In this document: piece by piece, positions 1 through 64,000 of the stretch
How positions within the stretch are numbered: position 1 is the first letter of the stretch
Layout: every line of letters begins with the position of its first letter
Origin: Ascidia mentula
Lineage: Eukaryota > Chordata > Ascidiacea > Phlebobranchia > Ascidiidae
Assembly: GCA_947561715.1 (NCBI GenBank)
Contig: OX387200.1
Coordinates: 20,152,501-20,216,500 of the forward strand
Length of the DNA: 64,000 nt
Direction of reading: 5' to 3'
Notes under the pieces: generated by a model
Database searches by the model: none
What the model was told of the DNA's origin: nothing
The model's input: only the letters and a program-made list of their open reading frames with translations
Made by a program: the position numbers and the translations under genes

Positions 1-161
1 ACATTAGCAATAAGTGCTGGGAAGGTGTCAATTAACCACTAGTGACCGTATACAAAGCACTACAAGAAACGTGATAGTCGTTGACAGCGTTTCAGCACAG
101 GTCCTGCAAAAGATACCTGCCCGTGGCCGAACAATTATTTCTCATTTTCGCATCTTTTCAG

Positions 162-351
162 ACATCTCCACATTAAAGACGTCAACGAGAAAAATGCTTT
201 GGGACTGAGTGTGTCGCGGTCAGAAACGAAGCTGCCTATTGTGGCCCATAGTCGACACTTGACCCGCCTGGAAAGAGGACGGCCGTCACGCCCGATAGAG
301 CGCGAAAAGGAAGCTATGTCATTGATGCGTGACGACCCACGTGACCCGTAA
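162..351 (+). CDS. probable terminal coding exon of a gene entering from the left
   Basis: A strong acceptor (long pyrimidine run ending CTTTTCAG at 161) opens a frame that runs 62 codons to TAA at 349-351. The peptide is basic and charged (it begins HLHIKDVNEKNALG and ends MSLMRDDPRDP) with balanced codon use and higher GC than its surroundings. I do not recognise the family. It would be the C-terminal end of a protein whose other exons lie left of the window. Phase fits an upstream exon ending with two bases of a codon. The coding call is inference from splice signal, frame and composition; chance is possible at this length. Confidence 0.45.
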
Positions 352-3300
352 TGTGGTTAATGTACCACTCGCTGCGGAAGGAACTAGGTTATTTGGTTAG
401 CATGGACCAATACGGGGGGGTATTCGAGGTCGAAATGTGAGGGACCGCGTGCATAATGACCAGGGGTCAGGTAAAGCCTAAGACGGAAAACAAACCGAGC
501 CTCTGCAAACCCGTATGACCCGAGAAAACGAGGTTACTTTCGGACGATTTATTATTCACGCCCTTTTATACTAATTTTAAAATAACTTGCCCGCTTTAAA
601 TTGTTCGCAGTAGTAAAAAAAGTAAAAACGTTAAAATGAAAGTCGCCAAACTCGTGCTCTGATCATTTTCCGTCACATTTATTTTCTTCTGTTAATTCTG
701 TTTGATCTAGTCGAGGTTTCGATTCTAATTTACCATTATCGCGAAATTGTTTCCTCATCAACCATGTGTTATCGAAAACAATATAAACAATCTCTACTTG
801 GTTTACTGGCTTTGCAGTCAGGGCACTCTAACCAAGCACGGTGCAGAGCTTCTACTTGTGCATTTGTAAGTTGCGACAAAGTGAAGACAGTCCAAAACAT
901 GTTTGCCTTTGGGAAAAGTTCAAGTGTAACTGATTGCGTAGATTCCAACAATCTTGTTTCGCTTTCAAGCCTTTGTGAGCGTCACACTTCCCATGTCAAC
1001 ACTCAACGTCAACGACCCTCTGTCAGGCTCTTGAAAGCAGTCACGTGGCTTCTAGTTTTCGCGCCAGACCCATTTACTTTTGGCGGGAATCGATATGTTA
1101 AAGAAACAAGGAAATGAAACATTCATTAAATTCAGTTAATTTTAAATCAGCATTTCAATTTGTTTATTACAGACCGGTCTTTATCTTCGTCCAAATTTAA
1201 AGATTGAAAATAATAAACATGGATCTGTCCAGGTTATCGTGGGAATGCCATTTGCTCGTGCAAGTGGCATCTACTGTGAAGAAATTTGACCTCGGCGTTC
1301 CGAGTCCTTCAGGAAACGGAGAGGAACGTTTGAACTGCTCGCAGTCAGCAGATTAGTGTCAGCTTGCGGTTCGTTCTACTGTCACGTTTGCCAGTTTTTC
1401 TCTTTTTCAGGATGTTCGAGGTCTGAAATTTCCGTCTGAATTTGTTCGAATTTTAGCCCCCTCCCCAGCCCGCATACAAGCAATTTTCAAAACATCGTTC
1501 TGTTTTGATCCCTAAACTGGTCAAGGGTATCTAATTTTCAATCGAAATAGTTGTACATATACCACATATTGTTTTATGTTGGGACTCTGGTATGCGATGT
1601 ATACGAAATGTACGAACAGTTTTACTTGCAATTATATCACAGAAGTTCTCGAAGCTGCAGTGATATTTTCTGATTTAACAGCTTTGACAAATCTTCAACG
1701 TGCAAATATTGCCTCTGACTTTAACACGTTACTGGAATCTCCTTACAAATCATTCGGTACGTTAAATCTTGATCCTAAACACATTCATTTCTCAAACAAC
1801 CCGACATTGTGCCCCATACTGGAATTTCATTTGGCCCCAAGCCACGGCGGATAATTAGTGTTGGAGTGATGTCGCAACGTGAGGTAACGTCCCAAAAAGG
1901 TCGTGGAACATGAAATACGTATCACGTTTTTTGAGACTTTTGTTGGATAAGTGTTCAACAAACAACAAAAATGACATTATAATTAGTGCCGGTTGTGTCC
2001 CAAACGCGTTGGACTTTAAGTGGCCAACGGTCGTTAATTTTGCACAAACAATCCTACGAGTGAAGTGTAATGCCAGTTCAGTACGTACGCGTAAATGGCC
2101 GCGAAAAGCCTTGCTTAATTACTTTAAAAGTTATGTTTGTTGATCAGGATTTTCACGTTCGTTGAAGCGAATCAAAACAGTTTGAAGTGTTATATTTGTC
2201 AATGGGAGAATTTCCCCCAAAACCCAAAGCGATTCTGTGCCCTTATTTGGTTGCCGGTTTGGATATAATTTAAACCCACCAGTGCTGTCATTATTATTTT
2301 CTTCGTTGTCTTTTGTTTCTAAGTAAGAACTATGTAATCATTTGTGTGGCTGCAAAAAATGTTTTTCATAACTTCTGGTAACTCTATGACGAATGTGGTA
2401 CATTGAAAACGATTACAGAAACAATTAAACGTCTGCCAAATGAATTCTGGCAACATATAGCACCACAATCAATATAGCAATAATAATATACTCTGTATTT
2501 TATTAAGATCAGCGTTTGCAGTAGTTAAGGCCCACACACAAAAAAAGGTTATTTTCAATGAGTTTGCATCCACAGTTCATATATCCACCCTTAAACCATA
2601 ATTGCCACTTTGACCTATCGAGCCCGGGCGTGTCTGGCTATTTATTACAGGTTTCAGCAGTTGCTGAGCGGCCAATTTCGACTCTAGCGAACATGATGAC
2701 TGCCAGCCCAAACTCATACCCAGACCTGTCATTAATGTGTTGTTACCGGGCTTTCTTTTATATATCTGAGTGTAATTGAGTCTTTACTTGGCGTTTTTAA
2801 CAAATTACGTTGCTGTTGACCCGCAGTCCGACACGCGATACTATGCTAATCCTATATTATGGAGTTGACCGAGAATATACCAAATTGTTATTGTGCCAGT
2901 TCAACGTTTATATATCTATAGATTACGAAGAAGCTAACATAAACAACGCATCTAGCATGTTACGAAAGGTGCCCGATCAACACTTCCAAGCCGCTGTGAA
3001 AGTAATTAAAGCGACCAAATTTGACGAACCAATAGCACTCTTTCTCAAAACATCACCAAATGTTTTGCGCCCCAGATTTCATGCGTCCGAAAGATGTTTG
3101 CCTTGTTCGTAAGTTGCGGGCTTATCTACGGTGTCGAGGGCATATGGTTTTCGCCGATGCCAAAACCCACGCACCGCGTGGAGCAGCTGCTTAGCGCAAA
3201 GTCTTTGGGACACTTAAACCGGGTTTTAAAAACGCTTACACTGCAAACAAAACCCGTGCCACACTCTCAAGTTGGCCTTTAAAAGTTGTGCTTTGGGATG

Positions 3301-6190
3301 GAAGGAGTTCCCTATTAAGTCGCGCACCAGCTGCCGAAGAGGTTTTGGGTGCGGAATTGGGAATAAATGCCAGAACCGTTGCACCTGTCGCTTTTGATGC
3401 TCAGGGAGGGATATGTTGTATAGTTTAACTTGTGACCAATGCTTGCTTGATTGACGATGTTTCAAGTATAAATTTTTTGTATCGTGGCAGGATTATGTAG
3501 GGTTTGTGCACATTCCTTTTGATTTCCACGAAATACGACCATGTCTCAAGACACCCAAATTTAAGGAAATTATAATATACCCCCAAAGAGCAAAACCACA
3601 ACTAAAACTGTAACGAGACGTCCTGCACATCTACCCCTGAGCAAGCTGATGACCATATTTAAAAAAAAACACTAATTGCATTGATCACTTGCGTAAGAGA
3701 CGTCTACGTTTGGAATAAAAGCCTAATAAGAGTTTTATGCCCTCCACGTAATAACAACAGTGTTCAATCAGTGTTTCATTGAACATCTTTAACGATTTAA
3801 CGGTTATTGTCTGCTATAGGACTCTTTAAATCCTTTACGATTACATTAGACAGTATAACTTTAGGAGGTAGACGAACATATACCGTGCATGGGTTTCGAA
3901 AACGGGTTTGTAAAAATATGTATGAGAAATATTTCGTTTTGTAGTTGCACTGGTGCTTTATGCAATAGTTTTAATATTACATCATTATTATTAGCATAGT
4001 GGCAAGTTGCATTGGCTTGCAAATGTCTGACTGACACCTTTTCTCGGAAAATATCTGTGTTAATCCGGAAGGTCGACGTCATCTTCACAACACATATTTT
4101 CTCTCGAAAGGCACGAGTTGTGCGAACTACGAGTAAACCTGCATATTTGCGGTGACACGAGAGAAAATCGCAGCCAATTCTCGCGCTTGCAGCCGTTGTT
4201 TTTCCCGAGGTCGGTTGAGAGGCGTTGCCTCAGTCTAGGACCAATAACAACGGTTGACCTTACGACTACCGAGATTTGCGTATAACTTTTTTGTGGGAAC
4301 GGTGGAATGTTAGGAGTTGAGCGACCCGCGCCGTTGGCTTTTCCCGAAAAGTTCAAGGTCCAGAATCAACAAAACCTTCTGAAGTGCTCGCTGAAGGGAT
4401 CTTTTAAATAGGCCTCGTTTCAGTCAAGTGTCGTTCAAGTTGGATTTCTTTAGTTTGCCAAATTTGAATGAAGTTTGTGTACGCACTGGGGTAAGGTTGC
4501 TGGCGCTCTGATTTTACCAAACAATACAGTTGTTATGTAATAAATAACGGCTTACGAATCTTTCCTGTACGATACTCCGGTGCTTATGAGCCAAATAGGA
4601 ACAAGACACAGCGGTTACAATGCTTATCATTATTGACAAGACCTTCGCATAAGGCAGACAGACGCTTGTTAAGATGCGGCGAACACCAAACAACAATTTC
4701 TCCAACTTCCCACGGTTTAAGATTCACTCCACCAGACTTTCTTTGTTCTCGCGGAAGTCACGCTTCACTGCTTGCACGCGGTCGGTTACGAAAACCCAGG
4801 GATTCTTTACCGCCATCTAGCGGTTAATAAATATTTGCAGGGTTTGGAAGATTTTTGAAGAGGATTCGTTTGCTCGTTGGTTATCCTTTTTTATCTTAGG
4901 ACTTCCCGAAGACAAATGTGTGTTTGCAAAGCTTAAAAACATCACAATTTTTTTAGAAAATGTTCACCATTTTAGCACAGCGATGGTCTTTTTTGTGGTG
5001 TGATTTATGTGCTTGGTAAGCCATTGGTTGCAAGGTAAAGGTTACACAAACACCGTACAACTCATGTTCGCAGCATGTTTTATCTTTGTACACACTAATC
5101 AGGTTCGGAAACCAACATAGCCACAATCAAGCATTAAAAAATTGAAAATCAGATATTTGAGCTGGGCTTGTCCGGATCAAGGATTAAGTTGTTCCCATTA
5201 ACGTTCAACCTGGCACTTCTGACAGCACCGGCTCTGTAAGCTATCGAAGACGAAACTCAAGCTTGTTCATGAATGATCCGACTCACCTTTGTAGCTATAC
5301 ACAGCGTGTCAATCTAGATTAGCACACGTAATTGACGGCAACGTCGGGGTCTTTTTCATGTCACTGTGGTTCAGTTTGTAAACGCGGCACCTGGCATCAA
5401 ATCATTTACTGGCACAAGCCATAAGGTGACCGTTCCCTCCACTAAGGCCAAAAAAAACAATTTTTGGTCGTAATTGAATCATGACGCACGGCCGGTGCCT
5501 CCGTGTGAGTCTGGTGAAAGTCTCGCGTGGTCTTGTGTTCCGTTTTATTGCTGACAAAACAAAGGTGATTAGATTAAATCTCCTTGGTAACCGAGCACCC
5601 ATGCCCGTTTTATTCATCATAAACTACGTGATAACCAAACATTCCGTTAAATATATACTTCTCCGGTAGCTTCGTTTTGATTAAGGTCATAAAACCCCTT
5701 CTCTTTTATTTACCGAAAAATTTGTTGTCGTGTTCCGGCAAAAATATATCACTGAATGAATAAATGCTTGCTTACTTTTGTTTTCTCTTATTATGAGACA
5801 TCCTTAAATACTAAGGTTTATTTTTTTTTTGACTAAGGTTTCTTTTGGTGGATGCATGGTACAACCCTTTTAACAGATTCAGGCTATTGTGTAACATTGT
5901 GCCCTGTTGGGTTTACTATCGGTTACAAAGAGAACAAAACAAACTTGGCTTTGCAAACAAATTTGGAATTCTAGTGACCTTAAAAGTAAATGAAATTTTA
6001 TAAATTTTAAACGTGTTGGTGGCTTCTTGTCGAAGCCAAATTAAAAGAAAAATAAAACATTTTGCAAACTATATGAAGTAGTATAGACATATAGCTCATT
6101 TGCCATGGCTACCGACAGCGATAGTGCACGAGAACGGTGAAAAAATTCTACGCGAAAGCAATGTTTTTATTTCAATCCTCTGACAATGAA
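352..6190. other. gene-poor spacer
   Basis: No open frame here has splice signals and composition that convince me. The frames present are short, overlap on both strands and resemble no family I know. AT-rich homopolymer patches are common. One CTCF-like motif lies at 4810-4823 and is listed separately. Confidence 0.5.
4810..4823 (-). promoter_or_regulatory. CTCF-like motif
   Basis: Read on the minus strand the site is CCGCTAGATGGCGG. It fits the vertebrate CTCF core CCASYAGRKGGCRS at 13 of 14 positions, by eye. A second, weaker site in the same orientation lies at 6884-6896. Whether this organism uses CTCF is unknown to me, so function is inference. Confidence 0.25.
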
Positions 6191-6205
6191 GATTTCTGCC
6201 TAGTT

Positions 6206-6500
6206 CAATATTACCCATGGAATGATTAAATGTGTTGAGATGTCAACCCCCGACATACGGTCAAAACCATTGGAGCGCGCAGGAGTGCCTTTGAAAGGGT
6301 TCGTCAAGTGCCTTTCTATCGCCGCCGCGTCGTCCCCGGGAGGAGCAGAGACCGATCCGCGTATCGAATTGCTTGGACAGATCGACGAGATGCTTTCTTT
6401 GCCATCGCGTTCATTCACGCCAAGTGAGGCGTGATCAATGGTCGCTGAGCAGAAGGAAAGGAAAGTAGGTTTTGCCTTAAAACTAAGCGCATCGTGTTTC
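6206..6500 (-). other. GC-rich exon-like patch, open on both strands
   Basis: This stretch is clearly more GC-rich than its neighbours. On the minus strand a frame runs through it and ends at a plausible donor (CCATGG followed by GTAATA, near 6215), with a TTTTAAG acceptor-like site near 6480. The plus strand also carries a 70-codon frame from 6222 to 6434. I recognise neither peptide. It could be one internal exon of a gene I cannot otherwise trace, or a relic. Strand choice is a guess. Confidence 0.2.
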
Positions 6501-6529
6501 GTGCTAATTGATTCTTTCACAGAAATCGA

Positions 6530-9370
6530 AATGGTGTTTTTCAGGGTTTGATTTCAAGGCAGAAACTCATCAATTGTTTTCCTGACGTTAAAGTTTCAGG
6601 CAGTGGTGCAATGCAGTCACGTGACACCGCAGTTTATTATGACCAATCTTTACGTCCATATGGTGTAGATATATTGCTGCAATATTCATTTGTATAAGCG
6701 TGCTGTTTACCATCGTTGACAACTCATGACCTGCAAAACATACATAATAGAGTTGCGTGGTTATTTAAAACAAACCAAATATGTTAAAACAAAAACCTTC
6801 ATAAAACAGCCGGTAGATCTACACTGCCATCTTTTCCCAATTTCAACAAAAACATTCAGCGTTGTTTCAATGTTGTTCTTTTGTGACACCTAGCGGCTGA
6901 ACATTATTGGTTTTACCAGTCGATCGATGGATAACCCAAAGACAAATTATTTCAATTGCAACACTTACATACCCAATGACACATCAAAAAATTAAACACA
7001 TTGACACAGTAGTTAGTGCTCTTTAGCAGCGTCTTCAACTTTTTAGGGTCACGACACACTTGGATCCCTGCAATTCGTTTGCGGCAAACTAAACTTAAAT
7101 CAGTTTAAGTTTTAAATGAAACAATGTATTGAAGTGCCGAACGTTGGTTTGTTCCTATTGAAGAAGTAAGTTTTTCTAACGAGGAGGAAGAAGCCGATAC
7201 AGTGATAATACAGTGAAACACAACACATAACGGACCTTCTTCTCAAATCATTGTTACTGATGAAAAAACGTCTGAGCCAGCTTCACGGCACACAGAGTAA
7301 GAAACCTTAGAAAAGAGAATGAACAAAAAAAAAACAATTGAATGAAAAACAAAATTGTTAAAACGAGGCGGATGGCAGCCGGTGCCGTGCGCCAGGATGT
7401 ATACGTGTCTAAAGGGCCGATGGATGTTGTTGTTTGCGTTAAAACTGGGGGATTACAACACTACAAAGGTTTGCCTTATACATACCTACAATAACATGTA
7501 ATATCCAAGTAAAGGGATATTTTTCCTTCTTGGGAACGACCTCGTAAGAACTACCCGATGGTACGCAATGTAACTGGGGATATCAAATGACCGTCCCATC
7601 AATCACCATGCGGCATAGTCAAAACAACTTGAATGAAAAAAAAAACTTTACCAGGGAAGTATTTCATTAAGTCCGACACAGCATATTTTTATCAGGAAGA
7701 CCAGTGACACTTCCTCAGTTGTCTTTTGGTGGCCGTTGTTTGCATGGCGCAATATTGCTTGAGAGTGGTACGTTTTTTTTAAGCAAAGTTATGTTTAAAC
7801 GTGTTAAATGAACGTTTGGGAGCACACTTTTTCATCATAGTGTGACTCTTCATGGTTGAACGAGTATGCGTAAGCGAATAATGAGCAGAATATTAAAAAA
7901 AAACAGACAGTTAAATCAGTGGTTGCATGTTTTGTTTCTTGTTATACATGTGGTAGCTTTTTTTGCGTGGCCTAAACTTGGTTTTGTTAGCCCACGGCTT
8001 GAGGCGAGTTAAAAAAATATGGTGATTGCGAAGTTGGTGTCCGTGAATTTCGGACTTCCGAACTAGTAACATCGGCCATGACTAATTTTTTTTAAAAAAC
8101 CTGTTCGATCTCAGCAATACGTTTATCGGCAGATATAAAATTAGCAATATATTTAAAAATAGCCCTACTGACACGGGCGCCATTACAAACAAGTTACACG
8201 AAACTATAAATAATATCGCTAAGACTTAAGATCGTATTTGTTTGTGTCAGAACACGAATGAAGGTTATGTTTTCGTGTACAAGGAAAAAAGCGCGAGCCA
8301 TCAGAGAATATACCACAAACATGCATGCAGCTGTGTTTTTCCTCTGCTGCGTCAGGAGCCTCAACCTTCCTTGCAGATATTAATATTAGCGTTGGTGCAG
8401 TGCTTTAATTCATATGAGTATGGCAGGTTTAACCATTAAGATTTAGAAGCAATTGACACAGTTTAGGTTTACCCCATCAAAAGGGATCAGACAGAATAAC
8501 CATAGAGTCAGTTTGACATGCAAATTTTAGCAGAGAGCGTTTGTGGAGTTTAATTGGTACAATGTGCAAACCATCTTCTACAAGTTAGCACCGAATGTTG
8601 GGCAGATGAACTAATGAGTACAAAGCAAGTTGCACACGGGGTGGCAACGAATTCGCGATTACCAAGGGACGACTGAGAATATTATATTGCCGATGAAGGA
8701 AACAGGAAGCCAAAAGTGCCGTACATATTTCTATTTGAAACTGAGGAAGCGCGGCATGATGCTGACAATGTAATTTAGAGCGATACGCCTGTCGCTAACT
8801 TTTATAAGAGTGAAGTTTTGTCTTACACGTGTGCACTTCTGTTGCAACGATGGAAGCAGTAGGCAGCTCTCTTTGTTAGGCGTAAAGTTCGTTCATGCTG
8901 AGCCTCACTTTATAGTATATTGTCTGCTTTAAGGCAAATATCCTCTCGGGTCAAAAGACCCGGCTTTCTGTCAACTTCTACAGTAATACAACATTCTCAG
9001 TCTTCCCTTCCTGTTAAAATATGTTTATAAAATATGTATATTGTGAATCCAAACAGTTAAACGTTACAGAGTTAGTAATGCATCGAGTCTCGTTGTATAG
9101 AATGGGATCACATGGAATGATCAAGAACCAGACAACTGACACATACATGCAGCCCAGTTACGTAGGCCCATTTTTTAGTTCAGGCTTTTTTTTTCTTGTT
9201 TGTTTATAATTGTTTCTTTCTCTTTAATATTTCTTGTTGCATTTCGTCCAGAGCAATTTAAAAATTCCTTCCCCAAACTTTGCGCTACAGTGTGATCTCG
9301 AGTGTGATTGACAGTAAACCCTTTATTTTTGCCAGATATGTTTATAAACTTTTAATGACAGTTAGCATTG
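6530..9370. other. gene-poor spacer upstream of the SLC22 cluster
   Basis: I see no supported gene. A weak CTCF-like site is at 6884-6896. A short frame from the ATG near 7370 has even codon use but only about 40 codons and no splice context, so I do not call it. Confidence 0.45.
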
Positions 9371-9374
9371 TATT

Positions 9375-9952
9375 AAAATTATAGTTACCGTAAGCATTAG
9401 CCGATGTCAAATAAGCCTTTGGGAAGGCATTAAATTTACTTGCAAAGATTCAATTCAGTCGCATTTCCATTGCCTCCCATTTCTATCAAGGGAATTTCTA
9501 AAGCACTAACGAGTAATGGAAAACGCCGCTATGCATGCAACCCACATTACAAAATGCTTCCGCTGTATTTTAAAGATAGCACGTATTTAATTCTATTTTA
9601 TACCCCTGAAAACATCTCAGTTATTCCTTGCAAATTATGAAAAAATCTGAAAAATCGGCAATAAGTGAGGTAAGATTCCAGATTTCAAGTGCAACAAACA
9701 TTTCAACGCTTCGGTGTTGTGAACCTTGCTTTCCGTCGTAAAAATAGGTGTAGTGTTTCGGCATATATGCGCTTTTCCAAATTATTCATTGCAATGATAG
9801 TTGGATGTCTGGTGGCAGGAACGGCAAGTGACATGTAAGACAAACGATCAACAAAACATGTTCCTGGAAACGCAGGCGTGTTTTGTTTTGTCGACAGAAT
9901 ACGAGACAGTTGGCACAACATAGTGTAGTTCATTTGCAATTCCAGGTTTGGG
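9375..9952 (+). pseudogene. truncated SLC22-like gene fragment (exon 2 end to exon 5 start)
   Basis: The stretch aligns by eye with 17985-18620 of transporter B: the end of exon 2 and its donor, intron 2, exon 3, intron 3, part of exon 4 and intron 4, stopping at the first bases of exon 5. Exon 3 has lost about 16 bp after the CKL codons. Exon 4 has lost its acceptor and 5' half, so intron 3 sequence joins directly to the IAMIVGCLVAGTASDM codons. Intron sequence is retained, so this is a genomic duplicate, not a retrocopy. Similarity stops abruptly near 9952, about 100 bp before the start codon of transporter A. It cannot encode a transporter. Confidence 0.85.
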
Positions 9953-10057
9953 CAATAGCATTGTATTGTTCAACAGGCATTTGGTAGCTACAGAAAAGGG
10001 GAAATTGTCAGGTGTTGGTGGTGTTGATTCGTAGAATCGATTTTCTGCACTCACAAA

Positions 10058-13000
10058 ATGACAGAAGAAAATACCATAGGAGAGAATGGAAGTAAACGTG
10101 AATCTGGGATGGGATACTACGACAAAAGACTCTGTTGGTTGATGTTCTTCTCATCCATACCAAACGCTTTTGTTACCCTGCAGTTTCTCGTCACTCAATT
10201 TACCCCGAACTACCATTGTGACGTTACTGAAGTTGTAGAATATTTTAAGGTAACATTTGATTATTCGGTATACAAAAGTATAAACATAAAAATCTATTTT
10301 CCATTACTTTTCACTGACTTGCCCTTATAGTTATTTAAATTAAGTACATTTACGAATGATAACTTGTGTCGATCTAAATTTGAACGCAGGTAAAGCTTAT
10401 GTTTAACTCAAGACTGTATTAAATAACTCTTTGTTAAGGTGAGAAACGAAAGCAACGCACTCGACCGAGCTTTAAATGTTAGCATACCCTGGGAAGAAGA
10501 TGAACACGGGAAAATATCATTGAGTAAATGCCACCAATACAACCTCACGCAGTGGACAGGAAATTATAGTTACCGTAAGTATATGCTACTTGCGGTTTAC
10601 TGTTGTAATTACAAAATTAATTAGCAATGCTCATAATTTGTTAAATTTAATACATCCACATATTGGGTGGGAATATTTGCATTCACAACCAATTTAATTA
10701 CAACAAAATCCACATTTCTGTTGCCTCCCTTTTCCCAGCAATAGCCCAGATTGTAAAGCAGTGGGTTTCATATATTCAACATCGCGAACCACATGTACTG
10801 GCGCCTCCCAATTGTAAGGATGGGAAAAGTGCAAAACGAAAGTTAACTAACCATCTTCAACTTCTAATCAAGTTTGTTTTAAACATTTAGGTCCGGAAAA
10901 TGCATCTGTTATTCCGTGTAAGTCGTTCTGGTTCGAGGGACCTGAAAAGTCGGCGATAACTGCGGTAAGTTTTACATCGTTTTTTGACAAAATGTTTTGC
11001 AAGCATTCGCGCGATTGCATTTTAGGAATCTATAATAACGGATATTCACTAAACTGCAAATTTTTAATTGTATAAATCAAGTTAGCCATTTCAATGTTTG
11101 CAGCCATGCAATGTTTGCGTGTAAAGCTAGCGTGGTAAAGAAGCCGCCAAAAACTATTAAAATACAGGTTAAAATATAAAATAAAAAAAATATAAGTCAT
11201 AACAGTAATAAGCAGAAACAGAGGAAAAGTTGACATTGAAAGAGACAGCGCTCGTTTCCACGTCTATATTCAAGACGGTTTTGTAAAACTTTTTTAAACC
11301 TTACAGTTTGGTCTCGTGTGTGATCGGGATTGGATGAAACCGTATTTCACATCCTTCGTATTCATTGGAATGATAGTTGGATGTCTGGTGGAAGGAACGG
11401 CAAGTGACATGTAAGATTAATGAGCAACACCATAGCGCTGGCACTTGGCTGTAGGCAAATATTTCGACAGTCCTTAGGTGTTAATTGTGGTTAAAAGCTG
11501 GCTACCATGTCAACAAATTGTTTTGGTTCTCATAACTCTCGCTGTCTTAGCCTACAGTCTTCCATAATAACAAGAAATAAAATTAATTCATGTTTTGTTG
11601 AACCATTAAAACAAAAATGTTTTAGGTATGGTCGAAAACCGGTTTTTCTTGTCTTCACGTTTTGGTCCTTCTTGGCAGTATTTGGGCAAAGTTTTGCACA
11701 AGACGAAATCTCTTATGCAATATTATGTATTCTGGTTGGTATTGGAAACCTCATAAACTTCGCCGTTGCATCGGTCCTAGGTAAGCTTTCCAATCTGATT
11801 AATTACCTAGACAAAGCATTCAAACCATAAAGGTTACCATCACCAGGCAGCAACAGCAATCTTGTTTCAGCCATCTATTTTAATCCAAAATCATTCAAGC
11901 GTTAAGTATCCCCGAAGCAACCTTAATTTTACATATTAGCACAACGATAATAACAACAAAACCCTTACTTTAGGAAACAAGCCCGTTTACATAAACTTTT
12001 AAAAGCTAATTTAAAGAAGCTTTGCTCAATCGCTCCTACCTTTTTTTTGCGCAAGAGGACTGCGGAGTCCATTACTCGCATAAAAAAATGAAGTGTGCTG
12101 AAATGTGGACGGACTACACCGGAAACAACTTCAAAGCCAATGTCAAGCACTTCTCTTTTACTTTTTTATCATTTATTTGATGCAATGTGACAAACCTAAA
12201 CAAAACCGCACACCTATAGAACCACTAGCATCCTTCTGTTCTCCAAGTGGATTGAAAGTGTAGCGAATTTAATACACCTCCGCCAAATGGATTGAGTGCT
12301 TCGTCGCTCATCTTGCGCAAAAAAACGGGCGGAGCTATTGAGTGAAGCGAATTCGAATTTGCTTTTATTGTTCGTTTGTGATATTGCATCAGGTAAATGA
12401 TAAAAAATTAAAAGATGAGTACTTGACGTTGGAGGTTGTTATAGGTGCAGACCGTTCACTTTGCATGCCATGTCATGGAATCCATCGCACTTAATTTTTT
12501 TAGTAAATTTGTTTCTTAGTATCCATCGATAACGACATGCATTTCAAGAGAAACTCGCACATTTATAGATGCTTGTCCAGTTTTGCGGTCAATAAAAACA
12601 ACCAAACCTCACATGTAAACACATGCGAAATATGGATTAGATTGGGATGTTTCAACTGGTCTCCCTTCTGCACAATTCGGATTGCTTCCTGTCGCAAATA
12701 TTAACAGGCTTAGTGTTAAAGTAGTTCTGAAGTATTCTTATTTTATATAAAACTTTTTTATTCGAAAGGTTCGGAAATCATTGCACCAAAGCACCGAACT
12801 TTCTTGTACTTTGCTCTTACAATGGGCTATTCGATCGGATACGTATGCGTGGCGCCTATCTCCTATTTTCTTCGTGACTGGAGATGGTTCCTGCGTTTCT
12901 CTGGATTGATCGGAATCTTTTATATTCCATATATATGGTGAGAGACAACCATAGGTTGTAGTTATTTAAAGAAGACAGGATTAGAAGAGTTTGGCTCGTT

Positions 13001-16000
13001 AGGCTTTTCTCTTCGACATTACTGTAAGTGTTATAAGGAACCTTAGCAGATCATATTATAACACATAAACGAAATCATTTTTTCTACTAAATCTGTTTCA
13101 TTAATCACGGTCTTGTCGCTTCATTGATATACTGTAGTTATTTACATCCTATTTTCCAAAAGGTAATTGACAATTGGCATTTAGACACCATAGTCATCAC
13201 CATACGTACAAATACCGTTATCGAGATAACCTCGATTCGAATACGGGTATGGCAAAAATCAGATGACGATTTTAGCTTAAAGTTTGTGTGCAAACGAGAG
13301 TTGTTCTTGATATTGTGTCTTTCTTCACATCGTTACACAATTAATATCGCTACATCAAATTCCAACACTGCATTTCTCAGGAAGTTGTGAGGTTACTTCC
13401 CTATTAGTTAAATATGGTTCTTTAAATCGAATTACTCGGGTTAAGAAACCAGTCATTTTAAGGTATATTGATGAGAGTCCTCGTTGGTTGCTCGTTTCTG
13501 GAAAAGAACAAAAGGCTCAAGCTATCCTAGAAAAAATCGCAAAACTCAACAAACGGGAACCTGTAAATGTGAAAGATCTCCAAGAATCTGTTTCCGAAAC
13601 ACCGTTAGGTGTCTTGGCGACATTTAAAAAGATTGGCTGTGTACCTGTGTTGATAGTGAGGTTTGCAATCTCCTGCATAACTTGGTAAGTCCTGGCTTTG
13701 GAAACATTATTATTCCTTTGATAGCAATTTTCGAGCATTATTGTTGATATATACACCTTGAAAGAAAAATTGGTTATGAATCGCAATACAGATCAGCCTC
13801 GTCCGCCAGAGGGCACAATTTTCACGGTCTTAAATACCGTTACTTGGTGTTTTAAATCTAAGTTTAAAGAGGCGAGTTTACATGTTGACGTGTCAGCATA
13901 CAACAAAATACAACGTAGTAATGTTCCAGGCAATCGCATGATTGGCAGGATCGCCCCAATATGCGCAAGTCACAGCTATCGTATCGAGATCAATGGGTTT
14001 ATAGGCATTGCAGCAGCCCAGCTGGATCAAACACTTTTTCCCAGTCGGAGCGAGATTTGAAACCTAATGATACAACATAAGAGATAAATAAGATATCGTT
14101 TTTGCAGGTTTGCTATTTCGCTGTCGTACTTTGTTCTGGCTCTGGGCAACAACAATTTAAGCGGCAATCGCTTCTTGAACTTGTTCTACGCAAGTTTAGT
14201 GGAGATCGCATCGGCTTTTGTGTATTACGTGTTCGTTGCGAAGTTGGGCAGATGCACATCCTATGTTGCGTCTGGGACTGGTTTGGCGCTTTCAATCGCA
14301 GGAGCTTCGCTTGTGGGTAAATGTGAGTAATTCTACCAAAGTTCGTAACTATTCTACCGAATTACTCCCCACTTTCCAACTCTAAAGGAGAGAAACTCAA
14401 GTAGTTTATTTCTTCTACTTTAAACATTAATCAAGTAAAAACGTTTAATAATCGTTCTCCTTTTAGTCAATCCGGCATCGGAGATCATGCTGACTTTGTG
14501 CGGAAAATTAATGGCAGCAACTTCATGGGCCGTACTTTACGTGCACACACTGGAAATATTCCCGACCAAAACAAGACAGAGCATTATGTTTCTGGTTATC
14601 ATAGCTTCAAGATTTGGAGGGTTGCTTTCACCGTTTATTGTGCACGCAGGTATTTCCAGTGGTGGGATTAAGCTGGTTCGGACAGGTTAGCACCGGTTCG
14701 CGCAAACCTATTCTTGGAATTTAATGACCTAAAAGCGAACTGTTTGTTAACATGTGTAGACCTATATGTTTCACTTCAAGCACTGTATTCCCACGGTTAC
14801 TATAACATGCTGCGAGTGAGAGAACTGGATGCTAATATATTTAAATTCCACCAATGGATATTTGTAAAATGCTCGGTGAAATGTAATCATATTCCTTTTG
14901 CTGACTGTACCATTTACATATATCCACACATAAGCTACAAGAGCAAAAATCCACATTTGTTGTAGTAGCTGTGTTTAATTAAAAGTTTTATTCAGGAGAA
15001 AGTGGAAAAGCAACGACTGCTTCTCTCATGACAGCGGGTTTGGTTCTTCTAACTTCACTTCTGTATTTCCTGTTGCCTGAGACTGGTGACTCTCCGTTAC
15101 CTCAAACTGTGGAAGAAGCAAAATCGTTACAGGGGTAAATATGTGTAATGGACAGTTCGTTGTTACATGCGCAACGGAGCCTTAATAGTCAATGATAGCT
15201 GCATCGACGATTGGCCGCAAGGTACCACAAAGTGGAAATATGTGTGCCTGCTAGTCTACCAGCTATCCCACTGCCACAGTCACCAGCTGCACTGATGAGA
15301 CCTTACAGGTCAAAACAGTGTGTACAACTGTCTGCAGTTCGTTGTTGTTTCTGTTGTTTTTTAAACAGTTTTTCTTTTTTAAAGGAGAACAATTTTACCT
15401 GGCGAGATAAAGGCAAGACGCTACATTTTTGACACCAAACGCTTTATCTAACAAATAACCCGAAAGTCAAATGATTATAAGGACAATGAGACCCATGTTG
15501 CCGAAAATATAGCATGACTGACGTCACAGATCGTAGATAAGGCTTCGGTGAGTGATGACGTCATGTATCTTTGATGTCAGCCACACACACGTGAAGGTGG
15601 ATAAGCAATCAATACACAGTGAAAGAGGTCGCAACAAAATAAACACATTTAATATGGGCAGTCTCTGTGCTCAAAAATCTTCTTGTTGGTGTTCCAATGT
15701 AAAATGATTACAATAATTCAAAAGGTCCTTCTGGCAATAATATTTATTTCTCTCGGCGATTTGAATGTTGTTCAACGGATTGTTTTTACAAAAAAAATAA
15801 ATATGTTTTGCCAGAACATCCTTTTAATTTGTTTTTTGATGTTGTTCTAGCACGATAGTTTCCCGGGAAATGTTCATGATGAACAAAAAACAAACTGATC
15901 GTTGTTTACAGGAGTTGGAGACGGTGCTGGCACAAATTGGCCGGGCGAAGAGGAAATAGGAACAGAGCAACATACGTGGCTGGTCAAAACACCTCAGAAC

Positions 16001-16011
16001 TTACGATGTAG
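10058..16011 (+). CDS. SLC22-like organic ion transporter, copy A
   Basis: A major facilitator carrier of the SLC22 (organic cation/anion/carnitine) type, expected in the plasma membrane; substrate unknown. Exons: 10058-10249, 10439-10574, 10891-10964, 11307-11410, 11626-11780, 12769-12937, 13463-13684, 14108-14322, 14467-14649, 14996-15134, 15912-16011, giving 562 residues, normal for the family. Helix 1 is in exon 1. Exons 2-3 encode the large first extracellular loop with cysteines and N-glycosylation sites. Family marks are FGLVCDRDW, the loop motif SDMYGRKPVFL (SLC22 usually SDRFGRR), DESPRWLLVSGK after helix 6, HTLEIFPTKTRQS, and LLPETGDSPLPQTVEEAKSL after helix 12. The start codon context (CACAAAATG) is shared with B and C. 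Exon 11 is inferred from conserved splice sites and frame in all four copies. AATAAA at 16091-16096 is the likely poly(A) signal. Intron 10 carries a dispersed repeat. Confidence 0.9.
15206..15345 (-). repeat. dispersed repeat, copy 1 (in intron 10 of transporter A)
   Basis: The reverse complement aligns with 19190-19370, sharing TGTACACACTGTTT, GACCTGTAAG and CTTTGTGGTACC in the same order. Part of it also matches 33545-33735. It contains no open frame. The family is unknown to me; a SINE or MITE is likely. Confidence 0.55.
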
Positions 16012-16090
16012 CGATTGCATTCCCAGCAAAATAGGAGGAATGTAGTATAGATCAAGCTTAAAAAACCTATAAATAATTGTAGCTGTGGAC

Positions 16091-16096
16091 AATAAA
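16091..16096 (+). terminator. poly(A) signal for transporter A
   Basis: AATAAA lies 80 bp after the inferred stop codon in exon 11, a normal distance for an animal mRNA 3' end. This supports exon 11 as the last exon. Confidence 0.6.
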
Positions 16097-16099
16097 AAT

Positions 16100-17508
16100 T
16101 ATATCCAAGTATAGTGTTTTGTGTTCTTTTTATACTTGTACACAAATAATAACAAGTTAATTCACACTTACAATGGCATTGGAATTGCGCCAGCCATAAG
16201 AGCAGCGTAGTAATATTACGAATCCCCTATTAACAGCGACCTTTTTTCTCATTTGCGTACAAACGAACAATTTCGCTATGAACAACACAGTGGCATTTTT
16301 TCATCAGTTCCTGTCCCGTACGCAAGTGCTGCTGAATTCGTTGAAAAACTAATGTTTGTTTAAAATAGAAGAGTGCACTGCTCCATTGTTAAGTGCTGTT
16401 TAAAACGTCTTTCTAAACGCACTGCAAACGCGGTTTACATTATATTTTGATTCGCAGTAAAACTGAAAAATTATCGGATATTTGTCCAAGTGTTCGAAAA
16501 TAATAATATGCAAAAAAAGTCATGCTTGCTTGCATTGGAAACAAAGAAAGCGCGACATAATATTGACACTTTTGTTTCGAGCGTTAAGTCATGATCTTTC
16601 ATAAGTTGTTGTGTCACTGACTTTTTACAACGTCAAGTTTGTTCCACTTGTTTGCACTTCCCATGTCAAGAGTGGTATAAAAATAACTGACTAGATTATT
16701 CACCGTTTGATTTCGTGTGTGCATCGCAACAGGCATAAATTGAAGACTTTCCTGTGTTCAGAAAAATTTGGCTGACAGCTGTGGTGTCAACGAACTAGTA
16801 CGTTTTATTTGTAAGTGCAACCAAAGAGATCAGGGTATTTGTAACATAGCATTGTTTGCGTTAGATTGTTGGTAACCAAAGAAACCAGGTGCCGCCAAAG
16901 GTCTAGGGGCCATTAATTTCAAAAGTGAACTTTTAGCACATCCAAGAATGACAAAACAATGCAGCAAAAAAAGGAAGTGAACATGTAGCTGAGAACAAAA
17001 CAACAGAATTTGTTTCTCACTTCCTTTTGCGCGGTGTGCGTTTTGCACTAAACATATGGTGCTGTTGATTTCGTTGGCTAGTTTGATATTTTGTCTGAAG
17101 TTGAAGAGCGCAAACTTTACCGTGTAACGCGATGTGTTACGCGCATGACAAGGTATAGGATCGCCCCATTGCCAAGCAGGCCCTTACTTCATCTATACCA
17201 TTAGGTTTACTGGCATCGCAGCCAAGGCTCTGTGTAATTTCGAATGAGACGGTGATTGATTAACTGTTTACTTGCTTGTGATAAATGCAGCTGTTTCCTT
17301 GCAGGAATGTTTGGCAAACTGTCATGTTAGATTAATGACAAACGCAAAATGTTTATGGTAGAAACGTTCCACTGACAACAGTCGTGAGGACTAAGCGGTC
17401 AGTGAAAAGTCTAACATAATATTGTTCAAAGGTAGTTGGAAACTAAAGAAACTAAACACCTTTGAAAGTGTTGGTTGCGTTCTTAGGCTGGTTTGGTTAT
17501 CTTACAAA
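16100..17508. other. spacer between transporters A and B
   Basis: No gene is seen. The part nearest transporter B should hold its promoter and 5' untranslated region. Short stretches (for example around 16380-16460) resemble sequence upstream of transporter C near 22420-22490, so the duplicated units probably include upstream DNA. Confidence 0.4.
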
Positions 17509-20500
17509 ATGTCTGGAGGAAGTAACAAAAAGAAAGAGGAAAGTAAACATGATTCAGGGATGGGATACTACGACAAAAGACTCTGTTGGTTGATGTTCTT
17601 CTCATCCATACCAAATGCTTTTGTTACCCTGCAGGTTCTCGTCACTCAATTTACCCCGAACTACCACTGTGACGTCACTGAAGTTGTAGAATATTTTGAG
17701 GTAACCCAAACACTTTGTGTATATATGTCAGATATCACAGTAACATTATTTTGTCATTGCTCGTTAAGTTTGTAGCAAAAGCAAATCAGTATTTTAAAAT
17801 ATGCTTCCTGTTGTAGCCCCCGACTAATAACATTCGTGTCGGCCACATTTTACGATAGGCGAGAAACGAAAGCAACGCACTCGACCGAGCTTTAAATGTT
17901 AGCATTCCTTGGGAAGAAAATGAACACGGGAAAATATCATTGAGTAAATGCCATCAATACAACCTCACGCAGTGGACAGGAAATTATAGTTACCGTAAGT
18001 ATTTGGCGATGTCAAACAAGCCTTTAGGTAGGCATTCAATTTACTTGTAATGATTCAATTCAGTCGCCTTTCTATTGCCTCCCACCTCTATAAAGGGGAT
18101 TTCGAAAGCACTGACGAGTAATGAAAAACGCCGCCATGCATGCAACCGCTGTATTTTAAAGCTAGCATGTATTTAATTCTATTTTATACCCTTTAGTCCA
18201 TGAAAACATCTCAGTTATTCCTTGCAAATTATTCCACTTCGAAGGTCCTGAAAAATCGGCAATAAGTGAGGTAAGATTCCAGATTTCAAGAACAACAAAC
18301 ATTTCAACGCTTCGGTGTTGTGAACCTTGCTTTGCGTCGTAAAAAAATGGTGCAGGGTTTCGGCATACATGCGCTTTTCCAAATACCTCAATAATTTTAC
18401 AGTTTGGTCTCGTGTGTGATCGGGAATGGTTGAAACCGTATTTCACATCCTTCGTATTCATTGGAATGATGATTGGATGTCTGGTGGCAGGAACAGCAAG
18501 TGACATGTAAGATTAATGACCAACAAAACATGTTCCTGAAAACGCAGGCGTGTTTTGTTTTGTCGACAGAATACCAGACAGTTGGCAAAACATAGTGTAG
18601 TTCATTTGCAATTGCAGGTTTGGGCGCAAACCGGTTTTTCTTGTCTTCACGTTTTGGACCTTCATAACAGTATTTGGCCTCAGTTTTGTGCAGGACGAAA
18701 TCTCCTATGCAATATTTTGCGTCCTGGTTGGCATTGGAAATCTTGTCAACTTCGCCGTTGCATCGGTCGTAGGTATTTCAAAAAAAATTATCATTAATCA
18801 TATTTAAAGGATATGCTTGTCACATTCTAAGGATCTAAAAGAATTGGGTTATTTTTCACAGAACCAACAATGAACTGGTGTTTTGTAGGTTCTGAAATAA
18901 TTCCACCAAAACATCGCACTTTCCTATACTTTGCACTTACTTCTGGATACTCTGTGGGTTACATGTCTATGGCACCTATATCATATCTGTTCCGTGACTG
19001 GAGATGGTTCCTACGTTTTTCTGGCGCAATTGGAATTCTTTATATTCCGTACTTTTGGTGAGAATAAATTAATCTTCCATTTGCAAAGGAAATTAAATAA
19101 ATTTGATGTTCTTCAGAAAGTTTAAGACATCAAATGTAGAAATTGTGTGAAGTAAAAGTTTCCCTTGACTTTATTATTGGATAATAAGCATGCTTCGAGA
19201 GCTACAGACAAGGTGTACACACTGTTTCGACCTGTAAGTGCATCTGTTGACTATGCCACTGCGCTAGCTTTTACGCTAGCACGCACACACTTTGTGGTAC
19301 CTATCGGTCAACGTCACTCCGGTGGGAACCCAACAGTGTGTACATCCTGTCTGCAGCTCTCAATGAATATTATGGCTCTTTTTGCACAAGTATGCTTTAA
19401 TAATTTAAACTCCGCTTAGTTTTGTCACTTGCATAAAATCTTTGTGTGGCGAACCAAATGAACTGTGGAAATGTTCGATTAAGGTGTATTGATGAGAGTC
19501 CTCGTTGGTTGCTCGTTTCTGGAAAAGAACAAAAGGCTCGAGTTATCCTAGAAAAAATCGCAAAACTCAACAAACGGGAACCTGTAGATGTGAAAGATGT
19601 CCAAGAATCTGTTTCCGAAACACCGCTAGGTGTCTTGGCGACATTGAAGAAGATCGGTCGTGAACCAGTGTTAATAGCGAGGTTTGGAGTCTGCTGCGTT
19701 ACTTGGTAAGTTTGATGTAGGTGCAATATGCAACGATTGTTGAAATAATTAGTGATGCGCCGAAACAGCATTTTTTTTATTCGGTCGAAATCGAATATTC
19801 GGCAAAAGTTGCCGAATAAATTCGGCCGAATAAAGCGAAACTAATTTTGGTATCTATCTCTTCAAGCGAAATAAATTTAAACAAAACATGTGCTGTAGTG
19901 GATCTAATACTATCATACAGCCCTTTGTTGGCACTTAAAAAAGAACCTAGTTTTCGAGTTCTCCAGTTCAGACTCTTATTACCAATTATATTTTGACGGA
20001 ATTTCTATTACTTTTTCGCTGCTGAATTTGAGATGAAGTTTACGCATTAATGTTCGATAGATTCTCATGCCCTGAAAAGTACAACTGAGAACACCTTGCC
20101 GAAAATAAAGATTTCCTATGAAAATAACCTCGCATGTTCTTTGCACAACATTTTTGCAGGTTCATTATTTCAATGTCGTACTTCGCCCTGGCTCTTGGAA
20201 ATAATAATTTGGGCGGGAATCGCTTCTTGAACTTGTTCTACGCAAGTTTAGTGGAGATCGCATCGGCTTTTGTGTATTACGTGTTTGTGGCGAAGATGGG
20301 TAGGTGCATCCCCTTCATTGCATCCAGTATGTGTTTGGCATTTTCTATTGCTGGAGCAAATCTTCTCGCAAACTGTAAGTTATTATCATTCTTTACTTAA
20401 CTTGAGAGCCATTAAAAGTTGAATTGATTTGCTTAGAACTGGTATCCGCTTGTATGTACAACAGAATGCTAAACTGTTTTAATTTTCAATAAGCCTGAGT

Positions 20501-21534
20501 GTTATTTAAATATTCATTTAAATATTCAGGAAGTCTTTTGCTCACTTTAAAACAAAATCTATCTTCTCACTTTGTTTGGAAAGTTGCGTTCCATGGTTTG
20601 TGACATTTTTTTTCCTTTTCATGCAGCCAATCCAACAGCGGAAGTCGTATTAACGTTGTGCGGTAAACTTATGGTGGGAACAGCTTGGGCAATTGCTTAT
20701 GTCCATACGTTGGAAATTTTCCCAACAAAAGCCAGACAAAGCATTCTTTTTTTGGTTATCGCTGCTTCGAGAATCGGTGGAATGCTTTCTCCATTTATTG
20801 TACACGCAGGTATGTGAGGTGCTTTAAAAACAGTTCGCGTTAAAATTGATACATCTGAACAAAACAGTAGACGAGCTGGCACACAGTAATGTGTCTGGTC
20901 TGGAACGTGTAAGTGCACCGATTAGAATTAGCACTTTAAACCTAATTCCATGCAAATGGTGCACATATCTAACATACGTACAAAAGCAATATCAAAATCT
21001 TATTGTTGCTCAGGTGAAAGTGGAAGCGCCTTTACTGCGTCCCTGGTTACTGCGGGTTTGGTTCTTACGTCATCACTTCTCTATTTCTTGTTACCGGAGA
21101 TGAGACATGCAAGTCTGCCACAAACAGTGGAAGAAGCAAAATCACTACAAGGGTAAAATAGACAAAATCAAGTAGTTCTCCTGGACTTGATCAGCCACAA
21201 TTCTTTTTTTTTCACTTCGATAAACATAAAAATTCCCTGCACCGCAAACCTTCTCGTAAATATCACGTTCGAATCTGATGATGAAATAAAGTGTTAAGAA
21301 ACAAAACAAGAATGTTTTTTACTGACATGTTTCGTTTTTGGCTTCCCTGGTTAATTATAGCATAATTTAAACGATGCTACAAAACATTACATACTGCATG
21401 ATGTGTAATGACAATGGTTATAGCAACGTGTTTGCAGGATATGGAAACAATATTGGGACAAACTGTTCAACAATCACCAAGGTCGACAGGTTAAAGCAGC
21501 ATATGCACGTGGTCACAAAAGTGCGGAAATTTAA
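17509..21534 (+). CDS. SLC22-like organic ion transporter, copy B
   Basis: Tandem paralogue of copy A with the same exon lengths and phases through exon 10. Exons: 17509-17700, 17859-17994, 18197-18270, 18403-18506, 18618-18772, 18889-19057, 19484-19705, 20160-20374, 20627-20809, 21014-21152, 21438-21534, predicting 561 residues. The frame is open upstream to 17422, but the ATG at 17509 aligns with the starts of A and C (context ACAAAATG), so I use it. Family motifs are MFGRKPVFLVFTFW, DESPRWLLVSGK, LGNNNLGGNRF and HTLEIFPTKARQS. The helix 12 exit reads LLPEMRHASLPQTVEEAKSL, with Met replacing the usual PET threonine. Intron 6 holds a dispersed repeat and intron 7 an hAT-like remnant. AATAAA at 21285-21290 lies inside intron 10: without splicing, the codon after GGG is TAA, so a shorter product lacking the exon 11 tail is possible. 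Confidence 0.9.
19190..19370 (+). repeat. dispersed repeat, copy 2 (in intron 6 of transporter B)
   Basis: Homologous to the reverse complement of 15206-15345. It has an internal palindromic stretch around GCTAGCTTTTACGCTAGC and recurrent GTGTACA motifs near both ends (TGTACACACTGTTT at the left, AACAGTGTGTACA at the right, roughly inverted). The inverted ends suggest a small non-autonomous DNA element. Confidence 0.5.
19748..19840. mobile_element. hAT-like element end or remnant
   Basis: The stretch begins TAGTGATGCGCCGAA and contains several inverted copies of TTCGGC and GCCGAA, including a hairpin TATTCGGC-AAAAGTT-GCCGAATA. Such TTCGGCCGAATA-rich ends are typical of hAT non-autonomous elements. 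I cannot define the other end or a target duplication. It sits in intron 7 of transporter B. Confidence 0.35.
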
Positions 21535-22744
21535 CAGTGAAATTCCGAATACTGTGAAAAAGAAAGGAACATCGACCTCAAGTGGCGAAACTGCTGGATA
21601 TCAAAAACTATCTGAGCAACTGTTTCCATTGCCAGTAATAACATATATGCGTAATTGGAAATCTTGTATGAGGTACAAACGCGATTTGTATAAATGGTAA
21701 CGTGTATACCTCCCTCTTCTTGTCTTTGGTGAAACTGTAGATGCCAACAAAAGGATGACAGTTAATATTCAGAGTCTTTGGAAGTCAGTTTGTGTTATTA
21801 TTGTGAGACTAACTAAATATGTCAATTTATGACCATTTTGTAGACAAATTAGTTTATGTCACGAAATATATATGTCACGAAATACCATTAGCCACAGATG
21901 GTTGTCTAAGTTGGCTGTGTAATGCATGGAAGACAAGGTGTTTATTGTGTATAGGAGTGCTGAAATCGAACCGAAAACGAACAAATATACCACAGAGTAA
22001 CTGTCTGCAAGGGCACGAGACAAATAGTTGGGAGATTTTTATGTTAAACGGCAAAAAATTCCAAATACATATTTTAAAAAAAACGGTACCACACAAAAAA
22101 CAAGTAATATTTGACTTTAAAAATCTTGTAAAACAAGTATTTTGCTGTATGTGGTTTGTTGATGGAATATACCAGCGGCTGCATTAAGTCAGCCAAGAGA
22201 ATTGAAAGGCGATATAATAAGGGATGTCAGTTTCCGGTTTTAACGACGTTTTAGGCGTTTGCGGAAAGCGCGATATAAACGCATGTAGATAGTTTTGTTA
22301 AGAACGAGGGAATAAAATTGTTCATTCAGTTTCCGTCGCCCTTATCGGTTTTGGCGGCAAGAACTGCTACTGGTTTCGTTGCTTTGTCTCAGTTAACGTT
22401 CGAACGGGACGGTTGCACCATTGCTATTGAGTGCTGTTTGAAAAGTTTATTTCAAATTGTACGATTTAGTCCCGAGTAAAACCGTGACTTTTTAATGCCA
22501 ACTTAACCGTAATAACAAGAGAGATGTTAGATTTGTGGGGAAAAAAGTTTGACCACAATTTCAGCATTTTGTTTTTCTGAATATGTTCCAAAGCCGTTTT
22601 GTCGACAAAACAGTGTTTGCGCAGGCCTAAGATGGTTTAACAGAAACGCCATAAGACTTTGTCATTATTCACAGGTTGTTGCAAATAACTTTCGAAGGTG
22701 TACGTGCCGTTCGTCGGTTGGTTTGGTGATCACCACTTAACAAA
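21535..22744. other. spacer between transporters B and C
   Basis: No gene is supported; the longest frames lack splice context and overlap antisense frames. AATAAA at 22311-22316 is a possible distal poly(A) signal for transporter B. A palindrome GTTTTGTCGACAAAAC near 22598 lies upstream of transporter C; partial matches to it (TTTGTCGACA) occur in B, in the pseudogene and near D. Confidence 0.4.
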
Positions 22745-25700
22745 ATGACAGAAGAAAGTAACAAAAAGGAAAAGGAAATTAAACGTGAATCTGGGATGGG
22801 TTACTACGACAAAAGACTCTGTTGGTTGATGTTTTTCTCATCCATACCAAACGCTTTGGTTTCCTTGCAGGTTCTCGTCACTCAATTCACCCCGAACTAC
22901 CATTGTGACGTCACTGAAGTTGTAGAAAATTTTGAGGTAACCCAAACACTTCGTGGATATTTGTTTATATATTTCAGATATCATAGTAATATTCTTTTTA
23001 CAAGTTTTAAAAACGTAGTAAAAGCAAATTAGTAATTTCAAAATATATGCTGTAACTCCACCAATAATTACATTACCATGTTGGACATATTCGTAAATGA
23101 GAGTTTTTTTAAAGAAGAGAAACGAAAGCAACGCACTCGACCGAGCTTTAAATGTTAGCATTCCCTGGGAAGAAGATGAACACGGGAAAATGTCATTGAG
23201 TAAATGCCATCAATACAACCTCACGCAGTGGACAGGAAATTATAGTCACCGTAAGTATTGGACGTTGTTGTAACCATTATTACGTTGCATGCATGGCGAC
23301 GCTTTCCATTACAAACTTATGTAAAAAACAAAAACACTGTTATCGATAGGCAGTCTAGTAACGACCAATTTACTCGGAAAGTCTCCATGCATTCCCATTA
23401 CAATTGCCTCCCATTTCTATTAAAGCGAATATCGATAACAGTGTTTCTGGTTGTTACATGAGTTCGTAATGGAAAGCGTCGCCATGCATGCAACCCATAC
23501 CCATATATTACACAACACCACGCATTTCTTATCTTTTATGTTTCCCATAGGTCCTGAAAACATCTCAATTATTCCTTGCAAGTCGTTTTACTTCGAGGGT
23601 CCTGAAGTATCAGCAATAAGTGAGGTAAAATCGCGAATCGTCTGATGCATGGAACGGTCGTGAATAAAACTGTCGCGTGTTGCCGAGAAATTTCTTTCAA
23701 CTAGTGGTGGTCGTCACTGAAAAACATAAAAACTACTTCACAGCAATGTAAATAAATAACTTTTGTAAACTCTGTTTTACACTTTACAGTTTGGTCTCGT
23801 GTGTGATCGGGATTGGTTGAAACCGTATTTCACATCCTTCGTATTCATTGGAATGATAGTTGGATGTCTGGTGGCAGGAACGGCAAGTGACATGTAAGAA
23901 AGACGTATCCCAAAACTTTAAGACGTGTTCAATTTGTTCTGTAGCATATCACATGCCTCCAAAATGAAGAAGGTTATTATAACCCCGATCACAATACATT
24001 ACCGACTTTTTTTATTTGCAATTGCAGGTTTGGGCGCAAACCGGTTTTTCTGGTCTTCACGTTTTGGTCCTTCTTGGCAGTATTTGCCCTCAGTTTTGCG
24101 CAAGACGAAATCTCTTATGCGATATTTTGCGTCCTGGCTGGCATTGGAAACCTTGTCAACTACGCCATTGCATCGGTTATTGGTATAAAAACTATGTTTA
24201 TCGCAAGGGGGTAAATCATATTGAAACGATATGCTTTTCACATTCTAAGGATCGAGAAGACTTAGAAACCACAGGGTCTGTTGTCCCCAGAACCAACAAT
24301 GAATTGTTGTGTTGTAGGTTCTGAAATCATTCCACCAAAACATCGCACTTTCCTATATTTTGCACTTTCTGTTGGATACGCAGTGGGTTACATGTGTGCT
24401 GCACCTATGTCATATTTGTTCCGTGACTGGAGATGGTTCTTACGTTTTTCTGGCGCAATTGGAATTCTTTATATTCCGTATTTTTGGTGAGAATATAAAC
24501 CTTCCTTACAAATTTTAGGAAGATTGTTGCGTGGAATTCAGTACTACTATCGCACTACAAAATCGTATATGATCAGTATGAGACGATATTTTCTTATTGT
24601 GTAGTTTGGTTGCATGCATAATATACACTAGAAAATTAGACGTGTTGTTTTGACACTGCTACGTGTTGAAATGACACACTTCTGTGTTGCCAAACGTGTT
24701 GTTTTATAAGCACCGAGTGAAAATAACACGCTTGATGTGCATTTCTAACACGGCGGTGTGTGTTTTAGCGTTAAAATCTGCAAACAACACGTGTGTTCTT
24801 TGGAAACAACACGGCAGTTTCTGGCAAACGTGTTGCAAATTTGCATAATAACACATCAACGTGTTATATGCACTAATGTTAGCAACACGCTTTCCGTGTT
24901 GTCATCAGACATCTATGTTTGCATACGATATTTACGGTCAAAATTCGAAGGCTGGTGACAAGATAAATTACTAAAGAAGTGTTTTGTATTGCATATCAAT
25001 ATTTCTATTGAAGTAAGTATTGGCGATGGGAAATGCCCAACATGTATTCCTCTGTCATAATGTATTTTAAATTACGTCATAAAGCAAGCAATCAGTAAAA
25101 TGCATTAATGCTGATTTTACTGCTAAGCAATGTTGTATGCGCAATTGCTAGTGTATAATTAAGAGCGTTTTGAGTTAGATATTATCAAACTATACTCCTA
25201 TCGTTTAAGGGCATTGCGAGTAAAATTTAGGTTCTCTCGCCCACGTTTCGAAAACGCACAATCCGAAGCATGGGGATCCGGCAAATGTAAGTATAAATTA
25301 ATTACTACCTACTTATTTGTCCATTATTTTTAAACGTAAATAAACTGTATTAATACAATAACATCTTGTAATGTCAGATTGTTATAAACTTGGAAGCTGA
25401 GAATTTTTGGGTCTGTGTAGACAAGGTTTTATTTACCCCTTGCCTTGAAAATATTTCGGCGGGAATTTGTGGCGAAATGTTTCAAAGCAGCTTGCCAGGT
25501 TGGCTTGTTAACTATGTTGTTTCAACTACAAGGGTAAGTCGTGCCACTTCGTTTTTAGCTATGTTAAAATGTGTATTTTGCCATTTTTAATATGAGCTGT
25601 TTGGTTTGCAAAATTCTTTTAGGTTATCTTGTATAAACTAGGTCCTTGTATACTGTTGATCAACTTGTTGCAACACAAATTGTGGATTAGATGGATCACC

Positions 25701-28700
25701 CTGAGGTTAGTTTCAAGCACTTTATCAACATGTGTGCTTTTTAAGCATGTGCTTTTATTCACTTCATTAACAATTGCATGTACAATAAACCAAACACCAG
25801 GCACTTTAAAACATACATAACAATAAATGTTGTGCAGATGTTATTTTTGTTGTTGAATGTTTTGTAGATTGTCTTACTTGCTGGTTTGGGCCTGATACCA
25901 GAAGAATATGTTGACACATGAAAAGTAATGTTCAGTAAGTATTGTCATTTCTTATCAAAGTAACAAATATAGCATTTTTGTGTTCTGTATTTCGCCTTTG
26001 CCCTTCGGCAAATAAAATTTTTCAACAACAATTCCTTTTAGGTTAATTAATGTTGGGGTGGACATCATGAAGATAAAAAGGAAAAAGTAATATCAGCAAG
26101 CATTCTACTGCCATTTTTGTTCTGAGGAAGGTAAATATTTTTTTTATTCACAAACTATAAGTTAGTTTTGTAAGTAGTATGTATGAAGCCGCTTACAAAA
26201 ACAAGTTACTGAAAATGCTCATTTTGTGGTAGCAAATTACTATATGGCATTCTTGTTTTCCATTAATTCGCATATTCGAAGGGTGAAAACATGTTGGTGA
26301 TAATTCATATTCATACATTGACTTTTCAAGGCAAAGTTGTATTGTTGTCTCAATTTTGACATGGTTTTAAAAATAACTAATTGTGTTAATGTCAATGCTA
26401 TTTTCATATATTTTATCTTATGCCTATTTATTTTCTTTTCAGAATGAACAGCCCAAGATGCTAGCCCATGCTTGTATTGTAATCAATACAAATAATGTTG
26501 GGTTCATTGGACTGATGTCCATTGCTGTGGATATCTCTATATAAAGTAAAGCTACCAAACATATTTGCTTGGTTGGCTGTTCATTAAAGTTTGATTTTGT
26601 ACTTTGCAGCCATAAAAAGTTAACATAGTTGAAGTTAATGCCTTAGACAAATTTCTAAAACAACTGTTGACTTTGACATTTTGCATGTTCAACACAAAAA
26701 TGTGCATGATATGTATTTCAACTACTTATGCTACTTGATGGTTTCAAATTTGGTTATAGTTAGTGCCATATACAAATTTTCACAGTTGTATTTGTTTTTC
26801 TGCATCTCGTTCCAGTCCTTTTCTATTGCCTTTACTATTGTAATACAACTTGGTGCATATATAACTGTGTGGTTTGAAACAACACGCATTTCCTGTGCAA
26901 TGGGCTTGTAGCCCTATACGACACATTACACGCGTGTTGTTTAGGCAGGATCGCAGATTTTCACGGCAAAACAACACGTTAGGTGTGTCAGAACATTCAC
27001 AGGGAGAAACAACACGGCTGTTATGCAACACGTGTACAGTGTTGTATACGGCTACAGAATTGCCGTGTTGAAACAACACGTTTCACTTTTCTAGTGTACA
27101 TATGTGTAAAATAAAGCAATGCTTCATTAAGGTATATTGATGAGAGTCCTCGTTGGTTGCTCGTTTCTGGAAAAGAACAAAAGGCTCAAGCTATCCTAGA
27201 AAAAATCGCAAAACTCAACAAACGGGAACCTGTAAATGTGAAAGATCTCCAAGAATCTGTTTCCGAAACACCGCTAGGTGTCTTGGCGACATTGAAAAAG
27301 ATCGGTCGTGAACCAGTGTTAATAGTGAGGTTTGCCGTCTTTTGCATAAATTGGTAAGTGTGATATAGGTGCAAAATACCTTTTTAAATAACAAAATTGC
27401 GACAGTTACACTTTTTTTCATTTAGATTGTAAGTAATTGTGATATCATTTTCAAATTGACAAAGCGCTATTGGTTTTGAGATAATAGAAATTGAAGATGC
27501 CGTAATTGAAGATTTCTCAAAAATAACCTAAAAATTCTTTTTTATATTTACAGGTTTATTATTTCAATGGCGTACTTCGCCCTGGCTCTTGGAAATAATA
27601 ACTTGGGCGGGAATCGCTTCCTTAACTTGTTCTATGCAAGTTTAGTGGAGATCGCATCGGCATTTTTGTATTACGTGTTTGTGGCGAAGATGGGTAGATG
27701 CATTCCCTTCATTGCATGCAGTGTGTGTTTGGCGTTTTCTATTGCTGGAGCAAATCTTTTCGCAAACTGTAAGTGATAGTGTTATTTTTACATTATGTAA
27801 AGGCCTATTAGTAGGATTTAATTTGTTTAAAATGGTTCTCATACTTTCAAAATTATATTGAACTCCTGTTTGGCAGGAACGTTTTTTTGTCAGAAAACAA
27901 TGGGCAATAATTTTTTGATCTGCCTTCACCTTTTCTTTCAGCCAATCCAACGATGGAAGTCGTTTTAACGATGTGCGGTAAACTGATGGTGGCAACAGCT
28001 TGGGCAATCGCTTACATACATGCGCTGGAAATTTTTCCAACTAAAGCTAGACAAAGCATTATGTTTTGGGTTGTCGTTGCTTCGAGAATCGGTGGAGTGC
28101 TTTCGCCGTTTATTGTACACGCAGGTACACCTTGGCAAATAACGAACAGTTTACTATAATGCAAAATCAATTTTTGTGCTCGTGTCACGTTGAAATGCAT
28201 GACATCTACGTGCTGATAACATATGTGCATTGATCATTCTCTTGTATCTAACCGATTTGCAAAAAAAGCAACATAGAATGAAAAATATAATTTGCTGTTT
28301 AGGTGAAAGTGGAAGCGCCTTTACTGCGTCCCTGGTTACAGCGGGTTTGGTTCTTACGTCATCACTTCTCTATTTCTTGTTACCGGAGATGGGACATACA
28401 AGTCTGCCACAAACAGTGGAAGAAGCAAAATCACTACAAGGGTAAAAATGACAAAATCAAGTAGTTCTCTTGGATATTTTTTTTAACGTATAATAAAAAA
28501 TTATCTCTTTCTTTTATCTTTACGCAAAAAATTAATAAACAACGGCAATATTTTAGCTTTGATCTCGTTTATAGCTTAAACTTTTCTTGACGGACTTTGG
28601 TCAACGAATGTTGATAACTATTTGGCCAACTTTACTTAAATACGACGTGTAATGGTTGCAAAACTTTTGTACAGGATTTGGAAACAATATTGGGATAAAC

Positions 28701-28777
28701 TCTTCAACAATCACAAAGACATACCTGGCAAAGCAACGTACGTACGTGGCCTCAACAGTGCGGAACTTACAATCTAA
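22745..28777 (+). CDS. SLC22-like organic ion transporter, copy C
   Basis: Third tandem paralogue. Exons: 22745-22936, 23115-23250, 23551-23624, 23790-23893, 24028-24182, 24318-24486, 27132-27353, 27554-27768, 27942-28124, 28303-28441, 28675-28777, predicting 563 residues with the same phases as A and B. It is closest to B in several exons (GESGSAFTASLVTAGLVLTS in exon 10 is shared). Intron 6 is 2.6 kb, against about 0.4-0.5 kb in A, B and D, because a transposon-like element occupies almost all of it (24626-27096), 35 bp before the exon 7 acceptor. The exon 11 tail IWKQYWDKLFNNH is nearly identical to that of B, which supports the model. Function as for A: a plasma-membrane organic ion carrier, substrate not predictable from sequence. 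Confidence 0.9.
24626..27096. mobile_element. CACTA-like DNA element in intron 6 of transporter C
   Basis: The left end reads CACTAGAAAATTAG, then ACGTGTTGTTTT. The right end, reverse complemented, reads CACTAGAAAAGTGA, then ACGTGTTGTTTC. The outer termini CACTA and TAGTG are flanked by TA on both sides, a possible 2-bp target duplication. About a dozen CGTGTT/AACACG motifs crowd the first 280 bp and at least six the last 210 bp, as in the subterminal repeats of En/Spm (CACTA) elements. The interior has no transposase I recognise, so it is probably non-autonomous. It does contain several + strand segments bounded by AG and GT (see next entry). Family assignment rests on the ends only. Confidence 0.6.
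25378..26510 (+). other. exon-like segments inside the CACTA-like element
   Basis: Stretches bounded by good acceptor and donor sites occur in order: a donor after 25286, then 25378-25533, 25623-25705, 25868-25934, 26042-26130, and an acceptor at 26442. The second carries a 49-codon open frame (from ATGGAAGCTGAG at 25390) that I do not recognise. The later ones contain stops in most frames. This may be a decayed transposon gene, a captured host gene or a non-coding transcript. The spacing of splice-like sites is seen; any transcription is inference. Confidence 0.3.
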
Positions 28778-29688
28778 CAGTTCGTGATACTGTCACCAGA
28801 AAAGAAACACTTGCTTATGGTTGCACAGATGCTGTATATCAAAATGTACAAACAATTTGCGCAATGCGAACTTTACTATGGCTTGTATATGCGTAATCGG
28901 AAATCGTGTGATGCGCTGAAATACATTGTAATATTTTTTGCAGGGGTGCACAACTCAATCGACCATATTTTTTACAATATCCACTGCGTGCCAAACTTTT
29001 GCAGAAAACACTTGATTAAACGTTGTTACATCCAAAACATCATACAATCACGGACCACACTTATTTTCCAAAATTCCAGGGAAAAAAATTCGGTCCGCGT
29101 GGCGTTTTTAACCAATAGTGTGCAAAACTTTGCAGGCTGCCTTGTGTTGCGCATCCATGTATTGTAGTAAAGCATTTTTCGTTGTGTTTGCCATGCAGGA
29201 AACGTTATGTCCAAAAACATGATAGGTTATTGAAGGTCAGTTTCACCTAAATACAATGTAGAAATAATAGATGACATTTCAAGGTTATCTTTATGCAACG
29301 TTTTCTCATGAAACACCGTTAGCCACAATTTTGTCGCTTTCACTGATAGTTCACCATGTTTCTGCTGCTTGTAGTGTAAATTTATTCAGCGTTCTATGAT
29401 GTCCTAAAAACAGTTGTCCCCTTCTTCATTATATATATACAATTGTGTAGAAGTACATCGCAATTACAAATGGTTTAACCTCCAGCAATATCGACTGTAT
29501 GATGGAGTTTGCAAAATGCTGCCAATGATTTCCTGCTTCCAATGCGTGTCGACTAACATCCATTATTCTGACAACTACTGTTGCAGTGTATGGATTATCG
29601 TATACCACATTTCATGGCCCTTGTGCTACTTTAAGTTGAGTAGGCCAGCTAGTGGATTATAACAGTCACCAAGTAAATTTATTGCCAA

Positions 29689-29747
29689 AATAAAAGCTAA
29701 ATGTTTCATTATTGTATGTTAAACATAAACTTACAGAAATTAATAAA
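29689..29747 (+). terminator. candidate poly(A) signals for transporter C
   Basis: AATAAA occurs at 29689-29694 and 29742-29747, about 0.9 kb after the stop codon of transporter C, implying a long 3' untranslated region. The second lies only 25 bp from the likely poly(A) signal of the opposing GPCR gene. No other gene is evident between 28778 and 29690. Confidence 0.4.
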
Positions 29748-29771
29748 GTATTGAGAAACAAAAAACGTCAC

Positions 29772-29777
29772 TTTATT
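29772..29777 (-). terminator. poly(A) signal for the - strand GPCR
   Basis: TTTATT on the plus strand is AATAAA on the minus strand, 50 bp after the GPCR stop codon. It faces the transporter C signals, so the two 3' ends converge and may overlap. Confidence 0.6.
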
Positions 29778-29826
29778 TGCATTGAGCATGTATTAACACG
29801 ACCCATTCTATGCAGTCTCAAAAATC

Positions 29827-32800
29827 TTACAGATCACAAGTCTCGTACACAATGTCATCGGGAGCGTACGCCCCGTAAGGCGACACGTAACTACCAGTAA
29901 AACCCCGGGTTTTCTTGTTAAAATCATTCACTTCTCGTATGGGTGGAGGCGACGGTGCTCTTCCGAATATTGATTCCCACGGCTTGGGGTGATACATTTT
30001 TATCACATTAAGTGCCTCCGGATCAAAGACTTCTGTTTCCATGAGAAGAGGATCGTCAAGATCCGGTGGTGGTGGAGGAAGCGTCTCCTCGTCAACTCCC
30101 ACCTCTTCGCTCTTTTCAGGAATTGTGATTTCCGGTGTTTTCGGGCGTTCCTGTGCCTCCTTGACAAGAGCAAACCTTTCCGATCTTTCGAAACGTTTCT
30201 TTCGAAATGAAAAAAACATCAGTTGAAAACTAGCAGTAAAAAATCCTTCACGTTTTGTAATTGGTGGCGAAGTTACACTGTTTGTATATTCTTCTATAAA
30301 GGCAACAATACATGTTGCAATTCTGAAGGAATATCGGATGCAATGGCAAAAAACAAACGCAATCTTAGGTTGCGATTCATTGTTGGATTTGATTTATGTT
30401 CATGAATACATTATTATTGTTTTACACCTGAAACATCCACACAAGTCACAATCTTCCTCACCTGGAACATGAGGGCAGCCTTGTTTTTCCGGCCCCCGGC
30501 ACAAGCCGTAGCAACTTTATTGGCCTTCTCACGTTGCATCTCGCGCGTTTCCCCAACCTTACACGCCATCATGACGTCATCAGGCAAAGAGCCCGAACCG
30601 CGTGAGCTCGACCGCTCGTCGTCGAGGTGCTGTGGCAGATTGGACCAAGTTTTCCACGAATCTGATAGGAAATTGAAACTTGCGCCTTTGTGGTTAGGTA
30701 ACACCGCTTTACGTTGATTGAAAAACAAACAGAAGGAGTAAAAAGCAATTCGATGTACTGTGATAATTAAACCAAATTTTACATTGTTGACGGCTTTATT
30801 ACTGTCATGTATCCGCGGCCAAGCAAAACTAACCTAAAAATGAGTTTACCTTTTGGTGACAACTTCTGCTGGTTTTGCTGTGGGAATTTACCTTGTGGTG
30901 AGTCTGTGTTAGTGTTCCATCCTTTAAAGTAGTATGCGCTGCCTGCAATGTTACGGAAAACGCGTTATGCAACCTTTGTTCGTCATTTTTAAAAGAAATA
31001 CTACGTATATGCAGAAACAGACACGCATTTCAAAGTTGATTTCTCACAAATGTTAAGATTACTATTTATGTAGAAGTTAAACCGTTCTCCGTTATATGGG
31101 ATTATCATTTACCCACGGCAAAGTTGCATTTTCGCAGGTGAGCTTACACCACGCTTTGCAAGTAGTCATAGCAATAATACCCTTATTACCTGGTTGAATG
31201 AACTGTCCCGCACTCATATTTCCAATCCTCTGGATAGAGAACAGAACACATACGCCTGAAGCTATAGCAAGTATTCTATTGCCAGGGTTTATCTCGACTG
31301 ACACAACTCCATATCGTCCTCTCGAAGTGTGGCCCAAAGTCTGTTAAATTCATTGTAAGCTCTGTGTAATGTCACACGTGGCATTGACGTATGATGTGTT
31401 GACAGATGTCAAGACTGCACCTAAGCGATAAGGCATATGTCCGCTACTGCGCATTGCAAGTATCGCGGATAGAATTGAAAACCAGCGTCTTCTATGGTAT
31501 GTTTACAAAGCAGATCGAACATCGTTAATTTATTATCAAAGTATGTTAAACAATCAAAATTACGCAAGTGCGTATGCGCACTACCTGTCAGGCGACCTTC
31601 GTACACAAAGTTGTACCCATGGACTAAACTGGTCTAACCCATTAGAATTTTCGGCATTTTTGTCATGACACTGCGTACATCCAATAATTGTCATTGGACG
31701 ACTTTTCTTATTTGAGAGCAGGGGAGGAAGTAATCCTTTGTTGTTGCGACTTAGTTGTATGCAACGTGCAGTTACTGCGCCAACCTTTTGCAGTCTACTG
31801 ACTACGTGGCACAACACACTTCAAACAAAGGCATGGCGTCACTGATACGCATTGGGAATTATAGTATATACTTACTAATATTTCTTCAACCTGCAGCAAT
31901 AGACAAATCACTTTTGTATTGTGCAAACAACAACTACGCGAATAAACACACAGAAAATAAAACAGTATCCGATAAACCATAAAAGTTATCGAATCAGAAG
32001 CTCGTGTAAAGATGAATTCGTCACGAAGAATCTGCGTACTGTCGCAGCATTGCGCTACAGACGTGTCAGATATGTCGCCCATCATCAATGTTTGCTTGCT
32101 TTTATCACCTTTTTTACAACCATGCGAGCTTATGGCTTTGCGTATACGGTATGTCGCCTATATTGACGGTATTGCACCGGCATTACGGCTAAACGTTTCC
32201 TGACTTTGAAAGAAAGCCTTTACGTTGTATTAGTTGCAACTGTGTTAAGTGCAAGCGCTCACCAAATTACTTTTAGAATGAACCAAGATCTAAATAAAAC
32301 TAGCAGAAAAACATGTTCTGTGAATTTGCAAAATGTTGAACTTGAACTGAAATTTTATACATCTAACAAGCAACCTCCCTCCCGTTATACCGATGACCGC
32401 GAGCTTTCAACTCTGCAAATCAAATCAATATGATTATTTTTACAAAGCACAACGTGTCCTTCTTAAACCCGGAAGCCACAGTATGGGGCGAACGCAATTG
32501 GACACATTTAGTTAGGGTTAACAAGTAGAAAAACTAATATGATATAAAAGCGCTTATCTTTTTTGACCCTATTTGGATCTAGCAACCTGAAAACAACTTA
32601 CCTTTGATTGACGCTTCTGTGCAGGCATTGGCCCAATATCACTTTGTAACCATGGCGGAAGTTTTTGTTCATCACGCCGTATATTATGAAATTGAGTGAC
32701 GAATTCGTTGACGTCAACCAGCCGAAAGCCTGTTTTAGCAGCCGAATTGTTAGCTGAATGTTTTGTTCAGTAACCCAGCAATTTCTGTTCAAATTAAATT

Positions 32801-34868
32801 ATTATGTTTTCTAAAAATCAAACTCACTGAAAACCTATGATATAATTAATTAATAATAAATGCAATGTTGGCATAACCTTGTGCAACATTGGTGGAATCT
32901 TGCCGCTCCCCAAAAGCACTGCAATCAAATACGGCGTCCAACACAAAACAAACACAAGCACAGTCACTGCCAATGTTTTGAATAGATTTATTTCCCGTTT
33001 CAGGGAGTTCCGCTTTATCTTTCCATTAAGGCTTACAGTCGACTGTTTTCGATAGTTTCGGATGCGACGACTTTGGTACCTGACAGTGCTGCAAAGATGC
33101 GTTACATAGCTGTGTTGTGTTGACGATTATTCAAAAAAAACTTCTGTGTGGCATTAATGATTTTAGTTTGTGGACAGCTAAGAGCATTAGATCGAAAAAG
33201 AAAAGTCTAGGTTTGTGAAATTAGAAGATTGGTAGTAAACGAGTTATCTATAAAGAATGCATATAGTACTTACTTCTACCAACGGCAATTACCTGAAAAT
33301 TCTCCAGTAGAAAAAGAAAATTAAAATTAATGGCAATGCCACACAAAAGGTCATGAGGCAAGCGTCATAAGGTATGGAGGTGTGCATGGACCAGACGCAC
33401 GCCATTGCGCTTTTGTCGTAACTGAAACAAGACATAAAGTTTTTTTCCCGCTTACAACGTATGGAAAACTGATTCGGCGCTTTCTTTAGAAGCAAATGAG
33501 TCAATATCACCACAAAGTAAAAGTCTTGTCGGCTATTAGTTGACATGATCGTTGTAAGTCACACCATGGCTGCACTGATGAGACCTAGCAGGTTGAAACA
33601 GTCGCCCCTGTCTGCCAGCTCACATAAAAACATTATTGGCTCTATTGCTTATACGGATGAGCCAATATTGAGTGAGCGACCGATAGTGGATTTTGTTTCG
33701 ACCTGTCGGTCAGGTTAGCAGATTAGTAGGTTTAGTCTGCGCCTCAATACAATTCATTTGTTTGTGACTTTCCGGAATGTCGGTAGTGATGTTGTTGTTG
33801 TTGGTGAGATACATAAGACACCAACGTTGACACAGTTATTTGTTAATCGTGAGCAAATGTCAAGATGTTATGTCGGAAACAACGCTTCTTCCTAATCGTA
33901 ACTAACAAGTTTAAGGGTAAAAGCTATAGAGCACGTATATAGGAAGCACTTGCCTGAAGGACACCTTTCCACCGGCGTTCACTAACGGCGGTATTGTGTA
34001 TACTACCGACCACAGCCACGTCAACACAATCATGAGGTTTGTCCGTCGTTTGGAAAAGACCGTCTGATAGGAGGAACTTCGCACTACAGCCCAGTATCTA
34101 AAATAGGAGAATAGTATCTAAAAGTGTATGAAAAAACGTATATGGGTGAGTGTAGGGGCCACTTCCAATTCCAACTCGAATAAATTTTCGCTTCTACACG
34201 AGATCAATATTGACGGCATGTAATAAAAATACTTGGAAATTAAGCATTAATATATTCACGTGCATTGTGGTTGTTGCATTTCGCGGTATTTGCATCAATG
34301 CCAAACGGTAGTTTCTTACCGGTCGGCTGCGATGGCTGTCAGGCTTGAGAGAGAGCACGCGCCGGACAGAATGGCCAGAAATCCGCTTAGTGAGCACACA
34401 AACGTCGGAAGTATGAGGTCACCGTACAAAACATTGGGGACAATCAGGGGAACAAAAACCCCGGTCATCTGCGAACGAGGAAACGCGACGAACTTTGGTT
34501 ACTTCCACAAAAGCGGGATGGCATTTTGTAATCGTTGGACCCGTTTACTTGCCAAACACTTGACTTGTATCGTTAAGTATTTAGTACGAGTAGACGCTGT
34601 ACAGCGTAAGTTTCATGTCTTTTTACAAACTCACCATCAAGTCGGCGACTGCCAGGTTGACGATAAACATGTTTCCATTCTTATGAATTCTTCCACGAAA
34701 AGCAATGGAAAATATGACCAACAAGTTGCCGAACGTTCCAACGGTCGCTACTATCATTAAGTAAGTAACCTCCACTGCTTTGGAGATTTCAGATTGGTTG
34801 CACCATGGGTTGCCAGTGGCAACCTCGCACGAGATGTTGTCCGATACGAAAGCATTTGTCAAATTCAT
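29827..34868 (-). CDS. class A (rhodopsin-like) GPCR, melatonin-receptor-like group
   Basis: Seven-helix G-protein-coupled receptor of the plasma membrane; ligand unknown. Coding exons in order: 34868-34635, 34468-34320, 34097-33954, 33421-33293, 33088-32878, 32729-32602, 30678-30462, 30198-29827, giving 527 residues. Visible marks: N-glycosylation sites NIS and NQS before helix 1, GNLLVI (helix 1), NLAVADLM (helix 2), a conserved Cys before helix 3 and one in loop 2 (AMACVW), DRYWAV after helix 3, CWTPYL in helix 6, and NSSLNFIIYG in helix 7 (NPxxY replaced by NFxxY) followed by NKNFRHGY. The long C-tail has a PPPPP run and ends ETCDL. The helix 2 and 7 text recalls melatonin receptors, but DRY replaces their NRY, so ligand class is open. 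The start ATG follows an acceptor-like site (TTATTTACAG, then GCCCGTAAA), so a 5' non-coding exon or trans-splice site probably precedes it. Intron 3 has a GC donor. The exon 7 acceptor is weak and least certain. Confidence 0.88.
33545..33735 (-). repeat. dispersed repeat, copy 3 (in GPCR intron 3)
   Basis: The segment ACTGATGAGACCT, AGCAGGTTGAAACAGT, CTGTCTGC matches 15206-15345 in order. A roughly inverted partner (TGTTTCGACCTG) sits near 33697, consistent with a small element with inverted ends. No coding frame. Confidence 0.5.
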
Positions 34869-36975
34869 TTTACGGGCCTGTAAATAACATAAGTAAAACG
34901 CAAAGCAATCACCCAACAAATTCATTTAAATTCCATAAATAACAACGAACTGCTGTGTGAGTATAACCACAAACTAATTGGTCCTGAGATTGCTTTGCGC
35001 GTATTTAAACAGGGCTTCCAGATTAACTGCGCTACCTTCAACCGCTGGTTACATGACAATTTCCGTGATGTACATACTAGAGAAACAGCTTAATAAACAT
35101 GCTTTGACTCGTCGTGCATGTTATCCCTCATGGTATATTCGTTGACTACAAATAGAGGAAAACGTGGTTTTTGGAAAACCACACGGTCGCGATGCATTGA
35201 ATGCGCACTTTAACCGCATCGAGTGTTGGTCGAGAGTGTATGAGGTCATTATTTCCGCAGCCTACTCATTGATCCACAGTAAAATTCTCGGAAAAGTTCC
35301 CTTGCAAAAGGACACCAATGTGTTGATGAAATAGATCCCACTTACTGGCTACGCACGGCTATTTTTAATATATTTGAACAAACGTTCGTCAATGTACCTA
35401 CCTGTAGACTGGCTGCCCGGTCTTATACCTGTCTGAAGCTCACCTTATGTACAACTGTTACCACCCGTTGCTTACGTACCCAGTTTTTGATAGATTTTAC
35501 AAAAGCATCAGCTATTGTAAGACTTTCCTGTGTACATTTTTTTTGCATAGAAGTTAATGTTATTCACACAACTACACACCCTTCCCCGAATCACGTAAAT
35601 TGACGAGTGCGTCTCGGTCGAAATTCGAAACGTATTTGCCCAATAAACGTATTGTAAGGTTTTGTTTCTGTTGCCCAATAAATGTCGTTGTACGGATGTC
35701 TGATTCATATCCTCTTGTAGCAATTTTTCGGTACTTAAACATCAAATCGTGTGCAAACGTCGTGCTGTCAATGACAGTCGTTCAGTATTTGCATTGCCTT
35801 CCTCGCTTGCAACCGCGATACCTAACAAGCTCAGAACGCGGATTAGTTTTCCCGCAACGAAAGGACCAGAACCCACGCCACAAAAGCTATTTCCACTGAC
35901 AAAAATATAATGCACATATTTAAAGGATGTGTTGACGTATTGAAGGCGGTTAGATTCGGTTGCGTTTCCAGGTCTAAACTGTTATCCACTGTAACAAGGG
36001 CATTTCTCCCAAACTTCTAGTTTACATGGCATAGATGATCACCTTTTGTCAACAAACCTATATAACTACTAAAGGAAATTTCTTTTTACGTCAAAAGCCT
36101 GGCTGAAGTTCAAATTTAACAACATAAAATCGAACCCACCTACACAACATGCACTGAAAAAGCGGTCAATATTACCGTACAATTTGCACCTCAAAATTTT
36201 TTGTTGCAGTGTTTGAGATAGGAGATAGTTCCCGGAGCTAAAAGTTGAACTTGTCAGTCAGAACCGCAACTTGGGTGGAGCGCGGCGATTCTGTGTCGTT
36301 TTGCGTCAATAAAATACTTCATGACACACAGTTTCGACGAGCTTTATTGTTCGTTAGAACATAGTTCAGTAAGTGTCAGTCTCTATTACGCAACACGTGG
36401 GTGGCACATAAGACCCACCAATTTCCGCTACAACATAACATCCATTGACGCTTTTTTCAAAACCTACTGCGAAATATCTATTTACGTGATTATTGCTGCA
36501 ATAATGCAAACGATATTTTCGGAAATTCATCGTTTTTGTTGCGACCACATTTTTAAACAGAGATTTCGATATAATCTCTTATAGGGAAGGCCCAAGTTTT
36601 AACGATACTAATCCAGTTTTAACGAACACTACCATTACAAGTCACAGGTGTTTGTTATGCATCATGACTAAAAAAATACAATTGGCGAACCCATTTGGTT
36701 TCAAAAGTTTGTGCACTCATACAACTTCTTGTGTACTCATACAACTTTTTGCGAAGCTTTTGTCCATGCCTATGAGGCAAGTGGTGTATTTTCAATTGGT
36801 TCAAACTGCGGTTCTCGACTTCGACGTACTCAACCATTAACAAAACCTCCAAGCAAGCAATAAAAATATTGACCGTTTTTAAAGATATTGAGGATGCAAC
36901 TTTTACGGTTTTTGACTATTTTCAGAGAGGAATTTGTTTATGTATGACGATAATTGTTAAGTGTATAACAGCCAA

Positions 36976-37076
36976 AAAGTCACGCAATATTACTAAAGTC
37001 ACGCAATATTAATAAAGTCACGCAATATTAATAAAGTCACGCAATATTAAAATTAAACTGTACAAAAGTCACGCAA
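36976..37076. repeat. 19-bp minisatellite
   Basis: Unit AAAGTCACGCAATATTAAT is repeated almost perfectly four times from 36976, and a fifth partial copy (AAAGTCACGCAAT) follows after a short interruption. It lies about 540 bp upstream of the adhesion-GPCR start codon. Confidence 0.9.
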
Positions 37077-37238
37077 TAGGCATTATGAAATGGAAGTAAA
37101 ACACGGCTCCAGTATAGGTTAGGACGCCCCAGCAACATCAAAAAGGTGCAACTCTTGGGAACCTCTGGGGTAAAGATGTTACGGTGTTTTAAATTCCATA
37201 CTATTCTAGCCTTACTTATTTTTAGCGATTATATATAG

Positions 37239-37425
37239 CAGCGATTCCCAATCTTTAAAACAATTTCGACGCGTACCACCTGGTTGAGTGCTACAAAGTA
37301 ACCTAGGGGATTAAGTGACAAACATATTGAGATCACTTAGATTTTTTAAATTCGAACTATAACTGCAAATTATGGAAAGGTGCTCGCGTACCACAAGTTC
37401 GGAAACAATAGTGATTGTTTGCTAT
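37239..37425. mobile_element. possible hAT-like non-autonomous element
   Basis: The left end CAGCGATTCCCAATC resembles hAT termini (CAGNGATTCCCAA). GCGTACCAC is present near both ends. The right end (GGAAACAATAGTGATTG) is only a loose inverted match. Boundaries are approximate and no target duplication is clear. Confidence 0.3.
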
Positions 37426-37619
37426 TCAGTGGTATTACCATGCACAGTTAGAGGTTGGAGCACGCCAATGTGACATCACCTCAGGAAGTAAATTACAATG
37501 ATTGTGTCTTACGTAGGCTACGAATGACGAGTAACAATATAAAGGTAGGTTGCAACAGGTAGTTTTCATGGGTTTTCGAGCTAGTAAAACGATATTTGGA
37601 TTTGCAGTTGCTTTGTGTA

Positions 37620-40600
37620 ATGAGCTGGAACATGGAGCACTTTTTCGTGATTCTGTTTTTCTTGACATCAAGCTTCAACAGCCTCTGTTTAGCAGGTAAG
37701 TGGTTTCCACCAACACCATATCTTGACTTTACTCCCTGTTAAAAGGAGTATAATTCAAACTTCGCATTGCTTTATTTTATTATTCTCTTTTACTGCAATT
37801 TGAAGCGGTGTTGATTTTAACTCTATTGTACCTGTTTTCCTAATTTGTATGGAAAGGCGATATTGTAGCGCTTGTGTTTTGCCGCTACACAAATGCTACA
37901 GTATACAGAAAAGCCTTTGAAATATTACTTTCATTATGGCTGATAGTGAGATGATGATGAAATTTCAGTGTTTACAAAAAACAGTAAACAAAATACATCA
38001 ATACATGCATAATAAATGAAAATGTCTAGTAAATAATTTTATGAGAAAACGTTAGTCAACAGTTAAATTTCTGTTATACGATACCCAAAACTGAAAGAAC
38101 AAACATACAAATTATTGTCAGGGACAGGATGGTCATTCATATCAAGTATTTTGTTCAAAATGATGTTTATTCATAACATTTAAAATAGGTACAAACTATT
38201 CTAGCTCTTCTAGGTACAAACTATTATCCACAGCGACAAGTGTATTATTTTATAACATTCATACATATAATACATCCTTATACTTCAATACGACCAAAAC
38301 TTAGTCATCTATATACATTGCTATGCACTAATGGTGACTCAGCGATTACGCTCTTTTGTCTTCCAAAATATTGCAGTGCCTCTATCGATGACGAATGTAT
38401 GATGAAACAGCGCCGTTATGTGACCACACTCTTTTCATGACAGCGCACATTAAGTTATAAAGTGCAGTCTATATCGATTGCGTGGGCAGCACTTCGAAAT
38501 AAATCTTAAATTTAATACACCGACAGAAATGAAGACACGACTGGGCGCTATATGAATCCTTACACTTACAAAGACGTAACCCGACCCATATACATGAATG
38601 AAAACCTGATCGGGATTCGAGACCATGCAGGATATCCATGGGTTTAAATCCCAGCGTGGTAAAAATTGAGGCCATTGAAAACATGGAAAAGAAAAAAACA
38701 AGAGGTCACAGATCATGTTATGTCCCCCCCAACCCAAATAATGTGGGTGTAGCCCACATGTCCCCTGCGTCCCCGGAGATCTCAGCCCAAGCACAGGGCC
38801 GACCAGCGATTTCAGCCTAAAGCCATGGAACTGTAACTATTGGAACTTTATCAACTGTTGTATGGTCAATTTAAACGGAAATGAGTGCAGATGTGGATAG
38901 CCACTTGTTTACATCACAAATAGATAAATTAAATAAAGATTAAGCACAAAAATGCGTGTACATTCTGAGCTTATCATTGCAGCAAGCAGTTACAAGGTTT
39001 ATCATGTCTGTAAAATGATCAATTCAGTTAACACACGGCCCACGCCCCTGCAAACATCAAACTTTTAGAACTCAACATTTAGAAGCAGAGGCGTATGGAC
39101 AGCTCAATTTTTTTCGCCCACTTTTATTGGTTTTGCTTTTTGAAACATCGCCCTATGCAATAGAATAAGATATAGCGTTCTTGTTAGGCAAATTATTTCG
39201 CAAACATCCCGTCACAAATTGGACATTTCGGAAAACCCAAACTCCCAAATCTTTAAAAGAAATAATTAAGGGCCTCTGTCTGGTTGTTCAGAAGCATGAT
39301 ATTCGCATGCGGGCCGTTTGTGCGAGGCTACTTCACAATCGGATTTAGCTATTTGCATAAATGTGATTGTGACGTAAAGGATACGTCACATACAAAAGCA
39401 TTACCCGCCCTGGAAGTTAAGGTAACAAACGGTAGTTTTGCGAATCTACAAATTTTGTATTTGCAGGCACCACCGATGTCACATTAACCACAACTGAGTC
39501 GAGCGGAGACACAACAACGAGTAAGTATTTATTCGGGTTACTGCAGCGTTCAAATGGGTTTGCTCAGCTGCTATGACTCAACTAAAGTCTGATTTGCGTG
39601 TTCTTGCTGTAGACCACTAACTGTACTCCGTGAGTAGATTTTAAAATTATTGATTGAAAAACGCGTAGCAAATCAGTTGGCGTGAATTAAATTGTCCAAG
39701 CGCGTTGAGCGACTGAGCAAGTTACGACGAGTAACTACAGTGCACACGTACCTTCAACCATGAAGTGTAGTGATAACGAAATAAATAGCACTTTTGTTGT
39801 TAGTTTCCTCATTTATTTATTATCACGTCGAACGCTTAAATCTTATAATTAGCATACAATGTATAGTTGTCATGCGTCAAGGTTTGCCTTTTAGTGTTCA
39901 AATCGACATCAGGGAGAAAAGAAATGAAGTGCCAAAATATAGGACACATCTTATTTTGTCGGGTTAATGGTAGCGGTGCCAATGTATTACCGACACTTCC
40001 CGCAAGCTGGCACACCATTACAAAAAACGTGTGCATTAGTTTTTTGATAATAGTTTGCAATGGACAAGTAGATATGTGCGGCAGATCAAAAATATTGTTA
40101 CGCCCATTCTGTCCGCAAAAATATTTTTTCCTCTCGATCATGGGATACCAAATCAATGGTTTTAGCGGAAAATTTAAAATTAAGAAATATTTGAGCTCCA
40201 GATGATTGTTGCAAAATGTCATATTAATTCGACTGAACCCATACCAACGGACACATAAAACATCGCGTACCTACAATGGTACTGAGGGTTATCACATATT
40301 TTTTTCATAGGCGTAGCATCTATTTAATGTCACCTACAAATTACAGCAGCTGGGTTTTAAAATATAGTTGGCTTCATTTGTAAGTTTGCAACATGGGTCA
40401 ACCCCTTGGCCAATCGGTTGATATTATTGTTCAAACCATTTTGCATCATAACAGCTACATATGCAAGTGGTATGTTTAACGTTATGTCAACCAACCACCT
40501 CACTTTCTGTACTGTAAAGTTTCTGTATTTTTACAAATTAATAAACGTGCTGTATCAGTCTATATACGTGTACAAGCTAAATTTTATTGATTGGCACTGT

Positions 40601-43600
40601 TTTGTAAAAGACTAACTAAATGAAAGTTTAAATGAAAATGTTACAAATTTTCATTTGCCAATAATTAAAGATATTTTGTTTTTGTCATGAGAACTTTCAA
40701 CTGAAGGTTCTGGTTCAACCACAGAACAAGCTAGTATTGATCCTACATCTTATGGAAATTTTGAGCCTGCAACCACTCCTAAACCTGCTTCTGGTTAGTA
40801 CATAGGCAAATGTCAAATAGCTTTGTGGCAATATTTCTCTGTTTTTTTGTTTCTGATACAAGTGAGAGCCCTAATTTGTCAATTTCCCACGTACAAACTA
40901 CTTCTGTAACACCTGCAAGCACTGGATACACAGGTTGTTACTAGTGCTCCTACATCTTACGCATGCTTTTCATAATTTGACCATTACATGACATGTTTTT
41001 TTACTGCTTTAACAGAGACTTCATCTCCTGAAAGCACTGGATACACAGGTTGTTTATTTGGTGTTAGTATTGATAAAAATGTAGTCAAGTATTTGTTTTT
41101 GTGCAGCAGTTTTTTGAGATTGTGCAATGTAAAATAAGTTGGTTTTCTAGAAAACTGTGGTTGATCATTTTTTAACTAAACATAGTTTTACCAAAGCTTT
41201 GTTCTTCAGCACTTAACTTAAATGAACATTCTGGTTTGAATCTTTTCTAAATCAACTTAACAAATGTTGTGACCTTTTCAAGGAGTGATTTAAGCTTGTA
41301 AATTTGTTTGTCAAAAAAAATCATGATTTACATTTTAGAACATAATATAGCTTTACATTGGGATAGCATTTACAGTAGAATTGCATGTTTCCCCTTGGCC
41401 AATCGGTTGATATTATTGTTCAAACCATTTTGCATCATAACAGCTACATATGCAAGTGGTATGTTTAACGTTATGTCAACCAAACCACCTCACTTACCAA
41501 ATAAAGTTTCTGTATTTTTACAAATTAATAAACGTGCTGTATCAGTCTATATACGTGTACAAGCTAAATTTTATTGATTGGCACTGTTTTGTAAAAGACT
41601 AACTAAATGAAAGTTTAAATGAAAATGTTACAAATTTTCATTTGCCAATAATTAAAGATATTTTGTTTTTGTCAAAAGAACTTTCAACTGAAGGTTCTGG
41701 TTCAACCACAGAACAAGCTAGTATTGATCCTACATCTTATGGAAATTTTGAGTCTGTAACCACTCCTAAACCTGCTTCTGGTTAGTACATAGGCAAATGT
41801 CAAATAGCTTTGTGGCAATATTTCTCTGTTTTTCAGTTTCTGATACAAGTAAGAGCCCTAATTTGACAATTTCCCACGTACAAACTACTTCTGTAACACC
41901 TGCAAGCACTGGATACACAGGTTGCTACTAGTGATCCTACATCTTATGTATGCTTTTCATAATTTGACCATTACATGACATGTTTTTTTACTGCTTTAGC
42001 AGAGACTTCATCTCCTGAAAGCACTGGATACACAGGTTGTTTATTTGGTGTTAGTATTGATAAAAATGTAGTCAAATATTTGTTTTGTTTTTGTGCAGCA
42101 GTTTTTTGAGATTGTGCAATGTAAAATAAGTTGGTTTTCTAGAAAACTGTGGTTGAACATTTTTTTAATAAACATAGATTTACCAAAGCTTTGTTCTTCA
42201 GCACTTAACTTAAATGAACATTCTGGTTTGAATCTTTTCTAAATCAACTTAACAAATGTTGTGACCTTTTCAAGGAGTGATTTAAACTTGTAAATTTGTT
42301 TGTCAAAAAAAATCATGATTTACATTTTAGAACATAATATAGCTTTACATTGGGATAGCATTTACAGTAGAATTGCATGTTTCTGAAGATGCCACCACAC
42401 TGTTTGTTTTTTGTTTAATGGAACATCGTCAATGAAATCTTCTTTGAAATGTTGACCATTTTCCACCACATGTTTTTTTTTATTTTGCAATAAAGTTAGG
42501 TCTAGACATAAAATGGCTTTTCCTTTGTTTCATTTCCATAGTTTTAATAATTTCATTCGTTCATACACATTTTACTTGTAAAACTTTCAACTGAAAGTGC
42601 TGGTTCAACCACAAAACAATCTAGTACTGTGTCTACACCTTATGGAAATTTTGAGTCTACAACATCTGTCAAACTTTTTGCTTCTGGTTAGCATATAAGA
42701 TATTGTCAGAAGAGTTTTATTCATAGTAAACAGTGGTTGACCATTTTACAATGAATATAGACTTACTAAAGCTTTGTACTTCTGTATTTAAACCAAGTAA
42801 ATGTTCTGGTTTGAACCCTTTGTTTAACAACATTAGAAATGTTTGCCACATAAGGGTTACCTGTCATGTTGTGTGCTTACACATCTCTGTATCTTGATCA
42901 CAATGTGCCCATTCCAACTTATGAGATCCGATCAGCAATATGTACTTGTTTTTGTTTGACGTACCTCATCTAATTTGGAGCAGGTGGTAAAGTTTGATGT
43001 ATACTTTGTGTAGAAACTTCTCCATCACATGAAAGCACTGGATACTCAGGTTAGATATGTGCTGTTAATGTGGATGAAGTTGAAATAAATGATCAAAACA
43101 AATATATATACATATCTATTTTATTGATAAGTTACCATGCGGCAATGGTAACTTTTAAGTCCCTACATAAATATGTTAACTATTGATAAGTTACTTTGTA
43201 GAAAGTTTTCATTACCAGTTTGTCCAACAATAAAGAGACCGTAGACATGCTTAAATAATGTCCTCAAAAATTGTTATTCTGCCACTAATTTTCTGTGTAC
43301 AGGTGAAGGATTAACTGCAACTTCTGGTTTAACCACAAAACAATCCACTGATTCTACAACTCATCAAGGTAATTTTGACTCTTTTTCTATAGGTTGGTTA
43401 ATGTCAGGTTTGCTGCATTGCTTGCCTTGTTGCTTTGATGAATCAAACATGTCAACAGCCACATAATCGGCTACATCACAAATTTTTTTTCCGGTTGATT
43501 ATGTTTATCATTCTACAAATGGGTTGACTGTTATATGTGGTTGACTGTTATTTGAGCAGTCTATGAAACTTTCCTGTACTGTAAAGTTCAAATGACTGAT

Positions 43601-46600
43601 ATATAATAAAGTTTTCCTCAAAGTTTTCACTGTGATTACCGAAGTATGACATCTTTTTTGTACACTTCCTAAGGATTGATCAAAAAAATCAGCTGCGATT
43701 TTGCTTTACCGTGCAATAGTGCTTTTTATACGAAAAAACGTTGAAAAACATTTAGTTTATATAGTTTTTTTAAATGTCATGTTGTAGACATTTCTTTTGT
43801 GTGCAATTACTGAAGTTGAACATGCAGTGGTTGATATTTTAGAATTACCTAGATTTTCTAAAGCTTTGTTTTCAGCACTTTAATAAACTGAAAGTTCTGG
43901 TTTGAACCAATTCTGTAACAACACAACAAATGTTTGCCAACTTCTCGAAGAGTAATCACAGACTTTTTATCATAACTTTTTTGATCTTGTTTTCTTTTTT
44001 TTGGAAACCTTTATGAAAAATATAACAAACTAGAATTAACACCTAATATACTATTACAGAAACCAATATTGATTGCAATTCTGGCTTTTCTGGTTTTCGA
44101 ACAAATTGTGAAGATGTAAATGAATGTGAAACCAATCTGGATAATTGCCATCATAATGCAGCATGCAACAACACAGATGGAAGTTTTGTTTGCAATTGCA
44201 ATTCTGGATATACTGGAAATGGAACAAGTTGTGAAGATGTAAATGAATGTGAATCAAATCTGGATAATTGCCACCACAATGCAACATGTAACAACACAGA
44301 TGGAAGTTTTGTTTGCAATTGCAATTCTGGATATACTGGAAATGGAACAAATTGTGAAGATGTAAATGAATGTGAATCAAACCTGCATAATTGCCATCAC
44401 AATGCAACATGTAACAATACAGATGGAAATTTTGTTTGCAATTGCAATACTGGATATACTGGAAATGGAACAAATTGTGAAGATGTAAATGAATGTGAAT
44501 CAAACCTGCATAATTGCCATCACAATGCAACATGTAACAATACAGATGGAAGTTTTGTTTGCAATTGCAATACTGGATATACTGGAAATGGAACAAGTTG
44601 TGAAGATGTAAATGAATGTGAATCAAATCTGGATAATTGCCACCACAATGCAACATGTAACAACACAGATGGAAGTTTTGTTTGCAATTGCAATTCTGGA
44701 TATACTGGAAATGGAACAAATTGTGAAGATGTAAATGAATGTGAATCAAACCTGCATAATTGCCATCACAATGCAACATGTAACAACACAGATGGAAGTT
44801 TTGTTTGCAATTGCAATTCTGGATATACTGGAAATGGAACAAGTTGTGAAGATGTAAATGAATGTGAATCAAATCTGGATAATTGCCATCACAATGCAAC
44901 ATGTAACAACACAGATGGAAGTTTTGTTTGCAATTGCAATTCTGGATATACTGGAAATGGAACAAGTTGTGAAGATGTAAATGAATGTGAATCAAATCTG
45001 GATAATTGCCATCACAATGCAACATGTAACAACACAGATGGAAGTTTTGTTTGCAAGTGCAATTCTGGATATACTGGAAATGGAACAAATTGTGAAGATG
45101 TAAATGAATGTGAATCAAATCTGGATAATTGTCATCACAATGCAACATGTAACAACACAGATGGAAATTTTGTTTGCAATTGCAATACTGGATATACTGG
45201 AAATGGAACAAATTGTGAAGATGTAAATGAATGTGAAACCAATCTGGATAATTGCCATCACAATGCAACATGTAACAACACAGATGGAAGTTTTGTTTGT
45301 AATTGCAATTCTGGATATACTGGAAATGGAACAAATTGTGAAGATGTAAATGAATGTGAATCAAATCTGGATAATTGCCATCACAATGCAACATGTAACA
45401 ACACAGATGGAAGTTTTGTTTGCAATTGCAATTCTGGATATACTGGAAATGGAACAAGTTGTGAAGATGTAAATGAATGTGAATCAAATCTGCATAATTG
45501 CCATCACAATGCAACATGTAACAACACAGATGGAAGTTTTGTTTGCAATTGCAATTCTGGATATACTGGAAATGGAACAAGTTGTGAAGATGTAAATGAA
45601 TGTGAATCAAATCTGGATAATTGCCATCACAATGCAACATGTAACAACACAGATGGAAGTTTTGTTTGCAATTGCAATTCTGGATATACTGGAAATGGAA
45701 CAAATTGTGAAGATGTAAATGAATGTGAATCAAATCTGTATAATTGCCATCACAATGCAACATGTAACAACACAGATGGAAATTTTGTTTGCAATTGCAA
45801 TTCTGGATATACTGGAAATGGAACAAGTTGTGAAGATGTAAATGAATGTGAAACCAATCTGGATAATTGCCATCACAATGCAACATGTAACAACACAGAT
45901 GGAAATTTTGTTTGCAATTGCAATTCTGGATATACTGGAAATGGAACAAGTTGTGAAGATGTAAATGAATGTGAATCAAATCTGGATAATTGCCATCACA
46001 ATGCAACATGTAACAACACAGATGGAAGTTTTGTTTGCAATTGCAATTCTGGATATACTGGAAATGGAACAAGTTGTGAAGATGTAAATGAATGTGAATC
46101 AAATCTGCATAATTGCCATCATAATGCAACATGTAACAACACAGATGGAAGTTTTGTTTGCAATTGCAATTCTGGATATACTGGAAATGGAACAAGTTGT
46201 GAAGATGTAAATGAATGTGAATCAAATCTGGATAATTGCCATCACAATGCAACATGTAACAACACAGATGGAAGTTTTGTTTGCAATTGCAATTCTGGAT
46301 ATACTGGAAATGGAACAAATTGTGAAGATGTAAATGAATGTGAATCAAATCTGGATAATTGTCATCACAATGCAACATGTAACAACACAGATGGAAATTT
46401 TGTTTGCAATTGCAATTCTGGATATACTGGAAATGGAACAAATTGTGAAGATGTAAATGAATGTGAATCAAATCTGTATAATTGCCATCACAATGCAACA
46501 TGTAACAACACAGATGGAAATTTTGTTTGCAATTGCAATTCTGGATATACTGGAAATGGAACAAGTTGTGAAGATGTAAATGAATGTGAAACCAATCTGG

Positions 46601-49600
46601 ATAATTGCCATCACAATGCAACATGTAACAACACAGATGGAAATTTTGTTTGCAATTGCAATTCTGGATATACTGGAAATGGAACAAGTTGTGAAGATGT
46701 AAATGAATGTGAATCAAATCTGCATAATTGCCATCATAATGCAACATGTAACAACACAGATGGAAGTTTTGTTTGCAATTGCAATTCTGGATATACTGGA
46801 AATGGAACAAGTTGTGAAGATGTAAATGAATGTGAATCAAATCTGGATAATTGCCATCACAATGCAACATGTAACAACACAGATGGAAGTTTTGTTTGCA
46901 ATTGCAATTCTGGATATACTGGAAATGGAACAAGTTGTGAAGATGTAAATGAATGTGAATCAAATCTGGATAATTGCCATCACAATGCAACATGTAACAA
47001 CACAGATGGAAGTTTTGTTTGCAATTGCAATTCTGGATATACTGGAAATGGAACAAGTTGTGAAGATGTAAATGAATGTGAATCAAATCTGGATAATTGC
47101 CATCACAATGCAACATGTAACAACACAGATGGAAGTTTTGTTTGCAATTGCAATTCTGGATATACTGGAAATGGAACAAGTTGTGAAGATGTAAATGAAT
47201 GTGAATCAAATCTGGATAATTGCCATCACAATGCAACATGTAACAACACAGATGGAAGTTTTGTTTGCAATTGCAATTCTGGATATACTGGAAATGGAAC
47301 AAGTTGTGAAGATGTAAATGAATGTGAATCAAATCTGGATAATTGCCATCACAATGCAACATGTAACAACACAGATGGAAGTTTTGTTTGCAATTGCAAT
47401 TCTGGATATACTGGAAATGGAACAAATTGTGAAGATGTAAATGAATGTGAATCAAATCTGGATAATTGTCATCACAATGCAACATGTAACAACACAGATG
47501 GAAATTTTGTTTGCAATTGCAATTCTGGATATACTGGAAATGGAACAAATTGTGAAGATGTAAATGAATGTGAATCAAATCTGTATAATTGCCATCACAA
47601 TGCAACATGTAACAACACAGATGGAAATTTTGTTTGCAATTGCAATTCTGGATATACTGGAAATGGAACAAGTTGTGAAGATGTAAATGAATGTGAAACC
47701 AATCTGGATAATTGCCATCACAATGCAACATGTAACAACACAGATGGAAATTTTGTTTGCAATTGCAATTCTGGATATACTGGAAATGGAACAAGTTGTG
47801 AAGATGTAAATGAATGTGAATCAAATCTGCATAATTGCCATCATAATGCAACATGTAACAACACAGATGGAAGTTTTGTTTGCAATTGCAATTCTGGATA
47901 TACTGGAAATGGAACAAGTTGTGAAGATGTAAATGAATGTGAATCAAATCTGGATAATTGCCATCACAATGCAACATGTAACAACACAGATGGAAGTTTT
48001 GTTTGCAATTGCAATTCTGGATATACTGGAAATGGAACAAGTTGTGAAGATGTAAATGAATGTGAATCAAATCTGGATAATTGCCATCACAATGCAACAT
48101 GTAACAACACAGATGGAAGTTTTGTTTGCAAATGCAATTCTGGATATACTGGAAATGGAACAAATTGTGAAGATGTAAATGAATGTGAATCAAATCTGGA
48201 TAATTGTCATCACAATGCAACATGTAACAACACAGATGGAAATTTTGTTTGCAATTGCAATTCTGGATATACTGGAAATGGAACAAATTGTGAAGATGTA
48301 AATGAATGTGAAACCAATCTGGATAATTGCCATCACAATGCAACATGTAACAACACAGATGGAAATTTTGTTTGTAATTGCAATTCTGGATATACTGGAA
48401 ATGGAACAAATTGTGAAGATGTAAATGAATGTGAAACCAATCTGGATAATTGCCATCACAATGCAACATGTAACAACACAGATGGAAGTTTTGTTTGTAA
48501 TTGCAATTCTGGATATACTGGAAATGGAACAAATTGTGAAGATGTAAATGAATGTGAATCAAATCTGGATAATTGCCATCACAATGCAACATGTAACAAC
48601 ACAGATGGAAATTTTGTTTGTAATTGCAATTCTGGATATACTGGAAATGGAACAAATTGTGAAGATGTAAATGAATGTGAAACCAATCTGGATAATTGCC
48701 ATCACAATGCAACATGTAACAACACAGATGGAAGTTTTGTTTGTAATTGCAATTCAGGATATACTGGAAATGGAACAAATTGTGAAGATGTAAATGAATG
48801 TGAATCAAATCTGGATAATTGCCATCACAATGCAACATGTAACAACACAGATGGAAATTTTGTTTGCAATTGCAATTCTGGATATACTGGAAATGGAACA
48901 AGTTGTGAAGATGTAAATGAATGTGAATCAAATCTGCATAATTGTCATCATAATGCAACATGTAACAACACAGATGGAAGTTTTGTTTGCAATTGCAATT
49001 CTGGATATACTGGAAATGGAACAAGTTGTGAAGATGTAAATGAATGTGAATCAAATCTGGATAATTGCCATCACAATGCAACATGTAACAACACAGATGG
49101 AAGTTTTGTTTGCAATTGCAATTCTGGATACACTGGACATGGAACAAGTTGTGAAGATGTAAATGAATGTGAATCAAATCTGGATAATTGCCATCACAAT
49201 GCAACATGTAACAACACAGATGGAAGTTTTGTTTGCAATTGCAATTCTGGATACACTGGAAATGGAACAAGTTGTGAAGATGTAAATGAATGTGAATCAA
49301 ATCTGCATAATTGTCATCACAATGCAACATGTAACAACACAGATGGAAGTTTTGTTTGCAATTGCAATTCTGGATATACTGGAAATGGAACAAGTTGTGA
49401 AGATGTAAATGAATGTGAATCAAATCTGCATAATTGTCATCACAATGCAACATGTAACAACACAGATGGAAGTTTTGTTTGCAATTGCAATTCTGGATAT
49501 ACTGGAAAAGGAACAAGTTGTGAAGACGTAAATGAATGTGAAACCAATCTGGATAATTGCCATCACAATGCAACATGTAACAACACAGATGGAAGTTTTG

Positions 49601-52600
49601 TTTGCAATTGCAATTCTGGATATACTGGAAATGGAACAAATTGTGAAGATGTAAATGAATGTGAATCAAACCTGGATAATTGCCATCACAATGCAACATG
49701 TAACAACACAGATGGAAGTTTTGTTTGCAATTGCAATTCTGGATATACTGGAAATGGAACAAATTGTGAAGATGTAAATGAATGCGAATCAAATCTGGAT
49801 AATTGCCATCACAATGCAACATGTAACAACACAGATGGAAGTTTTGTTTGCAATTGCAATTCTGGATACACTGGAAATGGAACAAGTTGTGAAGATGTAA
49901 ATGAATGTGAAACCAATCTGGATAATTGCCATCACAATGCAACATGTAACAACACAGATGGAAGTTTTGTTTGTAATTGCAATTCTGGATATACTGGAAA
50001 TGGAACAAATTGTGAAGATGTAAATGAATGTGAATCAAATCTGGATAATTGCCATCACAATGCAACATGTAACAACACAGATGGAAATTTTGTTTGCAAT
50101 TGCAATTCTGGATATACTGGAAATGGAACAAGTTGTGAAGATGTAAATGAATGTGAAACCAATCTGGATAATTGCCATCACAATGCAACATGTAACAACA
50201 CAGATGGAAATTTTGTTTGCAAGTGCAATTCTGGATACACTGGAAATGGAACAAGTTGTGAAGATGTAAATGAATGTGAATCAAATCTGGATAATTGCCA
50301 TCACAATGCAACATGTAACAACACAGATGGAAGTTTTGTTTGCAAGTGCAATTCTGGACACACTGGAAATGGAACAAGTTGTGAAGATGTAAATGAATGT
50401 GAATCAAATCTGGATAATTGCCATCACAATGGAACATGTAACAACACAGATGGAAGTTTTGTTTGCAATTGCAATTCTGGATATACTGGAAATGGAACAA
50501 GTTGTGAAGATCTAAATGAATGTGAAACCAATCTGGATAATTGCCATCACAATGCAACATGTAACAACACAGATGGAAGTTTTGTTTGTAATTGCAATTC
50601 TGGATATACTGGAAATGGAACAAGTTGTGAAGATGTAAATGAATGTGAAACCAATCTGGATAATTGCCATCACAATGCAACATGTAACAACACAGATGGA
50701 AGTTTTGTTTGCAATTGCAATTCTGGATACACTGGAAATGGAACAAATTGTGAAGATGTAAATGAATGTGAAACCAATCTGGATAATTGCCATCACAATG
50801 CAACATGTAACAACACAGATGGGAGTTTTGTTTGTAATTGCAATTCTGGATATACTGGAAATGGAACAAGTTGTGAAGATGTAAATGAATGTGAAACCAA
50901 TCTGGATAATTGCCATCACAATGCAACATGTAACAACACAGATGGAAGTTTTGTTTGCAATTGCAATTCTGGATACACTGGAAATGGAACAAGTTGTGAA
51001 GATGTAAATGAATGTAAAACCAATCTGGATAATTGCCATCACAATGCAACATGTAACAACACAGATGGAAGTTTTGTTTGTAATTGCAATTCTGGATATA
51101 CTGGAAATGGAACAAGTTGTGAAGATGTAAATGAATGTGAAACCAATCTGGATAATTGCCATCACAATGCAACATGTAACAACACAGATGGAAGTTTTGT
51201 TTGCAATTGCAATTCTGGATATACTGGAAATGGAACAAGTTGTGAAGATGTTAATGAATGTGCATCAAATCTGGATAATTGTCATCACAATGCAGCATGT
51301 AACAACACAGATGGAAGTTTTGTTTGCAAGTGCAATTCTGGATATACTGGAAATGGAACAAGTTGTGAAGATGTAAATGAATGTGAATCAAATCTGGATA
51401 ATTGCCATCACAATGGTACATGTAACAACACAGATGGAAGTTTTGTTTGCAATTGCAATTCTGGATACACTGGAAATGGAACAAATTGTGAAGATGTAAA
51501 TGAATGTGAATCCAATCTGGATAATTGCCATCACAATGGAACATGTAACAACACAGATGGAAGTTTTATTTGCAATTGCAATTCTGGATATACTGGAAAT
51601 GGAACAAGTTGTGAAGATGTAAATGAATGTGAATCAAATCTGGATAATTGCCACCACAATGCAACATGTAATAACACAGATGGAAGTTTTGTTTGCAATT
51701 GCAATTCTGGATATACTGGAAATGGAACAAGTTGTGAAGATGTAAATGAATGTGCATCAAATCTGGATAATTGTCATCACAATGCAACATGTAACAACAC
51801 AGATGGAAGTTTTGTTTGCAATTGCAATTCTGGATATACTGGAAATGGAACAAATTGTGAAGATGTATATGAATGCGAATCAAATCTGGATAATTGCCAT
51901 CACAATGCAACATGTAACAACACAGATGGAAGTTTTATTTGCAATTGCAATTCTGGATACACTGGACATGGAACAAGTTGTGAAGATGTAAATGAATGTG
52001 AATCAAATCTGGATAATTGCCATCACAATGCAACATGTAACAACACAGATGGAAGTTTTGTTTGCAATTGCAATTCTGGATACACTGGAAATGGAACAAG
52101 TTGTGAAGATGTAAATGAATGTGAATCAAATCTGCATAATTGTCATCACAATGCAACATGTAACAACACAGATGGAAGTTTTTTTTGCAATTGCAATTCT
52201 GGATATACTGGAAATGGAACAAATTGTGAAGATGTAAATGAATGCGAATCAAATCTGGATAATTGCCATCACAATGCAACATGTAACAACACAGATGGAA
52301 GTTTTGTTTGCAATTGCAATTCTGGATATACTGGAAATGGAACAAGTTGTGAAGATGTAAATGAATGTGAATCAAATCTGCATAATTGCCATCATAATGC
52401 AACATGTAACAACACAGATGGAAGTTTTGTTTGCAATTGCAATTGTGGATATACTGGAAATGGAACAAGTTGTGAAGATGTAAATGAATGTGAATCAAAT
52501 CTGGATAATTGCCATCACAATGCAACATGTAACAACACAGATGGAAGTTTTGTTTGCAATTGCAATTCTGGATACACTGGACATGGAACAAATTGTGAAG

Positions 52601-55600
52601 ATGTAAATGAATGTGAATCAAATCTGGATAATTGCCATCACAATGCAACATGTAACAACACAGATGGGAGTTTTGTTTGCAATTGCAATTCTGGATATAC
52701 TGGAAATGGAACAAGTTGTGAAGATGTAAATGAATGTGAAACCAATCTGGATAATTGCCATCACAATGCAACATGTAACAACACAGATGGAAGTTTTGTT
52801 TGCAATTGCAATTCTGGATATACTGGACATGGAACAAGTTGTGAAGATGTAAATGAATGTGAATCAAATCTGGATAATTGCCATCATAATGCAACATGTA
52901 ACAACACAGATGGAAGTTTTGTTTGCAATTGCAATTCTGGATATACTGGAAATGGAACAAGTTGTGAAGATGTAAATGAATGTGAATCAAATCTGGATAA
53001 TTGCCATCACAATGCAACATGTAACAACACAGATGGAAGTTTTGTTTGCAATTGCAATTCTGGATATACTGGACATGGAACAAGTTGTGAAGATGTAAAT
53101 GAATGTGAATCAAATCTGGATAATTGCCATCATAATGCAACATGTAACAACACAGATGGAAGTTTTGTTTGCAATTGCAATTCTGGATATACTGGAAATG
53201 GAACAAGTTGTGAAGATGTAAATGAGTGTGAATCAAATCTGGATAATTGCCATCACAATGGAACATGTAACAACACAGATGGAAGTTTCGTTTGCAAGTG
53301 CAATTCTGGATATACTGGAAATGGAACAAGTTGTGAAGATAAAAATGAATGTGAGTCAAATCTGCATAATTGCCATCATAATGCAGTATGTAACAACACA
53401 GATGGAAGTTTTGTTTGCAATTGCAATTCTGGATATACTGGAAATGGAACCAGTTGTGAAGATGTAAATGAATGTGAATCAAATCTGGATAATTGCCATC
53501 ACAATGCAACATGTAACAACACAGATGGAAGTTTTTTTTGCAATTGCAATTCTGGATATACTGGAAATGGAACAAGTTGTGAAGATGTAAATGAGTGTGA
53601 ATCAAATCTGGATAATTGCCATCACAATGGAACATGTAACAACACAGATGGAAGTTTCGTTTGCAAGTGCAATTCTGGATATACTGGAAATGGAACAAGT
53701 TGTGAAGATAAAAATGAATGTGAGTCAAATCTGCATAATTGCCATCATAATGCAGTATGTAACAACACAGATGGAAGTTTTGTTTGCAATTGCAATTCTG
53801 GATATACTGGAAATGGAACCAGTTGTGAAGATGTAAATGAATGTGAATCAAATCTGGATAATTGCCATCACAATGCAGCATGTAACAACACAGATGGAAG
53901 TTTTTTTTGCAATTGCAATTCTGGATACACTGGAAATGGAACAAATTGTGAAGATGTAAATGAATGTGAATCAAATCTGGATAATTGCCATCACAATGCA
54001 ACATGTAACAACACAGATGGAAGTTTTGCTTGTCATTGCAATTCTGGATTCACTGGAAATGGAACAGGTTGTAATGATGTTGTTGAATGTGACTTTGATG
54101 TGCACTATTGCCATGAAAATGCAACGTGTACAAATACGGTTGGAAGTTTTTTGTGCAACTGCGTGAAAGGTTTTTCTGGCAATGGAATGTCATGTGTGGA
54201 TGTAAACGAATGTCTTTTAGATGTGGACAACTGTCATAGTAAGTCATTGTGTCATAATACAATCGGAAATTTTGTATGTGAATGTTCATCGGGATATAGT
54301 GGAAATGGCACCACTTGTTATGATGTTGACGAGTGTGCACTAAACACGTACAAGTGTGTCAATAATTCCCATTGTACAAACACCGTTGGAAGTTACTCGT
54401 GTGATTGCAATCATGGATATACTAAGATGGGGAAAAACTGTTCGGACATCGATGAGTGCGTACAGTACACCGACAACTGCCATCGTCACGCTTTGTGTAC
54501 AAACGTGATCGGAACTTTTCTGTGCTCTTGCTCAAATGGTTATTCTGGCAATGGGACGGTATGCGATGATATTGACGAGTGTGAGGATAGCCGTATTAAC
54601 AACTGCAGTACAAACGCTTTGTGCAAGAATGAAATTGGGAGCTACGAATGTAAGTGCAACATAGGTTATACTGGCTCCGGAATTACTTGTAATGATGTAA
54701 ATGAATGTTTGTCTTCTCATAACTGCCATGCACCAGCTTCCTGTTACAACACCAATGGCAGTTTTCAGTGTCTTTGTGATCGCGGCTTTTCGGCAAACGG
54801 AACTCATTGCATTGATTTAAACGAGTGCGAACTGGGTTCACATAACTGTGCAACTACCGCCACGTGCACCAACACCTTCGGTCATTTTACATGTGCTTGC
54901 AACGTTGGTTATGTAGGTGATGGAAAAACCTGTTCCGATGTAAATGAATGCACAAGTGGAAGGGCTACGTGCGATCGCAACGCTTACTGCACAAATACAG
55001 TGGGTAGTTATAGGTGCACGTGCAACAATAACTATCAGGGAAGCGGCAAGACATGTCAAGATGTAGATGAATGTGGCAGAGGAACACACACTTGTCATCC
55101 CGATGCGATTTGTACCAACCTTCCAGGTTCACACAGCTGCAAATGTAAAGATGGCTTTAATGGGAACGGGTTAAATTGCGTTGATGTCGATGAATGCTTG
55201 GTATCAAACCCGTGTCCGTCCCACACAACGTGCAACAACATTCCAGGTTCCCATCAATGCCTCTGCACTGATTTAGGCTTCGAAAGCGATGGCACGAAGT
55301 GTGTGAATGCAGACGAGTGTGCTCGTAAAACCCACAAGTGTCACGAGCAAGCCAAGTGCACTGATACTTTCGGAAGCTACACATGCTCTTGCAACGTCGG
55401 TTACTTTGGCGACGGTTTTAATTGCGCTGATCGTGACGAATGTTCAGAGGACAAACCTTGTCATGCCAATGGGGAATGCAGTAACACTGCTGGTAGTTTT
55501 GAATGTAAATGTCGTAATGGGTTTCAGGGAAATGGCTTCGTTTGCACGGATGTTGACGAGTGTTCCTTGGGAACCCACAACTGCCACTCCCTTCACGGGG

Positions 55601-58600
55601 TGTGTGTTAATCAAGTAGGGACGTTTCAATGCAGATGTGACCTTGGGTTTGCTGGAAACGGTATAAATTGTGTAGGTAGGTGACAAATGCACCGATTTGT
55701 AATAAATACTCGAGGCTCAGACTTCTTTTGTTAGATATTGACGAGTGTAACGAAAACACGGACAAATGTGATGAAAACGCTAAATGTGCGAACACTGTCG
55801 GAAGTTACACATGCACATGCAACCAAGGGTATGAAGGCAATGGAAGAGTATGCAAAAGTAAAACAAAATAACGATTTTTTTGGTTGAAACCGGGATAATG
55901 GTTTACAAATTTTACTGTTTTTAGGGTTGTATCTTCACGAATTTTCGCAAAACTTCACCACCACTGCTTCAACAAAAGAAAATGAGGTTACAGAGAACCT
56001 CAAAGGAAATCTCTTGCAAGCATTTCAATACAACAACAATGACGTCAGAAGAGTTTTTATCCGGAATGTTAACACTGACACTAAAGTAGTGAGGTATAAA
56101 CTATAGAAAAAAGTAATCTTTTTATTTATTTATTTAGTTTTTTGTTTGTGCTTTTAGGTACCAGGTTCAGTTTTACAATGGATTCAAGCAACCCTCTGTT
56201 TTTGTGGACATATTTTTACGATATAGGAAGGCAAAACCAAGCATAGGTAATCTATTGCTGGAACTTCCGAGAACAGGTTTGGCCTTGATGCAGGTGAAAC
56301 TAAATAACGTTAAGGTTACCTTACACAATCTGTTTCAGCTTCTTGTCAAAGCGGCAAAGTCAGTACCTTCATGTTTCGCGAAGTTGGCGTAAATAAGTTG
56401 AGCTACTCTGTGGAAGTCTGCCCCAAAGGTTTCTAAAAACTTCATTTTTCCCCGCTGATGGCTTAAAACTCGCCAAACCACTTTCTTCAGGTTACTCACA
56501 AGCATCCGTTCGATGTGTCCCAACAGAGAGCTTTGGGCCAAATGGTGAACTACACTCAACGAGGTTTGATGAATCAAGTTTGTCCTCAATCAAATGCGAG
56601 GTGGAGATCAAAGATATTAAGGTCACCGTTTTGTTTGTAACCAAAATGTTGCTGCATTTTGCTTAAATTAAAAATTTGTTTTTTAGATTAACAAAACGGA
56701 TATCACACAAAAGGGCGTCGAGAAAGTGGCAAGTTCACTTCAGATTGTCACTTCCGGGTCAAAGTTGAAAGAAGAGGAAGTGCAGGAATCGCTGGAGGTT
56801 GTAGATTCCATCGGTCAAGCTGTTGAAGAAGGCAAAGTGGAGGTCGAGATTTTTTATGTGTTGTATATACTAGATTCCTGAGACTCCAAAAGGTATATAC
56901 TTGTTAGTTGTATGTAATAATTGGCATTCTTTGCTTAAAGGTTACGGAAGCACTTTTGGTCAATGTTGTCGCAGCTACTTCGCATCTAACAGAATCTCTC
57001 GAGGCATTTTCCGCTCCTGTGGATAATGCAAATAATAACAACAACAATAATAATAATAACAACAACAACAACAACAACAATAATAATAATAACAACAACA
57101 ACACCGATGGCACACCACCTAAGACCGTAAAGGATAAAAAGAACGAAACTGCGATTAAGCAGAAGATTGTTCATTCACTGAGTGTTCTTGCTCATAAAAT
57201 TGTCTTGGAAAATACAACTTCACCGGTTCTAGAAATTAAAACGGAATCCATTACAATACGCGTAAGAAACAAGCAAATGCTAAGAATGTTTTTGAGAAGT
57301 ACAGCTGTAAGTTTGGACTCGATAACCTGGGGTGAAAACTAACATTATTTCTAAGTAAGATTTGAAATTCTTTTCGGGCTGCGCCTCCTATGACGGCATA
57401 AATGAAACCTTTTTGTGAGAGGGAATAATGTCAATTTATTTCCAAGAAACATTTAATATCGCAACTAAAATTTAAAAGTTTTTTAAAAAAACGTAGCAAC
57501 ACAACTAAAATGGCAATTTAGCCGAGTAAACTTTTACGAAAAGAGTATTTTCAAAAGTTGCAATGATTCACGTGGATAGTTGCTACGTTTTGAAAATACT
57601 AGAAACTTTTTACAGGTCACAGAACAAGCAGAAGATGCAGCTCCTACTGATGTGTGGTTTGCACCAGAAGGTGAAGCAAGCCTGGAAAAACAAAGCGTTG
57701 TTCCTGTCAATATATCAGTTCCAAGTTCGGTTATATCTGAAGCATGGAAAAACACGAACGGGTCTAAGTTGAGAACTGTATTCTTTCTTCATGAGGGAGA
57801 TTCCTTGTTTCCATCGGATAAGGATGTTGATTTTGTATGTTTGTTGTATTTTATTAGTGGAGTTAGCAAAACAAGCCCAGTTATTCTTCTATTACTTTTA
57901 AGGTTGTTACAGTAGAGGTTGGCGATGGAACAAAACTTGTAAATTTACAGCCACCAGTTTCAATAGAACATGCAAACGAACCTTCTCGATATGGCGAGAA
58001 AAACGGATCGACGGGATTTATGGTTGGTGTTTGTTGGAAATTCACTGCACAAGTAACGTATTCCTTTGTCAGGTGAAAAAAGTTCGACAACGGTGTGCAT
58101 ACTGGGATTTCGATGAGGTTAATTGGAAGACGGACGGTTGTTGTCTAGACAACACGGAGCATCCACCAGTCTGCAAATGCAATCATTTGACCAACTTTGC
58201 CCTTTTAGTGGTAGGCCTATGGCGTTTAGTTTTAATATTTGGACGATTGTTTGTCTCACACTCCTTTGTACAGTCTACAGATGAAGTTCCCGAGGACGTT
58301 GTGCTATCGACCATCAGTGATATAGGATGTGCGCTCTCGTTGTGTGGATTCATTGCAACTGTTATTCTCCACGTTGTCAATAAGTAAGTTGTTATGTAAT
58401 GAGTAGAAGTAGCAGCGGAAGGATTTCTTTTAACATTTTTATTACAAGGGAACACCTGAAGAAAGTTCCACATCAAATTCAGCTTCACGTTTGCGTCAAT
58501 CTCTTTGTCGCTTACTTAGTTTTCCTTTTCGGCATCTCCCGAGTTAATCAACCTGATTCATGCACAGCCGCCGCTGCTCTGATGCAATATACGTTTCTTA

Positions 58601-59750
58601 CAAGCTGGATGTGGATGGCAGTTTACAGCAACAAACTCTATACTGCACTCGTTAAAGTATACTTCTAGTCTATCTGTTTTGTCATTTTTCTGTTCTAAAT
58701 AAGCAGCCCTGTGTTTAGGTGTTCACGGTAGCCAGTAATAACTACATGAAAAAGGCCTGTGTGATTGCGTACGGTGTTCCATTGATTGCAGTAGGTTTAA
58801 ATGTCGGACTTGCGGTCGGGTATTTTGATAAACAAATGAGCAACGAAGACGTTTGTGTGCAAAGTAAGTTCTGTCTATGTAACTGCCATACACGAATTTG
58901 CGTGACGTGAACACACGTAATTGTTTCGTCATCACGCAGGTGATCCACGATTTCTTCCATCAAGTTACCGAGCCGAGAACATGTGCTGGCTTGACGGATA
59001 TTCACTTTACTTTGGATTTTTGCTCATAATTGGATTGGTTTTGATCCATAATATTGTAATTCTCACGCAAGTTTTGCGAAAGGCTATATTTAAACGGACA
59101 AAGGTAAACGTGTACGTGTTCTGTTTCAACGAATTGATCACAAATGCGCACGCCAGAAAGAGTCGAATTTAGTGACACGATTTTCATAAACCTTCTATTT
59201 GTGATAGGATTTATGAGTTATAAGTTTACTTTTAAAGTAATTTTGTGACAAAATTATATTTTAGATTCAATCGACCGTGAAAAAAGATAAAATCAATCAG
59301 ATAATATTGGCTCTCTCACTTGCATTTTCCCTCGGTCTGACCTGGATTTTCGGGTTTCTCATGTTGTTGTCAACTGATCCAACTTACAACCAAGTGATGA
59401 ACTGGCTCTTTGCTCTTTTCAACTCTTTCCAGGTTCAAAACAGAATTTAAAATCCTTTGCGCGTATTTTAACTCCCACCAAGTTATAGTTGTAGGTGTTT
59501 GAAGGTAAAACTGATACACAACTTGTTGTTGCAGGGTGTGATTGTGTTTTACATTACTTGCGTAAAAAGGAGTGACATGCTGAAATTCTGGTGGCCCCCG
59601 ATCAGAAATCGCTTTTGGGGACTCAGAAGAACTGTTGATGAAGCTGTGGGGAGGGAGCCAACAGCTTATTCCTTGTCAGCTGCCACAAGGTCTACTGCAC
59701 AAGGATCAAGCATCAATCAAGTCTATTCTACTGCTGAATACTTAAATTAG
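37620..59750 (+). CDS. giant EGF-repeat adhesion G-protein-coupled receptor
   Basis: A surface receptor of the adhesion GPCR class with a very long extracellular EGF rod. Coding exons: 37620-37695 (signal peptide, hydrophobic core FFVILFFLTSS), 39467-39520, 40692-40793, 41016-41048, 41679-41780, 41837-41920, 42003-42035, 43014-43049, 43303-43368 (Ser/Thr-rich stalk, all phase 1-1), 44060-55675 (EGF array), 55735-55857 (EGF), 55925-56093, 56158-56246, 56339-56428, 56491-56621, 56687-56842, 56941-57306, 57616-57834, 57903-58022, 58073-58210 (GPS), 58274-58383, 58449-58656, 58719-58863, 58940-59103, 59265-59432, 59535-59750. The total is 14,814 nt, an exact multiple of three, about 4,937 residues. 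EGF arrays with GAIN and GPS mark the class; the subgroup (E, G or other) is not resolved. The exon ending at 56246 could instead end at 56276 in the same phase. Which stalk exons are joined is uncertain. Ligand and tissue are unknown. AATAAA at 60090-60095 may end the mRNA. Confidence 0.88.
40403..42381 (+). repeat. tandem duplication of about 990 bp covering stalk exons
   Basis: Two nearly identical units adjoin: about 40403-41392 and 41393-42381. Each starts CCTTGGCCAATCGG and ends TTTACAGTAGAATTGCATGTTT. Each carries one 102-nt exon (40692-40793 and 41679-41780), one 84-nt exon (40850-40933 and 41837-41920) and one 33-nt exon (41016-41048 and 42003-42035), all phase 1-1, so duplication lengthens the stalk without a frameshift. 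The 84-nt exon in unit 1 has lost its acceptor AG. A diverged third version of the 102-nt exon follows at 42582-42686 with AA in place of AG. Confidence 0.9.
40850..40933 (+). pseudogene. stalk exon with lost splice acceptor
   Basis: Homologue of the functional-looking exon 41837-41920, with an open frame (VSDTSESPNLSISHVQTTSV in one-letter code) and an intact donor. In this unit the acceptor reads TTTTTTTG, where the second unit reads TTTTTCAG. The exon should be skipped; skipping keeps phase. Confidence 0.7.
42582..42686 (+). pseudogene. diverged stalk exon lacking an acceptor AG
   Basis: Similar to 40692-40793 (LSTESAGSTTKQSSTVSTPY against LSTEGSGSTTEQASIDPTSY) with an intact GTTAGC donor, but AG is replaced by AA just before the exon (42580-42581). 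Phase would still be 1-1. It may be dead, or use an upstream acceptor I did not find. Confidence 0.55.
44060..55675 (+). other. single 11.6-kb exon encoding 94 EGF domains
   Basis: From the acceptor CTATTACAG at 44059 to the donor G|GTAGGT at 55675 the frame is open for 3,872 codons. It begins with a half EGF (DCNSGFSGFRTNC), then 81 near-identical units (44110-54072), then 13 diverged units. The start and end phases are both 1, so the exon can be skipped without a frameshift. Most units read D-V-N-E-C and then six conserved cysteines, with C-N-N-T-D-G-S-F-V-C matching the Asn/Asp beta-hydroxylation pattern C-x-N-x4-F-x-C. Calcium-binding EGF domains of this kind form stiff rods (known for fibrillin and Notch). 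Confidence 0.93.
44110..54072 (+). repeat. 81-unit tandem array of a 123-bp EGF unit
   Basis: Counting from the GAAGATGTAAATGAA codons at 44110 to the equivalent at 54073 gives 9,963 bp, exactly 81 times 123, so there is no net indel. Units differ mainly at a few positions: GAATCA or GAAACC after the NEC codons; CTGGAT, CTGCAT or CTGTAT; AGT or AAT in GSF/GNF; AGT or AAT in NGTSC/NGTNC. Synonymous sites are also nearly identical, so the units are recent copies or are homogenised. Some variants recur at fixed offsets (see findings). Assembly length of such an array is uncertain. Confidence 0.95.
54073..55857 (+). other. 14 diverged calcium-binding EGF domains after the array
   Basis: Thirteen EGF units in the end of the large exon, plus one in the exon 55735-55857, each with six cysteines and mostly a D-x-D/N-E-C start (for example DVDECALNTYKC, DIDECVQYTDNC, DVNECTSGRATC, DIDECNENTDKC). 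Unlike the array, these differ from each other along their whole length and in codon choice, as in a normal old EGF gene. They are the likely ancestral part from which one unit was amplified. Confidence 0.92.
55925..56428 (+). other. SEA-like module of the adhesion GPCR
   Basis: Encoded over three exons after the last EGF. The peptide has the alternating pattern of SEA modules: an opening FSQNFTT, a helix around NLKGNLLQAF, a strand VRRVFIRNV, then RYQVQFYNG and VFVDIFLRYR. SEA modules often self-cleave or mediate adhesion; I see no clear GSVVV-like cleavage site. The assignment is by pattern, so moderate. The following part (CQSGKVSTFMFREVG to VEVCPKG) may be a separate small Cys-containing module. 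Confidence 0.5.
56491..58210 (+). other. GAIN domain with GPS autoproteolysis site
   Basis: Six exons encode the helical and strand parts of a GAIN fold, ending in a canonical GPS: CAYWDF, then GCCLDNTEHPPVCKCNHLTNFALLV. Cleavage is expected between L and T of CNHL/TNFALLV, leaving TNFALLV as the tethered agonist. The four GPS cysteines and both tryptophans are present. A 50-nt intron (58023-58072, GTTGGT...TTGTCAG) is needed to join the exon before the GPS in frame. The exon 56941-57306 contains a run of 24 asparagines (57031-57102). Confidence 0.88.
57031..57102 (+). repeat. poly-asparagine codon run (24 Asn)
   Basis: Twenty-four consecutive AAT and AAC codons, mixed in blocks, between APVDNA and TDGTPP in the helical part of the GAIN domain. 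The mixed codons show the run is not a pure trinucleotide slip, yet it is likely length-variable. It probably forms a disordered loop. Confidence 0.95.
58274..59750 (+). other. seven-helix domain and C-tail of the adhesion GPCR
   Basis: Six exons encode seven hydrophobic segments in the class B2 pattern: ISDIGCALSLCGFIATVIL (helix 1), LHVCVNLFVAYLVFLFGI (2), ALMQYTFLTSWMWMAVYS (3), ACVIAYGVPLIAVGLNVG (4), LYFGFLLIIGLVLIHN (5), LALSLAFSLGLTWIFGFL (6) and VMNWLFALFNSFQGVIVFYI (7). The helix 3 Cys (PDSC) pairs with that in loop 2 (ENMCWLD). The tail is short (about 50 residues) and ends EYLN. Confidence 0.9.
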
Positions 59751-60874
59751 GGTAACCGGTTTACAATGCATTCGTTTATCGGTTAACACAAATATATATT
59801 TCTGAGTTACATATCGCCTTATAAAAATACCAGATAATCTAAGTCACTTCGAATGTTCTCTTTGGTACTGTAGTTATCCCGTTAGTTGTATATAAATGTC
59901 AACACATGGCGATTGTAAAGTTTATTGGGTTATGGGTATACAGTATGGCGAATTATGTTAAGTACTGTACTTTCATCACTTCAAAAAAGACGCTCTCTAT
60001 CTAAGTCTGGGGGTTTTCCATAACCTCAAAATATCGGTTCGGCACGCGGTAGTTGATGTTCACGGTTGACTGGACTCTTCCAACCATCAAATAAATAACA
60101 AACTTTGAACCGAAAGCATGAATACTTCTGCTTGTGAAAATCGCCCATCTGGCAATAATGCTGCTGCTGTTTAATTCTATGTTGATATATTATCGTATGT
60201 ATATTTATGTTGGTATATTATCGATTTGCTGTGTTTATTTGTCAGCCTACATGGAAGCAGGCACATAAAAAAAATTTCCGTGATCAATTAAAGGAGGAGA
60301 ATCATACGTTAGGGAGTAAATTCCTATTGTGGATTTTTCTGAGTTACTTTGCCAGTTTTCATTTGCTCCTCACTTGGATTTTCTGAATCAGTGGAGCCTG
60401 AACCGTGTGTTACTGCAGCGCATTCCTGTCTGTCATGTGGTGAACAAAACGCACTTAGGCGAGACCACGGCTAAAATTTCCCACCCGGCGGCATATTTCT
60501 TTTGAAAACCGACGAAAAGGGGGCTGCGACTAATTTTCTTCGAAAGGGGTACACCAAGGAAACAAAGTTTGAGAAACACTTTAAAGTTTGTCAATATTTC
60601 AAAAGATAAAACGTGGTTTTGGATAGTTTTGGTGTTCAAGAAGGACATATTATGCGACGACGTGTGGTAACCCCAAACAACACATAGGCTACCAAGGTCC
60701 TGGGCAAAACCTTGCTAGTCTTGGAAAAAGGCACGCGCAGATTATGGAATGAAATGTGAAACAAATAGTCACTTGTGGCAAATGCATTGTTAGGAAGCGG
60801 CAAACACGTGACAAATAGGACACTGTTCAAAAGAGCATAAGTCGGTGACAGCCAGTGTTAAAATGATTACATTT
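59751..60874. other. spacer between convergent adhesion GPCR and transporter D
   Basis: No gene is seen. AATAAA at 60090-60095 is the likely poly(A) signal of the adhesion GPCR. Around 60490-60590, GGGTACACC, GTTTGAGAAACACT and neighbouring bases resemble the right end of an hAT-like element, but no partner end is found. Confidence 0.4.
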
Positions 60875-63800
60875 TTAAATTTGAAGCTGATTTAGGTCGC
60901 CTGCATGACCACACATGTACGTTGCTTTGTCCACACTCGCTCGGCCCCCGAAAATTCTGTACCAGCACCGTTTCCAGCTTCTATGAGCAATAAACAACAT
61001 ATCTTCGTTCATTATGAACATTAGGCGTCCGACTCTGACACGGTTTGACTTGTATTAAAATTAGACAAATTTGTCTTTAACTTTACTGATGAATAACAGA
61101 TCTCAAAATTGTAATAAAAAATTTTCGCTAAGTTGCCCTTGATGAAAACTTAAATTAATGCACGACAGCAACGAATTGTAGATAATAATTGCTTTACCCC
61201 TCCAACGATTTTGCTTCTTCCACGGTTTGAGGTAACGGGGAGTCACCGGTCTCAGGCAACAGGAAATACAGAAGAGAAGTTAGAAGAACCAAACCCGCTG
61301 TCATGAGAGAAGCAGTCGTTGCTTTTCCACTTTCTCCTGAATAAAACCTTCATTTAAACAAAGTTATCAGGGCAAAACTATTATCAACACACACAATAAG
61401 CAGCGGAGCAAACCAGTGTTTGCGACAGTTCGAATTTATGCATTCCTTCTAAGACCAGGCGTTAAAATATAGCATATACCTGCGTGCACAATAAACGAGG
61501 AAAGAAACCCTCCAAATCTTGAAGCGATGATAACTAGAAACAAAATGCTCTGTCTTGTTTTGGTCGGGAATATTTCCAGTGTGTGCACGTAAATTACAGC
61601 CCATGATGTTCCAACCATTAATTTTCCGCACAAAGTCAGTATGATCTCCGATGCCGGATTGACTAAAAGGAGAACCATTTTTCCGATCAATCTCAAAAAG
61701 ACCTTTATCCTATAAAGCACTTGGATGTCGCGTAAAATTTGTTTGCGAAATGGAACAGGGTTTTATCGGCGTCATGGATGATTACTTACATTTAGCCACA
61801 AGCGAAGCTCCTGCAATTGAAAGCGCCAAACCAATGCCAGACGCAATATAGGATATGCATCTGCCCAACTTCGCAACGAACACGTAATACACAAAAGCAG
61901 ATGCGATCTCCACTAAACTTGCGTAGAACAAGTTCAAGAAGCGATTCCCGCCCAAATTGTTGTTGCTCAGAGCCAGAACAAAGTACGACAGCGAAATAAC
62001 TAACCTAAAAAATGGATCGGTTTAGTTTCGTGTTGGCTTACAATTTGTCACGTAAATGTTTGTGAGGAAAACGATATGGCTCTGCTGTTATCTTTAGAGG
62101 TGGACAAGCAAACTATACGAGCCCATCATCTGACCACTGTAAATGTACAAATTGTTGTTCCATACATTACCCTCGATGAAAAGTTTGCTTCTAGCTTCGG
62201 GACTTACCAAGTTATGCAGCAGACTCCAAACCTCACTATTAACACTGGTTCACGACCGATCTTTTTAAATGTCGCCAAGACACCTAGCGGTGTTTCGGAA
62301 ACAGATTCTTGGAGATCTTTCACATCTACAGGTTCCCGTTTGTTGAGTTTTGCGATTTTTTCTAGGATAGCTTGAGCCTTTTGTTCATTTTTGGAAACGA
62401 GCAACCAACGAGGACTCTCATCAATATACCTTAAAATGAGAGGGCAACCCTAAACTTCTTTTGTACCACCACCCTACATTGACAGCTGCATTTTGCTGTT
62501 TTAAAATTCATCCTGAATTCGAATCCAGGTATAGAAATTGTATTAATATTCAAGCAAACCAATATTGGCTGTGGAAGGTTGGTCAAACCCAGATAAATTC
62601 AAATTAATTTTGCTTTGACCAGACTGTGACATGAATACGACATATCTCGATCATGGTTTTTCATGGTGGTTTTCACCCTTTACTTACCATATGTAGGGAA
62701 TGTAAAAGATTCCTATTAAGCCAGAGAAACGCAGAAACCATCTCCAGTCACGAAGGAAGTAGGAGATGGGCGCCAGGCTCACGTATCCAATCGAATAGCC
62801 CATTGTAAGAGAAAAGTACAAGAAAGTTCGGTGCTTTGGTGCGACGATTTCCGAACCTTAATAGAAAGAAAACTTTGCCCAGCTGCGTTTTCAAAGTTGA
62901 TTTGTCATTTTTATTGTTGGTAGAATAAAATACAAATTGCAAGTGGCTTTATTATACTAAACGGGCATATAACTCCATTTTGCACTTGCTCTTAAGTACA
63001 TTTCACCCTTTCGCATTTTCTTTTGTAATGCTATATAAGCGTCCAACAGATAGACAAATTAGGTTCTAATCTGCGTACCGCTAAAAAAATGCCCCGCCCC
63101 ACCGTTTGGGGTTAGCATGCACCTATTATGAAACAATATGCGATTATTTTATAACAACAGTATGCTATTGCTGCATAGCCTCTATATGTCGTTTGGGATA
63201 AGTACAGTAACCAAACTGACAGAATAAAACATACCTAGGACCGATGCAACGGCGAAGTTAACAAGATTTCCAATACCAACCAGGATGCATAATATTGCAT
63301 AAGAGATTTCGTCTTGTGCAAAACTTTGCCCAAATACTGCCAAGAAGGACCAAAACGTGAAGACAAGAAAAACCGGTTTTCGACCATACCTAAAACATTT
63401 TTTTTTTAAAGGTTCAACAAAACATGACTTATTTTTTTTCGGGAGCCCGTAGGCTAGACGCCAAGCAGGACGAAGAGGTGTTTGTCGACAAAACCAATTT
63501 GTTGGCATGAGAGCCTGTTTTTGATCATGCTCAAAACCCAAGGACTGTTGCAGAGATAGCCCCAAAGCAGCAAAGCACCAGCGCTATAGGGTTGGTCATT
63601 AATCTTACATGTCACTTGCCGTTCCTGCCACCACACAACCAACTATCATTCCAACGAATACGAAGGATGTGAAATACGGTTTCAACCAATCCCGATCGCA
63701 CACGAGACCAAACTGTAAAGTTTAAAAAAGTGTTTCCAAATCCGTGTTTAAAATAGAAGCGGGAAAAACATTTCACTTTCAAATAATTTCGAGCTGGTTT

Positions 63801-64000
63801 TCTTCGAGAAAAATTTTCTAGAAAACATTCTGTCGAAAAACGATTTAAAACTTACCGCAGTTATCGCCGACTTTTCAGGTCCTTCGAACCAGTATGACTT
63901 ACACGGAATAACTGATGCATTTTCCGGACCTAAATGTTTAAAATAAACTTAGAAGTTGAAGATGGTTGGGTAACTTTCGTTTTGCATTTTTCGCATCCTT
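60875..64000 (-). CDS. SLC22-like organic ion transporter, copy D (5' end beyond window)
   Basis: Minus-strand paralogue; exons 1-2 lie outside the window. Exons 3 to 11: 63929-63856, 63712-63609, 63389-63235, 62856-62688, 62429-62208, 62004-61790, 61662-61480, 61336-61198, 60980-60875, with the same lengths and phases as A for exons 3-10. Motifs: FGLVCDRDWLKPYF, MYGRKPVFLVFTFW, DESPRWLLVSKNE, HTLEIFPTKTRQSILF and ETGDSPLPQTVEEAKSLEG. The exon 11 tail (SWKRCWYRIFG) matches that of A (SWRRCWHKLAG) rather than B or C (IWKQYWDKLFN). Intron 2 text at 63950-64000 matches intron 2 of A near 10810-10880. All nine exons are open and all splice sites are GT-AG, so the gene looks intact as far as it is seen. 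It converges with the adhesion GPCR. Confidence 0.88.

Follow-up and report, generated by a model that had tools for sequence, protein, structure and literature searches.

An array of near-identical EGF units occupies nearly 10 kb of the window (the whole 64,000-nucleotide stretch of Ascidia mentula DNA analysed here) and raises three questions: which protein carries it, how it grew, and whether its length matters to that protein.

The array and its exon

The array is 9,963 bp, exactly 81 head-to-tail units of 123 bp with no net indel. The sequence-only reading had given this count, in frame, inside a single intronless 11.6-kb exon. TRF and unit-by-unit cutting from 44110 bear out the count, and the exon is predicted at 11,616 bp between a splice acceptor and a donor, with an open frame throughout.

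44060..55675, + strand: predicted array exon, 11,616 bp (AG acceptor before 44060, phase 1; GT donor after 55675; open reading frame)
44110..54072, + strand: 81 near-identical 123-bp calcium-binding-type EGF units (TRF, unit-by-unit translation, pairwise identity)
54073..55675, + strand: 13 diverged EGF domains, also within the array exon (translation; Pfam EGF_CA, E 7.4e-120 over 54001-55680)

TRF reports the repeat as one array (44072-54162, period 123, 82.0 copies, 96% matches, 0% indels, score 18453). Cut from 44110, all 81 units have 41 amino acids, six cysteines and no stop, and no frameshift occurs. The mean pairwise identity is 96.28%, and 56 of the 81 units are distinct. The calcium motif is present in 80 units and a one-residue inter-domain linker in all 81, so that consecutive domains combine motif and linker in the fibrillin-like manner. 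One forward frame over the array runs from 44047 to 55680 (3,878 codons); the antisense frame over the same repeat is likewise open (44057-51250, 2,398 codons).

The predicted receptor

The array had been assigned to an adhesion GPCR, and matches to GPS and 7tm_2 downstream on the same strand agree with this. The features around the array exon are as follows.

40692..43382, + strand: Ser/Thr-rich mini-exon-like cassettes, with copies near 40692, 41679, 42582 and 43313 (direct repeats, translations)
55735..55857, + strand: one more EGF, alone on a 123-bp exon of phase 1-1 (splice model, pattern count)
55925..58022, + strand: eight predicted membrane-proximal exons up to the GPS, GAIN by position (49% identity to Phallusia P0121): 55925-56093, 56158-56246, 56339-56428, 56491-56621, 56687-56842, 56941-57306, 57616-57834 and 57903-58022
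56941..57306, + strand: the one of these exons with a run of 24 asparagines, (AAC/AAT)n (repeat finding, splice model)
58073..58210, + strand: GPS exon, CNHLTNFALLV (PF01825, E 4.7e-11, cut-off passed)
58274..59750, + strand: six predicted exons for the 7TM domain and a short tail (PF00002, 7tm_2, E 2.8e-29, profile 4-250 of 250): 58274-58383, 58449-58656, 58719-58863, 58940-59103, 59265-59432 and 59535-59750 (stop)

The 16 predicted exons after the array exon join in frame to the stop codon with GT-AG borders. The donor at 58022 was picked by eye, so that a 50-bp intron replaces an implausible one of 20 bp; the frame is kept, and lengths and GT/AG were checked. The array is thus predicted to belong to an adhesion GPCR with 95 EGFs (81 + 13 + 1; the pattern count is likewise 95) and about 4,740 residues, the 5' end being missing from the model. 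The 95 EGFs, in a continuous predicted frame, form the long modular extracellular N-terminus of an adhesion GPCR, with tandem calcium-binding EGFs N-terminal to GPS-7TM as in the EGF-TM7 receptors. The site between HL and T in the GPS motif is the predicted cleavage site and start of the tethered agonist. The spliced C-terminal model has no Pfam GAIN match, and the structure model of a relative is poor.

Upstream of the array, the Ser/Thr cassettes are spaced at 987, 903 and 724 bp. Read by eye, several would be phase 1-1 exons and at least one copy lacks the acceptor AG. They are a possible candidate for a mucin-like N-terminal segment of the receptor.

Relatives of the receptor

The genome scan covered 195.8 Mb in 79 contigs. 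The protein searches spanned approximately 295-938, 469-1,491 and 1,213-3,860 residues; a giant-array relative longer than 3,860 residues would escape them. Among the matches listed for the C-terminal query, the best is Phallusia mammillata P0121 (49% identity over 96%), in keeping with an ascidian source; those listed for the search at 1,213-3,860 residues are two Ciona records of one gene and mammalian ADGRG4. Four paralogues lie on the same contig as the array (C67). In the 30-40 kb around each, the one at 19.63 Mb has six sushi matches and no EGF match, that at 21.879 Mb has seven EGF matches spread across some 5.7 kb, the one at 21.892 Mb has no EGF match, and that at 7.22 Mb has 13 EGF matches in one open frame and one downstream.

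In a 17-sequence tree of the 7TM region, the receptor, these four paralogues and Phallusia split from the other 11 sequences with support 0.978. The two sequences of a second predicted receptor, on contig C2, cover just 240 and 151 of the 332 columns. ADGRE is represented by two sequences, both of which fall among the other 11, placing the predicted 7TM outside ADGRE. Phallusia P0121 ('probable GPR128') and Ciona LOC100184723 (P0229) belong to the same tunicate group of adhesion GPCRs with homologous GPS-7TM, being 65.2% and 48.1% identical to the predicted receptor in the 7TM region. Their records contain sushi domains and 0 EGF-pattern matches, compared with 95 EGFs here, although by eye the N-terminus of P0121 may be cut. 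Because close paralogues, Phallusia and Ciona have sushi domains or 0-14 EGFs, the 81-unit expansion is, on these comparisons, specific to one branch among the sequences examined.

Other giant EGF arrays in the genome

A second array, on contig C69 (2556204-2568542), lies in an open frame of 4,113 codons and has 97 regular 123-bp units that are 95.05% identical; its DNA is 66% identical to that of the C67 array. Fibronectin-III-like and EGF sequence comes after the array, and the tail of the gene resembles Ciona LOC144745535 (9 EGFs by pattern). The gene was ruled out as a third receptor, as neither GPS nor 7TM is matched in about 8 kb downstream. Searching the genome with the DNA of three C67 units located further stretches on the minus strand of C69 (2458108-2462778, 2474150-2478579 and 2490228-2497788), 67-73% identical and with matches about 240 bp apart.

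The array on C2 (12711142-12743271) is built differently, from a 384-bp exon-plus-intron repeat in 83.4 copies. It comprises 85 EGF exons, all with AG acceptors and with 83 GT and 2 GC donors; by reading they are phase 1-1, and none of the 84 tested has a stop. GPS and 7tm_2 lie directly downstream, so that this gene, too, is predicted to encode an adhesion GPCR with a giant EGF array, one made from a different DNA unit. At least two giant EGF arrays thus exist in the genome besides that of C67. Smaller duplications are a 952-bp x 6 array of an EGF pair on C70 and a 610-bp duplication in the 16-Mb cluster on C67.

The consensus units of the C67, C69 and C2 arrays have only 22-24 of 41 residues in common; none of the arrays is therefore a recent copy of another, and the expansions look independent. 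What is new is that a giant EGF array recurs, by another DNA unit, in a second predicted receptor of the same genome. This strengthens the idea that length may matter, and it strengthens equally the view that the genome is simply prone to such duplications.

Array growth and selection on the units

Both the C67 array (902 nt at lag 9 units, 565 nt at lag 1) and the C69 array (915 nt and 888 nt, each at lag 15) contain exact repeated blocks, which indicate recent multi-unit duplication. Recent amplification or continuing homogenisation, as proposed before, agrees with the 96.3% identity and with the 902-nt block repeated nine units apart. Within the C67 array, units of the 3' half differ more (5.42 differences per pair) than those of the 5' half (3.47).

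Observed variants were compared with single changes made at random in the consensus; each variant counts as independent in the p-values. In the C67 array, 20 of 47 variants are synonymous (10.7 expected, p 0.0024) and 27 non-synonymous, an omega-like ratio of 0.42. No variant loses a cysteine (5.7 expected, p 0.0014), and none creates a stop (1.6 expected, p 0.19, not significant). In the C69 array, 17 of 55 variants are synonymous (12.3 expected, p 0.088). Cysteine loss is again absent there (p 0.0008), but intact cysteines were the stopping rule when the C69 units were collected. In the C2 array, 24 of 64 are synonymous (15.4 expected, p 0.0098) and cysteine loss is zero against 8.0 expected; its exons have about half the diversity of their own introns (0.070 versus 0.130), which serve as a neutral control within the repeat.

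The absence of cysteine loss, the synonymous excess in two of the three arrays and the lower diversity of the C2 exons show, at the level of sequence, that purifying selection acts on the EGF units. The earlier inference of selection therefore stands as far as cysteines and synonymous sites go. The part that read selection from the open frame alone was dropped: the antisense strand has a long open frame as well, and the lack of stops has p 0.19. These results bear on the units and carry no information on array length.

Possible role of the long stalk

We favour, by a modest balance of probability, a stalk that is likely stiffened by calcium and would carry tension to the GPS/tethered-agonist switch of a 95-EGF adhesion GPCR, having probably grown by unequal exchange under purifying selection. 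The array exon would be spliced with the GPS and 7TM exons into one mRNA. With calcium bound the EGF stalk would be stiff and, at approximately 3 nm per domain, would reach up to about 285 nm if fully extended; arrays such as these two receptors have would give stalks of around a quarter of a micrometre. Autoproteolysis would occur at the predicted GPS site, and tension passed along the stalk to the switch would amount to force sensing. The array likely lengthened through unequal exchange of one to several units at a time, while purifying selection acted on each unit. The two other giant arrays suggest that such expansion has recurred, possibly because a long stalk is advantageous. Selection on stalk length is plausible.

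The chief rival to selection on length is a duplication-prone genome, in which calcium-binding EGF modules tolerate any copy number, lengths drift, and selection merely removes units that misfold. This appears less probable to us, yet much is consistent with it: the occurrence of arrays in genes that are unrelated, built from unlike DNA units (123 and 384 bp), the duplication on C70 and the 610-bp one on C67, the duplicated cassette (about 987 bp) immediately upstream of the C67 array, and purifying selection on units, which is compatible with drift in length. The genome queries were EGF- or 7TM-based, so that finding EGF arrays is ascertainment. Drift does not predict the similar totals of the two receptor arrays (95 and 85 EGFs), although two cases are few.

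We put forward tentatively a wider scheme, which we consider rather doubtful. EGF-TM7-like adhesion GPCRs would be length-tuned reach sensors, at least two genes of different 7TM clades having independently grown stalks of 85-95 EGFs: on C67 as a fixed, intronless 123-bp array, on C2 as 85 symmetric, individually skippable exons. The sushi-bearing sister receptors would be candidate binding partners, by analogy with CD97 (EGF) and CD55 (sushi). Stalk length would be rapidly evolvable: unequal exchange would set it in one gene, and splicing might do so in the other.

That the array instead serves as a polymorphic tag of identity, which a partner would read in the manner of the ascidian egg coat, with unit number and residues varying among individuals, is improbable. 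Polymorphic HrVC70, with 12 EGF repeats, is a candidate self/nonself sperm receptor, and sperm HrTTSP-1 has 23 EGFs, according to the available part of PMC9265791. In the C67 array, the non-synonymous variants found in at least four units sit at unit positions 8, 11, 17, 18, 25, 29, 37 and 40. However, the array has fewer non-synonymous variants than neutrality would give, whereas diversifying selection would act the other way. An egg-coat protein of the HrVC70 type was rejected: neither 54001-55680 nor the spliced model matches ZP, and the three + frames of 55600-64000 do not match it either.

An artefact (a wrong unit number, or an array exon outside the receptor transcript) is very improbable even for a gene predicted from a single assembly: the window contains no N, most units are distinct and the two halves differ in divergence, the longest exact internal repeat of 902 nt is below the length of long sequencing reads, all 81 units lack a frameshift, and acceptor, donor and phases connect the array exon to the EGF exon and on to the GPS.

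Significance

How adhesion GPCRs sense force is being actively investigated. The influence of stalk length is difficult to address, since those EGF-bearing receptors that have been well studied are short. The genes examined here form a natural length series of 0, 7, 14, 85 and 95 EGFs along which one could test how reach affects activation; the C2 receptor, with its 85 EGFs on skippable exons, can be set against the 95-EGF receptor of the same genome. The arrays also show cleanly how concerted evolution proceeds when a protein is constrained: different DNA units encode one and the same module, and the C2 introns offer a built-in neutral control.

Comparison with known systems

A literature search on EGF-bearing adhesion GPCRs and giant arrays, partial in coverage and drawing on excerpts, returned no GPCR EGF array of this size. 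In Ciona, the portion of PMC2396169 consulted reports EGF repeats in 2 of 24 unclassified adhesion GPCR models. Among the closest architectures is that of ADGRE/EGF-TM7 (CD97/ADGRE5, EMR1-4), in which tandem calcium-binding EGFs are followed by GPS and 7tm_2, and the EGFs of the predicted receptor align with the solved EGFs of EMR2 and CD97. CD97 has 3-5 EGFs, as given in excerpts of PMC8191316 and PMC13197933, compared with 95 here; the excerpt of PMC8191316 also proposes that CD97-CD55 bears tensile force. The 7TM of the predicted receptor is 28.7% identical to that of bat EMR1 and groups with the tunicate paralogues instead.

The adhesion GPCR E1-like P0122 of the soft coral Dendronephthya also has an EGF array before 7tm_2, with several near-identical units; it differs in having 11 EGFs by pattern and is 24% identical over 94% of the query. 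Smaller arrays in adhesion GPCRs therefore exist elsewhere. The rod of ADGRV1 (VLGR1) consists of Calx-beta repeats, not EGFs. ADGRV1, termed the largest adhesion GPCR in the accessible text of PMC13197933, resembles the predicted receptor in its very long ectodomain.

Outside the GPCRs, Drosophila Dumpy is described, in the extracts available, as having more than 300 EGF repeats with concerted evolution in one region; it is a matrix protein with EGF-DPY-EGF units and a ZP domain, not a GPCR. HrVC70 and HrTTSP-1 of Halocynthia, the former a ZP egg-coat protein and the latter a type II transmembrane protease, both without a 7TM, are like the predicted receptor ascidian surface proteins with EGF repeats.

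EGF arrays and other repeats in the window and its source genome

Tandem cassettes, spaced by about 0.7-1 kb, are located directly 5' of the array exon (window 40402-43382); they are 98-100% identical over part of their length and contain Ser/Thr-rich mini-exon-like pieces. On the minus strand, an open frame of 2,398 codons (window 44057-51250) runs antisense through the EGF repeat and is likely a by-product of the composition of the repeat unit. N-terminal to the predicted autoproteolysis site motif (GPS), an (AAC/AAT)n run (window 57037-57103) inside a predicted exon encodes a 24-asparagine tract and has an exact 33-bp duplication.

The contig of the window gene also carries a tandem cluster of six adhesion GPCR-like seven-transmembrane regions (C67:15970001-16020000), two of which have EGF matches upstream (18 and 10). 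A second predicted adhesion GPCR holds an array of 384-bp exon-plus-intron units with 85 EGF exons (C2:12711142-12743271). As these exons are 123 bp apiece and were read as phase 1-1, the predicted exons could be skipped with the frame kept.

Paired EGF matches occur in a 952 bp x 6 tandem array at C70:10719981-10725624. Contig C69 has three putative EGF-array stretches on the minus strand (2458108-2462778, 2474150-2478579 and 2490228-2497788), 67-73% identical in DNA to the window array units, with matches spaced by about 240 bp. In addition, an array of 97 EGF units of 123 bp lies in a single 4,113-codon frame (C69:2556204-2568542) in a non-receptor gene containing fibronectin-III-like sequence. 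Ciona LOC144745535, with nine EGFs by pattern count, is a possible relative of this gene.
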